DNA of 64,000 nucleotides, from contig CALWQP010000002.1 in the NCBI GenBank assembly GCA_944383695.1, positions 62,001 through 126,000 of the forward strand, in the 5' to 3' direction. The position numbers and the translations under genes are program-made. This document shows, piece by piece, positions 1 through 64,000 of the stretch (positions are counted from its first letter, which is position 1; every line of letters starts with the position of its first letter). This DNA comes from an uncultured Mediterraneibacter sp. GTDB lineage: Bacteria > Bacillota > Clostridia > Lachnospirales > Lachnospiraceae. The notes beneath the pieces were generated by a model that had not been told where the DNA came from, searched no databases, and saw only the letters and a program-made list of their open reading frames with translations.

Positions 1-555
1 TGCCGGGTCCAGGATATTTACCGGATCATTCGTGGCAAAATCCCTCAGCTCATTCCCCGTATCCCAGAGAGCATTTGCCGCCTTTTCTCCTTTTTCCGTG
101 TACAATGTCACCTGAAGGATCTCTTTCTGCCGTCTCACCATATGCGCCATAAGCTCCCACAGTTTCATGAGCAGGAGATACGCCCCGAAAGCAGCGCTGT
201 AGAACAGGCTGATATAACGCAGATAGGGTCTGAATATCAGCAGGATCCCTCCCAGAAATGCCGACACGGCATACAAAAGGATAAACGCCTTCACAAACTG
301 TGACGCGCTCCTGATCTTGAGCCCTGTAAGGATCATCACACTGTTTATCACGACATGGAATAAAATGAATTTTATTATCCCCGGAAAGGGAACGGCTACT
401 GCCGCGCAAGTCAGCAGGCTCCCGAGCGCCGCGCACAGGAAAAGGCGGCCTCGTGTCCTGCCGCACTTCAGAATATGGTCAAGCGCCAGAAGAAGCAGGC
501 TGTCCATCATGAGATTTTCCAGAAAAAATACATCTATGTACAACTCATAATGCAT
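1..555 (-). CDS. spoIIGA: SpoIIGA sigma-E processing peptidase, N-terminal part (partial)
   Basis: Read by translating the minus strand from the ATG at 555. The frame stays open to the window edge, giving 185 residues with no stop. The protein begins MHYELYIDVFFLENLMMD, the hallmark opening of SpoIIGA, and continues with about five hydrophobic segments. At the window edge it shows LWDTGNELRD, whose DTGN matches the aspartic-protease active site of the family. SpoIIGA is a mother-cell membrane protease that activates pro-sigma-E during sporulation. Upstream is AGAAAGAAGGTGGGCT before the ATG, a modest ribosome binding site. In many Clostridia spoIIGA lies directly after ftsZ; here a MerR regulator and a hydrolase sit between them. 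sigE would be expected just beyond the left edge. Confident in identity; the C-terminus is not visible. Confidence 0.9.
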   Translation of the reverse strand, partial: MHYELYIDVFFLENLMMDSLLLLALDHILKCGRTRGRLFLCAALGSLLTCAAVAVPFPGIIKFILFHVVINSVMILTGLKIRSASQFVKAFILLYAVSAFLGGILLIFRPYLRYISLFYSAAFGAYLLLMKLWELMAHMVRRQKEILQVTLYTEKGEKAANALWDTGNELRDFATNDPVNILDPA

Positions 556-593
556 AGCCCACCTTCTTTCTCCTGAAAACCGATCCGGGTATC

Positions 594-659
594 ATTATAT
601 CGCTCTTGTAAGTTGAAATTTGTCAGATGGTGACAGACGTGAAAAAATATATTTCGACA
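594..659 (-). promoter_or_regulatory. Candidate Spo0A-controlled spoIIG promoter
   Basis: On the minus strand a perfect -10 TATAAT (594-599) lies about 40 bp before the spoIIGA start. CTGACA (621-626) is a -35-like hexamer 21 bp upstream of it. TGTCGAAA (652-659, minus) matches the 0A-box core TGTCGAA. B. subtilis spoIIG is known to use an overlong -35/-10 spacer and upstream 0A boxes, and this layout resembles it. The assignment to Spo0A is inference. Confidence 0.5.
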
Positions 660-679
660 GACAGAGAAAAGAAAAAGAA

Positions 680-1120
680 TCATTTCTCATGGGCATTTTC
701 ATAAGCCCTTTTGATCTCTTCCGGCATATCTTCCGGTCTCATGAGTGCAAGACGTTCCTCATTTCCATCTCTGACCGCCTGTTCATAATACCAGCATTTA
801 TACCGGATCATATCAAGGACCCGGTTCATCCGCTGAATCTCAGCCTCCACCAGATCTTTCTGCCGGAGGAATAATTCTCTGCGCAGGGGATATGTCTCGC
901 TGCCCCGGGCACACCATTCCATAAACTGCTTGATATCCCTGATCTCCATGCCCGACTTTTTCAGGCACTCGATCACACGGAGCGCTTCGAGTTCTTTCTC
1001 CCCGAACCTGCGTATCCCGGAGGATCGCTCCATCCCCGGGAACAGCCCTTCCCTGTCATAATAGCGCAGAGTAGACACAGGCAGCCCAAACATTTCTGAT
1101 ACCTGACCAATCGTGTACAT
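680..1120 (-). CDS. MerR-family transcriptional regulator
   Basis: 146 residues from the ATG at 1120, chosen because GGAGGATAAAT precedes it; a longer reading to 1219 lacks a ribosome binding site and the family N-terminus. The protein starts MYTIGQVSEMFGLPVSTLRYYD, the typical MerR winged-helix DNA-binding domain (residues 1-70), followed by a helical dimerisation segment. No cysteine cluster of metal-sensing MerR proteins is visible in the effector part, so the inducer is unknown. The gene is divergent from the hydrolase at 1305, and a MerR-type operator-promoter lies between them. It therefore probably controls that hydrolase, and perhaps itself. Confidence 0.88.
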   Translation of the reverse strand: MYTIGQVSEMFGLPVSTLRYYDREGLFPGMERSSGIRRFGEKELEALRVIECLKKSGMEIRDIKQFMEWCARGSETYPLRRELFLRQKDLVEAEIQRMNRVLDMIRYKCWYYEQAVRDGNEERLALMRPEDMPEEIKRAYENAHEK

Positions 1121-1158
1121 ATTTATCCTCCTGTTCTTAAAAAATCCCGAAAAATACC

Positions 1159-1189
1159 TTGACCTAAAGTTAGGTTTAGGTCTTATAAT
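1159..1189 (+). promoter_or_regulatory. MerR-type promoter/operator with 19-bp spacer
   Basis: TTGACC (1159-1164) and TATAAT (1184-1189) are separated by 19 bp, the overlong spacing characteristic of MerR-regulated promoters. Inside lies a perfect inverted repeat: GACCTAAA (1161-1168), six bases, TTTAGGTC (1175-1182). The promoter faces the hydrolase at 1305. MerR proteins twist such promoters to activate them; that this MerR binds here is inference from position. Confidence 0.85.
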
Positions 1190-1304
1190 CACTTTAGCAG
1201 TGAAGCGGAAGATTGTCAAACATAAAATTCATTAAACAGGACATCTTTTCATACGGTCTCTGCAGTCACATATAAAAATACAAAAATCAAAGGAGGATAT
1301 TCAG

Positions 1305-2276
1305 ATGCAGGAAACATTAAATCTGGTCACAGAATGGGATAAGACCTTCCCGAAAAGCGAAAAGGTAAACCACAGAAAAGTCACATTCCACAACCGGTTC
1401 GGCATCACGCTGGCAGCGGATCTGTATGAGCCGAAGGATGCGAAGGGAAAGCTTCCTGCCATTGCAGTGAGCGGTCCTTTCGGAGCAGTAAAGGAGCAGT
1501 CTTCCGGGCTGTATGCACAGACAATGGCAGCCAGAGGCTTTATTACAGTGGCATTCGATCCTTCCTATACCGGCGAGAGCGGGGGAGAACCCCGGTATGT
1601 AGCTTCCCCGGATATCAATACAGAAGATTTCCAGGCAGCGGTGGATTTCCTGTCTGTTCAGGATAACGTTGACCCGGAAAAGATCGGGATCATCGGCATC
1701 TGCGGATGGGGAGGGATGGCAGTGAACGCGGCAGCCATTGACACCCGGATCAAGGCAACAGTGGCCGTCACTATGTATGATATGTGTCGGGTAAATGCAA
1801 AAGGCTATTTTGACGCCGAGGACAGCGAAGAAACGCGTTACGAGAAACGCAGAGCCTTAAACGGACAGCGGACTGCTGACTACAGAAACGGAGCTTATAA
1901 AAGAGCCGGCGGAGTGGCAGATCCCCTTCCCGATGATGCGCCTTTCTTCGTGAAGGATTACTATGATTATTATAAGACATCCCGGGGATATCACAAACGG
2001 TCACTCAACTCGAATGACGGCTGGAATATGACTTCCTCCCTGTCATTTCTCAACGCGCCTCTCCTCGCGTACAGCAGTAAGATACGCAGCGCCGTACTGC
2101 TGATCCACGGTGAGAAGGCACATTCCTGCTATTTCAGCAGAGATGCTTTTGAGAAGCTGACAGGGGAAAACAAGGAACTGATGATCATTCCCGGCGCCGT
2201 ACACACTGACCTGTATGACCGGACCGACATCATTCCTTTTGACAAGATCGTTTCTTTCTTCCGCGAGAATATGTAA
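1305..2276 (+). CDS. Alpha/beta hydrolase (dienelactone-hydrolase-like)
   Basis: 323 residues, start ATG at 1305 preceded by AAAGGAGGATATTCAG. Alpha/beta-hydrolase fold: an N-terminal beta strand region, GICGWGG around residues 137-143 as the nucleophile elbow with a cysteine where esterases usually have serine, and a C-terminal GAVHTDLYD supplying the catalytic histidine. A Cys nucleophile is known in dienelactone hydrolases and in YcjY-like proteins. The substrate cannot be told from sequence. No signal peptide, so cytoplasmic. It is preceded by a MerR operator and followed by a terminator, so it is a single-gene unit induced by the MerR protein. Confidence 0.82.
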   Translation: MQETLNLVTEWDKTFPKSEKVNHRKVTFHNRFGITLAADLYEPKDAKGKLPAIAVSGPFGAVKEQSSGLYAQTMAARGFITVAFDPSYTGESGGEPRYVASPDINTEDFQAAVDFLSVQDNVDPEKIGIIGICGWGGMAVNAAAIDTRIKATVAVTMYDMCRVNAKGYFDAEDSEETRYEKRRALNGQRTADYRNGAYKRAGGVADPLPDDAPFFVKDYYDYYKTSRGYHKRSLNSNDGWNMTSSLSFLNAPLLAYSSKIRSAVLLIHGEKAHSCYFSRDAFEKLTGENKELMIIPGAVHTDLYDRTDIIPFDKIVSFFRENM

Positions 2277-2320
2277 GGAACTCCGGCGATCAGCATACTT
2301 TTCATGAGGCGGTAAAGCAA

Positions 2321-2356
2321 AAACAGACGGTACATTTTCTGTATCGTCTGTTTTTT
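2321..2356. terminator. Bidirectional terminator between hydrolase and ftsZ
   Basis: The stem AAACAGACGGTAC / GTATCGTCTGTTTTT (2321-2333 and 2341-2355) is followed by T-rich sequence on the plus strand. It reads as a hairpin with a T-run on the minus strand as well, so it can end both the hydrolase and the ftsZ transcripts. Confidence 0.8.
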
Positions 2357-2418
2357 ATTCCATTTTTTTAGCACAAACTTATATTTTATAATTTTGTCTT
2401 TTAAAAACTTGTCCACCC

Positions 2419-3588
2419 TTATTTCTTAAAGAAATCCGGAATCTTAATGGACTGTTCTTTCACACTGCTGGACGGAGTCCTCGGCTGCAGTGTCGGCATG
2501 GTGCCTCCCTGAGACCTTGCTGCTGTCCTGTTCTCATTGTCAAGACGGCTTCTCACCGGAGAATCCCCTGACGGAAGGATGGAACCTACATTCTTCTGAC
2601 CTTCCAGCCTTGCTTTCAGCTTGGAAGCGCTGCCGCCTACATTATGTAAGCCTGTGGCAATAACAGTGATCGTACATTCATCTGACTTGGAATCATCGTA
2701 CATCGCACCGAAGATGATACTTGCGCCTTCTCCTGCCAGTTCCTGTACATAATCTGCAGCGTCTGATGCATCCATAAGAGTAATATCACCGGATACATTG
2801 ACAATGACATTGGACGCACCCTGGATCGTTGTCTCAAGCAGCGGGCTGGCAACTGCGTCTTTAACTGCCTCAAGAGCTTTGTCATCACCGCGTCCTGAAC
2901 CGATACCGATATGGGCGATACCCTTGTCCTTCATGACAGTCTGGATATCCGCAAAGTCAAGATTGATCAGTGACGGAACATTGATCAGGTCTGTGATGCC
3001 CTGGATACCCTGCTGAAGAACCTCATCCGCCTTTTTGAGCGCTTCCGGCATCGTTGTGCGTCTGTCAACGACTTCAAGAAGCTTATCGTTCGGGATCACG
3101 ATCATTGTGTCAACATTTTCTTTTAATTTATCAATTCCCGTAAGTGCATTCTGCATCCTTGTCTTAGATTCAAAACGGAACGGCTTTGTCACGACTCCGA
3201 CTGTCAGAGCGCCCTGCTCTTTTGCAATACGCGCAATCACCGGTGCTGCTCCCGTACCTGTTCCACCGCCCATACCGCAGGTCACGAATACCATATCCGC
3301 TCCCTTTAATGCCGCTGAAATCTCTTCTGAACTTTCTTCTGCCGCTTTCTCGCCCACTTCAGGCTGCGCTCCTGCGCCGAGTCCTTTTGTAAGCTTCTCG
3401 CCGATCTGCATCAGTGTCGGTGCCTTACAAAGCTGCAGCGCCTGTTTATCTGTATTCACTGCGATAAACTCCACGCCCGCGATCTGTTCGTCGATCATAC
3501 GGTTCACAGCGTTGTTCCCACCGCCGCCTACTCCGACAACAATTATTCTTGCGGCCGCTTCTGATTCGTTGGTTTTAATTTCTAACAA
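2419..3588 (-). CDS. ftsZ: Cell division protein FtsZ
   Basis: 389 residues, TTG start at 3588 with GGAGG eight bases upstream. FtsZ is the tubulin-like GTPase that polymerises into the division ring. The sequence shows [13 protein letters not shown] (about residues 18-30), the GTP-binding signature [10 protein letters not shown] (about 107-116), the T7-loop region NLDFADI, and a variable linker ending in IKIPDFFKK, which fits the C-terminal peptide that binds FtsA/SepF-type anchors. It is the last gene of the dcw cluster, has its own promoter at 3663-3691, and is followed by a terminator. Length is normal. Confidence 0.98.
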
Positions 3589-3662
3589 GAGTATTTCCTC
3601 CTTTGTCGTCTTATTAATTTCTTATACAACCCTTTTATTGAACGATAGAATCCAATAAGTAT

Positions 3663-3691
3663 ATAATAAAGTCTTTTCCGTAAATAATCAA
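3663..3691 (-). promoter_or_regulatory. Sigma-A-type promoter of ftsZ
   Basis: Minus strand: TTGATT (3686-3691), a 17-bp spacer, TATTAT (3663-3668), about 75 bp upstream of the TTG start of ftsZ. It would allow ftsZ expression independent of the upstream cluster. Confidence 0.55.
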
Positions 3692-3771
3692 TAGATTTTT
3701 CTTATTTTTCTGATATTTTTGCACTATTTCCATTACAGTTCACCCGACTGTTTAGAGACCGCACCCTGACA

Positions 3772-4515
3772 TCAGGCGGCGGGGACAAACCGTATGGACT
3801 CCGAGTCCGGATCATAGTTTTCAAGATGCAGTGTTCCCGCCGTATCCGGATACAGTTCTGCCAGCTTGTCAAGGATCGGCTGGACCTGCTCCAGCTTCTC
3901 TTCATAATCGCCGCTTCCGAGCAGCACTTCCACAATCCCGAAATAAACCTGGACACTCCCACCCGAACAGGACATCCGGTCCGGGGTCAGACTGCATTTT
4001 TTCAGATTTTTTGAAACTTCAACGATTTTTTCAAAAATACTATCATCTTCAACAGGAAGCTTCTTCCCCATCTCTACCTTTGCCGTGTCAAAGGTGAGCC
4101 CTTCAATATAAGGGGTTCCTTCGATCAGCTTCTTTGACCTTAACACTGCGGTTCCCATTTCGTCAAAATACAGGTATGCGCCGTCATAATCCACATACCC
4201 TGCCATTTCTTTTTCCTCAACTTTTACTTTGACTGTCCATGGATTCTTCAGGGAGACGGTCATTCTCTCCACACCTGAGGGAAGGTCTGCATCTGTAAGA
4301 TTGTATTTTGCAAGAATATATAATGTATTTACAGACAGCCTGTCATTCTGTATCCATGTAGTGATGGTGGCATCTCCATAATAAGAGTTCCCCTCCACTT
4401 CAAAGGAGCGCGTCTGAAACAGGAGCACAGCCACGCCCGCCAGCCCGGCGAGCCCCAGGATGACAGAGACCAGGATCAGCCATACTCTTCTCTTTTTGCG
4501 CTTTTTCTTCTTCAT
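3772..4515 (-). CDS. ftsQ: Cell division protein FtsQ/DivIB
   Basis: 247 residues from the ATG at 4515, selected because GAAGGAGGCATTTGG precedes it and the protein then begins with the usual basic stretch MKKKKRKKRR. One membrane segment (about residues 15-35) is followed by SFEVEGNSYYGDATI, the start of a POTRA domain, and then a beta domain. FtsQ/DivIB bridges FtsL/FtsB and the septal synthase outside the membrane. It sits between ftsW and ftsZ as usual in Firmicutes dcw clusters. Sequence conservation in this family is low, so the assignment rests on topology, the POTRA-like opening and position. Confidence 0.88.
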   Translation of the reverse strand: MKKKKRKKRRVWLILVSVILGLAGLAGVAVLLFQTRSFEVEGNSYYGDATITTWIQNDRLSVNTLYILAKYNLTDADLPSGVERMTVSLKNPWTVKVKVEEKEMAGYVDYDGAYLYFDEMGTAVLRSKKLIEGTPYIEGLTFDTAKVEMGKKLPVEDDSIFEKIVEVSKNLKKCSLTPDRMSCSGGSVQVYFGIVEVLLGSGDYEEKLEQVQPILDKLAELYPDTAGTLHLENYDPDSESIRFVPAA

Positions 4516-4564
4516 CCAAATGCCTCCTTCTGTACTTTCCGTTCCGCGTCCGTCCAGACGCGTT

Positions 4565-4670
4565 ATTCGCAAAACCGCACTCCGTGCTTACTGCGGCTGC
4601 GCCTCATCCCGCACGTCCGTTCAGCCGCGCCATTCGCAAAACCGCACTCTGTGCTTACTGCGGCTGCGCC
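4565..4670. repeat. Two 39-bp direct repeats between ftsW and ftsQ
   Basis: Near-identical 39-bp copies at 4565-4603 and 4632-4670 (one C/T difference), each starting ATTCGCAAAACCGCACT and ending GCGGCTGCGCC. The segment is GC-rich and has no open frame that looks like protein. It resembles a short intergenic repeat family; its function is unknown. Confidence 0.8.
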
Positions 4671-4699
4671 GCTGTTTTGCTCATGATCGGGCGCTCACC

Positions 4700-4763
4700 C
4701 CATGGGTATTCCGGGAGCGGAAAATTCATGCGAGCATGATTCCTTCTCCCGGAATACCCATGG
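4700..4763. repeat. Perfect 18-bp inverted repeat (large hairpin) after ftsW
   Basis: CCATGGGTATTCCGGGAG (4700-4717) is repeated in exact inverse at 4746-4763, with a 28-base loop that can itself partly pair (CATGC/GCATG). It begins 13 bases beyond the ftsW stop in the direction of transcription. There is no T-run, so it looks like a stabilising or processing hairpin or a repeat-element end rather than a simple terminator. Confidence 0.8.
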
Positions 4764-4776
4764 CTGAACTGTTATT

Positions 4777-5862
4777 TCATTCTACCAGACTTGATACACT
4801 GAGCACAAGCCCCATTTCCAAGAGGAGGAACATAACGGACGTCCCTCCGTAGCTGATAAAAGGCAGCGTGATCCCTGTGTTTGGGATGGAGTTTGTCACG
4901 ACTGCGATATTTAAGATTACCTGGATCATCATATGCGCCAGCGCGCCCGAGGCGATCAGAGCCCCCAGAAGATCTGGCGTTTTTGTAGCGATCACAAAGA
5001 GCCGCCATATCAGGATCAGGAACAGGACTATGATGATCCCAGCTCCGACAAGTCCCAGCTCTTCACAGATAATGGAAAATATCATATCATTCTGCGCTTC
5101 GGGAAGAAAGCCCAGCTTCTGTACGCTGTTCCCCAGCCCCCTGCCGAAAAGTCCTCCGCTCCCGATCGCATAAAGTCCCTGGAGTGTCTGATAACCTTTC
5201 TCGTATTTTTCCGGGTGCTGCCAGATCGCGATCCGTTCCAGGCGATAGCTCTCCATGGCCAGAAACACTGCCATAAATGCGATTCCCACGCTTCCCATCC
5301 ATATGAACTGGGAGTATTTTGGACTTGCCACAAAGATAATGACCACCGCGATACCTAGGATGATGATCGCGGTGCTTAGGTTGCTGGCCCCCACCAGTCC
5401 TGCCACAGGGAGAACCGGCAGCATCATGAGCACGAGCGTCCTGAACTTGTGCATCTGCCGGACATTCCTGCTCACAAGCCACGCCAGGAAAAGTATGACC
5501 GCCACTTTTGCGAACTCTGAGGGCTGAAAAGAAACCGGGCCCAAAGACAGCCATCTTTTGGACCCGTTATATTCATCGCCAAAGAGCATTACCGCAACAG
5601 AGAGCGCGATCGCCATAAGATATCCCGGAACTGCCAGGGGGAGCCATTTATGATAGTCGATCCGCGCGATGATGACCATGCCGAGCAGCCCGAGAATGGT
5701 GGCAAATCCCTGTTTTTTCAGATAATACAGAGAATCATGGAACTTCACCCTGCCATTATACGCGCTGGTGCTGTAAAGCACAGCAAGCCCGATCACCACA
5801 AGGATCAGAATCACTGCCAGCAGCGTCTCGTCAAACCGTCTCTTCCTTTTGGAACGCTCCAA
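4777..5862 (-). CDS. ftsW: SEDS-family peptidoglycan glycosyltransferase FtsW/SpoVE
   Basis: 361 residues, TTG start at 5862 with GGAG five bases before. About ten membrane helices. Family motifs include LAVLYSTSAYN near the N-terminus, GSKRWLSLGPVSFQPSEFAKVA (shown here only as landmarks GSKRW and QPSEFAK), YQTLQGLYAIGSGG, and PFISYGGTS near the C-terminus. SEDS proteins polymerise lipid II glycan strands with a partner class B PBP; two such PBPs are encoded upstream in the same cluster. It could act in vegetative division (FtsW) or spore cortex synthesis (SpoVE); the sequence alone does not separate these. It follows murD by 13 bp, so the two are co-transcribed. Confidence 0.92.
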   Translation of the reverse strand: MERSKRKRRFDETLLAVILILVVIGLAVLYSTSAYNGRVKFHDSLYYLKKQGFATILGLLGMVIIARIDYHKWLPLAVPGYLMAIALSVAVMLFGDEYNGSKRWLSLGPVSFQPSEFAKVAVILFLAWLVSRNVRQMHKFRTLVLMMLPVLPVAGLVGASNLSTAIIILGIAVVIIFVASPKYSQFIWMGSVGIAFMAVFLAMESYRLERIAIWQHPEKYEKGYQTLQGLYAIGSGGLFGRGLGNSVQKLGFLPEAQNDMIFSIICEELGLVGAGIIIVLFLILIWRLFVIATKTPDLLGALIASGALAHMMIQVILNIAVVTNSIPNTGITLPFISYGGTSVMFLLLEMGLVLSVSSLVE

Positions 5863-5875
5863 TAAACTCCACTCC

Positions 5876-7285
5876 CTACAACTGTTTTACAAGTTCTTTG
5901 AATTTATCTCCGCGTTCCTCATAATTTTTAAACATGCCCCAGCTTGCGCATGCGGGCGAGAGAAGCACCGCGTCTCCAGGCTGCGCATATTCCACACATT
6001 TGTTGAAGGCTTCTTCAAAAGTATCCGCCATCACGATATCTTTAAAGCCGAGTTTCTCTGCTGCCCCGGCAATCTTTTCCCGGGTAGCCCCAATCAGGAC
6101 CAGCTTTTTTACCTTTCCGTCAAACGCCTGGATCCATTCATCATAGGAAGATTCCTTGTCATATCCTCCACCGATCAATACCGTCGGACGGCTCATGGCC
6201 CGAATTCCCCGGATCGCCGCGTCCGGATTCGTACCTTTGGAATCATTATAATAAGCGACCCCATTTTTCTCAGCCACAAACTCGATCCGGTGTTCCACGC
6301 CTGCGAATTCTTTTAATGTCCTGCGTATAATGTCCATCGGCGTGCCGTAGGCGCAAGCCATCGCCACTGCCGCCATCGCATTTTCATAATTGTGTGTCCC
6401 GAGGATCTGCAGCTCGCTTACATCGCAGACCGGGATCGTCTCATTTACGGCGCACACGATGGTAGTTCCATCCAGGTACACACCTCTATTAAGTTTACGC
6501 CGGCTGCTGAAATATAGAACATCAGCAGGCACTTTTTCTCCGAATCCCCTGAGGACTTCATCCTCATAATTAAGCACGCAGACATCGTCCTTTGTCTGGT
6601 TCTCCGCGATCCTCTCCTTTGCCGCAATGTATGCTTCCATCGTATGATGGCGGTTCAAATGGTCGGGCGTGATATTCAGGATGGCGCTGACCTTCGGGCG
6701 GAACGTATGTACTGTCTCCAGCTGGAAGCTGCTCATCTCCGCCACGATCACTGAATCATCCGTTGTCTCAGGCACGATGCTTGTGTAGGGATTACCGATA
6801 TTTCCCACTACGAACGTGCTCTCTTTCCAGTTTGCCATGATCTGGCCGAGCAACGCAGTTGTCGTTGTCTTTCCATTCGTCCCTGTAATGGCGAGGACAT
6901 CGCCTTTTCCCAGCGCATAGGCAAGCTCGATCTCGCCCCACACAGGGATTCCTGCCGCCCTCATCTTGTCCACCACCGGAAGGTCTGTGGGAACTCCAGG
7001 ACTCATCACTGTCAGGGAAAGCTGCTCAAGAAGTTCTTCCGGAAATCTGCCAAGAACGACCTGAAGTCGGACGGCCTCCGATACGGTTCCTGACGCAGCT
7101 TCTGATGCGGTTTTTTCTCCCGCCGGCAGCTTATCTGTGATTTTTTTCATGATTTCTTCTGCCTTCAGGTTCTCGTTCCCATCGTACAGCACCACCTGCG
7201 TGCTTTCCCGCAGCAAAAGGCAGGCCGCCGACTCTCCGCTGATCCCCGAACCAAATACGAGTACTTTTTTCCCTTTCATTTCCAT
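5876..7285 (-). CDS. murD: UDP-N-acetylmuramoylalanine--D-glutamate ligase MurD
   Basis: 469 residues. MurD adds D-glutamate to UDP-MurNAc-L-Ala in the cytoplasm. Visible: the N-terminal Rossmann motif VLVFGSGISGESAA, the ATP-binding loop TGTNGKTTTTALLG (about residue 133-146), the central ligase segment with NITPDHLNRH, and the C-terminal domain with YNDSKGTNPDAA. An unusual Ala/Glu/Ser-rich insert (around residues 53-70, EKTASEAASGTVSEA) extends the N-terminal domain. The stop of mraY overlaps the ribosome-binding region GGGGGTATAGAACA, so translation is coupled. Two in-frame ATGs (7285, 7279) are possible. Confidence 0.96.
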   Translation of the reverse strand: MEMKGKKVLVFGSGISGESAACLLLRESTQVVLYDGNENLKAEEIMKKITDKLPAGEKTASEAASGTVSEAVRLQVVLGRFPEELLEQLSLTVMSPGVPTDLPVVDKMRAAGIPVWGEIELAYALGKGDVLAITGTNGKTTTTALLGQIMANWKESTFVVGNIGNPYTSIVPETTDDSVIVAEMSSFQLETVHTFRPKVSAILNITPDHLNRHHTMEAYIAAKERIAENQTKDDVCVLNYEDEVLRGFGEKVPADVLYFSSRRKLNRGVYLDGTTIVCAVNETIPVCDVSELQILGTHNYENAMAAVAMACAYGTPMDIIRRTLKEFAGVEHRIEFVAEKNGVAYYNDSKGTNPDAAIRGIRAMSRPTVLIGGGYDKESSYDEWIQAFDGKVKKLVLIGATREKIAGAAEKLGFKDIVMADTFEEAFNKCVEYAQPGDAVLLSPACASWGMFKNYEERGDKFKELVKQL

Positions 7286-7289
7286 TGTT

Positions 7290-8246
7290 CTATACCCCCA
7301 TTAACGCGATCAGGCAAAGGAGCGCCGTGATGATAGAAAATACGGCCACCACTCTTGTCTCCGACCACCCGCACAACTCAAAGTGATGATGGATCGGCGC
7401 CATCTTAAATATCCGCTTCCCGCCAGTCTTCTTAAAATAGGTAACCTGGATCATAACGGAAGCCACTTCTACCAGATAGATAAATCCCACGATGATAATA
7501 AACAGCGGCATCTGGAGCATATAAGCCGTACCTGCCACAAACCCTCCAAGGGCGAGGGATCCGGTATCTCCCATAAAAACACTGGCCGGATATACATTAA
7601 AGAGCAGGAAGCCAAGCAGCGCTCCTACCACCGCGCAGGTGACCGGTTCGATGCCGCTCTTTGTCCCGATGGCGACCACGGTAAAAAATGTAGCCACAAG
7701 GACAGTCACGCTGGAGGCAAGACCATCCAGGCCATCCGTGAAATTGGTGCCGTTGACCGTTCCGATCACAGCTACGAACAGGACAGGGACCGCCACCCAG
7801 CCAAGGTCCAGGTAATACCCGCCGGAAAAAGGCACCAGCATGGTCAGGGGAATATTTGCCACCTCCACCAGATAGAACGCAAATATCGCCGTGACCACGA
7901 TCTGGAGAGCCATTTTCTGTGCGGGCATCAAGCCGTCAGAACGCTTCAGGACCACTTTCAAATAGTCATCCAGGAACCCGATAAGACCGAATGCAACCGT
8001 CAGGAACAGAATGGGAATGATCTTCGGATAGTCCTTTACATAGAACAGGGAAGTCACGATCACCGAAACAAGGATGATGATACCGCCCATGGTCGGCGTG
8101 CCCGCTTTTTTTAAATGGGACTGCACGCCTTCCACCCGCTCCGTCTGTTTCATCTTCAGTTTCCGCAAAAAAGGAATGATCACCGGCCCCAGAACAAGGC
8201 TTATGGCAAACGATATCAGCACCGGTATCACTACATGACTACTCAT
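7290..8246 (-). CDS. mraY: Phospho-N-acetylmuramoyl-pentapeptide transferase MraY
   Basis: 318 residues, about ten membrane helices. MraY transfers phospho-MurNAc-pentapeptide to undecaprenyl phosphate to make lipid I. Family marks: GTPTMGGI, FGLIGFLDDYLKV with the catalytic aspartates, NGTNFTDGLDGLA, VFMGDTGSLALGG, and the MAPIHHHFELCGW histidine motif near the C-terminus. Located between the second PBP and murD in the dcw cluster, with about 54 bp to the PBP gene. Length and motifs are typical. Confidence 0.98.
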   Translation of the reverse strand: MSSHVVIPVLISFAISLVLGPVIIPFLRKLKMKQTERVEGVQSHLKKAGTPTMGGIIILVSVIVTSLFYVKDYPKIIPILFLTVAFGLIGFLDDYLKVVLKRSDGLMPAQKMALQIVVTAIFAFYLVEVANIPLTMLVPFSGGYYLDLGWVAVPVLFVAVIGTVNGTNFTDGLDGLASSVTVLVATFFTVVAIGTKSGIEPVTCAVVGALLGFLLFNVYPASVFMGDTGSLALGGFVAGTAYMLQMPLFIIIVGFIYLVEVASVMIQVTYFKKTGGKRIFKMAPIHHHFELCGWSETRVVAVFSIITALLCLIALMGV

Positions 8247-8300
8247 AAATCCACCTCTTCATCTCTTTCGTTTCTCAACCTGTTTAGTATAAACCATGAC

Positions 8301-10025
8301 TTACTTTTTTTCAATCCCGAGATAGGGAAGCACATTATCATAAATGCTCTTAAGCACAGGGGCCGCGATCGTCCCGCCATAGTAGACTCCCTGGGGGTCA
8401 TGGATGATGACCATGCCGAGTATCTGCGGATCATCCGCCGGCGCGAATCCCAGGAAGGATGAGATATATTTATTGGCGCTTCTCGGGAGCGTCTGGGAAG
8501 TCGCAGTCTTGCCTCCGATGGAATACCCCTCCAGAAAAGCATTTTTCCCCGATCCTTCCGAAACAACACTCTCCAGGAGCATCTGCATGGTCTCGGATGT
8601 TTCTTTAGAGACAATGCCGGATTCCACCTCATACTCGAATTCCTTCACCACGTTCCCGCTATCGTCAAGGATTGCAGTTCCCACATGAGGCGTCACCCTG
8701 TTTCCTCCGTTTACAATGGAGCTGACTGTCACGGCCATCTGGATCGGCGTGACCTGAAAGGACTGCCCGAATGTCATGGTCGCCAGCTCCACGATCCCAA
8801 TATCTTCTTTCTTGTGCATGATCGTCCCCGCCTCCCCCGGCAGATCGATGTTCGTCAGCTTCATCAGCCCGAATGTTTCAAAATAATCATAAAACCGGTC
8901 CGCGCCAAGCCGCAGCCCGATGTCCATAAACACCGGATTACAGGAGTTTTGTATTCCCTGCACAAACGTCTCCTGCCCATGTCCCCCGACTTTATGGCAC
9001 CGGATCTTGCGATCCTCCACGATCCGGTACCCCGGACAGAAAAATGTATCGTCAAGAGACACCACCCCTTCTTCGAGGCAGGCAGAAGAAGTAATGATCT
9101 TAAACACGGACCCCGGCTCATACGTGTCATTGATGCAGCGGTTTCTCCACATCTGGTTGAGGGCATCCTGCAGTTCTTCATCTGTAAGAGACGATCCATC
9201 CACCCCGGTATTCAGCTCATACGGCTCGTTCAGATTAAATTCCGGCACATTCACCATGGCATAGATTTCTCCATTCTGAGGATTCATCAAAAGGATGGAC
9301 ACTGCCTCCGCCTGTTTTTCCTCCATTACTTTCATTGCCGCCTGCTCGCAGTAAGCCTGGATATTATAGTCCAGACTGACCTGAAGCGTCTCCCCTGCCA
9401 CGGGTTCGATCCGGTCTTCCGCCACCCCTTCCAGCTCCACGCCCCTGGCGTCGGTCACAGTGAGGATCGTACCGTTTGTCCCTTTTAAATACTCTTCATA
9501 TTTTACTTCCAGACCAATGATCCCCTGATTATCTCCCCCGGTAAATCCAAGGACCCGCGAGGCAAGTTCGTCATACGGATAATAACGTTTATAATCCTCA
9601 TCCACCTTTACACCCGCCAGGTCGTAACCTCTGATGCGGTCTCCGGTCTCTTTATCCACATTTGTCTTGATCTTCTCCATGGAAGACACTTTCTCTACTT
9701 TTTTTCTCACTTCAGCTTCATCCAGCTCAAGCTCCCGGCACAGAACGGAAATCACTTCCTCCGGCTCTTCCACCTGGCTGTGGATGACCGAAATCGTGCA
9801 CACCGTCCGGTTGGTAGCCAGCACTACGCCGTTGCGGTCCACAATCTCCCCGCGGGCCGCCTTGATCTCCCTCTCTCGCTCATGCAGATCCTGAGCCAGC
9901 TCCTGGTAATACTCCGCGTCAAACACCATCAGGTAGACCAGTCTTCCTATCAGAGCCGCAAGGATCAGGGCCGCGCAGAGAAAAACGATCATGATCTTCT
10001 TTTTGTTATAAGTCTTATTCTTCAT
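8301..10025 (-). CDS. Class B penicillin-binding protein (SpoVD/FtsI type), second copy
   Basis: 574 residues from the ATG at 10025; a TTG at 10043 would add six residues. Transmembrane anchor at about residues 10-32, dimerisation domain, then transpeptidase domain with SVFK (catalytic Ser about 306), SCN (about 361) and KTA (about 506) where most PBPs have KTG. The enzyme cross-links peptidoglycan outside the membrane with a SEDS partner. No good ribosome binding site is visible. The start region lies right behind a terminator-like hairpin (10035-10080). It is probably a paralogue of the upstream PBP, one perhaps serving division and the other the spore cortex, but no PASTA domain is present to settle this. 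Confidence 0.88.
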   Translation of the reverse strand: MKNKTYNKKKIMIVFLCAALILAALIGRLVYLMVFDAEYYQELAQDLHEREREIKAARGEIVDRNGVVLATNRTVCTISVIHSQVEEPEEVISVLCRELELDEAEVRKKVEKVSSMEKIKTNVDKETGDRIRGYDLAGVKVDEDYKRYYPYDELASRVLGFTGGDNQGIIGLEVKYEEYLKGTNGTILTVTDARGVELEGVAEDRIEPVAGETLQVSLDYNIQAYCEQAAMKVMEEKQAEAVSILLMNPQNGEIYAMVNVPEFNLNEPYELNTGVDGSSLTDEELQDALNQMWRNRCINDTYEPGSVFKIITSSACLEEGVVSLDDTFFCPGYRIVEDRKIRCHKVGGHGQETFVQGIQNSCNPVFMDIGLRLGADRFYDYFETFGLMKLTNIDLPGEAGTIMHKKEDIGIVELATMTFGQSFQVTPIQMAVTVSSIVNGGNRVTPHVGTAILDDSGNVVKEFEYEVESGIVSKETSETMQMLLESVVSEGSGKNAFLEGYSIGGKTATSQTLPRSANKYISSFLGFAPADDPQILGMVIIHDPQGVYYGGTIAAPVLKSIYDNVLPYLGIEKK

Positions 10026-10029
10026 ATAA

Positions 10030-10080
10030 TAAAAACCATGCAAAAGATGTTGTTACAGCTTATTACATCTTCTGCATGGT
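10030..10080 (-). terminator. Terminator-like hairpin between the two PBP genes
   Basis: Minus strand: ACCATGC.AGATGT pairs with its inverse (10035-10050 with 10065-10080; loop 14 bases) and is followed by TTTTTA at 10030-10035. The T-run ends only about five bases before the ATG of the next PBP. It could terminate most transcripts from upstream or act as an attenuator of the second PBP gene. Confidence 0.65.
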
Positions 10081-10115
10081 TATTCCCATTTCTGCCGCCG
10101 GCACTGCTGCCCGCG

Positions 10116-12185
10116 TCACTCCGGCGCTTCGCCCGAGGCCCAGTCATCCAGGTCCGGGCTGTAGTTTTCATCTATATATGAGCCGTCCGGGTTATTATAA
10201 GTGTCTTCATAATTTTCATCGTAGTCTGTGTACTCTGTATCTCCGAAATTCTGTCCCTCTGTCTGGACACTCTCTCCGCTTTCGGCAATAGTCGTGATTC
10301 CGAGATACGGGAACGCCTCTTCCATGATCTTCTTGCTTAAGCCCAGGACAAGAGAACTGTCTCCTGCCGAATCGTTCCGAGCCTCATCGATCACAACATA
10401 GATCAGCACTTCCGGATTCTCCTGGGGCGCGTAACCGATATAGGAAAGCAGGTATTTATTGTTTCCTCGGGGCAGCTTCTCCGCAGTCCCTGTCTTAGCG
10501 CCGATATCGTATCCTTCCACCTGAGCCCGCTGACCTGTCCCATAGTCCATCGTTGCCTTCATATAAGTTTTCAGCATCTTTGACGTCTCTGAGGACACTG
10601 TTTTCCGAAGAAGCACCGGGTCTTTTGTCTCAATGACATTGCCGTTCTCATCCTGGATCTGTTTCACAACGTGGGGTTCATAATAATACCCTCCATTAAT
10701 AAGAGAAGCGAAAGCAGACGCCATCTGCGTCATAGTCACATTGAAGTTCTGTCCGAACGAGTTGCTGGCAAGGTCTACCTCTGTCATACTGTCTGCCGTG
10801 TACAAAAGACCTGCCGTGTATGCTTCTCCCGGAAGATCGATGCCGGTGTATTCACCGAAACCAAAGATGTGCTGGTATCTGGTAAAGTTTTCTACTCCGA
10901 TAACAGACGCCATATCCATCAGCGCTACGTTACATGAATTGGCTATCGCATCCTGGATCGACTCTGTTCCATGGCCTGCCCGGTAATGGCATCCGATTTC
11001 CCAGCCCATGACATTCTTGGAACCGCCGCAGTAATAGGTCTCATCTCCGGTAAGTGTCCCGGTCTCAAGTCCTGCCGCCACAGTAAATGGCTTTGCCACG
11101 GAACCGGGCTCATAGGCGTCGCTGACACAGAAATTGCGCCAGAGGTCATTCAATGTCGCCGCTTCTTTCTCATCGTCCGACATTTCATTCCATTCCTGCT
11201 CCTTTCCCTGCTGGCTGTAGATTGCAGCCACCTCCTGCATCTTCTCTGTCCACGCCTCATCTGAATAAATCTGAGATCGGTTTCTCGGCTCATTCAGGTC
11301 AAAGTTGGGATAAGACGCTTCTGCCAGGATCTCTCCTGTATTCGGATTCATGATAATGACCGCAGTATTCTTGCTTCCAAGTTCGCCGTCACCCGCGCGT
11401 TCCTGGTTAAACTCCAGGATCGCTTTCTCCACGATGCTCTGGAGAGTTACATCAATGGTGGATACAACCGTATTTCCATTCTTTGCCGGTTTGACTGTCC
11501 TCTCCACAGAGGACTCACTGTCAAAATATCCGTACTCCCTGCCGTCTGTTCCGTTCAGCACGTCATTGTACGCATTTTCAATGCCAATGGCCCCCTGGTT
11601 TCCTGCATAGGTAAAACCGATCACATCGCTGGCCATACTGCCGTAGGGATAAGTCCTCGTATAGTCGTCCTCCAGCCAGATTCCCATCACATTAGGATAA
11701 TTCTCATCATCCGCATCGATCTCATTGAATTTCTGCGCTGTCTCATAATCAATCCCCCGGGCGAGAATCTCATAACGGCTGTCCGGATCCTCCTCCACCA
11801 GCCCATCCACAACGCTTCCTTCAATTCCAAAGCATTCTTTGAGGACTTCTTTGGTTGGTTCAATGTATTCGTCCTTATCCGTCATCATATTCACATCCAG
11901 GATGACATTGTACACACGCTCGCTGGAGGCGATCTTTGTGCCGTTGCGATCCACGATATCCCCACGCTTAAAAGCGATCACACGGCTGTCATAATTCTGC
12001 TGGTCCAGGACAGTCCTGGTATATCCGCTTCCTTTTGTTACATTGATATATGTGATCCTCCCTATAAGAACAACAAAAGCCAGTACCACTGCCATAAATA
12101 GCATTACCAGCTTCCGTTGCATCCTGAGCGGGAATTTTTTCGTTAAAAATTCAAATCTGCTCTTCTTTCTTTTTCTTCCTGCCAT
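10116..12185 (-). CDS. ftsI: Class B penicillin-binding protein (FtsI type)
   Basis: 689 residues. Basic N-terminus, membrane anchor at about residues 27-48, N-terminal dimerisation domain with RGDIVDRNG, and transpeptidase domain with SVAK (Ser 362), SCN (417) and KTG (564). The C-terminal 60 residues are an acidic tyrosine-rich tail (for example YTDYDENYEDTYNNPDG) that is not part of the catalytic fold and is unusual for the family. FtsI-type enzymes cross-link septal peptidoglycan together with FtsW. It lies directly after ftsL (12 bp), so the two are co-translated in one operon from the mraZ promoter. Confidence 0.92.
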   Translation of the reverse strand: MAGRKRKKSRFEFLTKKFPLRMQRKLVMLFMAVVLAFVVLIGRITYINVTKGSGYTRTVLDQQNYDSRVIAFKRGDIVDRNGTKIASSERVYNVILDVNMMTDKDEYIEPTKEVLKECFGIEGSVVDGLVEEDPDSRYEILARGIDYETAQKFNEIDADDENYPNVMGIWLEDDYTRTYPYGSMASDVIGFTYAGNQGAIGIENAYNDVLNGTDGREYGYFDSESSVERTVKPAKNGNTVVSTIDVTLQSIVEKAILEFNQERAGDGELGSKNTAVIIMNPNTGEILAEASYPNFDLNEPRNRSQIYSDEAWTEKMQEVAAIYSQQGKEQEWNEMSDDEKEAATLNDLWRNFCVSDAYEPGSVAKPFTVAAGLETGTLTGDETYYCGGSKNVMGWEIGCHYRAGHGTESIQDAIANSCNVALMDMASVIGVENFTRYQHIFGFGEYTGIDLPGEAYTAGLLYTADSMTEVDLASNSFGQNFNVTMTQMASAFASLINGGYYYEPHVVKQIQDENGNVIETKDPVLLRKTVSSETSKMLKTYMKATMDYGTGQRAQVEGYDIGAKTGTAEKLPRGNNKYLLSYIGYAPQENPEVLIYVVIDEARNDSAGDSSLVLGLSKKIMEEAFPYLGITTIAESGESVQTEGQNFGDTEYTDYDENYEDTYNNPDGSYIDENYSPDLDDWASGEAPE

Positions 12186-12197
12186 ATCATATTATCC

Positions 12198-12740
12198 TTA
12201 ATTTGATGCGTCGCTCGACTTGGCAAGCACTCCGCTTTCGGGAATGTCACTGTACTGCTTTACATATTCCCCGGACGGACTGTCATACTCCACAACTGTC
12301 CCCTGGGCAGCATATACCATTCCCATTTCATTCATCGCGCGGTCTCTCACTGTCTCCAGATTCACAGAATCCGCAGCTGCATTATAAGCCGTATTGTTTG
12401 CCTCTGTCATATCAGCAAGCTGCTCCTGCATCGCTGTCACATGCTCGGAGCGGCTGACGACCTCCGACTGAAGGCTTAGATACAGCATACACACCAGTAC
12501 TGCACAGACTGCTGCCGCCGCAAGGAAAACTGCATAAGCAGGATTGATGCTCATCGCACGGTGTCTGTTCTTTGCCACCTGACTGCTCATCTGCTTCGGC
12601 TGCTGCGGGCGTGCTTCCGGTGTTTTCTTCGGAAGAGGTTCCGCCTGACGTACCGCATTGCCGTACACATAAAACTGACCATAACTATTTTTCCTAATGT
12701 CTGCTGTTCTTCGATTATATGTGCCGTATTTTGCTGCCAT
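12198..12740 (-). CDS. ftsL: FtsL-like cell division protein
   Basis: 180 residues, ATG at 12740 preceded by AAGGGGCATTCGTC. The first 85 residues are a basic, Pro/Gln-rich cytoplasmic part. A single membrane helix (about 90-110, FLAAAAVCAVLVCMLYLSL) follows, then a short coiled-coil with heptads (EHVTAMQEQLADM) and a tail ending in the extracellular space. Size, topology and position between rsmH and the FtsI-type PBP fit FtsL, which scaffolds FtsQ/FtsB. Sequence similarity within this family is weak, so position carries much of the weight. Confidence 0.82.
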   Translation of the reverse strand: MAAKYGTYNRRTADIRKNSYGQFYVYGNAVRQAEPLPKKTPEARPQQPKQMSSQVAKNRHRAMSINPAYAVFLAAAAVCAVLVCMLYLSLQSEVVSRSEHVTAMQEQLADMTEANNTAYNAAADSVNLETVRDRAMNEMGMVYAAQGTVVEYDSPSGEYVKQYSDIPESGVLAKSSDASN

Positions 12741-12818
12741 GACGAATGCCCCTTTCCTGATCCTCTCTTCCGGGCTCTCCCCTTCCCGGAGGAAAATAAA
12801 TATTTTAACTACTCCCTG

Positions 12819-13754
12819 TTACTTCCGTTCAAATATCCTCAGTTTCGCGCTTTTTGAACGGCTGTTGGACTCCAGCTCCTCCTCTGACGGAAGGATCGGT
12901 TTCCTTGTGACGACGCTTCCTTTTGATGTCTTCCCACAGACACATACCGGAAAGTCTCTTGGACAGGTACATGGATTTTCGTTTTTCCGAAATGCGCTCT
13001 TCACAATCCTGTCCTCCAGTGAATGAAATGTGATGATACAGATCCGTCCCCCTGGATTCAACATGTCGATCATGTCATCCAGCGAATCTTTCAGCACGTC
13101 CAGTTCATGATTCAGTTCGATCCGTATCGCCTGGAACGTCCGCTTGGACGGATGTCCCGAAGTCTTCTGGACCTTCATCGGTATGGCGTGCCGTATGATC
13201 TCATTCAGCTGACCTGTTGTCTCGACCGGCCCTTTCGCGCGTTCTGCGACGATATGTTTTGCAATATTTTTTGCAAATCTGTCTTCCCCATAGTCGCGGA
13301 TCACCCGGTAAAGTTCCGTCTCACTGTATCCGTTGACAATATCCTTTGCCGTCATCTTCTGCCTCTGGTCCATCCTCATGTCAAGCGGTGCATCCACCCG
13401 GTATGAGAATCCCCTCTCAGCAGTGTCAAGCTGATAAGACGACACTCCCAGATCCAGAACGATCCCGTCCACCTTGTCAACGCCAATGTTTTGGAGCTGC
13501 GGCTTCATATCACGGTAATTGCTCCGTATTATCGTGACCTTCTCCCCGAAGCCTGCCAGGCGCTCTCCCGCCGCTTTAATGGCGTCTGCATCCTGGTCTA
13601 TTCCTATAAATCTCCCCTTGTCACCTAACCGGCTGCATACTTCAAAGGCATGTCCGCCTCCGCCCAGCGTGGCATCCACATAGATGCCGTCCGGTCTGAC
13701 ATTAAGCCCGTCCACTGTCTCATGCAGCAGGACAGATACATGTTCGAATGCCAT
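12819..13754 (-). CDS. rsmH: 16S rRNA m4C1402 methyltransferase RsmH (MraW)
   Basis: 311 residues, ATG at 13754 preceded by AAGGAGGAGACC. RsmH N4-methylates C1402 of 16S rRNA with SAM. Signature blocks: [27 protein letters not shown] (SAM binding), [24 protein letters not shown], the [17 protein letters not shown] block (landmark DAPLDMRMD), and [10 protein letters not shown] near the C-terminus. Second gene of the dcw operon, 13 bp after mraZ. Length and motifs are normal. Confidence 0.98.
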
Positions 13755-13767
13755 GGTCTCCTCCTTA

Positions 13768-14205
13768 TCAGATCCTGATTCCTATGGACTCCATGCGTTC
13801 TGCAATGGCATCCAGGTCCTCTTCGCTCACCTGGCTGCGCTCTTCCCAAAGCGCCTTGTCCCAGATCTCGACCCTGTCCTGGACTCCCACCAGAACGACG
13901 TCTTTCTCAAGATGCGCTGCTTTGCGGAGTGACGGCGGGACAAGAACTCTCCCCTGCTTGTCGAAACTGCCCTCCGAAGCACTTCCAAAGAAATAACGTT
14001 TAAAGATTCTGGCATCCTTATTCATGCGTGGTAAGGTTTCAAGCTCGGCGACGAATTTATTCCATTCATCCTGAGAGTATACAAAGAGGCAGCCCTCCAG
14101 CCCGTTACATATGACGAAGCTGTCGCCCAGATCGTCCCGAAGCTTTGCCGGGATGATGAGTCGTCCCTTTTCATCAATGCTATGGTTGAACTCTCCTAAT
14201 AACAT
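13768..14205 (-). CDS. mraZ: Transcriptional regulator MraZ
   Basis: 145 residues with two SpoVT/AbrB-like halves: [20 protein letters not shown] at the N-terminus and a second with the matching [15 protein letters not shown] block in the middle. MraZ is a ring-forming DNA-binding protein that represses its own dcw operon by binding direct repeats upstream. Exactly such repeats occur at 14246-14299. Ribosome binding site GAAAGGATTCCAG before the ATG. First gene of the cluster. Confidence 0.97.
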
Positions 14206-14245
14206 CTGGAATCCTTTCTCTTAATGTGAGCCTCCACATTGCTCC

Positions 14246-14299
14246 CCACTTTGTACCACTAGTCACCACTCTTTACCACTTGACTCCATTCTAAACCAC
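14246..14299 (-). promoter_or_regulatory. MraZ-type operator: 10-bp phased GTGG array
   Basis: Minus-strand GTGG boxes (plus CCAC) start at 14246, 14256, 14266, 14276 and 14296, with a one-base variant (GGAG context, CCAT) at 14286. This gives six units at exactly 10-bp spacing; a further GTGG lies at 14234. MraZ is known to bind TGGG-like direct repeats with 10-bp periodicity upstream of its own gene. The array overlaps the -10 and the leader, consistent with autorepression. Confidence 0.85.
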
Positions 14300-14316
14300 C
14301 ACTCTCCCTTTTTCAA
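14288..14316 (-). promoter_or_regulatory. Sigma-A promoter of the dcw operon
   Basis: Minus strand: TTGAAA (14311-14316), 17-bp spacer, TAGAAT (14288-14293), about 80 bp upstream of mraZ. The -10 lies inside the GTGG array. Confidence 0.8.
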
Positions 14317-14353
14317 CCCCTTTTTTTGGTTTTTTTGTGTTCCGCCATTGTCC

Positions 14354-14432
14354 AAAAAACAGTGTAAATCCCTGTTTTTAGGGCAAAAAAAGAACATGTA
14401 GGGTATGGATCAGTTCCATCACCCTACATGTT
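14354..14432 (-). terminator. Tandem terminators downstream of the small membrane protein gene
   Basis: First hairpin: a 12-bp perfect stem AACATGTAGGGT / ACCCTACATGTT (14393-14404 and 14421-14432), followed on the minus strand by CTTTTTTTG. Second: AAAAACAG / CTGTTTTT around 14354-14378, with a T-run on the minus strand. They separate the 14523 gene from the mraZ promoter. The remaining intergenic sequence shows nothing else. Confidence 0.8.
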
Positions 14433-14522
14433 GTATTTTTTCTTCTTTCAGAGTATTATATTGAATTTTAATATCGCAGTCAATATTACCATTCTCTCCC
14501 AAATCTCACCACTTTATGCAGC

Positions 14523-14780
14523 TTATTCTGCCTCTGTTTCTGACTGTACGGTAAGATTGTTCAGATAATTCGAGATCGAATCATAATTGACTTCAGCCAC
14601 CACTCTATCTTTTCCCGACTCATACATGTCATAAGCTGAGTATCCCAGCCACGCGATCAGAGCGAGCGCCACAAGTGCAAGGACTCCTTTGCGGACAAAA
14701 TTCATTATCTTCTGCTTCCGCATGATCTGTTTTCTGTTCGCTTTCTCCTTTTTATAACGATCCACTTTTTCCTGGCTCAT
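14523..14780 (-). CDS. Small single-pass membrane protein of unknown function
   Basis: 85 residues. A highly basic N-terminus (about residues 5-32, rich in Lys/Arg) is followed by one hydrophobic helix (GVLALVALALIAWLGYSAYDMY) and a short acidic C-terminus that should lie outside. The ribosome binding site is GAAAGGAGC upstream of the ATG. I do not recognise the family. It sits between degV and the dcw cluster and is ended by tandem terminators. The 8-bp hairpin TATGCCGT/ACGGCATA (14805-14827) lies in its leader. Confidence 0.7.
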   Translation of the reverse strand: MSQEKVDRYKKEKANRKQIMRKQKIMNFVRKGVLALVALALIAWLGYSAYDMYESGKDRVVAEVNYDSISNYLNNLTVQSETEAE

Positions 14781-14875
14781 ATCTCACATGCTCCTTTCAT
14801 CATTTATGCCGTTGTTTTCACGGCATATGGTACACTCTGGGGTACCCGCATACTGACAGTTTACCACACTATGCC

Positions 14876-15721
14876 TCAGAGCACAACAATTATTCCTCCG
14901 TCATTCGCATACATTGTACTGATTCCTGCCGTATCCACGATAAAGCTGTCTTTGACACGCATTTTGTCAAGCAGCATCCTCTCCACTTCCCTGGCACGTT
15001 CCGGACAGTTGCAGTGAGCGATGGCAAGCACTTTATCCCTGGTCTGCTTTCCGTCGCGCACGATCTGTTCCGCCATTTTGGTCAGAGCGCGCTTTATGCC
15101 CCTGGCCTGACCGAGCTGACAGATCGTCCCTTCCGGGGTGGATCCCATAACCGGCTTGATGTTGAGAGCGCTTGCCACAAAAGATTTAATCCCGGTGAGC
15201 CGTCCGTTTTTGCGGAGCGTATCAAGGTTCTCCAGGACAAAATAGGTATTCTGTCCGCTGATATAGCGCTCCACCGTGCTGACCGTATCCTCAAACGACA
15301 GTCCCTGCTCTTCACATTCCTGTATCTTACATGCGATCAGAGTCTCTCCCACGGACGCCGAACGAGAGTTGAACACATAAATCTGCTTTTTATCTCCGCC
15401 ATGTTCTTCCAGCCAGAGCTTCCTTGCAAGCTGCGCACTGTTGCAGGAGCCGCTCAATTCAGAAGAAAGTGTCACTACATAGACTCTCTGTTCAGTTCCG
15501 TTGTACAGTTCCATATATTTCTCGGGAGACGGACAGGATGACTTTGGGCATTCCGGACTGGCTGCCACACGCCGGAGAAAATCTGCCTGGTCAAACGTGT
15601 CGTCATCCACCACCGTGTCCCCATCCACCTGCATACTGAGGGGCGCGCTCACATATATCCCGCTTTCCTTCATCTTATAAGTCAGCTCCCCGCAGCTGTC
15701 TACTATTATCTTGTAATCCAT
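14876..15721 (-). CDS. DegV family fatty-acid-binding protein
   Basis: 281 residues. DegV proteins bind a fatty acyl chain; some (FakB) present fatty acids to FakA kinase for acyl-phosphate formation. Seen here: the N-terminal IIVDSCGELTYKM with the DSxxxL pattern of the family, TSCPSPE-like segment SSCPSPEKYMELY, LSSELSGSCNSA, a central helical region, and KPVMGSTPEG in the C-terminal lobe. Whether it is a FakB partner cannot be told, as no fakA gene is in the window. Ribosome binding site GGAAGGAGATATT. Confidence 0.9.
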   Translation of the reverse strand: MDYKIIVDSCGELTYKMKESGIYVSAPLSMQVDGDTVVDDDTFDQADFLRRVAASPECPKSSCPSPEKYMELYNGTEQRVYVVTLSSELSGSCNSAQLARKLWLEEHGGDKKQIYVFNSRSASVGETLIACKIQECEEQGLSFEDTVSTVERYISGQNTYFVLENLDTLRKNGRLTGIKSFVASALNIKPVMGSTPEGTICQLGQARGIKRALTKMAEQIVRDGKQTRDKVLAIAHCNCPERAREVERMLLDKMRVKDSFIVDTAGISTMYANDGGIIVVL

Positions 15722-15845
15722 AATATCTCCTTCCGAACTGTAAAGTATATTTTATGTTTCTATTATATGTAGTTTTTAATACTAGATTAAAATATACCAT
15801 ATATTTCCTCAGAAGGAAAGACCTTAATATGAAAATCTTATGAGC

Positions 15846-17327
15846 TTATTCGCCCTCCAGCCTGATCTTGCGCGAGATCCCCAGGGCAATCCCCATCTCC
15901 GCCATAAGAAACAGGATCGCGGTTCCCCCATAACTGATAAAGGGAAGGGTGATCCCTGTCGTCGGAAGCAGCCCTGTGACCACCGCGATATTCAGGATAA
16001 CCTGAAGCGCAATATGGGCAAAAATCCCTGTTGCGATAAGCGAACCATACAGATCGGGCGCATTCTTTGCAATAAACATCAACCGGTACAACAACAAGCC
16101 AAAAAGTACAAGGATCAGGATCGCACCGAACACGCCGAGCTCCTCGCAGATAACGACCAGGATCATATCGTTTTGTGCCTCCGGGATCACGCCCAGCTTT
16201 TGGGTGCTGTTTCCCAGTCCCTTTCCAAAGAAACCTCCGCTTCCAATGGCGTACAGTCCCTGCATGACCTGATAACTCCCTGTATCCATCGTCGCTTCTG
16301 GATTCAGCCATGAGATGATCCTCTGAAGCCGGAAATTATCGCTGTTTGCAACGGTCACAGACAGAACGGCAATTCCGATCGCTGCTGCCGCCGCGCCAAT
16401 CCCTATGATCGCCAGGAAAGGCTTTGTTTTCGGGTGGATCACAAAAATCAGGATGCAGGTGATCGCCATAACGATAATGGCGGTACTGAGATTGTCCGTG
16501 AGAAACAAAACGCCCCCTGACGCAACCGCACCCAGCACGAGCACCCGGATGATCCCCTCCATTGTATACGCCTTTCTGCCAAGGCGGCATAATTCATAGG
16601 AAATGAAGAGGATGACCGCGATCTTCGTGATCTCCGCCGGCTGAATGGTCAGTATCTCACCCACTCCGATCCATCTCCGCGCCCCATTAATGGTCACTCC
16701 AAGAGGCGTCTGCACAAGCGCCATGAGGATCATGGCGACCACATAGATTTCCAGCGCAAAGGCGCCGTAAAAATGGTAATCGATCTTCGATACAATGAAC
16801 ATGCCGACGACGCCTGCGGCGCCGATCAGCGCCTGTTTTGAAAAATAAAACATATCATTTCCAAAGTCCACCTGCGCCTCGTATGCACTGGTACTGTACA
16901 GCATGACCAGTCCAAAGCACATCAGGAATACAATGACCATCAGCAGGTCATAATCAAAATACTGCTCTTTTGCCGCTGTTTTGCTCCTGCTCCTGGCGAT
17001 CACCGCGGCCAGCCCGGTCCGCTTCTGCGTTTTCGCCTTCGCAGCCGCGTTCCGAGTCTGACGTTCCTTTCTTCCGGCGGGGCTGTCCGGAAGAGGCTTC
17101 GGCGTGTGCAGCACCTGCCGTCTCCGGTCGATCACTCTCTGGTATTCCTCATATCCGGAACGTATACTCACCGGACGCATGGGCCGTGTATCAGAGAGCT
17201 GGCTGTTCTTGCGGAGCATTTTCTCAATTCTCAGGGGCTGTGTATCCCTCGGGCTGCTCCCGCTCTTTTTTCCACTCTGTTTTTTCTGTCCGCGCTGTCT
17301 GATCGGTCTGACAGTCCTGCTTCTCAT
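15846..17327 (-). CDS. SEDS-family glycosyltransferase with long cytoplasmic N-terminus
   Basis: 493 residues from the ATG at 17327, which has AGGTGATGAT in front; a longer reading to 17384 is less likely. The first 120 residues are very basic and Ser/Arg-rich with no membrane helix. Ten or so helices then follow, with the FtsW/RodA/SpoVE marks VMLYSTSAYEAQ, GARRWIGVG, QPAEITKIAV, YQVMQGLYAIGSGG and PFISYGGTAI. It is a second SEDS polymerase besides the one at 4777, and could be RodA-, FtsW- or SpoVE-like in role. The gene next to it is asparagine synthase; no partner PBP is adjacent. Confidence 0.88.
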   Translation of the reverse strand: MRSRTVRPIRQRGQKKQSGKKSGSSPRDTQPLRIEKMLRKNSQLSDTRPMRPVSIRSGYEEYQRVIDRRRQVLHTPKPLPDSPAGRKERQTRNAAAKAKTQKRTGLAAVIARSRSKTAAKEQYFDYDLLMVIVFLMCFGLVMLYSTSAYEAQVDFGNDMFYFSKQALIGAAGVVGMFIVSKIDYHFYGAFALEIYVVAMILMALVQTPLGVTINGARRWIGVGEILTIQPAEITKIAVILFISYELCRLGRKAYTMEGIIRVLVLGAVASGGVLFLTDNLSTAIIVMAITCILIFVIHPKTKPFLAIIGIGAAAAAIGIAVLSVTVANSDNFRLQRIISWLNPEATMDTGSYQVMQGLYAIGSGGFFGKGLGNSTQKLGVIPEAQNDMILVVICEELGVFGAILILVLFGLLLYRLMFIAKNAPDLYGSLIATGIFAHIALQVILNIAVVTGLLPTTGITLPFISYGGTAILFLMAEMGIALGISRKIRLEGE

Positions 17328-17396
17328 ATCATCACCTGTCCTGTATTCATGAATGCCTGTACCGTGGCCTGACCTCCGGTACATCCCCTTGTCCGC

Positions 17397-19277
17397 CTAT
17401 CTTGTATTCACAGCCGGATGCACTGGCTTCCCATGTTCAAAGAACCTGTCATACCACACGAGGAAGATATACACCGCCCATATCTTGCGGCTGTCGTCCG
17501 TCTTCTCGTTCGTATTCTTTCCCTCCCTGTGGTCATCCAGCATTTTCATGAGCATGTCTGTGTTGAAGAACTTCTTTGCCGCACTTGTCGCAAACATTGC
17601 CCTGACTCTGTTATAATATTTCTCCTCCCTCAGCCATACCCGGATCGGGATCGGAAAGCCCAGTTTCTTTTTCTCTGCCGTCTTACTCCGTATGTTCCTC
17701 TCTGCTGCCGCACGGAGCGCGACCTTTGTCCTTGGAGGCCTCACCTTATAGTCAAGAGGCAGGGTCTCCGCCAGCTCCAGCACCTTCTTGTCAAGGAACG
17801 GCACTCTTACTTCCAGAGAATTGGCCATGCCCATCTTATCCCCCTTCATAAGGATATCATGGACCAGCCAGAGATGCATGTCAACATACTGCATCTTCGT
17901 GACAGGGTCTTTATCCTTAACTCTCTCATATAATGGGCGGGTCACATCCTGGATGCCCGGTCTGCAGCCTTTCTTTAAAATCTTATTTGCTTCCCGCTCT
18001 GTAAAGATATTTGTCGCGTTAGCATAATACCGTTCCTCCAGCGTCTTGCCGTGACGCATGAGGAATCCTCTCCCCTTCATTCCCCGGGGCAGACAGTATT
18101 CTGCAAATCTTCCGAGGAAACGGCGTATCGGAAATGGGATTTTGTTGAAAGCCGTATGCTCCAGAGGCTCACAGTAAATATTGTATCCGCCGAAAAGCTC
18201 GTCCGACCCTTCTCCCGAGAGCACCACCTTCACCTTTTTCGCAGCTTCTTCACTCAGGAAATACAACGCGATCGCAGCCGGATCTGCCACAGGCTCATCC
18301 ATATAATACTGGATATCTGAGAGCTTATCCCAGTATTCATCCGGCGTAATGACTTTGGCGTCGTTCTGCATATTGATGCTTGCCGCAAACTCCTTCGCAT
18401 CCTGGATCTCGCTGTACTGTCCTTCGTCAAAGCCCACCGTGAACGTGCGGTCCACCTGCCCGAGCCAGGTCAGATAGCTGGAATCCACGCCGCTGGAGAG
18501 ATATGACGCCACTTCCACATCGCTGATCTTATGCTTTTCCACGGACTCTTTCATGACCGCTTCCACATCATCGACAACCTCATCAAAAGATTTGGTACAG
18601 GCTCCGGTGAAATTGGGTTCAAAGTACCGTGTGATCTCCATTTTCCCATTTTCATATATGAAATAATGTCCCGGCTGAAGGCAGAACACTCCCTTGAAAA
18701 AAGTCTCATTCGTCGGAACAAACTGGAATGACAGGTAATTGCCAAGGGCATCCTCATTAAAAATCTTGTCAAACTTCGGGTGCTCCATGAACGCTTTGAT
18801 CTCTGATGCGAACATGAGCGTCCCATTCATCTGGGCATAATAGAGCGGCTTGATACCGAAAATATCCCTGGCCCCAAAAAGTTTCTTGTTCTTTGTGTCC
18901 CATATCACAAACGCATACATCCCGCGGAGCCTGTCAACAAGGCTCTCGCCCCACTCTTCAAATCCGTGCACCAGCGTCTCAGAGTCCGTGTTAGACACAA
19001 ATTTGTGTCCTGCTGCCACCAGTTCTTCCCGGAGCTCCTGATAATTATAAATCTCCCCATTGAACACCAGGACCATGCTCCTGTCCTCATTGTAAAGCGG
19101 CTGATCTCCCACAGAAGAAAGGTCGATGATGCTCAGACGCCTGAAGCCGAGCGCCGCATCCTCATCCACATACTTTCCTTCACTGTCCGGTCCCCGGTGG
19201 ATGATCGTGTTCATCATATTCACCAATACCTGTTCTCTGTCTTCCACTTCGCCGACAAAACCTGCGAATCCACACAT
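17397..19277 (-). CDS. asnB: Asparagine synthase (glutamine-hydrolysing)
   Basis: 626 residues. The N-terminal class II glutaminase domain begins MCGFAGFVG, with Cys2 as the nucleophile, and has RGPDSEGKYV and NGEIYNYQELR. The C-terminal ATP-pyrophosphatase domain has the PP-loop SSGVDSSYL, then LSGEGSDELFGGYNIY, GDKMGMANSLEVRVPFLD (landmarks KMGMA and EVRVPFLD). It converts aspartate and glutamine to asparagine; such enzymes also sometimes amidate cell-wall or peptide substrates. Length is typical of AsnB. Ribosome binding site AAAAGGAGAAAATGCT. It ends 69 bp before the SEDS gene start. Confidence 0.95.
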   Translation of the reverse strand: MCGFAGFVGEVEDREQVLVNMMNTIIHRGPDSEGKYVDEDAALGFRRLSIIDLSSVGDQPLYNEDRSMVLVFNGEIYNYQELREELVAAGHKFVSNTDSETLVHGFEEWGESLVDRLRGMYAFVIWDTKNKKLFGARDIFGIKPLYYAQMNGTLMFASEIKAFMEHPKFDKIFNEDALGNYLSFQFVPTNETFFKGVFCLQPGHYFIYENGKMEITRYFEPNFTGACTKSFDEVVDDVEAVMKESVEKHKISDVEVASYLSSGVDSSYLTWLGQVDRTFTVGFDEGQYSEIQDAKEFAASINMQNDAKVITPDEYWDKLSDIQYYMDEPVADPAAIALYFLSEEAAKKVKVVLSGEGSDELFGGYNIYCEPLEHTAFNKIPFPIRRFLGRFAEYCLPRGMKGRGFLMRHGKTLEERYYANATNIFTEREANKILKKGCRPGIQDVTRPLYERVKDKDPVTKMQYVDMHLWLVHDILMKGDKMGMANSLEVRVPFLDKKVLELAETLPLDYKVRPPRTKVALRAAAERNIRSKTAEKKKLGFPIPIRVWLREEKYYNRVRAMFATSAAKKFFNTDMLMKMLDDHREGKNTNEKTDDSRKIWAVYIFLVWYDRFFEHGKPVHPAVNTR

Positions 19278-19728
19278 AGCATTTTCTCCTTTTCACTCCC
19301 GCCCGGCTCTGTACTCCTAATAATAGATAAGGAACCAGTTTCGGTAAGACTTTTTACCTGATCTGATCCCTTATTGCCGTGCTTTGTGTCTCATAAAAAA
19401 TTATAGTTTCTGTACGAATCGGGGTGACAGGATTCGAACCTATTCCTAGCTTCTATGATGATTGCTTTCACGTCAGTCCGTACTGACCAGAAAAACGTCA
19501 TCTTTTAATGAATGATTCTTTTCTTTTATCACGTCGCCATTCAGTCGCCGTGATTTTTTCTGATCATTCTCCTATTATCCTGACTTAATACGAGGGAATC
19601 TCTGTCTCGTATCCCACCCCTTCCAACTGGTAGTATTATAGTCTACCACTCAGTAAAATGCAAGTTCTTTTTTCTCGCCCCCCTTTCCTCAGAAGCCTGC
19701 ATTTCACTCTTTCTGTCCTCTGTTGCAT
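19278..19728. other. Gene-free stretch: asnB leader, attL and left end of the element
   Basis: 19278-19417 holds the asnB leader; TTACCG and TATTAT spaced 16 bp upstream of asnB are a weak promoter candidate. From 19442 the element begins. Near 19540-19560 are two GTCGCC motifs in an inverted setting (TCACG...CGTGA), which recur at the right end of the element. No gene is seen. Confidence 0.6.
19418..19441. repeat. attL, 24-bp att core
   Basis: Identical to 27836-27859, covering the T-arm and acceptor 3' part of tRNA-Pro (core contains GGGGTGACAGGATTCGAA). Only the tRNA 3' fragment is present here, so it is the displaced copy created by integration. Confidence 0.9.
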
Positions 19729-20925
19729 TTAGCCGTTTACTACGCTTTTAGCCTTCTCGAACTCCTCATTCAATCTGCCTGCATCCGCCTTCACTTTTGA
19801 CTGAATTGAATGCTGATACCTGCGTGAACTCTTGATACTGCTGTGTCCGCCCATGCTAATCATGGAAAGGTCGCTGAATCCTTCAATGCTAGAACACAAC
19901 GAAAAATAGGTATGTCTGAGATCGTGAAGTCTGTAGCATGGCAGGTCTGGACAGCTCTTCTGCATGAATGTCTTGAACGTTTTGTATATCCTGTTTGGCT
20001 TCATAGGCGTATACGTATCATGCTGTAAAATCAGAACGTGATTATCCCCCTGGAAGTCTGGTGCTTTTGCCTGTAGTCTGAAATATCTCTTACGTGCTCT
20101 CACGAGAATTTTGTAGAGCGTTCCATTTACTACTAAGGGAACTTTTCTTGTTCCGGCTTCTGTCTTTGTTCCTTTTTCAATCACCCCTTCCTTTGTCGAA
20201 ACCTCTGCCCGTTGTATCATTATGTATGGATTTTCTTCATCAAGTGAAATATCCTCCCATCTCAAGCCCGCAAGTTCTGAACGCCTAAGTCCGCCTCCGA
20301 GGCAGGTCAGTCCTACGATCAATTCAACGTTAATGTTCTTTTCCGCTCTAGCTCGTGCTAGCATTGTCTTGACCTGGTCCATTGTATACGTATGCCCCAT
20401 TGCCTCAGCTTTTCTAGGCAATCTGATGTATGTGGTAGGAAGTATGCCCGTTAGTTGTAAATAGTTATCGCTGATTGCCTGCTTCAATACCACTGACACA
20501 AAGGAAACGTGATTCCGAATAGTCTTAGGAGCTTTACCTGTTGCTATGTAATGGTTCACCATGTCCTGTACGGTCTCTGTCGTTATCTCACTCAGGAAAA
20601 GTTCTCCCAAATGACGCCTGATTCCATCCTCTGCCAAATACATCTGTTCATAGTTCTGTCGTGTGGTTGGAGAAAGAAATCCCATGTACTTCTCTCTGTA
20701 GACCTTTTCGTAGTATTCACGAAAAAGCATTTTCTCTTTGTCAAGGTAGTTTCCGTACTCAATGTTTAAACTCATCTGACAGCAGATTCTGTCTGCCTCA
20801 GCTTTTTTTGTTCCTGCCGGAAGCATTTTGTAACTTCTCCGGCGCACTCCGTCACGAGTCCAGTCTCGGACGATCCTGTATCTAATCCCGGACGGACGCT
20901 TCACCTTTTCAACGTATAGCTTCAT
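19729..20925 (-). CDS. int: Tyrosine recombinase (integrase)
   Basis: 398 residues from the ATG at 20925, which has AAGGTGATACAG in front; a GTG three codons upstream is less likely. N-terminal AP2-like arm-binding domain, a core-binding SAM-like domain (about 65-165), and the catalytic domain. Catalytic set visible: Arg in GGLRRSELAGLRW (about 215), HDLRHTYFS (about 335-343), GGHSSIKSS (His about 361) and the nucleophile Tyr in SRRYQHS (about 370). It should catalyse site-specific integration at the tRNA-Pro 3' end, since its gene abuts attL. It is last in a run of minus-strand genes, directly after the excisionase-like gene. Confidence 0.95.
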   Translation of the reverse strand: MKLYVEKVKRPSGIRYRIVRDWTRDGVRRRSYKMLPAGTKKAEADRICCQMSLNIEYGNYLDKEKMLFREYYEKVYREKYMGFLSPTTRQNYEQMYLAEDGIRRHLGELFLSEITTETVQDMVNHYIATGKAPKTIRNHVSFVSVVLKQAISDNYLQLTGILPTTYIRLPRKAEAMGHTYTMDQVKTMLARARAEKNINVELIVGLTCLGGGLRRSELAGLRWEDISLDEENPYIMIQRAEVSTKEGVIEKGTKTEAGTRKVPLVVNGTLYKILVRARKRYFRLQAKAPDFQGDNHVLILQHDTYTPMKPNRIYKTFKTFMQKSCPDLPCYRLHDLRHTYFSLCSSIEGFSDLSMISMGGHSSIKSSRRYQHSIQSKVKADAGRLNEEFEKAKSVVNG

Positions 20926-20943
20926 CTGTATCACCTTCTTAGT

Positions 20944-21156
20944 TTAGTATGGATTAATCTCGTACTCTACTTTTTCCTCGGAGAGCAAAAGGCTATTCAC
21001 CTCTGCTCTTGAATAGTAATAAGTGTTTCCGATTTTCTTATAGTTGCAGCGGCTATTTAGGAAGGCTCTCAGCTTTCTGCAATCCATATTTAGGTATTCT
21101 CGCTGAATATCCTGAACGCTTAAAAGCTTACGTGCTGTTTTCTTTTTATTGGTCAT
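20944..21156 (-). CDS. Excisionase-like small DNA-binding protein
   Basis: 70 residues. MTNKKKTARKLLSVQDIQREY is followed by a helix-turn-helix/winged pattern (CRKLRAFLNSR...KKIGNTYYYSRAEVNSLL), typical of Xis/MerR-like excisionases that read a target and then a basic wing. It overlaps the upstream gene by ATGA and precedes the integrase by 18 bp, the usual xis-int arrangement. It probably controls excision directionality. Confidence 0.75.
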   Translation of the reverse strand: MTNKKKTARKLLSVQDIQREYLNMDCRKLRAFLNSRCNYKKIGNTYYYSRAEVNSLLLSEEKVEYEINPY

Positions 21157-21503
21157 TGTTTTTCATCCTCCTCAAAAATATAATATATCTCTTCAAGCTG
21201 TTGCTTTGTGATTTTGATGAACCCCGTTCTCTTAACCAGTCTATTGCCCGTACCGCATTTTTGACAGCATTTTCCAATTTTGGGGTTTCTGCAAATAAGC
21301 CTCCCCGCTTTTCTCAATTCAGCCGGAGTAATGCTTCCGATTACCAGATAGCTTTTGGGATAAACCAGAATTTCTACCCGCTTATCAACCACCTCCTCAT
21401 ATGCTTCTCTAATCTCATCCTCAAAAAGTTTCAAATTCATTTCCTGTTTGTAGATTTCGTCTAGCAGTTCATATTTTCTGATGCAAATTATTTTTTTCTT
21501 CAT
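21153..21503 (-). CDS. Unknown protein with a cysteine-rich zinc-ribbon-like segment
   Basis: 116 residues, ATG with AGAAGGAGGTCAAC in front. Helical N-terminus (residues 1-45), then YPKSYLVIGSITPAELRKAGR and CRNPKIGKCCQKCG, a cluster of four cysteines that could bind zinc, and an acidic C-terminus ending in EEDEKQ. The family is not recognised. It is translationally coupled to the excisionase-like gene by a 4-base overlap, so it may take part in control of excision or replication. Its leader is long and rich in hairpins. Confidence 0.65.
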   Translation of the reverse strand: MKKKIICIRKYELLDEIYKQEMNLKLFEDEIREAYEEVVDKRVEILVYPKSYLVIGSITPAELRKAGRLICRNPKIGKCCQKCGTGNRLVKRTGFIKITKQQLEEIYYIFEEDEKQ

Positions 21504-21564
21504 GTTGACCTCCTTCTATGCAAAGGCTACCTTTTCTGTGTCATTCCTGCTCTTCTCCCCTGTA

Positions 21565-21732
21565 GTCCCCTCAAGGGGACAGCATCCGCTCGCCTCCTAC
21601 CGTCGGCTCTCGTCTGTTTTATGCAGGCATTGAATCAGGATGCCACTTTTGTCTTCTGCATTCTAATTGATTAAATTTTTAGTCATCTTTTATTACGAGG
21701 GGGATGACGTTTAAATTTCCTCTTCATCCCCC
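21565..21732 (-). promoter_or_regulatory. Structured leader region upstream of the 21153-21503 gene
   Basis: Contains the perfect hairpin GTCCCCTCAAGGGGAC (21565-21580), GCATCC/GGATGC pairing across about 60 bases (21581-21646), and GGGGGATGA / TCATCCCCC (21699-21707 and 21724-21732). No T-run follows, so these are not simple terminators. It may be an RNA leader, an origin or a transfer site. Confidence 0.45.
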
Positions 21733-21960
21733 TATCGCAAAACCGCCTGAATACCGCCAGTCGTTGAATTCTTTTTCCTCTTGATGATTTCTTTCACGTC
21801 GATTCCGTCGATATCGTTGAAAGAATTTTTTTCTTCAATTTTCCCATTTTTCTTTTTTTCAGAAAAAGTTTCCTCTACTTTATCGCCAGTATCGTCGATT
21901 GCGACTTGACGCCCTTATTTTCTTGTGGTTATGTCTGACGGTTTTCTGTCAATTTTTTGA
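21720..21960. repeat. Element repeat, copy 1 (about 240 bp)
   Basis: Aligns over its length with 25648-25889: a well-conserved core at one end (TATCGCAAAACCGCCTGA, then ACCGCCAGTCGTTGAAT), an AT-rich middle, and a conserved block TGACTTGACGCC... at the other end. This copy overlaps the last codons of the ATPase gene. A minus-strand frame (21732-21914, 60 codons) is open but has no ATG. Confidence 0.75.
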
Positions 21961-23406
21961 TTTTCTCTGCTTCGGTGTCTTCCATATGTGTATCTGCCGA
22001 AACGCGCCAATGTTCTTTATTTCGAAGAAAATCCCTACTGTCTCGAGGTTGGATTTCAACTCATTCAACCGGCGAGATAGCACGTTCGGCTGACCCGGAA
22101 GCAATGAACATTTTATTGCGTTTTTCTCTGCTATGTCACAGAGATCGCCTAGCAGCTGTGTCACCGAGCCTAAATACTCCTTCCTTGAACTCATCAGTTC
22201 CTGCAGGCATTGTGCCACAAGATTTTCTCCAAGAGTTTGCCGATTCACCTCTTTCTGATTTTCCCAGATTATGTTCGCCGTTTCCTCGTCCTTGAGTCCG
22301 AAGATGCGTCCAATCTTTACGGCTACTTCAAACCAGTCCGCCATGCGAGTCCTTTTCTGTAAGGTTACCGGCTCATCATCAGCTAAGACTTCTGAGATGC
22401 AAAGGAAAACCGCACCAAGAATTTTGGGCAAGTCACTTTCAAAGGATTCCTTGAGCTCTCTTTCCGTCTTAATTTCTGATTGCGGAATACGACTCAAATT
22501 AAAAACAATTGAGCGATCCAGAAGATCAGCCTCTCTTGCAACTAACCCGATTCCATTCAAAGAAATGACGCACTGAAGATTCAATGTTATTTCTTCTGTA
22601 TTGCTGTAAAGCCGACGCCTGCTGGACGATCCCCCCGTAATTGCTCTGGCAAGCAGATCGCTTGTCTGTTTAGATATATACGAAAGATTATCCAAAGAGA
22701 TAAAGTAATTATTATGGAGGCGTATTTCTAAGTCTGCGTTGTTTCTAGGTGCACCCATCACGTCCGTGCTTTTCGGGTCTACGATACGTTCGATTCTTCG
22801 CAAAATGCTTGATTTACTACTGCCTTTCTCCCCCTGCAGCACCAGAATCGGCACATTGATTAACGGACTGAAAAATGCAGTTACCAAATAAATGCTGAAA
22901 AGAATATTATCTGCATCTGACTGAAACCTGAAATTTTTTTTGACTAACTCAATTAGATCCCCTGCGCCTGTTTCTCTGTCAGGCTCAACCTGCGGTGCAT
23001 AGGTTGAGTTTTGTAAAAAAACCTTCGAAGGAGTTTTGATGTCTTCATATCCTCTCTCATTTATTATGTACGCCACTCCTCGTGTCGCATCCAGATCATA
23101 ACACAGCCCTCTTGTCGGGCAAAATGCTACCCTGTTCGCCAGATTTCTTTGGAGCGGATGCTTAAACGCATAATGCTCCAATCTCAAGATTGTTTCCTGG
23201 ATGTCTCCAACTGAAAACCACTCTCCGCTCCACTGCTTCATAAGGTCTCTCAGAATCATCAGGAAATCATTGTCTCGTGGGCTATAGACTTTTAACTTCT
23301 CACCATCTTTTACCTCGACCCAGTAGTTTCTGCCTGGAGTAGAAAACGGGCTCAAAATTTTTTTCCTAATGAGCTCTTCTATTACTTCTGCCTGCTTTTT
23401 TGCCAT
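21949..23406 (-). CDS. P-loop replication-type ATPase/helicase of the element
   Basis: 485 residues, ATG with AAAGGAGGTCATAAATATT in front. N-terminal part (1-150) includes CPTRGLCYDLDATRG, seen in plasmid/phage primase-helicase-like ATPases. The Walker A LQGEKGSSKSS is at about 190-200, followed by an acidic NNYFISLDNLS (about 232-242) as the likely Walker B, and then ITGGSSSRRRLYSN (sensor/arginine region). The C-terminal 100 residues look like a winged helix. It probably unwinds or loads replication machinery at an element origin. No primase catalytic motif was recognised. The 23456-23512 dyad lies in its leader. Confidence 0.75.
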   Translation of the reverse strand: MAKKQAEVIEELIRKKILSPFSTPGRNYWVEVKDGEKLKVYSPRDNDFLMILRDLMKQWSGEWFSVGDIQETILRLEHYAFKHPLQRNLANRVAFCPTRGLCYDLDATRGVAYIINERGYEDIKTPSKVFLQNSTYAPQVEPDRETGAGDLIELVKKNFRFQSDADNILFSIYLVTAFFSPLINVPILVLQGEKGSSKSSILRRIERIVDPKSTDVMGAPRNNADLEIRLHNNYFISLDNLSYISKQTSDLLARAITGGSSSRRRLYSNTEEITLNLQCVISLNGIGLVAREADLLDRSIVFNLSRIPQSEIKTERELKESFESDLPKILGAVFLCISEVLADDEPVTLQKRTRMADWFEVAVKIGRIFGLKDEETANIIWENQKEVNRQTLGENLVAQCLQELMSSRKEYLGSVTQLLGDLCDIAEKNAIKCSLLPGQPNVLSRRLNELKSNLETVGIFFEIKNIGAFRQIHIWKTPKQRKSKN

Positions 23407-23447
23407 AATATTTATGACCTCCTTTAACGAAAATCATTTCAGCTAAT

Positions 23448-23512
23448 AAAAAAAACACTTTGCCTGTTGTTTAGATTGACTGAGTTAATCAATTAAATCA
23501 ACAGGCAAAGTG
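23448..23512 (-). terminator. Long dyad with T-run in the ATPase gene leader
   Basis: A perfect 14-bp inverted repeat CACTTTGCCTGTTG (23456-23469) / CAACAGGCAAAGTG (23499-23512); the 29 bases between are themselves nearly palindromic. On the minus strand it is followed by TTTTTTTT. It ends about 40 bases before the ATPase start, so it would terminate readthrough from upstream unless countered: a candidate attenuator or operator. Confidence 0.75.
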
Positions 23513-23764
23513 CCACAAGTGCTACTTTACTCTTTTCATCATTACATCAAAATTGTATACATTATAAGTATTGCATCAATTTATCATCGATTTATTATAA
23601 AAATATCATGTATCAATTTTAACGTTTATTATTAATATTATATAAATATTAACTGAAATAACTTCCGATATTAAATTTTAATACCCTTTCAGGTACTACT
23701 CTACATTATCAAAGAAAGTAACATCTGTCAACCATTTTCTGAATTTTTCCTCATCTGCATTCTA
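23513..23764. other. AT-rich gene-free stretch of the element
   Basis: About 250 bp, strongly AT-rich, with no open frame of note, no clear promoter pair and no repeat that I could see. Such DNA could serve as an unwinding region, but nothing specific supports that. Confidence 0.4.
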
Positions 23765-23884
23765 TTAACGCCTCTTTCGTGTAGCTCTCTTTTCTCCCCT
23801 TGCTATCGCATAAAACATAGCAACTATGTATATTGACTCCAAAAATACTTTGAATAAAAACTCATTACTATTTTCCTTTTTCAT
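23765..23884 (-). CDS. Predicted 39-residue small protein of the element
   Basis: ATG at 23884 preceded by GGAGAGGAGAAGATTTTCAG; stop TAA at 23765. The sequence MKKENSNEFLFKVFLE is followed by SIYIVAMFYAIARG and a basic end KRATRKRR. One hydrophobic stretch suggests a membrane or amphipathic peptide. It overlaps the preceding small frame by 17 bases. Function unknown; the call rests on the ribosome binding site and tight spacing. Confidence 0.45.
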   Translation of the reverse strand: MKKENSNEFLFKVFLESIYIVAMFYAIARGEKRATRKRR

Positions 23885-23972
23885 CTGAAAATCTTCTCCT
23901 CTCCAAAAATTCCATTGCCACTACCAGTATCATGGCAACCCCTATTCCTGCAAAAAATAATAGATACTCCAC
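23868..23972 (-). CDS. Predicted 34-residue membrane peptide of the element
   Basis: GTG start at 23972; GGAGAGGAGGCG at the end of the upstream gene acts as ribosome binding site. VEYLLFFAGIGVAMILVVAME forms a single transmembrane helix, followed by the basic FLERRRF. It lies between the 23977 gene and the next small frame in one tight minus-strand run. Small membrane peptides of this kind in mobile elements can be toxins, holins or regulators, but nothing identifies the function here. Confidence 0.45.
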   Translation of the reverse strand: MEYLLFFAGIGVAMILVVAMEFLERRRFSDEKGK

Positions 23973-23976
23973 TCTA

Positions 23977-24336
23977 CTACGCCTCCTCTCCTTGTGGTGA
24001 GATGATTGTTATCCCATAATCATTCGTAATTATGTATAACCTGACCTCCCATGTCTTTTCCTTTGAAGTTCCAATGCTCTCTCTGTATTCAGCTTCATCA
24101 CTGCGTACGTGATATTTTTCAAGGACTTCCCTCAAATCATTTTCCCTCACTGGTTCTGTGCAAAAGAGAATGAATCCTCCATCATCTTTCTGTGCCTCCC
24201 TCAAATCACCATACACATTATCCAAAATCCCCAGTATGCGCTCTGTCTCTTTTCGGACTGCATCAGGCGCACCGCATTGATCGCACAGGACGTTTACCTC
24301 ATCCATCTGTCTTTTTGTCCAAAAAACTCTTTTCAC
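23977..24336 (-). CDS. Hypothetical protein of the element (119 aa)
   Basis: GTG start at 24336 with AGGAGGCATGAACA in front. The sequence KRVFWTKRQMDEVNVLCDQCGAPDA is followed by a helical part and a beta-rich C-terminus (EVRLYIITNDYGITIISPQ). The CDQCG pair of cysteines could bind metal but is alone. Soluble, no signal. Not recognised. It is 17 bp downstream of the 24354 gene and is followed by two small overlapping frames. Confidence 0.65.
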   Translation of the reverse strand: MKRVFWTKRQMDEVNVLCDQCGAPDAVRKETERILGILDNVYGDLREAQKDDGGFILFCTEPVRENDLREVLEKYHVRSDEAEYRESIGTSKEKTWEVRLYIITNDYGITIISPQGEEA

Positions 24337-24353
24337 TGTTCATGCCTCCTGCT

Positions 24354-24935
24354 CTATAGAATTATGAATTCGTCATTCAAAGCGTCTATGATTAGTTCTC
24401 TTCCATCAAACCGTGACTCATCAAGTTCTCCTACGTACCTGATGTCTATGCATTTTACTTCTCGCTCTGTCAAAGCCAAAATTTCAGGCTTTATCTGTTC
24501 TTCAAGATATCTCTGTCTGCTTTCTCTGTCCTTATAGCAGTATGACTCATATCGTTCAAAATTCCAGATACCTGTCTGGATTATGGCATCACCCATTCTT
24601 TCAAGCAGAGCAAGGTCAGCATTCTCACCGAGATCAATCAAAAGGTATACGTCCTGTTCGTTATGTCTCCTGATCTCGCCCTCGTCCGTTATGTAGTAGT
24701 CCAGTTGTTTTGCCGAATGCTTCCCTGTCTGCTGTGACTCGTACTCCTGCACGATCTCCTTCCACTCTCCCGGATGCAGGAACTGAAATGTTAGTAGCTC
24801 ACGTATCCAGTCCGCTTTACTCTGTGTGTATCCAGACGGTGGGCTATTGATATCATCCATGTCAAAGCATGGGTTTTCTTTATCCCATCTATCCTCACGC
24901 AAAAACCATTCTTCTATTGATGTGTACTCTGTCAT
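24354..24935 (-). CDS. Hypothetical acidic protein of the element (193 aa)
   Basis: ATG at 24935, chosen because GGAGGAAAGAAAAA precedes it and it overlaps the previous stop by ATGA; a longer frame to 25010 is embedded in the neighbouring gene. The sequence begins MTEYTSIEEWFLREDRWDKENP and has a strongly acidic, helical character with TGIWNFERYESYCYKDRES in the middle and a C-terminal beta segment ending NDEFIIL. It has the size and acidity of anti-restriction or DNA-mimic proteins, but no motif proves that. Unknown function. Confidence 0.6.
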   Translation of the reverse strand: MTEYTSIEEWFLREDRWDKENPCFDMDDINSPPSGYTQSKADWIRELLTFQFLHPGEWKEIVQEYESQQTGKHSAKQLDYYITDEGEIRRHNEQDVYLLIDLGENADLALLERMGDAIIQTGIWNFERYESYCYKDRESRQRYLEEQIKPEILALTEREVKCIDIRYVGELDESRFDGRELIIDALNDEFIIL

Positions 24936-25552
24936 TTTTTCTTTCCTCCTCGTTCTCTCTCTGCAAGGATTTTCAGTTCTTTCTTGGTGGGGAACGTTCC
25001 CAACTTCCATTTAGCATTGCTATGCCGGATGCCCATATATAGTGGATGCACCCCCGAAATTTCTTTCGGAAGTCCGTCAGCCACGATCTGTTTCAGGGCT
25101 ACTGCCGGATGCGTTTTCGTCCAAATTTCAAGAATACGCTTCTTCGCAGTATTTACTGCCTTTGAAGTCAAGTGTGAATTTCCCCATGCAATGATGACTT
25201 CCGTATCCTCAGTGTTCAACTGTTCGAAAATTTCTTTCTCCAGAAATTCCAGATTATCTGTGTCTACGAGAAGCCCTCTTGTGCTCAGTCTGGTCGCTGT
25301 GACTTTCGAAAAAAGGTTCACCACCGAGTAAGCCCTCAGCCCCAGTTCCCTCATGTGGTTCTGGATGTGTACGTTTGTAGAATCTTCCACGAAGAAGTTC
25401 TCCTGATTCCTTGTTGGATAGAGCATGATGAAGATTCCTTTTTTCCCTTCCATCCCGTTCAGTTCCTTTGTGTAGAGATATGTGTACTTTCCATCCTCTG
25501 AGGTTACTATTTTTGAAGTTGTCTGCATCTCTCTTTGTACTGTTTTTGCCAT
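24932..25552 (-). CDS. DUF1643-like protein
   Basis: 206 residues. The core KGIFIMLYPTRNQENFFVEDST followed by ELGLRAYSVVNLFSKVTATR and a later EVIIAWGNSH, then a C-terminal PLYMGIRHSN, matches the layout of DUF1643 (COG4333) proteins, in which a P-N/T-x motif, a VVNLF strand and an AWG strand recur. DUF1643 genes are common in phages and islands; their biochemical function is not established. The next gene overlaps its stop, so the two are coupled. Upstream is the dyad GGCAAACTGA/TCAGTTTGCC (25582-25610). Confidence 0.7.
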   Translation of the reverse strand: MAKTVQREMQTTSKIVTSEDGKYTYLYTKELNGMEGKKGIFIMLYPTRNQENFFVEDSTNVHIQNHMRELGLRAYSVVNLFSKVTATRLSTRGLLVDTDNLEFLEKEIFEQLNTEDTEVIIAWGNSHLTSKAVNTAKKRILEIWTKTHPAVALKQIVADGLPKEISGVHPLYMGIRHSNAKWKLGTFPTKKELKILAERERGGKKK

Positions 25553-25581
25553 TGTATTTTCATCCTTTCATCCAAAATATA

Positions 25582-25610
25582 GGCAAACTGAATTTATTCA
25601 TCAGTTTGCC
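25582..25610. repeat. 10-bp perfect dyad upstream of the DUF1643-like gene
   Basis: GGCAAACTGA (25582-25591) and TCAGTTTGCC (25601-25610), loop 9 bases, about 30 bp before the start codon of the 24932-25552 gene. Possible operator or RNA hairpin. Confidence 0.6.
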
Positions 25611-25647
25611 CGTTCGTTCTTTATTGCAAGAGTGACTATTGTGTTTT

Positions 25648-25889
25648 CTCTTCATCTCCCTATCGCAAAACCGCCTGACTACCGCCAGTCGTTGAATGCT
25701 CTTTTTTCTTTGGTCTATCCGCTTTTGTCGGTTCTGTCGATATGATTGCTGAAACTTTTTTTCTTCAAATTTTCTTTTCTTCTTTAAGAAAAAATTTTCT
25801 CTGTTTTATCGTCAGTATCGCCAAGTGTGACTTGACGCCTTGATTGCCTTGCGGTTACGGCTGACGATACTGTTGTCGATTTTTCGGTT
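25648..25889. repeat. Element repeat, copy 2 (about 240 bp)
   Basis: Related to 21720-21960 in the same orientation. The most conserved parts are TATCGCAAAACCGCCTGA and ACCGCCAGTCGTTGAAT at the left and TGACTTGACGCC plus TGACGAT-like motifs at the right; the AT-rich centre has diverged. In-frame stops at homologous places indicate it is not protein coding in this copy. Confidence 0.75.
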
Positions 25890-25929
25890 TCTATGTTCCC
25901 TGCCTCTTTCGAACCTCATGGCTACCAAT

Positions 25930-26008
25930 TATTTCAGCTTTGCACTTTCCCGTAGAGATGAGCTGTCAGGCTCATCTCCCTTGTATACGGGAAAGCAAAT
26001 GCTGAAAT
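25930..26008. other. Three-tier long hairpin (candidate origin or structured RNA)
   Basis: Nested perfect stems: ATTTCAGC (25930-25937) with GCTGAAAT (26001-26008); CTTTCCCGTA (25945-25954) with TACGGGAAAG (25986-25995); GAGATGAGC (25955-25963) with GCTCATCTC (25970-25978), closing a 6-base loop. About 27 base pairs in total with small bulges. It has no T-run, so it is not a terminator. Structures of this kind occur as single-strand origins, oriT sites or non-coding RNAs. Confidence 0.7.
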
Positions 26009-26051
26009 CAGTGGTTGACGTGAGTGTGAGAAAGAGTATCTTTTTCCTCAC

Positions 26052-26088
26052 TAAAAAAGAGAACGTCTTTTCTTGTCTAAGCGTTCTC
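26052..26088 (-). terminator. Terminator of the 26077-26742 gene
   Basis: Minus strand: GAGAACG at the very end of the coding region pairs with CGTTCTC and is followed by TTTTTT (about 26053-26058). The stem includes the stop-codon region of the gene. Confidence 0.7.
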
Positions 26089-26742
26089 CTTTAATGAATC
26101 TAATGTACCTTTGCAGGCATCATATTTTAATATTGCTTTCCCCCTGATATCCTTTGAACCTGTCAAAAGCTTTTCATACGGATTCATCAATCGCTTTAAC
26201 GTCATCATGTTCTCAGGCAGGTCTTCGTATGCCAGAGCAAAATCATTATTGCAGACACCGATTATCAGCCCATCCATGCCAAACCGTCTGCAGGTCTGCT
26301 CCAAAACCTTTGTAGAAAATGCTCCTACTGCTGCCCGGATTCCGAGTGTACCTGTGATGCAGAACGGTTGATGTTCTTTATCCAGACTTTCCATTTTATC
26401 TGCCAATGCTCTAATCACCCTGTATCGGTCGGCGTTGATCGGGTCATGTTCCATCTCTTTGAAGTATTCTGCAAGAGGCTTTCCCCTTATCTCAAAAATG
26501 TTGACTGTATTATCAAGTGTCTTTTCAAATAGCTCTTCTCTGCTCCATCTACTTAAGTACGAATCAAAATCATCATTGTGGAAATGCAGGGGTTCTACTA
26601 TCCCCTGTTCTATCAGCATGAGGTCAAGCATATAGTAAACTATGTTGACGCCCCACTTCGTTTCCTGTCTGTATACATCAGCGTCCAGATTGGCGGTTTC
26701 CAATTCGATTGTAACCAAATCCAGTTCTTTCTCTGTCAGCAT
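26077..26742 (-). CDS. Hypothetical protein of the element (221 aa)
   Basis: ATG at 26742 with GGAGGACAGAAGA in front; a longer frame to 26784 lacks one. Mixed alpha/beta soluble protein with no signal peptide. The middle contains CITGTLGIRAAVGAFSTKVLEQ and the C-terminal half GLIIGVCNNDFALAYEDLPE, with a LMNPYEKLLTGSKD stretch. I do not recognise the family with confidence; it has the look of the DUF-type proteins found in Clostridia islands. It is followed by its own terminator and precedes the structured intergenic region. Confidence 0.6.
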   Translation of the reverse strand: MLTEKELDLVTIELETANLDADVYRQETKWGVNIVYYMLDLMLIEQGIVEPLHFHNDDFDSYLSRWSREELFEKTLDNTVNIFEIRGKPLAEYFKEMEHDPINADRYRVIRALADKMESLDKEHQPFCITGTLGIRAAVGAFSTKVLEQTCRRFGMDGLIIGVCNNDFALAYEDLPENMMTLKRLMNPYEKLLTGSKDIRGKAILKYDACKGTLDSLKENA

Positions 26743-26831
26743 TCTTCTGTCCTCCAATTTTTGAAAATTAAAAAGCCAACGCAATTTTACTGATGTAAGA
26801 TGCGTTGACTTTCTTTTTCTCTATTATTCCT

Positions 26832-27257
26832 TTATGGTTCTAAAATTGTATCATATTTTAAATCTATCGCAGGTTCTGGTTCATCTCCTCCTGAAACTCT
26901 AAGTAATTCTATCCGTTCTTTAGCTTTATTATCTTTTATCTTATAATACTTAAAATTTTTCCCAGCTCCAGCTTTTCCCACTAAGTAATAAATAGCGCCC
27001 ACTACTATTACCGGAATACCAGCGAGTCCTGCTCCAGCCGCTCCCACTGCCAGCACACCAAACCCGCCAAGCCCCATCATTGCTTTTCCTGCTACTCGTC
27101 CAAACCTACCTTTATTCTTGTCTCTTTTTATTTCTTCCTTTGTTTCTTTATATGCATCTTTAACTATATATATTGCTAATTCTTTCCTATTGATAGCCCG
27201 AGCTGCATCATTATATGACGTAGCTACATATGGTTTTATATTTCTACGTTCTCTCAT
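26832..27257 (-). CDS. Hypothetical membrane protein of the element (141 aa)
   Basis: Basic N-terminal 60 residues, then a glycine-rich double hydrophobic segment (about 62-95, GKAMMGLGGFGVLAVGAAGAG and IPVIVVGAIYYLVGKAGAG), then a soluble basic tail ending in acidic residues. The ribosome binding site is TTAGGAGGATACT. A Gly-rich hydrophobic hairpin flanked by basic sequence can indicate a membrane-inserting effector, but no family is recognised. It is divergent from the XRE regulator at 27415, and the shared intergenic region has operator-like dyads. Confidence 0.55.
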   Translation of the reverse strand: MRERRNIKPYVATSYNDAARAINRKELAIYIVKDAYKETKEEIKRDKNKGRFGRVAGKAMMGLGGFGVLAVGAAGAGLAGIPVIVVGAIYYLVGKAGAGKNFKYYKIKDNKAKERIELLRVSGGDEPEPAIDLKYDTILEP

Positions 27258-27326
27258 AGTATCCTCCTAAATGAAATTAATCCTTTGAGTATTATTTTCT
27301 CGTAATTATACCAATATTTTATTCAA

Positions 27327-27387
27327 ATTGCAATCTATGACTTTGCAATAGCAATATTATAGATAGTTTATGCAGTCAATAATATTA
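27327..27387. promoter_or_regulatory. Divergent operator region with dyads
   Basis: ATTGCAA (27327-27333) and TTGCAAT (27343-27349) form one inverted repeat; AATATTAT and ATAATATT at about 27353-27387 form a second. They lie between the membrane-protein gene and the XRE regulator, a likely place for repressor binding. Assignment is inference. Confidence 0.45.
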
Positions 27388-27414
27388 CTTATCATTTTTA
27401 TATGGAGGTAGTTT

Positions 27415-27654
27415 ATGGCTGAGAAATACAAACATCAAGAAAAATATACTCGTCTGGGATTAAATATAGCGTATCGTCGAAAATTAAAGGGAATGACTCA
27501 ACTGGATCTTGCTGAAGCTGTGAACATCAGTCGGACGCATATAAGTAATATTGAAGCTCCCAATGTTCCCACTTCTGTTTCTCTTGAGACTCTCTTTGAT
27601 ATTGCTGATGCTTTAGACGTTTCGGTTGACGTGCTTTTTCGATTCAATGACTAA
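27415..27654 (+). CDS. XRE-family transcriptional regulator
   Basis: 79 residues, ATG after TATGGAGGTAGTTT. A single Cro/C1-type helix-turn-helix: LGLNIAYRRKLKGMTQLDLAEA, then INISRTHISNIE and FDIADALDVSVDVLFRF. It is almost the whole HTH_3 domain with no effector part. As the only plus-strand gene of the element and divergent from its other genes, it is probably the lysogeny-type repressor that keeps the element silent. Confidence 0.88.
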   Translation: MAEKYKHQEKYTRLGLNIAYRRKLKGMTQLDLAEAVNISRTHISNIEAPNVPTSVSLETLFDIADALDVSVDVLFRFND

Positions 27655-27659
27655 TGAAT

Positions 27660-27836
27660 GGCTGATTTACCCGTCGCCCCACCCTTTTGTCGCCGTGGAG
27701 ACGCCACTTATACGGCGACGGTCGCCATTGGATTTATTCATATGTACTTACTTGTATTAAGGGTTCTTTTTCAGAAACCCTTGCTAGTAAAGTTAAAGGG
27801 CTAGACTTCCTTGTGTTGAAGTCTAGCCCTATTATA
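27660..27836. other. Right end of the element with GTCGCC motifs
   Basis: GTCGCC or its inverse GGCGAC occurs four times between about 27677 and 27735, plus related ACGCC. The same motif occurs twice near the left end (about 19545-19560). They are candidate arm-type sites for integrase or excisionase. No gene. Confidence 0.45.
27797..27830 (-). terminator. Terminator behind tRNA-Pro
   Basis: A 13-bp perfect stem AGGGCTAGACTTC (27797-27809) / GAAGTCTAGCCCT (27818-27830), loop 8 bases, followed on the minus strand by TTTAACTTT. It lies inside the element, so after integration the element supplies the tRNA with a terminator. Confidence 0.75.
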
Positions 27837-27859
27837 TCGGGGTGACAGGATTCGAACCT
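27836..27859. repeat. attR, 24-bp att core within tRNA-Pro
   Basis: Identical to 19418-19441. It covers the 3' part of the intact tRNA-Pro gene, so integration keeps the tRNA functional. Confidence 0.9.
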
Positions 27860-27911
27860 GCGACCTCACGGCCCCCAGCCGTGCGCTCTAACCAAACTGA
27901 GCCACACCCCG
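27837..27911 (-). tRNA. tRNA-Pro (anticodon GGG)
   Basis: 75 nt on the minus strand. A seven-pair acceptor stem CGGGGTG/CACCCCG with discriminator A, a D-arm GCTC...GAGC, an anticodon stem CACGG/CCGTG around loop CTGGGGG giving anticodon GGG, and a T-arm with GGTTCGAATCC. CCA is not encoded. It decodes CCC and CCU. It is the integration site of the adjacent element. Confidence 0.95.
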
Positions 27912-27968
27912 CTGACTCATACATTATATATAATTTGCAGACAAATGTAAAGGAGTTTTTTTGCCCTG

Positions 27969-27996
27969 CACATCTGCGGGCAGACACCATAATATA
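27969..27996 (+). promoter_or_regulatory. Sporulation-type (sigma-K/E-like) promoter candidate for cotJABC
   Basis: CATAATATA (27988-27996) matches the sigma-K -10 pattern CATAnnnTA; CACA at 27969-27972 lies 15 bases upstream in the -35 position. It is about 40 bp before cotJA. Sigma-E and sigma-K -10 boxes are alike, so the factor is undecided. Confidence 0.35.
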
Positions 27997-28033
27997 ATAT
28001 TGAGTTACCATCTTATGAAAGGAGCTGCCTCCA

Positions 28034-28291
28034 ATGGCAAATTGTCAGAATAATATGCGCTATATGCGCCGCCCCATGACTTCCTCTCCGTCGTCTTCAT
28101 CCGGCATGCAGCGGATGGACGGATGCCCGGATACACGAGACTTCTTCTCGTCTGACATTCCCCTTGCAATGGCCTATGTCAAACGGCAGGAATGGCAGGA
28201 TATCTACGAACCGTGCAAAGCTCTGGAAAGGGGAACACTGTACAGGGAACTGGATAAACCGTTCACAGGGAAAGGAGGACGGAAAAAGTGA
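28034..28291 (+). CDS. cotJA: Spore coat protein CotJA
   Basis: 85 residues, ATG after ATGAAAGGAGCTGCCTCCA. N-terminus Ser/Met-rich; the core IPLAMAYVKRQEWQDIYEPCKALERGTLYRELDKPF (landmarks AMAYVKRQ and GTLYREL) is the CotJA signature. CotJA associates with CotJC in the spore coat. First gene of cotJABC; cotJB starts at the overlapping GTGA. Confidence 0.92.
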   Translation: MANCQNNMRYMRRPMTSSPSSSSGMQRMDGCPDTRDFFSSDIPLAMAYVKRQEWQDIYEPCKALERGTLYRELDKPFTGKGGRKK

Positions 28292-28650
28292 ATAATATGT
28301 CAAATAATAATATGATGAATAACAATATGATGAACAATAACATGATGAACCGGCGGATGAACAATGTGCCGTCCCGCACAACGGAGCGCACCATGAACCG
28401 TCAGCAGCTTATGGATCATATCAATGAAGTAAGCTTCGCGGTCGATGAAGTCAAACTTTACCTGGACACCCACCCATGCGACCAGGAAGCACTCGCCTAT
28501 TTCCGTGAGATGAGCCATAAGCGGAACCATGCGCTGAAAGAATACGCATCGGCATACGGTCCTCTGACCATTGACACCGCTGACGAATCCTGCACCGAAC
28601 GCTGGAACTGGATCAATGAGCCATGGCCATGGCAGGAAGGAGGATGCTGA
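28288..28650 (+). CDS. cotJB: Spore coat protein CotJB
   Basis: 120 residues, GTG start overlapping the cotJA stop, with AAAGGAGGA in front. The N-terminus is a low-complexity NNNMM repeat (about residues 6-22). The conserved core begins NRQQLMDHINEVSFAVDEVKLYLDTHP and ends with a Trp-rich WNWINEPWPW. CotJB is a small structural component of the spore coat, needed with CotJA and CotJC. Followed by cotJC after 3 bp. Confidence 0.93.
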   Translation: MNNMSNNNMMNNNMMNNNMMNRRMNNVPSRTTERTMNRQQLMDHINEVSFAVDEVKLYLDTHPCDQEALAYFREMSHKRNHALKEYASAYGPLTIDTADESCTERWNWINEPWPWQEGGC

Positions 28651-28653
28651 TTT

Positions 28654-29250
28654 ATGTGGAATTATGAAAAGAGACTGCAGTATCCGGTAAAGATCACACA
28701 GACAAACCCGAAGATTGCCCAGGTCATCATCTCCCAGTTCGGAGGGCCCGACGGCGAGCTCGGCGCCTCCATGCGCTATCTTGCCCAGAGATACACCATG
28801 CCTTATAAGGAAGTAACAGGCATACTGACAGACATAGGCACCGAAGAGCTTGCCCATCTGGAGATGGTCTGCGCCATTGTCTATCAGCTCACAAAAGACC
28901 TCTCTCCCGAGGAGATCGAGCGCTCCGGATTCGCCCCATATTATGTAGACCATACTCTTGCACTCTGGCCGCAGGCTGCCAGCGGGACGCCGTGGAGCGC
29001 CACCACATTCCAGTCCAAGGGAGACCCCATCACAGATCTCCATGAAGACCTGGCCGCAGAACAGAAGGCGCGCACCACATACGACAATATCCTGCGCCTC
29101 GTCAAAGACCCGGAAGTAGCTGATCCGATCCGCTTCCTGAGACAGCGTGAGATCGTGCACTACCAGCGCTTTGGCGAGAGCCTGCGCATCGTCCAGGATA
29201 AGCTGGACAGCAGGAACTTCTATGCATTTAACCCGGAGTTTGACAAATGA
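28654..29250 (+). CDS. cotJC: Spore coat manganese-catalase-like protein CotJC
   Basis: 198 residues. Ferritin-like four-helix fold of the manganese catalase family with metal-ligand positions visible in GELGASMRYLAQRY, GTEELAHLEMVCAI (E-x2-H) and the C-terminal REIVHYQRFGES (E-x2-H). It is a spore coat protein thought to be a dimanganese catalase, perhaps protecting spores from peroxide. Third gene of the operon, ended by the terminator at 29279. Confidence 0.94.
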   Translation: MWNYEKRLQYPVKITQTNPKIAQVIISQFGGPDGELGASMRYLAQRYTMPYKEVTGILTDIGTEELAHLEMVCAIVYQLTKDLSPEEIERSGFAPYYVDHTLALWPQAASGTPWSATTFQSKGDPITDLHEDLAAEQKARTTYDNILRLVKDPEVADPIRFLRQREIVHYQRFGESLRIVQDKLDSRNFYAFNPEFDK

Positions 29251-29278
29251 TCCCTGCGGATCATCACCCTTATCATAA

Positions 29279-29320
29279 CAAATCCGTACCGGCTGTCGGC
29301 CAGTACGGATTTGTTTCTTT
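29279..29320 (+). terminator. Terminator of cotJABC
   Basis: AAATCCGTAC (29280-29289) pairs with GTACGGATTT (29303-29312), followed by GTTTCTTTTT. Confidence 0.8.
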
Positions 29321-29365
29321 TTAAAGTTTTCTTTTCAGTTTCTTTTTTAAAAATATCCTGTCTTT

Positions 29366-30682
29366 TTATCCTAATGTCACATCCAGCGTCTGCTCCTGAT
29401 ATTCTCCATTCGTCTGCGGCACCAGGATGGTAAGGGTCACGTTCTCTCCTTTTGCATAGTATGCGAGCTGTTCCTGAAGCGCTTCCATACTGTCAACGGA
29501 ACTTCCGTTAATGGCTGTAATGATGCTTCCCTTTGTCATGCCCGCGTTTTCAGCTCCGCCGCCGGAAACAACCTCCATCACGTAGACGCCTGCCGGCATA
29601 TCGATCTGCCGTGAGAACGCATCTGACACACTCATTCCTGTGATGCCGAGCATGCCCCGCTCATTTTCAGCTACTTTCGTCTTTGTCTCCTGGTTCATCA
29701 ACGTCTGGATCAGCTCAGATACATCACTGATCGGGATCGCATATCCAATTCCTTCCACGCTTTCTCCTGTCAATTTTGCAGAATTGATACCGATCACTTC
29801 ACCATTCACATTTACAAGAGCTCCGCCGCTGTTGCCCGGGTTGATCGCCGCATCTGTCTGGATCAGCTTTGCGCCGCTCTCCTGCGTTTGTCCTGTCTGT
29901 GCATCTGTTGTGGAAACAGTACGGCCGACAGCGCTGATCACTCCTGTTGTAACGGACTGTCCGTAACCGAGCGCATTGCCGATAGCGATCGCAGGTTCTC
30001 CGATCTTCAGGGTCGTAGAATCGCCAAGTGTTGCAGCTGAAATCTTTTCCATTGTATCTGCGGAGATCGAATCCAGAGGAATCGCGATCACTGCCACATC
30101 ATAGCTGGAATCCATTCCTTTGATATTGGCTTCCACACTGGATTCATCATTAAATGTAACAGTAAGAGTATCGCTGCCTTCCACCACATGATTATTGGTC
30201 ACGATCAGAAGCTCGCTCTCATTCTCTCCGATGATGATTCCTGTTCCCGCGCCCTCGCTCTGCTCCTCATATGTGCCGCCAAAGAAACTCTGCACTTCTT
30301 CTACTGACATGCTGGTGATCGATACGATAGACGGCATTACCTTTTCTACCACATCTGACACATCTGATGTAACGACACTCGAGGACGTTGACAAAGCAGT
30401 TCCGTTACTGATCTGGCTGGAAGATGATGCTGTACTGCTTTCGGAATCGCGAAGTCCTAAGATACGGCTCCCCACAATATTTGTTGTAAGGAAAACAGCA
30501 CTCGAAACAACGCCAAACAGGATCGCAAATCCTGTGATCGCAACCGCTTTTGGCACACCCTTGTGAGGCTTTTTCTCCTTATGCGGCTTTTGCCCCGGCT
30601 GTTCACCGCCAAATCCCTGAGGCTGTCCGCCTCCATACTGATAATTCCCATTCTGATTATAATAATTGTACTGATTATCCAT
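29366..30682 (-). CDS. HtrA/DegP-like membrane serine protease
   Basis: 438 residues. A Gln/Asn/Tyr/Gly-rich cytoplasmic N-terminus, a single membrane helix (about 46-72), a Ser/Thr linker, then the trypsin-like domain with His165 (VTNNHVVEG), Asp195 (SSYDVAVIA) and Ser285 (NPGNSGGALV). A single PDZ domain follows (about 340-430, with LGITGMSVS and GSIITAINGSS). HtrA proteases degrade misfolded secreted proteins at the cell surface. The ribosome binding site is weak (AAGCGGGTAATTTT). Transcribed toward, and convergent with, the cotJ operon. Confidence 0.93.
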   Translation of the reverse strand: MDNQYNYYNQNGNYQYGGGQPQGFGGEQPGQKPHKEKKPHKGVPKAVAITGFAILFGVVSSAVFLTTNIVGSRILGLRDSESSTASSSSQISNGTALSTSSSVVTSDVSDVVEKVMPSIVSITSMSVEEVQSFFGGTYEEQSEGAGTGIIIGENESELLIVTNNHVVEGSDTLTVTFNDESSVEANIKGMDSSYDVAVIAIPLDSISADTMEKISAATLGDSTTLKIGEPAIAIGNALGYGQSVTTGVISAVGRTVSTTDAQTGQTQESGAKLIQTDAAINPGNSGGALVNVNGEVIGINSAKLTGESVEGIGYAIPISDVSELIQTLMNQETKTKVAENERGMLGITGMSVSDAFSRQIDMPAGVYVMEVVSGGGAENAGMTKGSIITAINGSSVDSMEALQEQLAYYAKGENVTLTILVPQTNGEYQEQTLDVTLG

Positions 30683-30773
30683 AAAATTACCCGCTTTCTA
30701 TTATGTTTTCTTTTTATGGTTTTATCATAGCTTTGGATTGTGATAAAAATGTGTTTAATCCATTAACAAATAT

Positions 30774-30841
30774 TGAAAAAAGAGACCTTGGACACCCATG
30801 TCAGTCATATCTCAGTCATGGGAAGCATCCTGGTCTCTCTT
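30774..30841 (-). terminator. Terminator of the cohesin-like gene
   Basis: AGAGACC (30781-30787) / GGTCTCT (30832-30838) and an inner CCCATG/CATGGG stem, followed on the minus strand by TTTTTT. Confidence 0.75.
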
Positions 30842-30859
30842 GATCTGCATCACTGCTTC

Positions 30860-32332
30860 TTACAAATCTATGAAGTTAATATCATAATCATCATCGGAAG
30901 CATCATCTTTCTTTCTGCCCTTTCCTCCGCGGCTCTTTCCTGATGCCCCATGACCGATGTCAAAATCATCTTCTTCATCGTCATACTCAATGTCAAGATC
31001 GTCATCATCGTCGTACTCGTCATCATATTCATCGTCATCATACTCATCGTCGTCAGATTCATCGTATCCGTCTTCAAAGTCATCGTCGCCGTATGCATCG
31101 TCTGGTTCTTCTGTCTTAGCGAGAGCTTTTTTGCCTGTTTTTGTGTTCGCATCCTCTTCCTCATCGTCAAACGGAATATCATATTCGTCATACAGATCAT
31201 CCAGTTCCTGATTACGGTGTACCAGCTTGACCGCAAATATGATCATCAGGATGAGGAGCAGAAGGCAGACTGCCACTGCCGCCACAAGGATCGGCAGAAT
31301 GTGTTCACTGATAAATGCGCCCACCGAGCCCTGAAGAGCGGATGTCGTCTCCTCTTCTTCTGCCGGTTCAGGGGCTTCAAAATACTGGTATGTTCCATCC
31401 TCTGAATCGTACTGATACAGGCTCTCCTGACCGGTCCGTGTATTCAGCGCATAAATAAGATAGTACCTGTCAGTCACAGACGGATCTGACCATATCGGAA
31501 ATACCTGATCCTGAACCGTCAGCTCAGACTCCTGGTAATTGTCCGGCAGATTCACTTCTTCCGGCCTGTCAAGCGGAATGATGGAAGTGGAATCCGAGAT
31601 CACAAGCTGAGCAAAAGGCACAAACGTCGCATTTTCCGTATCAAAAAGGAAGAAACTTCCGCTTCCAGAACCATCTGTCAGGTAACCAAGATAAATCCCC
31701 GCATCATTTACAACGAATTTTCTTTCCCCGCCGTTAAACGTCATCGTCGTCTCAGAATATCCTTCCGGAATGTCAGTCGTTGTAAATGCCTCGGAAAACC
31801 TGTATTCCCTCCCATTTACAGTGACAGTGATTCCCGTATCAGATCCTGTATCCATCGTCTGTGCTGTTGTTGTCGGCTCAACGCTCGTTGTCCCATCATC
31901 CCCAGCCGCAATGGAAACAGCCGAGGAACCCAGTTCCAGATTCAGGGTTTCACCGGAAGCCAGGGATGCAGAACTGCTGCTGACAGTGATCGTTGTATTC
32001 GTTGCCTGGAGCGCCCGGAACGTCACCATTGTCCGCAGCTCACTGCCGCTTCCTGTGCCTGTATAAGTCAGCGTACCCGAACCATCTGCACTGAATCCGT
32101 CGCCGCTGACAAACTCAAGTACAGATGCATCATAACTCATCGTTACATTCACACTGCCAACAGTGCCGCTGCTGCTCTGGACCACAAAATCCACGCTCAC
32201 ATTTTCCCCGACCTTTGTAGACGGATCGGAAAACATCAGCACACCGTCCGCTGCAAACACGACTGTCCCCAGTATCGGAATCATAAGGCATACTGCAAGG
32301 ACCAGTCCAGCTAATTTCTTTAATGTTTTCAT
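30860..32332 (-). CDS. Cohesin-like membrane-anchored surface protein with acidic tail
   Basis: 490 residues. A signal peptide (1-28, LVLAVCLMIPILGTVVFA), then a cohesin/dockerin-type beta domain (about 30-145) with VGENVSVDFVVQSSSGTVGS and DASVLEFVSGDGFSA. A beta-rich central region follows, then a transmembrane segment (about 345-372, HILPILVAAVAVCLLLLILMI) and a cytoplasmic tail. The tail is extraordinarily acidic (about 410-470, mostly Asp, Glu and Tyr) and ends in a short basic-to-acidic segment. The cohesin fold suggests binding of a partner at the cell surface. It sits downstream of the LCP protein gene, behind a terminator at 32456. Function unknown. Confidence 0.75.
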   Translation of the reverse strand: MKTLKKLAGLVLAVCLMIPILGTVVFAADGVLMFSDPSTKVGENVSVDFVVQSSSGTVGSVNVTMSYDASVLEFVSGDGFSADGSGTLTYTGTGSGSELRTMVTFRALQATNTTITVSSSSASLASGETLNLELGSSAVSIAAGDDGTTSVEPTTTAQTMDTGSDTGITVTVNGREYRFSEAFTTTDIPEGYSETTMTFNGGERKFVVNDAGIYLGYLTDGSGSGSFFLFDTENATFVPFAQLVISDSTSIIPLDRPEEVNLPDNYQESELTVQDQVFPIWSDPSVTDRYYLIYALNTRTGQESLYQYDSEDGTYQYFEAPEPAEEEETTSALQGSVGAFISEHILPILVAAVAVCLLLLILMIIFAVKLVHRNQELDDLYDEYDIPFDDEEEDANTKTGKKALAKTEEPDDAYGDDDFEDGYDESDDDEYDDDEYDDEYDDDDDLDIEYDDEEDDFDIGHGASGKSRGGKGRKKDDASDDDYDINFIDL

Positions 32333-32455
32333 AGAATTACCCCTTTTATAATTTATTCGATTTCTTCAGCCGCTTATATTCTTTAAAATGCATCCAGCTG
32401 ACCATTCGTTTATTATCATACACGTTCTTTGTCAAAAAGTCCAGAATATTGTAGA

Positions 32456-32480
32456 AAAAGAGGGCACATCGCCCTCTTTT
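32456..32480 (-). terminator. Terminator of the LCP/glycosyltransferase operon
   Basis: AAAAGAGGGC/GCCCTCTTTT stem (32456-32480) with T-rich flank, about 60 bases behind the stop of the 32541 gene. Confidence 0.8.
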
Positions 32481-32540
32481 TCCAGTCGCTCCCTCAGACA
32501 GCCTCCATCCTGCGAATGGGCTGTCCGCCATTATATACTG

Positions 32541-34004
32541 CTACTGGCCTTCGGTCTCTGTGCCAGCCCCCGGATCCGTAGTACCGCCGCCGCCGGGATC
32601 TGTTGTACCGCCGCCGCTTCCGGGATCCGTAGTGCCGCCCCCTGTTCCGGGATCTGTTCCACCTCCACCGCCGGGATCTGTTGTACCGCCGCCTGTTCCG
32701 GGATCCGTAGTGCCGCCCCCTGTTCCGGGATCTGTTCCACCTCCACCGCCGGGATCTGTTGTACCGCCGCCTGTTCCGGGATCCGTTACACTTCCGGTCC
32801 CGCCGCCACCGGACGGAGCAGAAGGAGTATAGCTGCCTCCGGAATAATCTCCCGAACCGCCATCGTAATACGAATCGCTTGCGTCATCATATGTTCCATC
32901 AGAATATGACTGTGCAGAGCTTACTGTATAAGCAATATTGCTGTTCACGGTCTGCACCGTAGAAGACGGCGTGTATCCTGTTGTGCCAAACAGGAACTCA
33001 TGAAGCTTCGTCACATTTGACACCAGGTCATCCGGGATAACGACGCTTCCCAGGCCAGACAGAAGATCCGTATAATTATCCTGCGGAAATCCCATGTTGC
33101 CGGCCAAGGTATATTCACTGTACGCTGTTGCATACGTCAGCACTTCCTGCAGGGTAAAGCTGGTAGATACCTGCGGGAAGACCTTGTCTATGATCGCATT
33201 CAATGTTCCGAGGTCCGCTGACTTAGCCTTCTCAAACATTTTCTCGATCACCAGCCGCTGGCGCTCCGTACGGGTAAAATCGCCTCCGGCCGTAGAGCGG
33301 ATGCGGGCGTAGGTGGTCGCCTGCGTACCATCAAGAGTCTGGAGACCTGCATTCGAAAGATAATTTGCGGATTTTCCAGCCGAATTTGCAGTCTCAGGAA
33401 TATATTGATTAATATATGGGAGTTCCTCCTCTGTAACCTCGATCTCCACACCTCCGAGCAGATCGATAGCATCCGCAATAGCGCCAAAATCAACGGTCAC
33501 ATAATCCTGGATATCCAGATCCAGATTCTTATTCAGCATATTGATCGCAAGGACAGGACCGCCGTAGCTGTACGCTGCATTACATTTCTGATATGTTCCC
33601 TCTGACAGGTCAAGCAGAGTGTCACGATATACAGAGACCAGTTTGATCTCTTTTGTCTTATTGTTCAGACTCGCCACAATAATACAGTCTGTACGGTTTC
33701 CTTCCCCAAGGTTGCCGTCACGAGAGTCCACTCCAAAAAGAGCGACATTTGTATATCCATCTCCGAGATCAACTTCTTTGTTCTTTTTTACTTCTTCATT
33801 TATAATAATATCATCCGCTTTAATATCCTGTGTATCGATCTTGCTCCATTTGGCATATACAAACGCCGCCACGCCAAAGATCACGCATAGAATAACACAT
33901 CCCACGATGAGCAGCACCCGCTGCCACATCTTCAACCTTGTGAACCAGTTCCCCTTTTTCGCGCGTGCGCGTCTGCGCCCCCGGCGTCTTACGTTTTTTG
34001 ACAT
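32541..34004 (-). CDS. LytR-CpsA-Psr (LCP) family wall-polymer ligase with Gly/Asp/Pro repeat tail
   Basis: 487 residues, ATG at 34004 with AGGTGATAAAA in front. Very basic N-terminus, one membrane helix (about 28-50), then the LCP domain with NVALFGVDSRDG, RTDCIIVASLNN, VSVYRDTLLDL and YARIRSTAGGDFTRTERQR (landmark RTERQR). LCP enzymes transfer lipid-linked glycopolymers to peptidoglycan outside the membrane. The last 90 residues are a repetitive Gly-Gly-Thr-Asp-Pro tail encoded by tandem DNA repeats (32577-32800). It is the last gene of the operon starting with the sugar transferase at 38673, so it probably attaches that polymer. Confidence 0.88.
   Translation of the reverse strand: MSKNVRRRGRRRARAKKGNWFTRLKMWQRVLLIVGCVILCVIFGVAAFVYAKWSKIDTQDIKADDIIINEEVKKNKEVDLGDGYTNVALFGVDSRDGNLGEGNRTDCIIVASLNNKTKEIKLVSVYRDTLLDLSEGTYQKCNAAYSYGGPVLAINMLNKNLDLDIQDYVTVDFGAIADAIDLLGGVEIEVTEEELPYINQYIPETANSAGKSANYLSNAGLQTLDGTQATTYARIRSTAGGDFTRTERQRLVIEKMFEKAKSADLGTLNAIIDKVFPQVSTSFTLQEVLTYATAYSEYTLAGNMGFPQDNYTDLLSGLGSVVIPDDLVSNVTKLHEFLFGTTGYTPSSTVQTVNSNIAYTVSSAQSYSDGTYDDASDSYYDGGSGDYSGGSYTPSAPSGGGGTGSVTDPGTGGGTTDPGGGGGTDPGTGGGTTDPGTGGGTTDPGGGGGTDPGTGGGTTDPGSGGGTTDPGGGGTTDPGAGTETEGQ
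32577..32800. repeat. Tandem repeats encoding the GGTTDPG tail of the LCP protein
   Basis: Short units encoding TDPG..GGGT alternate, with a higher-order unit of roughly 100 bp seen twice (GGGATCTGTTGTACCGCCG and GGATCCGTAGTGCCGCC blocks). Likely to vary in copy number by slippage. Confidence 0.8.
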
Positions 34005-34082
34005 TTTTATCACCTATAATAAAGTTTTTGTACACTTTTTTCATAGTACAACAAAGTATGACAGAATTCAAGAATATTTTTA

Positions 34083-35369
34083 TCATTCATACTTTTTCAG
34101 TTCATCCAAAATACTCCTCGCCTTCTCAGCCCAGGTATTTTCCAGTGCCTCCTTATTAAGAAGTGCCCGATATGCAATATTCTCTCTCAGCTCCATTGCT
34201 CTCTCAAGCTGTTCTATAAACTCCTTGTGGTCGTGGCCGATCAGAACAGACTCATATTTTCTGCACTCATCCATATCCGTTGTTACAATAGGTTTATTGA
34301 GCGCCATGTACTCAAATAATTTTACCGGAGATGTTGCTTTCGTAATATCATTGATCAAAAATGGTATTGTAAGAATATCAATCTTAGAAGCATAATTCTG
34401 AAGCACATGATAATCCCTGGAGCCGCAAAAGTGGACATTCCTGCACTTGTCCAGTCCAGCCCGGTCAAAGGAATCATCATATTTGATCCCGATCAGCACA
34501 ATCTGATATTTGCCAGACGCATCGATTTCTTTGATCAGATCATAATCAAACCACTTCGCAAGCGCTCCATAATAGCCAATGACCGGCTTCCCGGAATCGA
34601 TAATTTTTCTAAAATCTTCATCCAGGACAAAGTCGTCATCTACCTCATCATGAAAATGAGCATAATCCACACCATTGCTGGAATACACAAGGCGCTGGTT
34701 CCCCCTTTTTTCCAGGACATCCCTTTCCAGGGCTCCCGCTGTGACGACAACAAATATCTCCGGATCATTCATCGCCATCTCATATTTTTCTCTCACATTT
34801 ACCGGGAGCTCATCCGTGCCTGCCAGATGAGGATTCAGATCATCTATATACTCATAAACAATCTGATACCCCTGTTTTTTGTATTCTTTGATTTTCTTTG
34901 CCGGCATGGTCCAGTCTGTAGAATAAAACTGCACATACTTGGGGACATCTTTCCCGGATATCTCCTGCATCAGAAGATTGGAAAACGCACTGTTTGCAAA
35001 ATTTACAAGATACAAGTTATCTGCCTGCTTTTTCATCCGTTTTACATCATCCGTAAAACGAGTGACTTCATAAAATACCAGTGTTCTCTGTCTGGCAAAA
35101 TTGCTGAAAATATGCTGAGGCCGCTGATATAATGGCACATTCCAGCCAAAGGAACTTCGCCAGACCACGATACGGTCATAGGTATCACGCGCAAGAATCC
35201 GCTCGATCCCCGTAGCAAACGTCTTTCTGTGCAGATGGAGCAAAATCCATTCACGCAGCGAGAGACGCACAAGATAATTTGAATAAATATAGTCAAATGC
35301 CTTTTTTACCGTGCCCTTTAACCCATACTTTTTGACCAGGTTTTTAAGTTTACTGATCTTATCTTTCAT
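34083..35369 (-). CDS. Glycosyltransferase, GT4-like (first of a paralogous pair)
   Basis: 428 residues. N-terminal part is basic and helical; then WRSSFGWNVPLYQRPQHIFSN, YEYIDDLNPHL, SSNGVDYAHF and a C-terminal Rossmann half with VIGYYGALAKWFDYDL, VLIGIKYDDSF and SPVKLFEYMALNKPIV. The last is the E-x7-E-like nucleotide-sugar signature of GT-B enzymes. It overlaps the 35359 paralogue by 11 bp and shares the same block order, so the pair arose by duplication. Donor and acceptor unknown. Operon with the sugar transferase and CpsF. Confidence 0.85.
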   Translation of the reverse strand: MKDKISKLKNLVKKYGLKGTVKKAFDYIYSNYLVRLSLREWILLHLHRKTFATGIERILARDTYDRIVVWRSSFGWNVPLYQRPQHIFSNFARQRTLVFYEVTRFTDDVKRMKKQADNLYLVNFANSAFSNLLMQEISGKDVPKYVQFYSTDWTMPAKKIKEYKKQGYQIVYEYIDDLNPHLAGTDELPVNVREKYEMAMNDPEIFVVVTAGALERDVLEKRGNQRLVYSSNGVDYAHFHDEVDDDFVLDEDFRKIIDSGKPVIGYYGALAKWFDYDLIKEIDASGKYQIVLIGIKYDDSFDRAGLDKCRNVHFCGSRDYHVLQNYASKIDILTIPFLINDITKATSPVKLFEYMALNKPIVTTDMDECRKYESVLIGHDHKEFIEQLERAMELRENIAYRALLNKEALENTWAEKARSILDELKKYE

Positions 35370-36606
35370 TCTTTTCCCACTGAGACAGGTACTGTTTCAA
35401 CTGTCCCGCTTTTGCAGACCAGTCATTCTCCCACGCGCACCGGCTCAGCTGCTCCTTTCTCTTCTGATCTTCACGCTCATTCCAGCAGTCATATACCGCT
35501 TCTACAAACTCTTTCTGTGAATGAGCGGTCACGACCGGATCATATTTCATACATTCGGGCAGAGCCGTCGAGACGACCGGCTTCTCCATTGCCATATACT
35601 CAAACAGCTTAACCGGCGAAGTAGATTCTGTGATCTCATTAAGTACAAATGGGATCATGCACACATCAAAATAATGCACGTAGCCTGCCAGAACATCATA
35701 AGGTTTCCTGCCGAAATATCTCACATTTTTTCTTTCCAGCAGACCGCTTTTTTTTAGAGAATCATCATGCTCCACTCCGATTAGGATAATCTGTATCCGC
35801 TCCTCATCCGAAAGCTTTTTCAGAAGTTCATAATCCACCCATGATGCAAGTGCACCGTAATATCCCACCTTAATCCGGTCTTCCCTGATCCAATCAAGAT
35901 ATTCTGTATCATCAGTGACTGCCTCCGGTATAAATTTTCCGCATTCAGCCCCATTTGAAATCAGGATCGACCCTGACTTCGGTCCGGCAGTCCTAACATT
36001 TTCATACAATTTGTCAGCGCTCGTCACTGCCAGAACTCTGCTGTCCCCCAGCAGATATCTGTGCCTGTCCATGATCTCGCCGATTCTCCTGCGGGAGATC
36101 AGATCCGGATTAATATCATCTACGTATTCATAAATCACTCGGAATCCAGATTCCAGATACTCATTTATCCTTCTTACCGGCACTGTATCCGTAGAGTATA
36201 CACATAAGTACCTGTAGGGGATTTTCCGCACCATCTTCATCAGGCAGCGCCTAAAATAATACAGATCCAGCACAAAGACAAAGCGGTCTATCTGTGTGAT
36301 CCTGCCACGATTCTCAAAATCAATATCATAATAAGAATTGTATAAGACCAAAGTCTCATCATCCCCGCAGTTTCTCAGGAGATGCTGCGGTCGCTGCATC
36401 ATGATATTATGATATCCAAAATGATTTTCAAAAATAATGACCCTTTTATAGTCCCTGCTCAGAATCTTTTCCAAGATTGACTGCCTTGCCGGGGCAGAGA
36501 TCATACCGATGCCGTGTTCCATTTTTTTCCATTTTACTGCGGCCATCTTTGCAGTCCCTTCTATGCCAAGAGCATGCATTTTCTCGATCGTTGATCTAAT
36601 GTCCAT
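35359..36606 (-). CDS. Glycosyltransferase, GT4-like (second of the pair)
   Basis: 415 residues. Same layout as the neighbour: FGYHNIMMQRPQHLLRN, YEYVDDINPDLI, ISNGAECGKF, VGYYGALASWVDYELL, ILIGVEHDDS and SPVKLFEYMAMEKPVV. Cytoplasmic GT-B enzyme, probably adding a sugar to the lipid-linked polymer. It overlaps both the upstream CpsF-type gene (11 bp) and the downstream paralogue, so translation is coupled. The donor is not determined by sequence. Confidence 0.85.
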   Translation of the reverse strand: MDIRSTIEKMHALGIEGTAKMAAVKWKKMEHGIGMISAPARQSILEKILSRDYKRVIIFENHFGYHNIMMQRPQHLLRNCGDDETLVLYNSYYDIDFENRGRITQIDRFVFVLDLYYFRRCLMKMVRKIPYRYLCVYSTDTVPVRRINEYLESGFRVIYEYVDDINPDLISRRRIGEIMDRHRYLLGDSRVLAVTSADKLYENVRTAGPKSGSILISNGAECGKFIPEAVTDDTEYLDWIREDRIKVGYYGALASWVDYELLKKLSDEERIQIILIGVEHDDSLKKSGLLERKNVRYFGRKPYDVLAGYVHYFDVCMIPFVLNEITESTSPVKLFEYMAMEKPVVSTALPECMKYDPVVTAHSQKEFVEAVYDCWNEREDQKRKEQLSRCAWENDWSAKAGQLKQYLSQWEKNER

Positions 36607-37327
36607 TTTTTTCTTTCCTTACCTCGAACAAAAACTTGACGTTGCTGTTCCAAAAACGTTTGAGCCGCTTTGGCTCTCTCACGATGCGGTACAACCACTC
36701 AAGATTGCATTTGATAAAAAATGCAGGCGCACGTTTTTTGAGACCGCTCAGAATATCAAAGCTCCCGCCAACTCCCATGTACAGCCCCGGTCTGTCCGGC
36801 CGGTAAAACCGATGGATCAAAAGTTCCTGCACCGGTGTGCCCAGGGCCACAAGCACGATGTCCGGCTCCAGCTCAGTAATCTTCTGAAAGATTTCATCCT
36901 TATCCTTTACATATCCGTTCGTGAATCCTGCCAGTTCAATCCCCGGGTACTCTCTTTGGATTCTGCTGACAAGCGCTTCCAGAACGCTTTGCTCCGCGCC
37001 AAACAGGTAAACAGACCTGTGCTTCCTATCCGCATATCTTAAGAGTTCTCCGCAGATTTCCACCCCAGGAATACGTTCTTTAAACTTTATGCCAAATGTT
37101 CCCCCGCCTTTGATAACTCCTATTCCATCCGGAACGATCAGAGTGTTCTCATCAAGAAGCGCTTCATTCATCTCTGCATAGTTTTTTCCCATCATGAAGA
37201 TTTCAGGATTTGCTGTCACTACAAAACTGCCCCTGCCCGAATCAATTCGTGCGGTCAGCTCTCTTACAAGGGTTTTCATGCCGCCTCTGTATATTTTGTT
37301 ATAATACTGTTCCATAGATCCGATCAT
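36596..37327 (-). CDS. WecG/TagA/CpsF family glycosyltransferase (GT26)
   Basis: 243 residues. Family marks: VVTANPEIFMMG, NTLIVPDGIGVIKG, RIPGVEI, VYLFGAEQSV, DIVLVALGTPVQELL and MGVGGSFDILSG, in the order expected for GT26. These enzymes add the second sugar (often ManNAc, ManNAcA or a related residue) to an undecaprenyl-PP-linked first sugar. In this window UDP-ManNAc could come from the epimerase at 41592. It lies next to the initiating sugar transferase and overlaps it by 4 bp. Confidence 0.93.
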   Translation of the reverse strand: MIGSMEQYYNKIYRGGMKTLVRELTARIDSGRGSFVVTANPEIFMMGKNYAEMNEALLDENTLIVPDGIGVIKGGGTFGIKFKERIPGVEICGELLRYADRKHRSVYLFGAEQSVLEALVSRIQREYPGIELAGFTNGYVKDKDEIFQKITELEPDIVLVALGTPVQELLIHRFYRPDRPGLYMGVGGSFDILSGLKKRAPAFFIKCNLEWLYRIVREPKRLKRFWNSNVKFLFEVRKEKNGH

Positions 37328-38673
37328 TTTTCTGTATCCTCAAACCCTTCTGTGCTTTCTTTGACGAAGATGATCTTTACAGTCATGATAATGAGTTTCA
37401 GATCCAATAAGAAAGAATAATTCTGGATATACATCAGATCAAGCTTGAGCTTATCATACGCAGTAGTATTATATTTCCCATAAATCTGTGCGTATCCTGT
37501 AAGCCCTCCCTTCACCTTAAGCCTGTAAGCAAACTCCGGAATCTCCTGTGTATACTGCTCTACATGCTCTACGCGCTCGGGTCTGGGACCTACCACGCTC
37601 ATATCGCCCTTCAAAATATCAATGAACTGGGGAAGCTCATCCAGCCGCGTCTTCCTTATCACTTTCCCCACCGGAGTGATCCGGTCATCATCCTCCGTTG
37701 CCGGAATGACTTCGCCTTCTTTTTCGGCATCCACGATCATACTCCTGAATTTATGGATAAAAAATTCTTTTCCATCTATAGTGCATCTTTTCTGCCGGAA
37801 AAATACAGGCCCACCATCATATAATTTGATCGCCACAGCAGTGACAAGCATAAAGGGCGATGTGATGATCAGCATTACCAAAGAAATAACGATATCCATG
37901 AACCGCTTCACCAGCTTCTGTTCAAAACTAAGGCCATTGTTGCGGGACAAAAGAAGCGGGGTATCAAACATATGGATATTCTCGGAACTCCGTATGATAA
38001 TATCTGAAATCTTCGGCGTAATATATGAGCGGATACCATTGGCATAACAATATTTTACAAGACGGTTGCGGAGCGGGGAATGGATGTCACAGAGAAATAC
38101 CGCGTCATAATTATGCATTTCTTTTGTAACAGTTTCCCATCCCATTTCTACATTCAGAGACTTTTTGATCAGATATCTGTCTTTTCGGGCGTTTACTTTG
38201 TGAAGAAGCGGAGACGGATCATACTCTTCATACAAAAGCAGGATATGTCTTGCCGGAAATAGTTTCCTGAAAATCCTGTTCACGCAAAACGTCCATATAA
38301 AGATAACTACAATATCGATGGCAGTCAGTTCAATCATGGGTATCACATTTACAAATCTTGCAGAAAGCAGGACTGTCTCGAGATAAATCGACACATTCGC
38401 TGCCAGCAGCGCAAGAGTCTGAGAAAGCATAAGACTGCTGCTCTTGAGATAGCCAATTTTCATGCCGCCAAGGATATATGAAAAGATCACAAAAAAAAGG
38501 GCGTAGAAAGCTCCTATCAGCCAGAAACCTTTATAATAAAATGGAAAGACAATCCAATCGTTATAATTTCTATCCCATATGCGGATAAAGAAAAACATCA
38601 GGCATCCAAGCAATAATATATTAAACGCGAAGCGTATCAGTCGTTTATACTGTTCTAATCCGCCAGAACTCAT
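37324..38673 (-). CDS. Polyprenyl-phosphate sugar-1-phosphate transferase (initiating)
   Basis: 449 residues from the ATG at 38673, which fits the GGAG at nine bases; the upstream ATG at 38682 would be too close. N-terminal five-helix membrane part, a CoA-binding-like Rossmann region with VYFFR..., and the catalytic domain (about 250-449) with KRFMDIVISLVMLIITSPFM, RQKRCTIDGKEFFIHKFRSM, TRLDELPQFIDILKGDMSVVGPRPE (landmarks KFRSM, DELPQ, VGPRPE). It transfers a hexose- or HexNAc-1-phosphate to undecaprenyl phosphate and starts the polymer. First gene of its operon behind a strong promoter. Confidence 0.93.
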   Translation of the reverse strand: MSSGGLEQYKRLIRFAFNILLLGCLMFFFIRIWDRNYNDWIVFPFYYKGFWLIGAFYALFFVIFSYILGGMKIGYLKSSSLMLSQTLALLAANVSIYLETVLLSARFVNVIPMIELTAIDIVVIFIWTFCVNRIFRKLFPARHILLLYEEYDPSPLLHKVNARKDRYLIKKSLNVEMGWETVTKEMHNYDAVFLCDIHSPLRNRLVKYCYANGIRSYITPKISDIIIRSSENIHMFDTPLLLSRNNGLSFEQKLVKRFMDIVISLVMLIITSPFMLVTAVAIKLYDGGPVFFRQKRCTIDGKEFFIHKFRSMIVDAEKEGEVIPATEDDDRITPVGKVIRKTRLDELPQFIDILKGDMSVVGPRPERVEHVEQYTQEIPEFAYRLKVKGGLTGYAQIYGKYNTTAYDKLKLDLMYIQNYSFLLDLKLIIMTVKIIFVKESTEGFEDTEK

Positions 38674-38718
38674 TGATACCATGCTCCTTTTTCTTCAGAA
38701 AAATACTATATCTGCTAA

Positions 38719-38747
38719 ATTATATTATATATCGGTTCTTTTTTCAA
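38719..38747 (-). promoter_or_regulatory. Sigma-A promoter of the sugar transferase operon
   Basis: Minus strand: TTGAAA (38742-38747), 17-bp spacer, TATAAT (38719-38724), about 45 bp before the start. Confidence 0.8.
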
Positions 38748-38797
38748 GGTTTCCAGTATTTAATATATTAAAAATGTTACAAACTTTTTACATTTTT

Positions 38798-38839
38798 AAA
38801 AAATTAAGGCGCAGATATGAATCGTATATCTACGCCTTA
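38798..38839 (-). terminator. Terminator behind the UGM-like gene
   Basis: TAAGGCG.AGATAT pairs with ATATCT.CGCCTTA (38805-38818 and 38826-38839), one mismatch, followed on the minus strand by ATTTTTT. It ends the upstream polysaccharide operon (46956-38893). Confidence 0.8.
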
Positions 38840-38892
38840 CTCACAATAGATTCAAAAACCGTACAGATTCAGAGTATTGTTCTCCACATAAG

Positions 38893-40170
38893 TCATTTTA
38901 ATTTCTCTGCCAGCTTCTTTGCCGCGATCATGCAGTCTTCCATAGAACAATAAGTCCAAGCACCATATCTTCCAATCGTATAGATTTGGTTTCCTGCCTC
39001 ACGCTCTTTAAATTTCTGTATTCTCTTTTCTGTCTCAGTATTGATGTGCACATATGCCGGATCCATGATGATCGTTGAATACTCTTCCAGTTTTGTCTCA
39101 TCATCAATGATTCCCAGTTTATGGAGATTCTCCAAGGTCAGTTTTAACTGTTCCTCCACCTCTTCTTCTGTTATCACATCATTTTTTCCATATCCGATCT
39201 CAATATACATGCTCAGCTTATCCGCATCCAAAATATTGTCATAAAATCCAATGCGATAGAAGTTTACCTTCTTGTCTGGAATATACATCCAATGTTCTTC
39301 AGTATATTTAGATTTCTTATTGAATCCAAGGTTAAATACAAGTACCTTGTTATAGGACAGGGCTTCCTGAAGACTTTTGAATTCTTTGCCGTCAAAATAA
39401 TCGAGGAAGTGATTCAGCGGTGAAGTATTGATCAGATATTCATACGTAATCCTGCTGCCATCGTCAAGTTCCGCCACCTTGTCTTCATTATCAATCTTTA
39501 CAACCTCATGGTTCAGCAACACTTTTGAACCATCCAATGCATCATAAAGAATCTGGATAAAAGAGCCAGCACCATCCTTCGGGTAGAGGAAACTATTATT
39601 ATAGGAGGTGCTGTCCTTATTTGCTTTCATATTGTCAATAATGGCAGGAATATCCGCATATGGGAAAAACCTTCCCATTGCGTCTTTATCCAGTGTGGTA
39701 AGATCTACTGCATAAAGTTTCTCATTATACGGTCTAAGAAATTTCTCCACAATAGCCTTTCCAAACTTTCCATAGAGCATGTCCAAAAAACTGTCGTAAT
39801 CTTCCTTCTCATCCCTGTGAAACAGGTCGTAGAGGCAATCGATAAACTCCTGCTTTTCCAACTGATGGATATTTGTCTGGAAGGGATAGTCAACCAGTGC
39901 ATCTTTATAAATAATCTTTGTATTTTTATCTTTATATTTAATGTCATCCGCACTCACACTGTCAAGGAACTTCTTCTTAAACTCCTCCGTGCTGAAATGG
40001 AAGAAATGTCCTGCATAGTCCCATACATAATCTTTTTTCTTTATCGTCCTGCAGTATCCCCCTACTTCATCTTCTTTCTCAACAATCAGATAATCTCCCT
40101 CTGCATAATTTGCAAATGTAAGACCTGAAATTCCTGCTCCAATAATCAGATACTTCACATTTCTGTCCAT
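38893..40170 (-). CDS. UDP-galactopyranose-mutase-like FAD protein
   Basis: 425 residues. N-terminal dinucleotide fold YLIIGAGISGLTFAN, VEKEDEVGGYCRT and a DYAGHFFHF block as in UDP-galactopyranose mutases and related amine-oxidase-like enzymes. The C-terminal part ends with IYTIGRYGAWTYCSMEDC and a typical FAD-binding stretch. A UGM would make UDP-galactofuranose for the polymer; the sequence is distant enough that another flavin-dependent sugar-modifying reaction is possible. Last gene of the operon, directly behind the pyruvyl transferase. Confidence 0.75.
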   Translation of the reverse strand: MDRNVKYLIIGAGISGLTFANYAEGDYLIVEKEDEVGGYCRTIKKKDYVWDYAGHFFHFSTEEFKKKFLDSVSADDIKYKDKNTKIIYKDALVDYPFQTNIHQLEKQEFIDCLYDLFHRDEKEDYDSFLDMLYGKFGKAIVEKFLRPYNEKLYAVDLTTLDKDAMGRFFPYADIPAIIDNMKANKDSTSYNNSFLYPKDGAGSFIQILYDALDGSKVLLNHEVVKIDNEDKVAELDDGSRITYEYLINTSPLNHFLDYFDGKEFKSLQEALSYNKVLVFNLGFNKKSKYTEEHWMYIPDKKVNFYRIGFYDNILDADKLSMYIEIGYGKNDVITEEEVEEQLKLTLENLHKLGIIDDETKLEEYSTIIMDPAYVHINTETEKRIQKFKEREAGNQIYTIGRYGAWTYCSMEDCMIAAKKLAEKLK

Positions 40171-40224
40171 ACACTTCTCTCCTTCATGTAAATTTTATTA
40201 TCCCAAGACTATTCATAAGATTCC

Positions 40225-41574
40225 TCAGAACATACCATCCTTTTTCTCTTCTTTTTCATCACTGTACAGATTTATAAGTTCGCTTATCACCATATCATAT
40301 TCACTATTATCAAATTGAATTTTCATACCTGGCTGGGTGCTATCAACAGGAATTGCGCCTTTTAACTGATCTAAGGATGTGAATAAATCCTGTTCCCTCC
40401 CAAATTTCTCGTAAAGATCTGTCATTTTATTATAATAATGCTTATGCTGGCTATACAGAAGAGACAGTGTTCTCCTCCCTCCTTTCAGCCCTAACAAAGC
40501 GCCATGATAACGCATAGAAATCACCAGATCACACTCGCATATTTCACTGTAAACCTGATCGAAACTATGCGGCATATCTGCTATCGAAAGGTTTCCAGCC
40601 TCAAACTCCCTACAAAGTCCATCATAAAAGTTCATATCACAATTGCAATAATCATAAAATGGAATAAATCGAACCTCTGTATCTTCTAAATCACAGACGA
40701 CCAAAATATGCTCCAGTAATTCATGCAGCTGTTTTTTTAACTTATCATCACAAATCCAAATGATACCTATACGATATTTACCAGCTGATTTTTTCTGAGC
40801 CTCCTCACTTTTATACGTCAACACAATATCATTGATCTGCCTGATCTGATGACCAACCAGATTTTCTAAAATCTGAGCGCTATACTTATCTCTCACAGAG
40901 AAATATGCACTATTATCAATAATATGTTTCAGCTTAGTAACATACTGAATATCCGTGAGACTGTCATTTGTACTCAATCCTAGGGAATATACTTTTTTTC
41001 CTTTCTCGATAAACGCAGATGAAAGTTCTATGAAAATCCTGCCAAGATCATATTTATAGCTGTCATTTAGAGAGTACATTGTATCATCAATGATTGCTCC
41101 CCCTCCATATATTACACAGTCAAATGCGTCTGCTAAAAAGTTGAAATCAAACTTATTTTTGGGATAGTGGATAATATTAACTCCGGGATAAAGAAACACG
41201 TTCAGCTCGATATTATCACACATCAAAACATAGATATCGTTTTTTACAAGGCTAAGATCCTCATATATTTTCTGAAGCATTAATTCATCGCCTAGATTTA
41301 CAGCTCCATAAAATCCAACCAACAAATATTTGAGTCCTTTCTGCCTTGGAAGCAGGAGATACTCCGGATTCACATAAGTGGTGATATATTTCCATTTTTC
41401 TTCCAATTCTCTTATCTGTTGAGAAATTTTATCAAGAGAGCGGTGTGTTTCCTGGATTTTCTCCATCAACTGGATATTTTGATCCTGTAATACTGTCTGT
41501 TTCTCGTCAATTCCAATTATCAGCCGATTAATATAACGAACTTTATCCCCGAATGCTTTTATCCGTTTAAGCAT
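40225..41574 (-). CDS. Polysaccharide pyruvyl transferase family protein
   Basis: 449 residues. The first 75 residues are a coiled coil (MEKIQETHRSLDKISQQIREL). The catalytic part starts LLVGFYGAVNLGDELML, the hallmark of CsaB/WcaK-type pyruvyl transferases, followed by VIYGGGAIIDDTMY, SVRDKYSAQIL and SMRYHGALLGLK near the C-terminus. Such enzymes move a pyruvyl group from PEP to sugars as ketals, giving acidic wall polymers that can serve as anchors for SLH-type proteins. It lies between the epimerase and the UGM-like gene. Confidence 0.88.
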   Translation of the reverse strand: MLKRIKAFGDKVRYINRLIIGIDEKQTVLQDQNIQLMEKIQETHRSLDKISQQIRELEEKWKYITTYVNPEYLLLPRQKGLKYLLVGFYGAVNLGDELMLQKIYEDLSLVKNDIYVLMCDNIELNVFLYPGVNIIHYPKNKFDFNFLADAFDCVIYGGGAIIDDTMYSLNDSYKYDLGRIFIELSSAFIEKGKKVYSLGLSTNDSLTDIQYVTKLKHIIDNSAYFSVRDKYSAQILENLVGHQIRQINDIVLTYKSEEAQKKSAGKYRIGIIWICDDKLKKQLHELLEHILVVCDLEDTEVRFIPFYDYCNCDMNFYDGLCREFEAGNLSIADMPHSFDQVYSEICECDLVISMRYHGALLGLKGGRRTLSLLYSQHKHYYNKMTDLYEKFGREQDLFTSLDQLKGAIPVDSTQPGMKIQFDNSEYDMVISELINLYSDEKEEKKDGMF

Positions 41575-41591
41575 TAATATCTCCTTTTATC

Positions 41592-42704
41592 TCAAAGCTC
41601 TCCAAATTTTTCTATGATCGCATCTGCAATGCGCTCGCTCGCATGACCATCGCCATATGGATTACTTGCATGACTCATGGCATTATACGCGTCTTTATCC
41701 ATAAGAAGCTTCTTTGTCTCACAATAAATCACTTCTTCATCAGTTCCCGTCAACTTCAATGTGCCGGCTTCTATTCCCTCCGGTCTCTCTGTCGTATCTC
41801 TAAGTACGAGAACCGGCTTCCCAAGAGAAGGAGCCTCCTCCTGAATGCCACCACTGTCAGTCATGATCATATAACTCATATTCTGGAAGTTATGGAAATC
41901 GAACACCTCCAGAGGCTCTATCAGACGGACACTGTCACAATCGCCGAACACATCATTCGCAATCTCACGTACTTTTGGATTCAGATGAATCGGATAGATG
42001 ACCTTCACATCTGCAAACTCATCAACGATCCTTTTGATGGCACGAAAGATATGATACATCGGCTCACCAAGATTTTCCCTCCTGTGCGCTGTCAACAGTA
42101 TCATTCTGTCATTACCGATCCAGTCAAAAAGCGGATTCTCATATGAGTTGTCAACTGTTGTCGCCATTGCGTCGATAGCCGTATTTCCCGTAATATAAAT
42201 TTTTGACTTATCCTTTCCTTCCCTAAGAAGATTGTCTGCACTCACCTTTGTCGGGGCAAAATGCATATCTGCAAGACAGCCGACCATCTGGCGATTCATT
42301 TCTTCCGGATAAGGCGAATATTTGTTCCAAGTACGAAGTCCCGCTTCCACATGTCCGATTGCAATCTGACTATGAAACGCTGCCAAGGCCCCAGCGAAAG
42401 TTGTTGTCGTATCCCCATGCACAAGGACAATATCCGGGCGTTCTTTTTCCAGAACTTCTCCAATTTTTCCAAGGACACGCTGTACCACCTCATTGAGTGT
42501 CTGGCCCTGCTTCATAATATCAAGATCATATTCCGGTGTTATCTTAAACGTCTCCAACACCTGATCCAGCATCTGTCGATGCTGCGCTGTCACACATGTG
42601 ATCTGTTCGATCTCTTTTCTGGACTGCAATTCTTTGACAACCGGGGCCATTTTAATTGCCTCCGGTCTTGTGCCAAATACAGTCATTACCTTTATCCTTC
42701 TCAT
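41592..42704 (-). CDS. wecB: UDP-N-acetylglucosamine 2-epimerase (non-hydrolysing)
   Basis: 370 residues. Opening VMTVFGTRPEAIKMAPVV, then TAQHRQMLDQVL, HGDTTTTFAGALAAF, VEAGLRTWNKYSPYPEE, LTAHRRENLGEP, TDSGGIQEEAPSLGKPVLVLRDTTERPE (landmarks SGGIQEEA and TTERPE). It interconverts UDP-GlcNAc and UDP-ManNAc in the cytoplasm, supplying ManNAc for wall polymers, in keeping with the CpsF/TagA gene nearby. Normal length. Confidence 0.97.
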   Translation of the reverse strand: MRRIKVMTVFGTRPEAIKMAPVVKELQSRKEIEQITCVTAQHRQMLDQVLETFKITPEYDLDIMKQGQTLNEVVQRVLGKIGEVLEKERPDIVLVHGDTTTTFAGALAAFHSQIAIGHVEAGLRTWNKYSPYPEEMNRQMVGCLADMHFAPTKVSADNLLREGKDKSKIYITGNTAIDAMATTVDNSYENPLFDWIGNDRMILLTAHRRENLGEPMYHIFRAIKRIVDEFADVKVIYPIHLNPKVREIANDVFGDCDSVRLIEPLEVFDFHNFQNMSYMIMTDSGGIQEEAPSLGKPVLVLRDTTERPEGIEAGTLKLTGTDEEVIYCETKKLLMDKDAYNAMSHASNPYGDGHASERIADAIIEKFGEL

Positions 42705-42750
42705 ATATTTTCTCCTGTCATGATGCTTGCATTCTTGTACGATTAAGAGT

Positions 42751-45336
42751 TTATCGTACTACTACACGTTTTATCTTGATGAGAACCGTATTAAATTTCA
42801 GAAAAAAAGCACCTGTTCTTCTGTGAAATTTTACAAACCGGCTTGCAACCGCTGGATGATGATATATCTCGCCGTAGTTTTTCAATCGTTTATCAAAATC
42901 CATAAAAAACTTTCTCTTTGTCCAATATGTTCCAACGATCAGATAATGCGCTTTTGTCATTGGGACAACTACTTTATCCAAGATATACGATCTTTTTCCC
43001 ATCGAAATATCAGGAATGGTTTTTAAATACTCCAGAATATTAAAGAGCACCTTCGCATGTTGCTCATGATTTCTCATAAAGGATTGCTTACTTACCGACT
43101 GTCCGACACGTCCGATAAAGTACCGGTAGATGTCCAGCGGATAATAGGTTACTGTCCTTGCATTGATAATAGAATAAACATCAAACTCCATATCAACATA
43201 AAAGCACTTTTCTGTCAATCTGAAATGTGTATCCTTCATCATCTGCGTCTTAAAGCAGGAAGTGGCAAGAATCGGTCCCCATTCATCAAATCCATACCCC
43301 GGATAACACAAATCCTCAAAAATATACTGCTGTCCCGGTATCATGAATTCGTATATCTTTTTGTGGATAAGTTCATTGACAGTGGCATGATCCTCCGAAT
43401 AATCTGTCATAACAATGTCAGACTCTTCCCTTTCCAGAATGTCGATCAATTTCTCCAGATTTTCCGAATCAACCCAATCATCGCCGTCTATAACTCGGAA
43501 ATACTTTCCTTTTGAAATTTTTAATCCTTCATTGATAGTTGAACCATGACCTCCATTTTCCTTATCAATCAGTTTGATGACAGGATATTTTTCCATATTA
43601 TAGGTCTCCATCAGCTCATGGGCAACCTGAGACGTATAGTCTTTAGATCCATCATTCACAATGATGATTTCTATCTTACCTGCATTATTATGATTTAAAA
43701 TTGTCTTAACACCCTGACTCAAAAAACCTTCTACATTATAGGAAGGAATAACAATCGAAAGTACAGGGGATTCTACACCTGTAATCTTTTCAAATGTCCT
43801 CTTTTCATTTTCACCTGAGAATAACTCGATTTCTTTTTTTACTGTTTCGCTAAATGAGCACTTCTCAGCAACTTTTTTATGGCACTGCTCAGAACATTTC
43901 TGAAAGAATTCCGGATCATCATACAACTTTTCTATGATATCTGCATATTGTACATAATTTTCTGTTTCTGCAAGCAGACCGATATCATTTGGAAGGAATT
44001 CCTCTATCGCACCATTTACAGAACTGACGATGGCCAATCCCGACATAGCCGCTTCACACATGGATACTCCCTGCGCATCATATCTTGTAGCGAACAGACC
44101 GATCCCATTTTCCCTATGAATCTGTGCGATTTCCTCATGTGTAAAAAATTGGGGATAAAAATGTACATTACTGAACTGTCTTAATGGGGCGATCAGTGCT
44201 TCGTAAGTGTCTCCTCTTCCATATATGTTGAACTCCATATCTGAAAAACAGGGTCTCCGGCTCAGCTCCAAAATACATTTTACATTTACATCAATCGCAT
44301 ATTTATTGCAATTGTCGAATCGTCTTAAGAAATATACTTTTTTTCTTAATTCCGGATCTTTCGGTATATATCTGAAGGTTTTTTCATCTATAATATTAGG
44401 AATAACAACATAATTTTTAAATTCAATACCTATCAGCTTTTCGCTATGCTCTTTTATCCATTCAGAAACAAAAATCCATGTAACATTTGGCATTGAATTA
44501 TATCTCTTTATTAACAGATCATTCGATTCAAATCGAAATCTGTCCGCTTCTGAAATCGGATTATCTGGTCTGAAATATGGCGTAGTAAACTTTGGCCAGT
44601 CCCAATATAATGTCTCGGGCCCATGAACCCACAAGTAAAGTTCCGCCCCCTTAAGATCACAGCTGTCAAGGACATTCGCATATTTATAGTCAAAAAAATG
44701 AACCAGAATTTTTTTATAACTTCTTTTTCTCAGGATATTACGCAGCTCTAAAAAAGGTACGCGCAAAACGTCAATCCCCTCAAAGCTGTATTTACAACAC
44801 TCCTGGTAAGCGTGGCTGCACACAACGTCAAACTTCAACCCACTTTTTTTATATTCCATCAATCTGGAATGAACAAATCCGCTCAAATACTTGTTTTCCA
44901 ATGAAGGATAGCTTGGCGTTATCACTAAAATATCATTCTCTGTCAACGTATCTTTAAAAAACGATTCCGCCTCTTCCACAAATTCAATACTGAGACGATC
45001 GATCCTTGCTTTAGTCTTTGGCAGTATTTTAATAGCAAAAAGACATTGTCTGCATTCTCCATTATAGATAAGCCCTTCAGAATCGAAAGAGATTTGTCCC
45101 AATTCTTCTCTCTTTCTGTTAAACGCATGAAACATAACCGAGTTTCCCGAAAGCACTTCTCCACGAAAAACTACTTGTGTATACTGCTTTTTTATACTGA
45201 AAAGCTGAGGGATCATAAGAAATCCATGCGTATCAGAATTGTTTTCCACTATCAGAGTCCCATTTTTTTTGTGAAATTCTATATTTCGACTTTTAAATTT
45301 TATCCATTTTTTCTTCAGTCCATTTATTTCTGCCAT
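42751..45336 (-). CDS. Two-domain glycosyltransferase (GT4 plus GT2)
   Basis: 861 residues. An N-terminal beta-rich region (1-150) of unknown fold is followed by a GT-B (GT4-like) domain (about 160-520) with FVSEWIKEHSEKLIG, IYGRGDTYEAL and YDAQGVSMCEAAMSGLAIV. A GT-A (GT2) domain (about 525-840) follows with VLSIVIPSYNVEGFL, IIIVNDGSKDYTS and FRVIDGDDWVD, whose DGDD contains the DxD metal site. Two domains of different fold could add two sugars in succession, as in bifunctional teichoic acid or capsule polymerases. It lies directly upstream of wecB and downstream of the ABC exporter ATPase, so it probably builds the exported polymer. Confidence 0.85.
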   Translation of the reverse strand: MAEINGLKKKWIKFKSRNIEFHKKNGTLIVENNSDTHGFLMIPQLFSIKKQYTQVVFRGEVLSGNSVMFHAFNRKREELGQISFDSEGLIYNGECRQCLFAIKILPKTKARIDRLSIEFVEEAESFFKDTLTENDILVITPSYPSLENKYLSGFVHSRLMEYKKSGLKFDVVCSHAYQECCKYSFEGIDVLRVPFLELRNILRKRSYKKILVHFFDYKYANVLDSCDLKGAELYLWVHGPETLYWDWPKFTTPYFRPDNPISEADRFRFESNDLLIKRYNSMPNVTWIFVSEWIKEHSEKLIGIEFKNYVVIPNIIDEKTFRYIPKDPELRKKVYFLRRFDNCNKYAIDVNVKCILELSRRPCFSDMEFNIYGRGDTYEALIAPLRQFSNVHFYPQFFTHEEIAQIHRENGIGLFATRYDAQGVSMCEAAMSGLAIVSSVNGAIEEFLPNDIGLLAETENYVQYADIIEKLYDDPEFFQKCSEQCHKKVAEKCSFSETVKKEIELFSGENEKRTFEKITGVESPVLSIVIPSYNVEGFLSQGVKTILNHNNAGKIEIIIVNDGSKDYTSQVAHELMETYNMEKYPVIKLIDKENGGHGSTINEGLKISKGKYFRVIDGDDWVDSENLEKLIDILEREESDIVMTDYSEDHATVNELIHKKIYEFMIPGQQYIFEDLCYPGYGFDEWGPILATSCFKTQMMKDTHFRLTEKCFYVDMEFDVYSIINARTVTYYPLDIYRYFIGRVGQSVSKQSFMRNHEQHAKVLFNILEYLKTIPDISMGKRSYILDKVVVPMTKAHYLIVGTYWTKRKFFMDFDKRLKNYGEIYHHPAVASRFVKFHRRTGAFFLKFNTVLIKIKRVVVR

Positions 45337-45390
45337 CTTATCACTATTGCTCCTTTATCGTATTACAAACTTCACAAGCACCTTCAAATA

Positions 45391-46143
45391 TTATCCTACC
45401 TGGCTTTTATAATACGCCGCACATACCTCTTTTGTCTCCCCTGTCATTACAACCTGTCCATGCTCCAGCCATACAACCCGATCACATAAAGTTTCTATGG
45501 ACTTTATAGAATGTGAGACATACAATACCGTTGTTCCTCCGGAAATCAGACTGCGCATCTTATTCTCACTTTTCTGCTGAAAGTTTAAATCTCCCACAGA
45601 AAGGATCTCATCAACAATCAGTATTTCTGGTTCTACGATTGTTGCAACAGAAAATGCAAGTCTTGCCACCATACCTGATGAAAAATTTCTGACTGGTACT
45701 TCGAGAAAATCATGCAGCTCAGAAAAATCAACTATTTCTTGAAATTTACTATCAAGAAAATCTTTGGAATATCCCATAACGGCACCATTCAGATAAATGT
45801 TTTCCCGAGCATTTAGCTCCAGATCAAAACCAGCCCCCAATTCTATCATGGGGCAAATATTGCCCCCAACTAAAATCTGTCCCTTCGTTGGCTTCATAAC
45901 CCCTGCAACAACTTTCAATAAAGTGGATTTTCCCGCTCCGTTTGATCCCACAAAACCAACGACTTCTCCTTTTTTCACTGTAAAATTCACATCACGAAGC
46001 GCCCAGAATTCATTTTGCTTTTTTTGTTCCTTTCTGGACTGACGGGCATTTTTATTAAAAAAATCTATTGCTATCTGCTTTAAAGAATTATTCTTTTCAA
46101 TTCCCAGGTTAAATCGCATAGATACGTTTTGAACGTCTATCAT
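45391..46143 (-). CDS. Polysaccharide ABC exporter ATPase (Wzt/TagH type)
   Basis: 250 residues. Walker A GSNGAGKSTL at about 66-75, Q-loop, signature NFSSGMVARLAFS, Walker B EILIVDEILSVGD, and the H-loop VSHS. The first 30 residues are short and helical, as in Wzt-like proteins; there is no C-terminal carbohydrate-binding extension. It energises transport of a lipid-linked polymer to the outside together with the permease at 46153. The two genes are 9 bp apart. Confidence 0.94.
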   Translation of the reverse strand: MIDVQNVSMRFNLGIEKNNSLKQIAIDFFNKNARQSRKEQKKQNEFWALRDVNFTVKKGEVVGFVGSNGAGKSTLLKVVAGVMKPTKGQILVGGNICPMIELGAGFDLELNARENIYLNGAVMGYSKDFLDSKFQEIVDFSELHDFLEVPVRNFSSGMVARLAFSVATIVEPEILIVDEILSVGDLNFQQKSENKMRSLISGGTTVLYVSHSIKSIETLCDRVVWLEHGQVVMTGETKEVCAAYYKSQVG

Positions 46144-46152
46144 AATACCCTC

Positions 46153-46956
46153 CTACATGTAATAAATAAACTTATCTTGATTCTTTTTAAACACGACTAT
46201 GCCTATCACAAACACGATCAGGGCTGAACCACCACAGATAAGGAATCTTGTAACAGAAGGCATCTCCCCATAAAGTATGATAGTCCTCGCAAACGTTATA
46301 TAGTGATATAGAGGATTTAACTTTAATACGTTTTGTATCCATGGAGCAAGCATGGAAATGTCATACATAATAGGTGTAAAATAAGTCATAATTGTAATAA
46401 CAATTCCATAAATATAAAACATATCTCTCAAAAAAACTGAGATTGTAGACAGAATAAAGCCCACTCCTATTGTAAAAATCAATAAACATAAATATGAATA
46501 TGGCAACAGTAAATGCAACCATGTTATATGGCACTTTGTCTCCCCGCTTCCTGTTAAGATAATCACTCCATATAACGGAATCAATGTTAACAGAAAATTG
46601 ATCCCTACAAACAGGCATTTTGAAAGTGGGAAAATATATTTCGGAATATATATTTTGTTTAATAATGAAAAATTGGCTACCACAGCACTCATAGCAGAAT
46701 TAGAAGCCTCACTGTAGTAATTAAAAAAAGTTAATCCTGTCATAAGATATACAAGATAATTTACTCCAGGCATAGAAAACCGGAAAACATTTGAAAAAAC
46801 CACCGCCATCACGCACATCATCAGTACTGGATACAAAAGACTCCATACTACGCCAAGCACCGATCTTTTATATTTTACTTTAAAATCGCGGCTTACTAAT
46901 TGTTTCAATAAGAATGAATATTTTCGAAAATTATTAAATATATTTTTAATATACAT
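46153..46956 (-). CDS. Polysaccharide ABC exporter permease (Wzm/TagG type)
   Basis: 267 residues from the ATG at 46956; upstream in-frame ATGs (46992, 47007) would add 12 or 17 residues that do not fit the family start. Opening NIFNNFRKYSFLLKQLVSRDFKVKYKRSVLG is the ABC-2 permease pattern with an amphipathic interface helix, followed by six membrane helices. It forms the channel through which the polymer is flipped out. Start assignment is uncertain because the ribosome binding site is weak. Confidence 0.9.
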   Translation of the reverse strand: MYIKNIFNNFRKYSFLLKQLVSRDFKVKYKRSVLGVVWSLLYPVLMMCVMAVVFSNVFRFSMPGVNYLVYLMTGLTFFNYYSEASNSAMSAVVANFSLLNKIYIPKYIFPLSKCLFVGINFLLTLIPLYGVIILTGSGETKCHITWLHLLLPYSYLCLLIFTIGVGFILSTISVFLRDMFYIYGIVITIMTYFTPIMYDISMLAPWIQNVLKLNPLYHYITFARTIILYGEMPSVTRFLICGGSALIVFVIGIVVFKKNQDKFIYYM

Positions 46957-47180
46957 CTCTATTGCCCTTTCGTTGCCTTTCTTACACTCCATCCTACTAT
47001 ACGCCATATTACTCTATATTTCAAGTTTTTCGTCCATTTTCTATGTTTCCCCATATACTTTACAAAATGACTGTTGCTCTTATAAAAAAATGATTCTGCA
47101 TATTAACACCAAACCAACTTAAACAGACACTAATCTGTCAAATCGATCTAACATATACTCGTATTTTTCTTTAAGTTTTA

Positions 47181-47582
47181 CTATTCTTTAAATGAGAAAA
47201 AACGCTGTCCCAAATAATTTAGTCCCGTAAACAGACACATTCCCATAAGCATCGCTATATTTTCTCGTATTGTCACCGATGCTGATGATAAAATTTGAAA
47301 AGCCAGCGGCTTGGCAACCCCATACGCAATAACATAGCAGACAATTATATTCAGAGCAAATTTCACCGCACTTGCCACCAGATTCCCCTGATACTTAAAT
47401 GTAAAATATTTATTTAAAAAAAAGCTTAAAATACTAGTCAGCACATAATTTGCTATTGATGATACCCAATAGGAACAACCTGCCAAATTGTATAACCCGA
47501 ACATAATGCCCATGCCTATGACCGTATTAACGATACCCACAATAATGAATTTTACTAATTTAATATCAACTATTTTTTTCAT
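47181..47582 (-). CDS. GtrA-like flippase
   Basis: 133 residues with four predicted helices: FIIVGIVNTVIGMGIMFGLYN, YWVSSIANYVLTSILSFFLNKYFTF, then ALNIIVCYVIAYGVA and a last one ending in NYLGQRFFSF. GtrA proteins move undecaprenyl-phosphate-linked sugars across the membrane. The gene overlaps the GtrB-like gene at 47566 by 17 bp and lies between it and the exporter permease, so the pair is co-expressed. Confidence 0.88.
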   Translation of the reverse strand: MKKIVDIKLVKFIIVGIVNTVIGMGIMFGLYNLAGCSYWVSSIANYVLTSILSFFLNKYFTFKYQGNLVASAVKFALNIIVCYVIAYGVAKPLAFQILSSASVTIRENIAMLMGMCLFTGLNYLGQRFFSFKE

Positions 47583-48561
47583 CTTTGTTTACACTATTCT
47601 CTGAATTTTCTTGTGTCCTTTCACTTATTATATAACGCGGTCTTGCTTTTGTCTCCAGATATATCTTTCCAATATATTCTCCTATAACGCCAAGACATAT
47701 CAGCTGTATTCCTCCGATAAATGCCACGATCGCACAAGTACTGGCCCACCCCTGCACAGTCATACCGATAAAGTACCTTATAATGATCCATACCAGAAGA
47801 CAAAAACTCAATAATGAAACTATAAAGCCCATGCCCGTTATAAATCGGATCGGCTTTACACTCAGGCTGGTTATCCCATCTATGGCAAGAGACAGCATTT
47901 TTGACAGCGGGTAATGACTTTCTCCTGCAATGCGCTCATGTCTCTCGTAATAAACAGCTGTTGATTGAAATCCAACCAAAGGAATGATCCCTCTAAGAAA
48001 AATATTAACTTCTTTAAAATTTGAAAATTCTTGAAGTACTCGCGAAGAAACTAGTCTATAATCTGCATGATTATAGACTGTTTCCACACCCATGTGACGC
48101 ATAATTTTATAAAATGATTGTGCGGTAAAACGCTTAAAGAATGTATCCGTCTCTCTTTTGTTTCTGACACCATATACGATTTCGTTGCCTTTTAGGTACT
48201 CATCCACCATTTTGTCCATCGCATTTATGTCATCTTGCCCATCGCAATCAATAGATATTGTGATATCACATTTATCTTTTGCTTCCATTAGACCAGCCAA
48301 AACAGCATTCTGATGTCCTCTGTTCCTGCTCTGACGTATGCCGCAGAAGTGCCTGTTTTGAGTGGAAAGCTGGACAATAATATTCCATGTCTTGTCTCTA
48401 CTCCCATCATCCACAAAAAGAATTTTACTGGCGGAAGAAATCCCTTTCTCCTGAATTAAAAACTCCAATTTATTTAAAAATTGTACAGAAGTTACTGGTA
48501 AAACTTCCTCTTCATTATAACAAGGTATAACAATATATAAAATTGGATTTTTTCTTATCAT
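47566..48561 (-). CDS. GtrB/DPM1-like polyprenyl-phosphate glycosyltransferase (GT2)
   Basis: 331 residues. GT-A domain at the N-terminus with LYIVIPCYNEEEVLPVTS, ILFVDDGSRDKTWN, IDCDGQDD (DxD) and HADYRLVSSRV, then two membrane helices in the last 100 residues. Such enzymes load a sugar onto undecaprenyl phosphate at the inner face. With GtrA and the YfhO-like protein it forms a three-component glycosylation module. Confidence 0.92.
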   Translation of the reverse strand: MIRKNPILYIVIPCYNEEEVLPVTSVQFLNKLEFLIQEKGISSASKILFVDDGSRDKTWNIIVQLSTQNRHFCGIRQSRNRGHQNAVLAGLMEAKDKCDITISIDCDGQDDINAMDKMVDEYLKGNEIVYGVRNKRETDTFFKRFTAQSFYKIMRHMGVETVYNHADYRLVSSRVLQEFSNFKEVNIFLRGIIPLVGFQSTAVYYERHERIAGESHYPLSKMLSLAIDGITSLSVKPIRFITGMGFIVSLLSFCLLVWIIIRYFIGMTVQGWASTCAIVAFIGGIQLICLGVIGEYIGKIYLETKARPRYIISERTQENSENSVNKDEKNS

Positions 48562-48703
48562 CTGCTTTTCCTTTCAAAAACTGTTTACATAATTGTGATT
48601 CAACTCATAAAATTTTACAACTATATCGATTCAATTATAATATGAAACAAAACATCTGACTATAAGATATGGCTATACTATTTATCTTGTAATATCCAGG
48701 AGC

Positions 48704-50965
48704 TTATGCTGGTTTTCTTTTTTTCACAAAATACACTCCCCATACAAAAAATCCGCATAAGGAAAGAATACCGCCAACTTTCAAAAGAGGGACCTCATAG
48801 GTAAATATAATTTCGTTATTTCCTTCATATATTGCAACAGCCATTAGTCCGTTTATATTCAAAATTTCTGCTGTTTCCCCATTTACCGTGGCGCTCCATC
48901 CTGAATCAACAGGCACACTAAAAAAGGCATATTTATCTGAATCAGCATTTATCAGCATGCTAAATCCCTTCGTAGACCTTTCAAACTCCTCGCCAACCTC
49001 TGACAAATGTTGCTGGATGTCTTCATTTTTGTTTTCAGAAGATATTGCTCCATCAATATCTTCATCATATTCTCTTAAAACCTGCTTAACCTGCACTTCT
49101 TTATCGTCAGGGATGATCAAAGTTTTAATCATGGCCAATGAGCGTAATTCTGGCGATAATTCCAGGAACTTACTCTTGGTCATATAAGTATCATATGTGT
49201 ACCCTATGGGCAGTGTATTTGAATTTTCATATACATATTGCTTTCCTGTTTCAGTCTCTATTGTCTGAAGCAGCACTCCCTCTTCCTTTTGCTCCTTCTC
49301 TATAGAATACTTTCCTGCTAAAAGTTCCGTTGTGCCTTCCCAGGCTTCTGGATTTACTATTGTTCTTTCTAATCCTAAGGCCTCATAAAACTCAAAAATA
49401 CCGGGGCTGACCGTGCTGTTCCAGCTTCCGATTCCAGACAGCGGTACTGTCATTGTAACAAGATTATTATCATTATCAAACCGGTACTGTTCATCAAATG
49501 TGTTAATCTCCGATGTACTTTCTATATTCTTTTTATACCAATCTTCTGATGAAATACTAGATGCCTTCCGATAAAGAACGACATTTAACCCTGTTGTCAA
49601 TATACAAAATAAAGCAATAGAAACACACAAAGTGTATCTGTAAAACACATTATTTTTTATTTTAATAGTAATGAAATATGTCAATAATATGCCCGCTAAC
49701 GAAATCAAAGAAATGATTCCAAATACAACCGGTCTAAAAACAAGTTCATTTCCAGTCAATCTCCCATAGAAATAAACAATTGCTGTCAGTATCGTCCAAA
49801 ATATTAAGGAAACTATCACGCCCGCTAATATCTTATATTCCTTCCTATTCTCCAATACTTTTGCAGATGCCAATGCCATCAGTATAATAGGCATATAATA
49901 CCACCTATGATAAATAACAGCATTAAATAAGTAAAACACGCTCCCCAAAATCGGAATCATAGAAGTTATAAAAGAAATAATCAGCAATTTAGACAACCAC
50001 GTACGCGGTTTAGTAAGTATAAACGCAATAACTAAAATAATACCAACCATGGGGAGATATGCGGCGCAAGAAGAGAAATCACTCAAAAAGACGCATGATG
50101 AATGACTCATATTCTCTCCCGGGAAAAAAAGAGCACGTAAAATAACTAAATATTTTAAAGGATCAAAGACGATTGCATCAATTCCTGAAATATGCTCCTC
50201 AATTCTAGGGTTAGAAAGCACAAAGAAAACAGAGGGAAGAAGAAGAACAGACGCCATGATCGTTCCAAGAATTCCTTCTCCCAGACACAAAAAAGTTTTT
50301 TTCCATCTGTCCTCTTTTGTTGTAAAAAATCTGACCAGAAAATAAACAATAACAAAAACAACTTCTCCAACAAAAAAGAAATAACTTAAGAGAGCATTTA
50401 CAAATACAGTGAGAGCGAATACTGCCCTTTTCTTTTCAGCAACTAATTTTTCTACACCCCAAAGCATCAGAGGAAAAAAAGCAACTGCATCATGAAAATG
50501 ATAAAAAAGCAAATTTGCTGCCTGAAAACCCGAGAAAGCGTACAAGGCAGAGGCAAGTACAGCATATCTTTTGTCTTTTATAAATAGTTGAATATACATG
50601 AAAGAGGTCAGGCCTGCAATAGTATATTTCAAAATATATATTGTCCCTATCAAATAGGGGAACATCCGTGGTGGGAATAATAAAGTCACCCAAAAAAAGG
50701 GACTTCCCAAATTATAAAAACTAAACGCCCCTATAAAACTAGATCCCAGATCGATATTCCAATTCCAGAAAATCTCTCCCGACTTAACAGCATCATTTGC
50801 TAAAATATTAAATGGTATCTGTTGATTATTGAAATCCGCATATAAGGTAAAAAGCCCACCTTCTTTCAAAATAAAATATCCGAATACACAGATTCCTATC
50901 ACAAGATTAAACACTACTGCATAAAAATAGTATGACTTTCTTTTTTCCAAATTAAATAGCACCAC
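48704..50965 (-). CDS. YfhO-family membrane glycosyltransferase (GT-C type)
   Basis: 753 residues, GTG start at 50965. Around 13 helices (the first at about 14-35) with a large extracellular loop (about 450-730), the usual YfhO architecture. YfhO-like proteins glycosylate lipoteichoic acid or other wall polymers using undecaprenyl-phosphate sugars from GtrB/GtrA. It is separated from gtrB by 142 bp, and both are on the same strand. The C-terminal beta domain ends NEIIFTYEVPLLKVGG. The start is uncertain because no strong ribosome binding site is visible. Confidence 0.85.
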   Translation of the reverse strand: MVLFNLEKRKSYYFYAVVFNLVIGICVFGYFILKEGGLFTLYADFNNQQIPFNILANDAVKSGEIFWNWNIDLGSSFIGAFSFYNLGSPFFWVTLLFPPRMFPYLIGTIYILKYTIAGLTSFMYIQLFIKDKRYAVLASALYAFSGFQAANLLFYHFHDAVAFFPLMLWGVEKLVAEKKRAVFALTVFVNALLSYFFFVGEVVFVIVYFLVRFFTTKEDRWKKTFLCLGEGILGTIMASVLLLPSVFFVLSNPRIEEHISGIDAIVFDPLKYLVILRALFFPGENMSHSSCVFLSDFSSCAAYLPMVGIILVIAFILTKPRTWLSKLLIISFITSMIPILGSVFYLFNAVIYHRWYYMPIILMALASAKVLENRKEYKILAGVIVSLIFWTILTAIVYFYGRLTGNELVFRPVVFGIISLISLAGILLTYFITIKIKNNVFYRYTLCVSIALFCILTTGLNVVLYRKASSISSEDWYKKNIESTSEINTFDEQYRFDNDNNLVTMTVPLSGIGSWNSTVSPGIFEFYEALGLERTIVNPEAWEGTTELLAGKYSIEKEQKEEGVLLQTIETETGKQYVYENSNTLPIGYTYDTYMTKSKFLELSPELRSLAMIKTLIIPDDKEVQVKQVLREYDEDIDGAISSENKNEDIQQHLSEVGEEFERSTKGFSMLINADSDKYAFFSVPVDSGWSATVNGETAEILNINGLMAVAIYEGNNEIIFTYEVPLLKVGGILSLCGFFVWGVYFVKKRKPA

Positions 50966-50992
50966 TTTCTTATTATAACATTAAGCAATTAT

Positions 50993-51035
50993 GGAAATAG
51001 AACCATATAATGCACTGATTCATGGTTCTATTTCC
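50993..51035. repeat. 14-bp inverted repeat behind the autolysin gene
   Basis: GGAAATAGAACCAT (50993-51006) and its exact inverse ATGGTTCTATTTCC (51022-51035). No T-run follows in either direction, so it is a terminator-like or mRNA-stabilising hairpin between the autolysin stop and the yfhO-like start. Confidence 0.65.
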
Positions 51036-51055
51036 AGCAATTTAAACTATGTATT

Positions 51056-54000
51056 TTATACTTCTAATAATCTAAGAATCAAATCTAAAATATGATATCC
51101 ATACCTTTCCGCTGTTGCCCATCCTTTTCCAATTGGATTTTCTTTTTGTCCCAGATAAATCACATCCGATGCGCAACCTTTCGGTGATACCAGATCAAAC
51201 CTTGGATCTACACACTGTTCTGCAAGCGTTTCTTTACTTGCCGTAGATGAAGCGTACGCTTTTAAATGCTGAATTTGAGCTCGAACCCCCATCCTCACTC
51301 CATTTTCTCCATATATAGAGAAATCTGCTCCGGCTGCACCACCATCGGTTGCGCCCAGGCCTGCGAAATTAAACTGCTCAATCTTAACCTGACCGCCAAA
51401 TTTCAAATATCCTGTTTCAAGCATACTCTGACACCAAGCAACCTCTGGCCTGATGTTTTCCTTTATAGCCTCTTCATAATAAATCAGGGCAAATGATTCT
51501 AATGTGGGTGCTCCCCCCACCTTTAATTTCGAACTCGGATATGAGATCGGAGAATATTTTTCATAAAACTTCACCATCTGCGCAACAGTTGTATTTGCAG
51601 TTCCCTCTATGCTATATGATGAGATATTTGCATCATCTACTCTTGCACCATCCGGTCCGTAATACGCCCCATTGATCCATATATTGACCAGCATTTTTCC
51701 GGTGCCCAGTTCCAAATAAAACCACTTATTATTTATTAACTGCTCACCATATAGCATTTCTCCGGTGGCCGCATAATATACTCTCTTTTCCGGAAGATTA
51801 TGCCAGCCGGTTATCATTGCTCCCGTACCACTGTTAAAGCAATACCATTTCCCTTCTATCAGCTGTTCTCCATACAACATTCTTCCGTCTTGTGAATAGT
51901 ACACTGTTTTCTCAGGAAACTTATGCCAGCCGGTTACCATTTCTCCTGTTTTTTCGTCAAAATATCTCCAGCTGTTGTCTATGCATACTTCTCCTTTTGC
52001 GCGTTTCCCTGAGGACAGATAATACACCTTTTTACCATTCTCTGTTCTCCAGCCACTTCTGTACATCGCACCGGTAAACAACTCAAAATAGTATACTTCC
52101 CCTTCTATTTCCTGCTGTCCGTATACCATCTCGCCTGTGGCTGCATAATATACTCTCTTTTCCGGAAGATCATACCAGCCGGTTATCATTGCTCCCGTAC
52201 CACTGTTAAAGCAATACCATTTCCCTTCTATCAGCTGTTCTCCATACAACATTCTTCCGTCTTGTGAATAGTACACTGTTTTCTCAGGAAACTTATGCCA
52301 GCCGGTTACCATTTCTCCTGTTTTTTCGTCAAAATATCTCCAGCTGTTGTCTATGCATACTTCTCCTTTTGCGCGTTTCCCTGAGGACAGATAATACACC
52401 TTTTTACCATTCTCTGTTCTCCAGCCACTTCTGTACATCGCACCGGTAAACAACTCAAAATAGTATACTTCCCCTTCTATTTCCTGCTGTCCGTATACCA
52501 TCTCGCCTGTGGCTGCATAATATACTCTCTTTTCTGGAAGATCATACCAGCCGGTTATCATTTTACCTGTAAAAGCTTCAAAGCAATACCATTTCCCTTC
52601 TATCAGCTGTTCTCCATATAACATCTCTCCTGTGTTCGCATAATATACTCTTTTCCCCGGAAGATCATGCCAGCCAGTCTTCATTGCCCCATTATTCTGA
52701 GGATCAAAATAATACCATTTTCCACTAATAAGTTTTTCGCCAAAAACTTTTGTTCCATTTTCAAAATAATATGTATTTCCGTTACTATCTGTTTCCCAGC
52801 GACCTTTACTAAGCCCTAAATATTTTGCAATACCAGTAGCATCCGCAACACCAAGCTGCTTTAATCCCGCCTCAGTCGTTAAAAATTTGTTTGCATCTCC
52901 ACTATTTGAAATAAAGGCATGCTCAACGATAATTCCCGGTATTCCCTGCTCTTTACAGTAAATCTGTACACCGAAATAATCAGAAATCGAACCATCCGGA
53001 TACCTTTCATTGATCGTGGTATCTTTGCTGTAGATTCCCCGATTTGTCAGCCCCAGCTTGACCAGCTCATCCAAGATCACCTGACCCAGTGTATGGCCTT
53101 CAGCTCCGACCGAATATTTCCAACTGTAATTTGGAACAATCACTTCTGCTCCATTCGCGCTGGATGAAACTGACGCATTCAGATGAAAGCTGACAAATAT
53201 CTGCGCTCCAGCATTTGCCGCTGCCTGGACTCTCTTCTCTATACATCCCACGCCCCATATACCATATGGGCAGTCCGGGCCTGTCCTGGTCATATACACA
53301 GAAACTCCTGCATACTGTTCCAGTTCTTCCTTGCAATAATTAGCGATTTTGAGCGTAAGCTCTTCTTCTTTAAGCCCATTTCCTCTCGCTCCGGCATCAC
53401 TACTGTCATGTCCTGGATCAAGAGCAACCACAATATTCCCAGATTTTTCTTGAGGCGCTGCACTGTATGTGCTGATCCTAGCTGTATCCGCACTCACCTC
53501 GTTAAGCGCTGCAGCTATACTGTCCTGAGCCCTGGTCACTCCATTTTCATCTATCGTGACAACCGAAGCCTCCACCTGTGACTCCACATCCTCCGCGGTT
53601 TCACTGTCTAACGGCTGCAGCTCCTCGATCCCATTATACTCCTCGTTGACGCCAAACTCAGCTTCGACACCTGCATCCTCCAGCACAACCGTCTTATTCT
53701 CCTCACCATAGTAATTCAGGCTCACTGCACGATATGTCCCAGTATAGGCATCTCCTGAATATTCCTTTTCAAATAAATAAAGATGGTCTGTCTGCTGCGA
53801 CAGTTCCCATTCTTCCCGGCTTCCCGCCTCGTTTTCAACAGTAAGCGTGACCACATGAGTTCCCATGATCTGCTGCTCAAAAGAGAATACGATCCTCTGC
53901 GTTCCGGGAGTCTCCAGATATGGGCTCTCGATATAAACAAAGTTGATCTCATTTTCCCCTGCATCGACGGAACTTTCCACCACCCCATCAGAAGCCGGTG

Positions 54001-54169
54001 CAGTTGTAGTTTCTTCTGTATCCTGCACGTTTTCCGGCAAATCCTGCACTGCGCCCTCTTCAATTTCTGTGTTAGCTGCAGCTCCGTACGCGGCTTGTGC
54101 CGGAATGCTCCCTGCAACCATGCAGGCGAGCAAAATACCCGCAATAAATCTAGATAGTTTCTTACTCAT
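51056..54169 (-). CDS. N-acetylmuramoyl-L-alanine amidase with choline-type wall-binding repeats and glucosaminidase
   Basis: 1037 residues. Signal peptide (about 1-27). A region of beta-rich sequence (30-245) is followed by an amidase_3 domain (about 247-450) with VVALDPGHDSSDAG (zinc His), a downstream Glu, SFHLNAS (His) and IVEHAFIS (Glu). About 20 wall-binding repeats (about 455-860) with W-x-YF and GEKLISGKWYYF-like patterns follow, then a C-terminal glucosaminidase domain (about 875-1037) with the catalytic Glu in WCQSMLETGYL. It cuts both the peptide and the glycan of peptidoglycan. A nearly exact 372-bp internal duplication lies in the repeats. Follows the GerMN lipoprotein gene by 46 bp. 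Confidence 0.92.
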   Translation of the reverse strand: MSKKLSRFIAGILLACMVAGSIPAQAAYGAAANTEIEEGAVQDLPENVQDTEETTTAPASDGVVESSVDAGENEINFVYIESPYLETPGTQRIVFSFEQQIMGTHVVTLTVENEAGSREEWELSQQTDHLYLFEKEYSGDAYTGTYRAVSLNYYGEENKTVVLEDAGVEAEFGVNEEYNGIEELQPLDSETAEDVESQVEASVVTIDENGVTRAQDSIAAALNEVSADTARISTYSAAPQEKSGNIVVALDPGHDSSDAGARGNGLKEEELTLKIANYCKEELEQYAGVSVYMTRTGPDCPYGIWGVGCIEKRVQAAANAGAQIFVSFHLNASVSSSANGAEVIVPNYSWKYSVGAEGHTLGQVILDELVKLGLTNRGIYSKDTTINERYPDGSISDYFGVQIYCKEQGIPGIIVEHAFISNSGDANKFLTTEAGLKQLGVADATGIAKYLGLSKGRWETDSNGNTYYFENGTKVFGEKLISGKWYYFDPQNNGAMKTGWHDLPGKRVYYANTGEMLYGEQLIEGKWYCFEAFTGKMITGWYDLPEKRVYYAATGEMVYGQQEIEGEVYYFELFTGAMYRSGWRTENGKKVYYLSSGKRAKGEVCIDNSWRYFDEKTGEMVTGWHKFPEKTVYYSQDGRMLYGEQLIEGKWYCFNSGTGAMITGWYDLPEKRVYYAATGEMVYGQQEIEGEVYYFELFTGAMYRSGWRTENGKKVYYLSSGKRAKGEVCIDNSWRYFDEKTGEMVTGWHKFPEKTVYYSQDGRMLYGEQLIEGKWYCFNSGTGAMITGWHNLPEKRVYYAATGEMLYGEQLINNKWFYLELGTGKMLVNIWINGAYYGPDGARVDDANISSYSIEGTANTTVAQMVKFYEKYSPISYPSSKLKVGGAPTLESFALIYYEEAIKENIRPEVAWCQSMLETGYLKFGGQVKIEQFNFAGLGATDGGAAGADFSIYGENGVRMGVRAQIQHLKAYASSTASKETLAEQCVDPRFDLVSPKGCASDVIYLGQKENPIGKGWATAERYGYHILDLILRLLEV
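51803..52546. repeat. 372-bp tandem duplication in the autolysin repeat region
   Basis: Units 51803-52174 and 52175-52546 are nearly identical (one substitution noticed, near 52161/52533), encoding 124 residues of wall-binding repeats each. Such identity implies recent duplication or ongoing gene conversion. Confidence 0.88.
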
Positions 54170-54215
54170 ATCTTAATCTTTCTCCTATTGTTTCTCTCTG
54201 CTCTTCCTGTTTTTC

Positions 54216-54809
54216 TTAAAATGTCATTTTCCCGCTGTATCCGTCAAAATTGGCCCCATGAGAAGTTACAAAAGCCTGTCCTTCCTGTGTCAGACGAATG
54301 CCGCCACAGCTGTAAGCCTCAAGATATGTATTGATAATGCACCCAATAATCTGCGTTTCTCCAGTCGTTCCCATACTGCGTATCCTGTCACCCGTTGCAG
54401 AATTGAAATCCAGATCCAGCTTTTTTTCCGCCTCTTTCACATTCAGACTCAGCAGTTCGCAATCTTCTGTTAAAAGACCGCTTTCTTTCAGGGCATTCCA
54501 AATATCATATTCGTCCTGGATTTCTACACTCTTTCCTGTCACTTCAGCGGTCTTATCATCCACATAATATACTGTAACATTCCGTGTTTGCGGATCATTT
54601 TCCACTGGCTCCTCAGAAATATTATCAGAGTCTTCCTGATCCCCTTCATTCAGCTCTTCGTCCTGTGTTTCATCTTTGTCGTTGTTCTGCTCTTCCGTCT
54701 TAACATTATCCGGTTCTTCTTTATCGTTCCTGCCGCATCCTGTAACAAAAACGAGGGACATACTCACGACTAGAATCATACACATAGAAAAAAAACTACG
54801 TTGTTTCAT
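54216..54809 (-). CDS. GerMN-domain lipoprotein
   Basis: 197 residues from the ATG at 54809, which has GGGGTGATCAGT in front; a GTG three codons upstream is less likely. A lipoprotein signal with FVTGCGRND places the lipid-modified Cys at about 25. An acidic linker of about 60 residues (Glu/Asp/Asn-rich) leads to a GerMN domain with VTVYYVDDKTAEV and the final IRLTQEGQAFVTSHG region. GerM-like lipoproteins help in spore assembly and germination or in cell-wall protein complexes. It precedes the autolysin gene, and the two may be co-transcribed from the promoter at 54859. Confidence 0.85.
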   Translation of the reverse strand: MKQRSFFSMCMILVVSMSLVFVTGCGRNDKEEPDNVKTEEQNNDKDETQDEELNEGDQEDSDNISEEPVENDPQTRNVTVYYVDDKTAEVTGKSVEIQDEYDIWNALKESGLLTEDCELLSLNVKEAEKKLDLDFNSATGDRIRSMGTTGETQIIGCIINTYLEAYSCGGIRLTQEGQAFVTSHGANFDGYSGKMTF

Positions 54810-54858
54810 ACTGATCACCCCTTGTACTTAATATAATTTTTCATACTCCAACATATTA

Positions 54859-54887
54859 ATAATACCAATTAATGGAGTGGTTTTCAA
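54859..54887 (-). promoter_or_regulatory. Sigma-A promoter of the GerMN/autolysin genes
   Basis: Minus strand: TTGAAA (54882-54887), 17-bp spacer, TATTAT (54859-54864), about 50 bp before the GerMN start. Confidence 0.75.
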
Positions 54888-54918
54888 TGGGAAAATTTAG
54901 AGATTCCGCAGGCGCAGA

Positions 54919-54956
54919 AACGAAAAAGAGACAGCGATCTTGCTTAACTGTCTCTT
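54919..54956 (-). terminator. Terminator of the 54969 LCP gene
   Basis: AAGAGACAG (54926-54934) / CTGTCTCTT (54948-54956) with loop 13 bases, followed on the minus strand by TTTCG after a T-rich start. Confidence 0.75.
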
Positions 54957-54968
54957 AATCTCCCTAAT

Positions 54969-56519
54969 TTAATTCAACTGTTCTCCTTCCGACAGCGACC
55001 TTCCTTCTTCCACCACATTCGTCAGATGAATGATCTCATTTACCACCATCTCGTCCGGGTAGATCACGTACACCAGGTCATTCGGCATGGAATACGGATA
55101 ATCCTCTCCGTCAAAGCCTGTCGCGGCCACAGACTGAATCGTCCACTCCGCTCCTGTACCTAACTGATATTTAACAAGGGAGCTCAACTGCCCCTGTGTT
55201 ATGTTCGTCTCTACATCCTCGCTCACCTGGTTAATGATACTGCTCGCTTTCAGCAGCATAGTAGGTGAAAGAGCTTTCTTCAACATCGCAGTTATAACTG
55301 CCTGCTGATTTCTTCCTCTCTGGTTGTCCCCATCCACCAGATTGTGCCGTTCCCGGCAGAACGCCAGCGCCTGCTGACCGTCAAAGTGATTAAGCCCCTG
55401 CTGTACCTGCATCTCGTACCCAGACTCCCATCCGGTCTCAAACGCATAGTCAGAATACACATCTACACCGCCAAGGATATCCACGATATTGATCAGTGAA
55501 CTGAAATTCAGCCGGACATAATAGTTGATATCTGTCTCATACAGTTCGCCAAGCGTTGCCATTGACGCATCAATCCCATATGTTCCCGCATGGGTCAGCT
55601 TATCATTCGCTCCACCGGACACTCCCGGTATCGGTACAAAATAATCTCTCGGGGTTGTGACGAGCAGGATCTGGTACGTGGTTGGATTCACGACAGCAAT
55701 AATGTTTACATCACTTCGTTCAGAATCCCTGTTCTCGCCATCACGTTCATCACCATACACGTCAAGTCCGCTGATATATACAGTGAATGCCGATTTTGTC
55801 AAACTGTCATCTTCCTCTGATCCCCCGAAATTGAGCCTTGTCTCAATCTCATGTTTGTATATGATCTTGATCTGGTCGCTGTAACTGTCGACTGTCTCAT
55901 CCATCAGTTCTGTATAAGTCTGATTATAGATGATCGCCCTCACCTCACCGGACATGAGCGCCTGAGCCTGTTCCTGGACAGATTTATATTCTGTCATATC
56001 GATATCCGCCCCGAGCTGATCCTGGATATCCATCACCGCTGACTGCATATTGTCCGCGCCCTGGGCGAACTGGACTCCAAACGTGTAATCCGCCGCATCC
56101 TCCAACGTTTCCGCCGGATCGTCCACAAGAACAGCCACTACCATATTATCGACTTTTACTCCGCCGCTTGTGATCATCGCGATCATATTATTTGCCTTGG
56201 CAATGTAGTACGCCCCCACTGCCAGTACAGCGATCACCAGGAAACTGTACACTTTGCCGGTAACACCGCTCTTCTTTCTGGCAGCCTGCGATACAAATGT
56301 GACGCACCACAGAAAAAAGAGAACCATCGCGATCAATGCCAGGTAATTCACAGGGAGCATATCGAGCAGGAGGACAACTCCCATAAAAGCGATACTGATC
56401 AGCGCCTGAAGAACCAGGCAGAAATGCCCTAACCGGTTTCTTCCGGAGCGCAGGCCGCCTTTTCCTGTATTTCTGTTTTTATGTCCGGTCCTTTCGGACG
56501 AACTACGTTTTTTCGCCAT
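54969..56519 (-). CDS. LytR-CpsA-Psr family protein with three N-terminal helices
   Basis: 516 residues. A basic N-terminus, three membrane helices (about 30-52, 56-75, 92-110), an extracellular region with VDNMVVAVLVDDP, then the LCP domain with DVNIIAVVNPTTYQILLVTTPRDYF, VLGGVDVYSDY-like ILGGVDVY, AFCRERHNLVDGDNQRGRNQQ (landmark RGRNQQ). Like the protein at 32541 it should transfer wall polymers to peptidoglycan; the extra helices and the extended extracellular insert are characteristic of a subgroup. Two LCP paralogues in this window suggest more than one polymer. Confidence 0.9.
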   Translation of the reverse strand: MAKKRSSSERTGHKNRNTGKGGLRSGRNRLGHFCLVLQALISIAFMGVVLLLDMLPVNYLALIAMVLFFLWCVTFVSQAARKKSGVTGKVYSFLVIAVLAVGAYYIAKANNMIAMITSGGVKVDNMVVAVLVDDPAETLEDAADYTFGVQFAQGADNMQSAVMDIQDQLGADIDMTEYKSVQEQAQALMSGEVRAIIYNQTYTELMDETVDSYSDQIKIIYKHEIETRLNFGGSEEDDSLTKSAFTVYISGLDVYGDERDGENRDSERSDVNIIAVVNPTTYQILLVTTPRDYFVPIPGVSGGANDKLTHAGTYGIDASMATLGELYETDINYYVRLNFSSLINIVDILGGVDVYSDYAFETGWESGYEMQVQQGLNHFDGQQALAFCRERHNLVDGDNQRGRNQQAVITAMLKKALSPTMLLKASSIINQVSEDVETNITQGQLSSLVKYQLGTGAEWTIQSVAATGFDGEDYPYSMPNDLVYVIYPDEMVVNEIIHLTNVVEEGRSLSEGEQLN

Positions 56520-56590
56520 TGCTAAAAATCCTTTTCTTATTTACCTTCCGCACCACACATGGACATTGCCCATATGCGCCCGAATAATCC

Positions 56591-57508
56591 TTATTTATAC
56601 AACGCAGGGGGATAGAGACCGCTCTCTACAAGGTTTCTCACCGCGCTCATCACGGCTTGCTGGTCTTCCTTATATGTCACGCCAAACCACTGGTCCTCTG
56701 ATTTTAAGACATTCACGCTGATCTTCCCCTCTTTCAGAAATTCCCCGATGATCGTCGGGAGCAGATATTCCGCCTTTAAATCGTCTGCCGGAGTTTCTGC
56801 GAGGAAATGGCTGAACCCTGATTCCAATATATGAAAAAACGCAGGGGTAAGCCCCCACATATTCATGGATACCGGCGTTTCAGCATTAAGCACGCTTTCT
56901 TTTGCGCCCTGTCTGATGACCGCGCGGCTGCCATCTTTTTCTATGCCATGTGTCTCTGTGATCCCGGCAAGCATCCCATTGTCATCCACTGCACAGAGTC
57001 CTCTGGTCACACCGCCGTTGTCACTGAGTGTGTTTTTCAACACAAAACCAACCATACAAATCTGTATTCTATCAGTATCAGGAATAGTTGTCAAATAATT
57101 GTACGCCTCACGGAAGGCGCTCTTTCCGTAGTAATCATCCGCATTGATCACGAGGAACGGAGAATCTACCACATCTTTACAGCACAGGATCGCCTGCCCG
57201 GTCCCCCATGGTTTTGCTCTGCCCGGGAATTTTTCTCTGTATTCTTCCGGGATATCATCCAGCTCCTGATATACATAAGCCACTTCGGCATGTTTTTCAA
57301 TCCGGTTTCCTATCACTTCTTTAAAATCTTTTTCCAGATCCTTTCTGATCACGAAGACGATTTTGTCAAATCCCGCCTCGAGCGCGTCATAGATGGAGTA
57401 ATCCATAATGATCTCTCCGTTCGGTCCTACCGGAGCGAGCTGCTTGATCCCGCCGCCGAAACGGCTTCCGATCCCTGCCGCCATGATCACAAGTGCTGCT
57501 TTTGCCAT
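56591..57508 (-). CDS. Nucleotidyltransferase (NTP_transferase family)
   Basis: 305 residues. Opening ALVIMAAGIGSRFGGGIKQLAPVG, the GxG-R-K nucleotide-binding signature of sugar-1-phosphate nucleotidyltransferases, then PFLVINADDYYG (metal-binding Asp) and a C-terminal half ending GVTYKEDQQAVMSA. It could activate a sugar-phosphate or other phosphomonoester for cell-envelope synthesis. Its specific substrate is not given by sequence. It lies between HPr and the LCP protein. Confidence 0.85.
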   Translation of the reverse strand: MAKAALVIMAAGIGSRFGGGIKQLAPVGPNGEIIMDYSIYDALEAGFDKIVFVIRKDLEKDFKEVIGNRIEKHAEVAYVYQELDDIPEEYREKFPGRAKPWGTGQAILCCKDVVDSPFLVINADDYYGKSAFREAYNYLTTIPDTDRIQICMVGFVLKNTLSDNGGVTRGLCAVDDNGMLAGITETHGIEKDGSRAVIRQGAKESVLNAETPVSMNMWGLTPAFFHILESGFSHFLAETPADDLKAEYLLPTIIGEFLKEGKISVNVLKSEDQWFGVTYKEDQQAVMSAVRNLVESGLYPPALYK

Positions 57509-57592
57509 ATCCTTTTCCTCCTGCTTTCGCTGGTATTTTTATTTCTCCCGGTCATTCTATTTTCTCAGCTGTTTTCCCAGCTATGCTCCAGG

Positions 57593-57868
57593 CTATTCTC
57601 CAAGTCCATCCTCCACAAGCTGAAGCATCTCTTTCAGCGCCTCTTCCTCATCCGCTCCTTCACAGGCGATCTCGATCTCATCCCCGCTCTTAATACAAGC
57701 GCCGAGTACGCTGAGCACACTCTTTGCATTGGCAGTCACATTCTCCTGTTTCGTTTTTTTCAGGACTGTGATCTTACAGTCAAACTGCATTGCAGTCTTA
57801 CAGAACAGTCCCGCCGGTCTCAGATGAAGTCCTGTAGGATTCTTGATCCTGACTTTTCCGTTAACCAT
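57593..57868 (-). CDS. HPr-type phosphocarrier protein
   Basis: 91 residues, ATG after AAGGAGTGGATACAG. The active-site block GLHLRPAGLF has His15, and the regulatory block NAKSVLSVLGACI has a serine (about 50) where HPr kinase would act. HPr transfers phosphate from enzyme I to PTS EIIA components and, when Ser-phosphorylated, assists CcpA. No enzyme I or EII gene is adjacent, so it may be either the general HPr or a specialised second copy. It sits between cdaR and the nucleotidyltransferase. Confidence 0.92.
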   Translation of the reverse strand: MVNGKVRIKNPTGLHLRPAGLFCKTAMQFDCKITVLKKTKQENVTANAKSVLSVLGACIKSGDEIEIACEGADEEEALKEMLQLVEDGLGE

Positions 57869-57940
57869 CTGTATCCACTCCTTATCGTTTTCTCATATAG
57901 ACTCTTGTCTGAAGACTTCCAGGGAAAGCCGTCTCCCCTG

Positions 57941-59236
57941 CTACCCTTCGTTCTGGCCATTAGAGTCCTCTTCCGCTGTTTTTTCCTCTAAAGTAAGCTG
58001 CACCGACACCTGTCCGTCCAGACTGATCCCGGATGGGAGATTTACCTTCACCGGTATGTTGTATGTTCCCGGCTCTGTATAATCTTTCAGATCAACAGAC
58101 ACTGCATTGCTGATGTCCAGTGTGTCCAGCTGGGCCTCATCTCCTGTGAACCGGAAGGTAATCTCTGCATCCGGTTCATAACTCACCTGAAGGTTCTCCG
58201 CCAGATTGTTGATCCGTATAGAACTTACCAAAAAGTCGATCGTAAGCGAGCCTTCCTGTTCAATCTTTACCGTAACCGTCACATTTCCTGCTCTTTCTTC
58301 CACCAGACTTACTCCTTCAGGAAGGTACGGCGTGATATCCACTGTCATTTCTATAGATTCAGAAGCTCCGCTGATATCGATCACAGATGCAGGTATTTCT
58401 ATCTCACTCACAGCATCCAGAGCGGCACTCTTCCCACACACCTGGATACTCTCCGGGGTGCTGACACATCCTGTATACTTGTAGCCCTCTGCCGGAGCGC
58501 CGGTTACATTAAACACGATGGGGATGCTCTTCACCTTAAGGACCTCCACTGAAACAGTGAGTCCCTGCTCTCCCAGATTGTTTGTGATCTGCGTCTGGTT
58601 CTGCGGATTTCCGTTCTCATCATACAGCACCAGATCCGCAGCCAGTTCCGAATCCTCTCTGATGCTGTCCGCATTAACCACCGCCTCCGCGCGGTCGATC
58701 TGAGCTAGGGCAGATTCAGCTCCCGTTATAGTCACCTGCTCCGGACTCACGGACACATCTCCAAGCATATATCCGTCTGCCGTTGTGATACCTTCTGTAT
58801 TTACAGTCAGCGACAGCGTCTTCTTTCCGGATTTTTCCCTTTGGATCGTCAGATTCCTGGGAATGGCTTCTGCAGTGATATTTTCACCGCTGAATCCGGT
58901 TATCGTCACTTCTATGGGCACCAGACGCCCTGTGGAATCAATCTGCTTAATATCCGCCGTTGCCACGATGTCCCGGCTGGACAGCTTCTGGCGGACCTCT
59001 CGTGTGGCATAGACCACCACTGTGACTGTCTGGTCGCCTTCAACCTGATATACTTCTCCCGCTGATGTTATGATATCATCATTTATGATCTGTACCGGTA
59101 TATCGATGAATGTGCTGCTTCCTACCGGATTGTCAAGATTTACCACGATAAACCAGAGGAACACAGCAAAGATGAACGCGATGATCTTCAGACCAAGATT
59201 AGTTGTGAGTTTGTACTTTTTCATCTTCTGCGCCAT
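57941..59236 (-). CDS. cdaR: CdaR, YbbR-domain regulator of the diadenylate cyclase
   Basis: 431 residues. One N-terminal membrane helix (about 13-30, GLKIIAFIFAVFLWFIVV) and then four extracellular YbbR-like beta repeats. CdaR binds and modulates the membrane cyclase CdaA. The gene overlaps the end of cdaA by 16 bp, the conserved cdaA-cdaR arrangement in Firmicutes. Length is normal for a four-YbbR protein. Confidence 0.94.
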   Translation of the reverse strand: MAQKMKKYKLTTNLGLKIIAFIFAVFLWFIVVNLDNPVGSSTFIDIPVQIINDDIITSAGEVYQVEGDQTVTVVVYATREVRQKLSSRDIVATADIKQIDSTGRLVPIEVTITGFSGENITAEAIPRNLTIQREKSGKKTLSLTVNTEGITTADGYMLGDVSVSPEQVTITGAESALAQIDRAEAVVNADSIREDSELAADLVLYDENGNPQNQTQITNNLGEQGLTVSVEVLKVKSIPIVFNVTGAPAEGYKYTGCVSTPESIQVCGKSAALDAVSEIEIPASVIDISGASESIEMTVDITPYLPEGVSLVEERAGNVTVTVKIEQEGSLTIDFLVSSIRINNLAENLQVSYEPDAEITFRFTGDEAQLDTLDISNAVSVDLKDYTEPGTYNIPVKVNLPSGISLDGQVSVQLTLEEKTAEEDSNGQNEG

Positions 59237-60096
59237 CCTTTCCGTATAGTGAATCTCTTCTGCTCAGACTTCCTATACTGAATCTGGCTCAGCATTTCTC
59301 TCAGCTCCTCGCGCCTGATCCCGCGCGTCAGCCTGCCTCCCATTGCGGCCGACACGAGCCCGGTTTCTTCCGAGACAACGATCACAAGGGCATCGCACAC
59401 CTCACTCATCCCAAGGGCCGCCCTGTGCCTTGTCCCAAGATCCTTGCTGATCGACATATTGTCCGAGAGCGGCAGATAGCAGGTAGCCGAGGTGATACGG
59501 TCTCCCCTGATAATGACCGCGCCGTCGTGGAGAGGCGTGTTGTGTTCAAAAATATTGATCAGCATCTGTGATGACACTTTGCAGTCCAGCTCGATGCCGG
59601 TCATCTCATATTCATTAAGGCGGATCGCCTGTTCGACCACTATGAGAGCACCTGTGCATACGTTTCCCATCTCATAGCAGGCACGGACGATACTGTCGGC
59701 AGTCTCATCAGAGAAACGTTCATTTTCTCTGCTCCTGTCAAATGGGTTTATACTGTTGAGCAGGTTCTTCTCCCCCAGCTTTTCGAGTGCGCGCCTGAGT
59801 TCCGGCTGAAATACGACCACAGCCGCAATTGCAAGCACATTAATGGACTGTGCCGCCAGATAAAGGATGGTATGCATCTGAAACATCCACGCCAGAAAAA
59901 TAAAGACTCCCAGCATAATGATCCCTCTCAGAAGCATCCACGCCTTTGTATTTTTGATCCACAGCATGATCTCATACACGATCACCGTAATGATCAGGAT
60001 TTCGATAATATCCATGACCTGAACTCTGGGAACATACATATCATGTGTATAATTGTCAACGAAATTTCTCAGCCAGTCTATCATACTGTGTGTCAC
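59221..60096 (-). CDS. cdaA: Diadenylate cyclase CdaA
   Basis: 291 residues. Three N-terminal membrane helices, then the DisA_N catalytic domain with LHDGAVII and GTRHRAALGMSE (the DGA and RHR motifs that bind ATP). It condenses two ATP into c-di-AMP, which controls potassium and osmolyte homeostasis and the cell wall. cdaR overlaps it. No glmM gene follows, although glmM often completes this operon. Upstream is a membrane protein gene 8 bp away. Confidence 0.97.
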   Translation of the reverse strand: MTHSMIDWLRNFVDNYTHDMYVPRVQVMDIIEILIITVIVYEIMLWIKNTKAWMLLRGIIMLGVFIFLAWMFQMHTILYLAAQSINVLAIAAVVVFQPELRRALEKLGEKNLLNSINPFDRSRENERFSDETADSIVRACYEMGNVCTGALIVVEQAIRLNEYEMTGIELDCKVSSQMLINIFEHNTPLHDGAVIIRGDRITSATCYLPLSDNMSISKDLGTRHRAALGMSEVCDALVIVVSEETGLVSAAMGGRLTRGIRREELREMLSQIQYRKSEQKRFTIRKGWRRR

Positions 60097-60104
60097 CGCC
60101 TCGC

Positions 60105-61130
60105 TTATTCAGGCCTCTCTTTCTCAATGCCCAGTTCTTTGCTCAGACTCCTTGTCAGAAGGATATCTTCCGTATTTCCACTCTTATTTCCGGTTCTGTT
60201 TCCCGTGTCTTTAGTAATATGCTTCACCCGTTTCTCCGGAGCAGATACTCCAACCTTGGGGACTGCTTTCACATAATAATAGTATTCATCGTCCTCAAAC
60301 TGGATATTCTCTGTTCCCGAATAATCGACGGAAAAGAAAAGGAATTCCAGCACAAGTCCAAGTACGATTCCAAGTACCGCGCTCACTACCATAGACACAT
60401 AAGAGAGCCGCCCCTCTAATATCATATTCCCCGCCGCCGCAACGACCAGGCAGACCACAGACCCTGACACAGCCGCTATCTTCCAGGCATTGCTGACCGC
60501 CCGGCTCCTCACCACGTTTACAACAAGAATGCCGATAGCAACAGCCATGATCATGAGCCACATCTCTCTATTTCCCAGCGCCTGCTTCGTAAAGCTCATA
60601 AGATTTGCCGCGATCCCATCCGCGTCTGCGCTCTTCAAAGCCGTTGCAGAACCTTTTACAAAATCCACCATATAATATGATATGATTCCGCACGCTGCCG
60701 GAACGATCCATACCGGAGTTCCCATAAGCCCGAACGCAACTGGAATAACAAAGGGAATCTTCAAGCCGAACGCCAGCGCAGCCACGAGGACGAGCCACGA
60801 CTTTTTGGGCGTAAACCGGAAGTAGAAAATATACATCAGAAGGAAGATTACTGCCGATACGATCGCGATGGGCAGTGACAATGCATAAAAATGCACCAGG
60901 ATCAGTACTGCTGCCGCCATGGTCATGACGAGCATCGGAAGGAACGTGCAGATGACTGCAAGACCAATGGTACACACCACTGAAGACGCCATTTTCATAA
61001 ATCCTATATTATAATTGATCAGCCCAAAAATGAGTATTCCCAGCACAAACTGAATGCCTTTCAGGATATAGACGGAATAAGATGCATAAAACTTCTGCAG
61101 CTTCTTTTTCCAGACAAGTAATGTACTCAT
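60105..61130 (-). CDS. Unknown polytopic membrane protein upstream of cdaA
   Basis: 341 residues with about eight to nine helices, the first at about 24-42. The last 80 residues are soluble and basic-acidic, with IQFEDDEYYYYVKAVPKVGVS and a region rich in Lys and Asn (KDTGNRTGNKSGNTED), facing the cytoplasm. No transport or enzymatic motif is recognised. It is 8 bp upstream of cdaA and 7 bp downstream of the 61138 gene, so it is in the same transcription unit and a candidate partner or regulator of c-di-AMP synthesis. Confidence 0.7.
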   Translation of the reverse strand: MSTLLVWKKKLQKFYASYSVYILKGIQFVLGILIFGLINYNIGFMKMASSVVCTIGLAVICTFLPMLVMTMAAAVLILVHFYALSLPIAIVSAVIFLLMYIFYFRFTPKKSWLVLVAALAFGLKIPFVIPVAFGLMGTPVWIVPAACGIISYYMVDFVKGSATALKSADADGIAANLMSFTKQALGNREMWLMIMAVAIGILVVNVVRSRAVSNAWKIAAVSGSVVCLVVAAAGNMILEGRLSYVSMVVSAVLGIVLGLVLEFLFFSVDYSGTENIQFEDDEYYYYVKAVPKVGVSAPEKRVKHITKDTGNRTGNKSGNTEDILLTRSLSKELGIEKERPE

Positions 61131-61137
61131 GATCTGT

Positions 61138-61530
61138 TTATCTCCTTTTTTTATTCATCTTTTCGAGGCGGGATATGTCTCTTAAGTATTTCTTTACCCG
61201 CTGTTTCGCACGGATATGCTTCTTCGAATAGAAATTCCCTGCTCCGATCCCATATATGATCATCACCGCAAGATAGAGCGCCAGCACCACGGCGCCCATA
61301 AAAAGAAGCTTCATGATCGTAAGTCCGTCCATCAGGGTTTCCCCATAACAGAGGAAAACGATACCCACGAGCAATACATAGCCCACTGTGATCCAGATCA
61401 GTGTGACCCAGGTATTCAGACTGGTGTAATCTTTTTTGTAATAGCTGGCAGTCTTCAAATCCTCTTCTCCGTATTCTTTCTCGTAGATCGCAGCTTTGGT
61501 CATCAGACGTATTTTTCTCTTATCCAACAT
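61138..61530 (-). CDS. Unknown two-helix membrane protein
   Basis: 130 residues with a cytoplasmic N-terminus (about 40 residues), helices at about 41-62 and 70-94, and a basic C-terminal tail with a helical RAKQRVKKYLRDISRLEKMNKK. I do not recognise the family. It is the first gene of the run toward 60105 and cdaA, 7 bp apart, so likely part of the same operon. Confidence 0.65.
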   Translation of the reverse strand: MLDKRKIRLMTKAAIYEKEYGEEDLKTASYYKKDYTSLNTWVTLIWITVGYVLLVGIVFLCYGETLMDGLTIMKLLFMGAVVLALYLAVMIIYGIGAGNFYSKKHIRAKQRVKKYLRDISRLEKMNKKRR

Positions 61531-61604
61531 AACGCTTTTACACGTCCTTCCTATGTAATCAACTTTTCCTATTTCAGTCCATTATGTTTTAGTATACCAT
61601 ACAG

Positions 61605-62330
61605 TCAGATGCCTTGTCCAATGCTTATAGTCAAAAAGTAGACATTTTGGACTCCCGCTTTTTTCAGCATTTTCGCCGCTCTTCCAACCGTTGCGCCTGT
61701 CGTATATATATCATCTATGAGGAGGACATTTTCACAGGCCCGCCAGCCACGCGACACGCCAAATGCTCCGCAGAGGTTTCCGGTCCTCCCCCTGCGGTCC
61801 AGATATTTCTGAGGCAGGGTCTTTCTGATGCGGAAAAGGATGTCCGTCCGGCAGGGAATGCCCATCAGACGCGACAGTTCTTCTGCTACGACCTCCGACT
61901 GGTTAAATCCTCTCCGCCGTTTTCTGGATGAATGAAGAGGTATGGGCACAATCTCCTCTATCCCCCATGCCCTGATCTGTCCGGCATAATGTTCCGCCAG
62001 CTCAGCGGCAAAAATCCTGCCATAGTTTCTCTTATTCCTGTACTTGAACTGGTATACCGCGCCGGATACCGGCTCGCAGTGAAGCCACAGTCCACACCCC
62101 CGGGTAATGGATGAACTATGAGACGCGCAGTCCCGGCAATATTCCCGGGTCTCCTCCCTGAGCGGCTTTCCGCAGCGCATACAGCGCGGTTCTTTTACAT
62201 AAACAATCTTCTTCCGGCATCCGGCGCAGATCCCATCCCGAGAGATCCTCCCACAGAATGGGCATACCGGCGGATAAAGAAAATCAAGCAGACGCCGGAG
62301 AACCCCACTGAATACTGCAACCGGGTTCAA
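61605..62330 (-). CDS. comF: ComF-family phosphoribosyltransferase
   Basis: 241 residues, TTG start at 62330 overlapping the recD2 stop (TTGA). The N-terminal double zinc ribbon has CPFCGRISRDGICAGC and a second CMRCGKPL...CRDCASH. The PRTase domain has RRRGFNQSEVVAEELSR and the PRPP loop NVLLIDDIYTTGATV. ComF takes part in DNA uptake during competence in some species and is widely found where competence is unknown. It is translationally coupled to recD2. Confidence 0.9.
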   Translation of the reverse strand: MNPVAVFSGVLRRLLDFLYPPVCPFCGRISRDGICAGCRKKIVYVKEPRCMRCGKPLREETREYCRDCASHSSSITRGCGLWLHCEPVSGAVYQFKYRNKRNYGRIFAAELAEHYAGQIRAWGIEEIVPIPLHSSRKRRRGFNQSEVVAEELSRLMGIPCRTDILFRIRKTLPQKYLDRRGRTGNLCGAFGVSRGWRACENVLLIDDIYTTGATVGRAAKMLKKAGVQNVYFLTISIGQGI

Positions 62331-64000
62331 AGTCTGTCCCTGAATTCCCGGATTCTTTCCGCCAGGCTGGTGTATCTTGCCTGCTCGTTTTTGTTTTGTA
62401 TCATTTCCTGAAATACAGTATCACTCCCAACGATAGTAAGACATTTTTTTGCCCTTGTCACTGCTGTATATAATAAATTCCGATTATAGAGAAGCTTCGG
62501 CCCCTGTAAGAGGGGGATGATGACCGCCGGATATTCGCTTCCCTGGGACTTGTGCACTGTGATCGCATATGCAAGCTCCAGTTCTTCTGCAGTATCGTAT
62601 CCGTATTTTACTTTCCGCGCCTCATCGAACTCTACTTCTATGGTCTCTGTGTACTGGTTGATCTCTGTGATCACACCCATATCTCCATTGAACACTCCCA
62701 TACCCTTATCCACAGTCAGCCCGAACTTTGTAGTCACTTCCCACTCCATCTGATAATTGTTCTTGATCTGCATCACTTTGTCGCCTTCCCGGAACAGGCG
62801 TCCGTTAATTTCCTTCTCCGCCTTTTTGGGGTCTTCGGGATTCAGATATCGCTGGAGGATCGTATTCAGACGCTCTACGCCGAGAAGCCCTTTTCTTGTG
62901 GGAGTCATGACCTGGATCTCGCTTGGCTGCGCTCCTACATACCGCGGCAGCTTCTTCTGGATGAGCATGATCGTCACTCCGATGATGGTATCCGCGTCCT
63001 GTCTCCTGAGGAAGAAGAAATCCCGGCTTTTGTTATCCAGGACCACCGGCTCTCCCGCGTTGATCTTATGGGCGTTCACTACGATATCACTCTCTCCCGC
63101 CTGGCGGAATATCCGGGTCAGTGTTACCACCGGGAAACAGCGTGAAATGATAATATCTTTGAGAACACTTCCCGGACCTACCGACGGAAGCTGATCCACA
63201 TCACCTACCAGCACCAGCCTTGTCCCGGGTACAACAGCCGAAAGAAGAGCGTGCATGAGCGTAAGATCGACCATGGACATCTCATCAATGATGATCACAT
63301 CCGCTTCCAGGGGATTCTGCCGGTTTCTCATAAACCCTCCCACGCTGTCCGTTTCCTCCGGATTCACGTTCACTTCCAGCAGCCGGTGGATCGTCTGAGC
63401 TTCATAACCTGTAGCTTCTGTCATGCGTTTTGCTGCACGCCCGGTAGGCGCCGCCAGAAGAATGCTCATGCCCTCGCTCTCAAAAAAGCGGATCATCGTA
63501 TTGATGGTAGTCGTTTTCCCTGTTCCGGGCCCTCCTGTCAGCACAAGAAGACCATGCTTGATCGATTCAATGACAGCCTTATGCTGCATGACGTCCAGCT
63601 CAATCTGCTCGGTCTCTTCCACTTTCCTGAGCCTGCGCTCCATTAAGTCTTCCGGCATCTCACAGTTAATGTTCAGGTCGTGGAGCATTTTCGCCGTGTT
63701 CAATTCCAGATAATAATAATGTGACGGATAGATCCGGATGCCATCTTCGCATTCCTTCATCACGGTCTTCTTCTCGATGCACAGATCCATCACATGCTTG
63801 CTAATATCCTGTATCTCCACACCCAGCAGTTCTCCGGCGCGCCTGACAAGCATATCCTGCAGAAGATAGACATGCCCCTCCCCGACCGCCTGCTGAAGGG
63901 TATAGAAAAGCCCGCTCTTGATCCGGTAATCTGAATCCGTATGTATCCCGATCCGCGAGGCAATCTCATCTGCGGTCTTAAATCCCACGCCTTCAATGTT
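62327..64000 (-). CDS. recD2: ATP-dependent RecD2-like DNA helicase, C-terminal part (partial)
   Basis: Open to the right edge, so the N-terminal part is missing; at least 557 residues are visible. The first visible residues NIEGVGFKTADEIA are the helix-hairpin-helix region of RecD2. Helicase motifs: I LTGGPGTGKTTTINTMI, II IIDEMSMVD, III LVLVGDVDQLPSVGPG, and V/VI AITVHKSQGSEYPAVI and AVTRAKKCLTIV. RecD2 is a 5'-3' SF1B helicase for DNA repair that does not need RecBC. The stop overlaps the comF start. Confidence 0.95.
   Translation of the reverse strand, partial: NIEGVGFKTADEIASRIGIHTDSDYRIKSGLFYTLQQAVGEGHVYLLQDMLVRRAGELLGVEIQDISKHVMDLCIEKKTVMKECEDGIRIYPSHYYYLELNTAKMLHDLNINCEMPEDLMERRLRKVEETEQIELDVMQHKAVIESIKHGLLVLTGGPGTGKTTTINTMIRFFESEGMSILLAAPTGRAAKRMTEATGYEAQTIHRLLEVNVNPEETDSVGGFMRNRQNPLEADVIIIDEMSMVDLTLMHALLSAVVPGTRLVLVGDVDQLPSVGPGSVLKDIIISRCFPVVTLTRIFRQAGESDIVVNAHKINAGEPVVLDNKSRDFFFLRRQDADTIIGVTIMLIQKKLPRYVGAQPSEIQVMTPTRKGLLGVERLNTILQRYLNPEDPKKAEKEINGRLFREGDKVMQIKNNYQMEWEVTTKFGLTVDKGMGVFNGDMGVITEINQYTETIEVEFDEARKVKYGYDTAEELELAYAITVHKSQGSEYPAVIIPLLQGPKLLYNRNLLYTAVTRAKKCLTIVGSDTVFQEMIQNKNEQARYTSLAERIREFRDRL

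Follow-up and report, generated by a model that had tools for sequence, protein, structure and literature searches.

Staphylococcal SCC elements insert at rlmH, and phage satellites share layouts defined by size, a tRNA site, an integrase, a divergent XRE regulator, and a helicase. Small open reading frames (ORFs) of the DUF950, DUF960, and DUF1643 families are present in SCC elements of both patterns, and a replicative helicase is part of their conserved set (eLife 2020, PMC7581432); in the available sections of that paper, a function is given only for the DUF950 ORF, SaUGI, a uracil-DNA glycosylase inhibitor. The papers found to name DUF960 together with DUF1643 are, by title, all staphylococcal. 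Other Bacillota islands carry A-family polymerase-SSB primases with COG3378/DUF927 helicases; as described in the available part of the source, their empty sites were checked and some occur in Clostridium and Clostridioides (PMC10061031). The term DUF1643 is absent from the main text of the latter.

Here, we describe an 8.4-kb element in the window (the whole stretch of 64,000 nucleotides analyzed) that looks like a small integrative, plasmid-like island of Clostridia. Its host is probably a member of the Lachnospiraceae. As in SCC, DUF1643 lies beside a replicative-type helicase on a recombinase-mobilized island without recognized transfer genes. DUF960 is found in 5 of the 22 other loci that share its P5 protein family, and a second element in the same genome has a Cch-type helicase. 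Unlike SCC, with its Ccr serine recombinases and rlmH site, the element uses a tyrosine integrase and tRNA-Pro. Its helicase is not recognized as Cch, having a weak VapE match only, and its ten proteins give no DUF960 or DUF950 match at E up to 1. The available sections of PMC7581432 do not name P5 or P0006 among the genes of SCC. The element is not an SCC. It shares the pairing of a helicase with a site-specific recombinase with the Bacillota islands, as far as these are described in the available part of PMC10061031, although their polymerase-SSB pair is not recognized here. Like SaPI/PICI, it is a small island with an integrase, a divergent regulator, and an ATPase with a weak VapE match; unlike them, it has no packaging-redirect family match, and its integrase is the final gene of the minus-strand series, at the opposite end from the XRE regulator.

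The element is bounded by a 24-bp direct repeat, ATCGGGGTGACAGGATTCGAACCT, with a spacing of 8,418 bp; by arithmetic, about 1e-7 chance exact 24-mer repeats are expected in ~10 kb.

19418-19441, no strand: attL copy, 24-bp core (exact direct repeat; empty site in L024 and L025)
27836-27859, no strand: attR copy, 24-bp core, at the tRNA-Pro 3' end (repeat, ARAGORN tRNA, and empty-site alignment)
27837-27911, minus strand: tRNA-Pro (ggg), the target gene, kept intact by insertion (ARAGORN; Rfam E 6.6e-13)

The right copy lies almost entirely within the tRNA gene. The joined flanks (19277-19417 and 27836-28100) align without the insert to the genus-mates L024 and L025. A tRNA-targeted integrative element is recognized by this combination of an att duplication at the 3' end of the tRNA and a vacant site in related genomes. 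The insertion is precise at the tRNA-Pro 3' end, and a tyrosine integrase gene adjoins attL. The first-pass annotation had called this duplication and had held that an active element should show a repeat polymorphic among close relatives, as the two empty sites indeed do.

A search of 58 genus genomes gave tRNA-Pro site loci in 30, the window's own included. We examined 30 site loci other than the window's, 29 from genus genomes and one from MT839049. The gene asnB lies ≤230 bp from tRNA-Pro in 15 of these 30 loci and at 0.94-0.98 kb in two, with 13 not assessable as the fetched stretch (up to 1.5 kb) holds no asnB (among them L047, which lacks the tRNA, and L049, which stops at a contig edge). 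No integrase-occupied tRNA-Pro site was seen in other genus members within the fetched stretches of the 31 site loci. None of the 57 further genus genomes searched contains the whole element, which leaves the empty sites as the one view of its own mobility. An attP junction, the mark of an excised circle that the first pass proposed to look for, was found neither in the window, nor in the 58 genus genomes (3 mismatches allowed), nor in viral_contigs (exact pattern).

All ten main genes are open. The genes for integration and its control are as follows.

19729-20934, minus strand: P0001, tyrosine integrase (PF00589, E 8.9e-12; phrog_1, 2.1e-49)
20944-21156, minus strand: P0002, small excisionase-like protein (no Pfam match; homologues adjoin integrases)
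21153-21503, minus strand: P0003, 116 aa (ORF; no family match)
27415-27654, plus strand: P0010, XRE-type repressor, divergent from P0009 (HTH_3, 4.5e-14)

The integrase retains the motifs RRSEL, HDLRH, GH, and the C-terminal Y. Homologues of P0002 lie beside integrases in L022 (4.4e-17) and L019 (1.9e-14), and these relatives match HTH_17 below threshold only. The label “excisionase-like” rests on position and on these small HTH-like relatives. The integrase next to attL and the XRE repressor named at first pass are confirmed, and the excisionase-like gene stands by position and kinship, without a Pfam match of its own.

The central replication gene and its leader region comprise the following features.

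21949-23406, minus strand: P0004, stand-alone replication-type ATPase/helicase, no primase domain seen (weak VapE match)
23456-23512, minus strand: terminator-like hairpin, then a U run, ~50 nt before the P0004 start codon (inverted repeat I1; RNA fold)
23513-23764, no strand: AT-rich stretch, putative origin or leader (GC about 0.30)
23765-23884, minus strand: possible 39-aa hydrophobic peptide (small-ORF scan with Shine-Dalgarno filter)
23868-23972, minus strand: possible 34-aa hydrophobic peptide (small-ORF scan)

Eight of 299 family genomes, that of the window among them, have a match to P0004. So do 28 plasmid records, from Streptomyces, Stanieria, Methylobacterium, Methanothrix, and others, with 24.5-31.9% identity among the best 20 of the 28. 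These plasmid relatives favor a plasmid-like element; the VapE match is below cut-off (9.5e-4; 19.1 bits versus 25). A genome_contigs scan with P0004 itself returned no relative, and one with alignment A5 returned two contigs of a single Lachnospiraceae MAG. An N-terminal primase-like part is present in five of eight aligned relatives (L018-L022), with a LigD Prim-Pol match slightly under cut-off in L022 (5.6e-6); the window copy is the helicase part alone. Described elements that sit in tRNA genes and combine a replication protein with an integrase while lacking transfer genes are similar in these respects, although the main text of their source names neither Clostridia nor Lachnospiraceae. 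The fold of 23407-23530, which spans the hairpin, has a z score of -5.5, and 0 of 200 shuffles were equally stable. The hairpin is absent from the list of a simple terminator scan, and promoter-like sites are not enriched (18 observed versus 16.7 in shuffles).

Upstream of the helicase lie three genes on the same strand.

23977-24336, minus strand: P0005, 119 aa, P5 family member (family in 22 other loci)
24354-25010, minus strand: P0006 (relatives in two P5 loci: L126, 1.4e-23; L128, 3.6e-27)
24932-25552, minus strand: P0007, DUF1643 (PF07799, 1.2e-10; 42 bits, cut-off 22.5)

P5 is a new small protein family. Structure models of P0005 and P0007 reached pLDDT 90.4 and 85.6, respectively; the P0005 model gave no fold match worth naming in the PDB, and P5 sequences no meaningful match to solved structures. 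In 18 of the 22 other P5 loci, DUF1643 is encoded close to P5 in the same orientation; some of these loci are closely related to each other. This holds for all nine of the loci that had no part in the DUF1643 profile, four of which look like one lineage. By comparison, DUF1643 is present in 11 of 246 genomes of the order. In 4 of the 22 loci the fetched sequence shows no DUF1643, and 8 of 15 DUF1643 loci in a survey of order genomes lack P5 within about 1.5 kb. The pair co-occurs with four helicase arrangements (in 11 of the 22 loci, no helicase was identified among the proteins scanned) and with recombinases of either tyrosine or serine type.

Other Clostridia elements share this core set of DUF1643, P5, and a replicative-type helicase, but with helicases and recombinases exchanged. 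A sister element (L022; 11,090 bp, in tRNA-Ala, 21-bp att) carries DUF1643, P5, a P0008-like gene, a primase-helicase, xis, and int, among others. L126, the second element of this genome, carries P5, a P0006-like gene, DUF1643, and the Cch-type helicase (DUF927, 9.5e-17; PF18662 “Cch helix turn helix”, 5.3e-15; PDB 5dgk “Active helicase”, 6.6e-35). P0005 and P0007 recur together in many such elements and are thus not random cargo. The first-pass view of 23868-25552 and 26077-27257 as accessory cargo is not supported for these two and may still hold for P0006, P0008, and P0009. Part of the island's “unknown cargo” thus becomes a defined question: why DUF1643 and P5 stay paired across four helicase arrangements and two classes of recombinase. 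The role of DUF1643, one of three small SCC ORFs, also becomes testable outside a pathogen. Together with the islands described in the available part of PMC10061031, the locus adds to evidence that SCC-like replication gene sets are not limited to staphylococci.

P5 was considered as a SaUGI/DUF950 counterpart because of its similar place beside DUF1643, and this was rejected, as 12 P5-family proteins scanned gave no DUF950 Pfam match. SaUGI is also absent among the VIA matches listed for P0005, an absence that excludes nothing. Separately, a search within a small set of proteins gave a weak match between P0005 and the L129 DUF960 protein (E 0.001), from which identity is not claimed.

Poxviruses place the glycosylase D4 beside the D5 primase-helicase. 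DUF1643 might be a uracil-DNA-glycosylase-fold protein with a role analogous to that of D4, forming with P5 a helicase-independent replication accessory unit common to SCC islands (as DUF1643) and to integrative elements of Clostridia that make up a large class without a name. Its first glycosylase motif would have a changed catalytic position in some members, the window's among them, giving a protein that binds instead of cutting. We put this proposal forward tentatively and consider it doubtful as a whole.

We consider it probable that the locus is an intact, compact plasmid-like integrative element that excises, replicates with its own helicase, reinserts, and transfers via outside machinery. 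Its most likely course, which we infer throughout, is excision, helicase-driven replication, and reinsertion. The XRE repressor would keep the minus-strand genes quiet, and the strong terminator-like hairpin would hold the helicase low until read-through. Upon induction, Int and Xis would excise a circle; the helicase would open the AT-rich region, and copying of the circle would fall to the primase and polymerase of the host. The window helicase itself is without the primase-like part fused in several relatives. DUF1643 and P5 would serve as a helicase-independent accessory pair for replication, copies would reinsert at tRNA-Pro, and cell-to-cell transfer could proceed by conjugation in trans, transduction, or transformation. 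The element would thereby resemble, in its working, what is proposed for the replicative core of SCC in staphylococci, without being an SCC. A literature search, with most subscription journals outside it, turned up no description of such elements from Lachnospiraceae.

The first-pass description of a small plasmid-like island without recognizable packaging or conjugation genes is upheld by the polymorphic att site, the sister element, and family searches of the ten proteins. These searches (Pfam, PHROGs, NCBIfam) gave no relaxase, terminase, small terminase, capsid, or packaging-interference match, with P0003, P0006, P0008, and P0009 left without assignment, and PHROGs gave no prophage structural or lysis match. 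The sole exception is the HTH region of the XRE gene against the MobT model (0.0068; 15.2 bits, cut-off 600). The lack of a relaxase match would suit a cis-mobilizable island, whose oriT is recognized by a relaxase that a conjugative element in the same cell supplies, a reading we find unlikely. A Rep_trans protein (7.6e-45) does lie just outside the repeat of the second element in the same genome, and an oriT could be housed in the AT-rich stretch near 23.6 kb or in two non-coding repeats.

21705-21940, minus strand: copy A of a non-coding repeat, ahead of P0003, xis, and int (repeat and RNA fold)
25633-25866, minus strand: copy B of the repeat, ahead of DUF1643, P0006, and P0005 (repeat and RNA fold)

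The copies are 78-85% identical in matching blocks, have stops in all six frames, and fold with z scores of -3.0 (A, 21690-21948) and -2.6 (B, 25620-25900). Rfam recognized only the tRNA. Copy A as query gave matches at E up to 0.01 in 46 of 146 genomes, its own included; those listed, copy B aside, span about 20-50 bases, mostly of A-rich query parts. The best match (G489) is an unrelated coding region, and that in G460 is an unrelated repeat. Among the 146 genomes searched, copy A thus lacks a convincing homologue in any but its own, which counts against the cis-mobilizable reading.

A phage satellite was also raised at first pass. Such an element would depend on a helper phage for induction and for capsids, entered via a packaging site common to both, and would replicate with its own helicase. 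The element's size, tRNA site, integrase, divergent XRE gene, and helicase fit such layouts, PDB 8tch (“Pathogenicity island protein”) is matched by the second element's Cch-type helicase (1.1e-11), and DUF1643 occurs in phages too (phrog_3230, 1.6e-11; a phage Phobos fold match). Against this stand the missing terminase, capsid, and interference matches, and helicase matches in only two phage records, both of one phage. Five concatenated unknown proteins had no match in 50,697 phage records, nor relatives in plasmids. P0004, P0007, and P0005 had no viral-contig relative in scans that reach close relatives only, nor did the Cch-type helicase in viral_contigs. We therefore regard a satellite as quite improbable.

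It is very unlikely that the element is a defense island carried by an integrase, with unknown genes that encode anti-phage systems, a function the first pass had suggested for the cargo. The small membrane-like P0009 adjoins the XRE gene, and the small-ORF scan gave tiny hydrophobic ORFs. However, the PADLOC matches of the XRE gene were all of HTH type, and the sole other match, of the integrase, was at chance level (0.02). DUF1643 and P5 reappear jointly next to differing helicases and recombinases, not as swapped cargo. A decayed, immobile remnant, for which repeats A and B as decayed coding sequence, the missing attP, and the element's absence from other sampled genus genomes could be cited, is highly improbable given exact att copies, ten open genes, integrase motifs, and clean empty sites.

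Two further genes lie between repeat copy B and the repressor.

26077-26784, minus strand: P0008, divergent DUF5688-like (sub-threshold PF18941, 0.0039)
26832-27257, minus strand: P0009, 141 aa, glycine-rich hydrophobic stretch (weak relatives in L072, 8.1e-6, and L070, 1.5e-5)

The literature search found no paper on DUF5688, which P0008 matches at 17.2 bits (cut-off 34.5). P0008 has a full-length relative in L022 (8.5e-38) that itself matches PF18941 below cut-off (4.2e-6). By eye, the likelier starts are the ATGs at 20922 for P0001, 24935 for P0006, and 26742 for P0008.

The window element is inserted in a tRNA gene at a site that relatives carry empty. An exact 24-bp direct repeat is present in the window sequence at 19418-19441 and 27836-27859, and the right copy forms the 3' end of tRNA-Pro(ggg) at 27837-27911. 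In two other genomes of the genus (L024 and L025), the stretch reaching from asnB to tRNA-Pro matches the joined window flanks, free of any insert. The att site is thus polymorphic among relatives. We collected 30 site loci outside the window, from 29 of the 57 other genomes of the genus plus the record MT839049. asnB lies within 230 bp of tRNA-Pro in 15 of these 30 loci and 0.94 to 0.98 kb away in two, with a rubrerythrin-like gene (by eye) in between; it was not seen in the fetched stretch of the other 13. No integrase of the window type was found in the fetched stretches of 31 site loci, and DNA of the whole element was absent from the 57 other genus genomes searched. Any match to the element was confined to three of these genomes: a 159-bp match (74%) to the XRE gene in one, and matches of 37 to 38 bp in the other two.

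Two minor observations concern the site. MT839049.1 (L010), a fecal record under the name Bacteriophage sp., looks like a fragment of bacterial chromosome with an unoccupied tRNA-Pro site; its content includes asnB, tRNA-Pro, and cotJ-like genes (spore-coat names assigned by eye). At the right end of the element, directly after tRNA-Pro, a terminator-like hairpin (27797-27830) resembles by eye one that follows tRNA-Pro in two other site loci (L030 and L032) and is missing from the empty sites L024 and L025. The element may therefore supply tRNA-Pro with its own terminator.

Nine of the ten open genes between the repeats lie on the minus strand; the XRE gene is on the plus strand. GC content is mostly 0.47 to 0.56 in the flanks and 0.30 to 0.46 inside. 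The integrase is open, with its motifs, and matches PF00589 (E = 8.9e-12); DUF1643 is matched at 1.2e-10. Pfam matches to VapE on the ATPase (P0004) and to DUF5688 on P0008 were sub-threshold, the one match of P0005 (0.1) was under the cut-off, and P0002, P0003, P0006, and P0009 had no Pfam match. PHROGs assigned phrog_1 to the integrase, phrog_3230 to DUF1643, regulator families to the XRE gene, and, weakly (0.0026), a primase family to the ATPase. NCBIfam and PADLOC scans of the window proteins gave nothing specific beyond these.

A core of this gene content recurs elsewhere, centered on DUF1643 and the family of P0005, here named P5. Among 12 P5 members scanned, no Pfam family was matched by more than one (E up to 10). 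When five unknown window proteins were joined into one query, 11 of 397 family genomes, the window's own among them, gave a match. We compiled 22 P5 loci outside the window: 11 from the concatenated-protein search (L020-L022 and L068-L075), two in helicase loci by sequence or profile (L019 and L077), and nine through a P5 search (L126-L134). By profile, DUF1643 is present in 18 of the 22, on the same strand every time, at a distance of 1 kb or less in 16; in L022 and L130 the distance is about 2.4 kb. It was not found by profile at L068, L069, L070, and L075; L068 and L069 belong to one genome and have DUF5688 adjoining, and the P5 match of L075 is at a contig end. The nine loci found through P5 alone, which had no part in making the DUF1643 profile, all have DUF1643. 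The 22 loci are partly non-independent: L130, L132, L133, and L134 come from one family (f17) and have nearly identical DUF1643 starts, and L020/L021 and L068/L069 are further close pairs.

As background, DUF1643 was found in 11 of the 246 genomes examined from the order and in none of the 14 controls. In the reverse test, P5 lies within about 1.5 kb at 7 of 15 DUF1643 loci from this survey (15 loci from 16 matches, two being halves of one place); two of the seven are the window genome's own, and another, L137, matches partially at the edge of a contig. Thus, P5 is nearly always accompanied by DUF1643, whereas DUF1643 occurs with P5 about half the time.

The partners of the pair change. A P0004-type or primase-fused helicase is present in 7 of the 22 P5 loci (L019-L022, L074, L077, and L131; in L074 it is open only in an N-terminal part), a D5_N + DUF5906 helicase in three (L072, L127, and L129), and a Cch-type DUF927 helicase in one (L126); no helicase was identified at the other 11, where part of the proteins were scanned. 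Tyrosine recombinases occur in six loci (five by profile, L126 by Pfam) and serine recombinases in six by their N-terminal motif, plus a split one in L020. DUF5688-type proteins occur in eight loci by profile, and Pfam confirmed DUF960 at all five candidates chosen by eye (L072, L074, L129, L130, and L131).

The Cch-type locus lies in the window's own genome:

L126 5650-15370 (G000:C5, about 49650-59370): another element carrying P5 and DUF1643, with a helicase of the Cch type and an att-like repeat of 68 bp

The direct repeat, with copies 9,653 bp apart, contains a tRNA T-arm-like stretch; ARAGORN found no complete tRNA there. Between the copies are P5, a relative of P0006 (1.4e-23), DUF1643, the helicase, and a tyrosine integrase. 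The helicase has DUF927 and "Cch helix turn helix" domains and matches PDB entries 5dgk ("Active helicase", 6.6e-35), which we take to be SCCmec Cch, and 8tch ("Pathogenicity island protein", 1.1e-11). P5, P0006, and DUF1643 are common to both elements in reversed order, and the helicases differ.

A sister element is found in another genome (L022 in G262), with an integrase scoring 464 bits to P0001. It encodes DUF1643, a small HTH-like protein, a P5-like protein, P0008, P0005, a primase-helicase, xis, and integrase, with further ORFs interspersed, and is bounded by a 21-bp repeat with copies 11,090 bp apart, one of which is a tRNA-Ala 3' end. In L022, the gene for the primase-helicase and a small gene on the minus strand are flanked by copies of TCAGTGGCGATAGGGACAG (6970-7092 and 10734-10840) arranged as inverted pairs, of which one partner looks degenerate by eye. 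L020 runs from a serine recombinase (split over two ORFs, by eye) through a primase-helicase, a plus-strand 205-aa ORF, P5, a 122-aa ORF, DUF1643, and ORFs of 93 aa and 105 aa (the latter hydrophobic) to a divergent HTH-like gene. This order is broadly that of the window element, with a different recombinase.

P0004 itself was matched by 8 of 299 family genomes (own genome counted), by 28 plasmid records (24.5 to 31.9% identity among the 20 listed), and by two records of a single phage. In a nine-sequence alignment, the window copy, L016, L002, and L017 begin at the helicase part or close to it, and L018-L022 have a long additional N-terminal part with a DxD-like motif. Pfam matches this part to LigD Prim-Pol in L022 (5.6e-6, just under the cut-off) and weakly in L021 (0.0027), and weakly to the primase small subunit in L019 (0.023). 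The L018 element (G096) has three large extra proteins past the helicase (4631-8689; by eye ATPase, ParB-like, and Dam-like), which are likely true cargo. In L021, an open frame of 384 aa has a long TGTC tetranucleotide run near its start (4254-4422) and is possibly phase-variable.

A long-stemmed hairpin with a run of U residues (23456-23512) stops some 50 nt short of the P0004 start codon, and this stretch folds far more stably than 200 shuffles (z = -5.5). A simple terminator scan did not list it, perhaps because of a bulge. The same scan, whose promoter-like sites were overall about as numerous as in shuffles (18 versus 16.7), placed none between hairpin and P0004, so helicase expression may depend on read-through.

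We propose that the element would excise, that its replication would be driven by the helicase, gated by the terminator, and carried out by host enzymes, and that DUF1643 and P5 may have an accessory role. Transfer would proceed through outside machinery. Mobilization in cis from an oriT is an unlikely route, for which we found no positive evidence; transfer as a phage satellite, equally devoid of positive evidence, is quite improbable.

Such elements have precedents in published descriptions. Two SCC elements carry DUF1643 ORFs; in the latter of them, the ORF follows SaUGI and another gene (PMC3983117, PMC10821479). Cryptic integrated elements have primases without conjugation or phage genes, those studied being mostly located in tRNA genes or intergenic regions (PMC5862659), and Bacillota islands, some in Clostridium and Clostridioides, have polymerase-SSB primases, helicases, and recombinases (PMC10061031). 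By this comparison, the window element is of a known kind and a new variant. The passages cited do not mention the families of P5 and P0006 or the recurrence of P5 together with DUF1643 in Clostridia.

The window element has a non-coding repeat of about 235 bp in two diverged copies, about 80% alike, each of which precedes an operon:

21705-21940: copy A, in front of the P0003-xis-int genes (fold z = -3.0)
25633-25866: copy B, in front of the DUF1643-P0006-P0005 genes (fold z = -2.6)

Both fold somewhat more stably than shuffles, and no convincing homologue of copy A was found elsewhere. Every frame of both is interrupted by stops, so they could also derive from a duplicated gene that has decayed. 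Two tiny ORFs of 34 and 39 aa overlap at 23765-23972, in the interval from P0005 to the AT-rich region; they have Shine-Dalgarno-like sites and a hydrophobic stretch.
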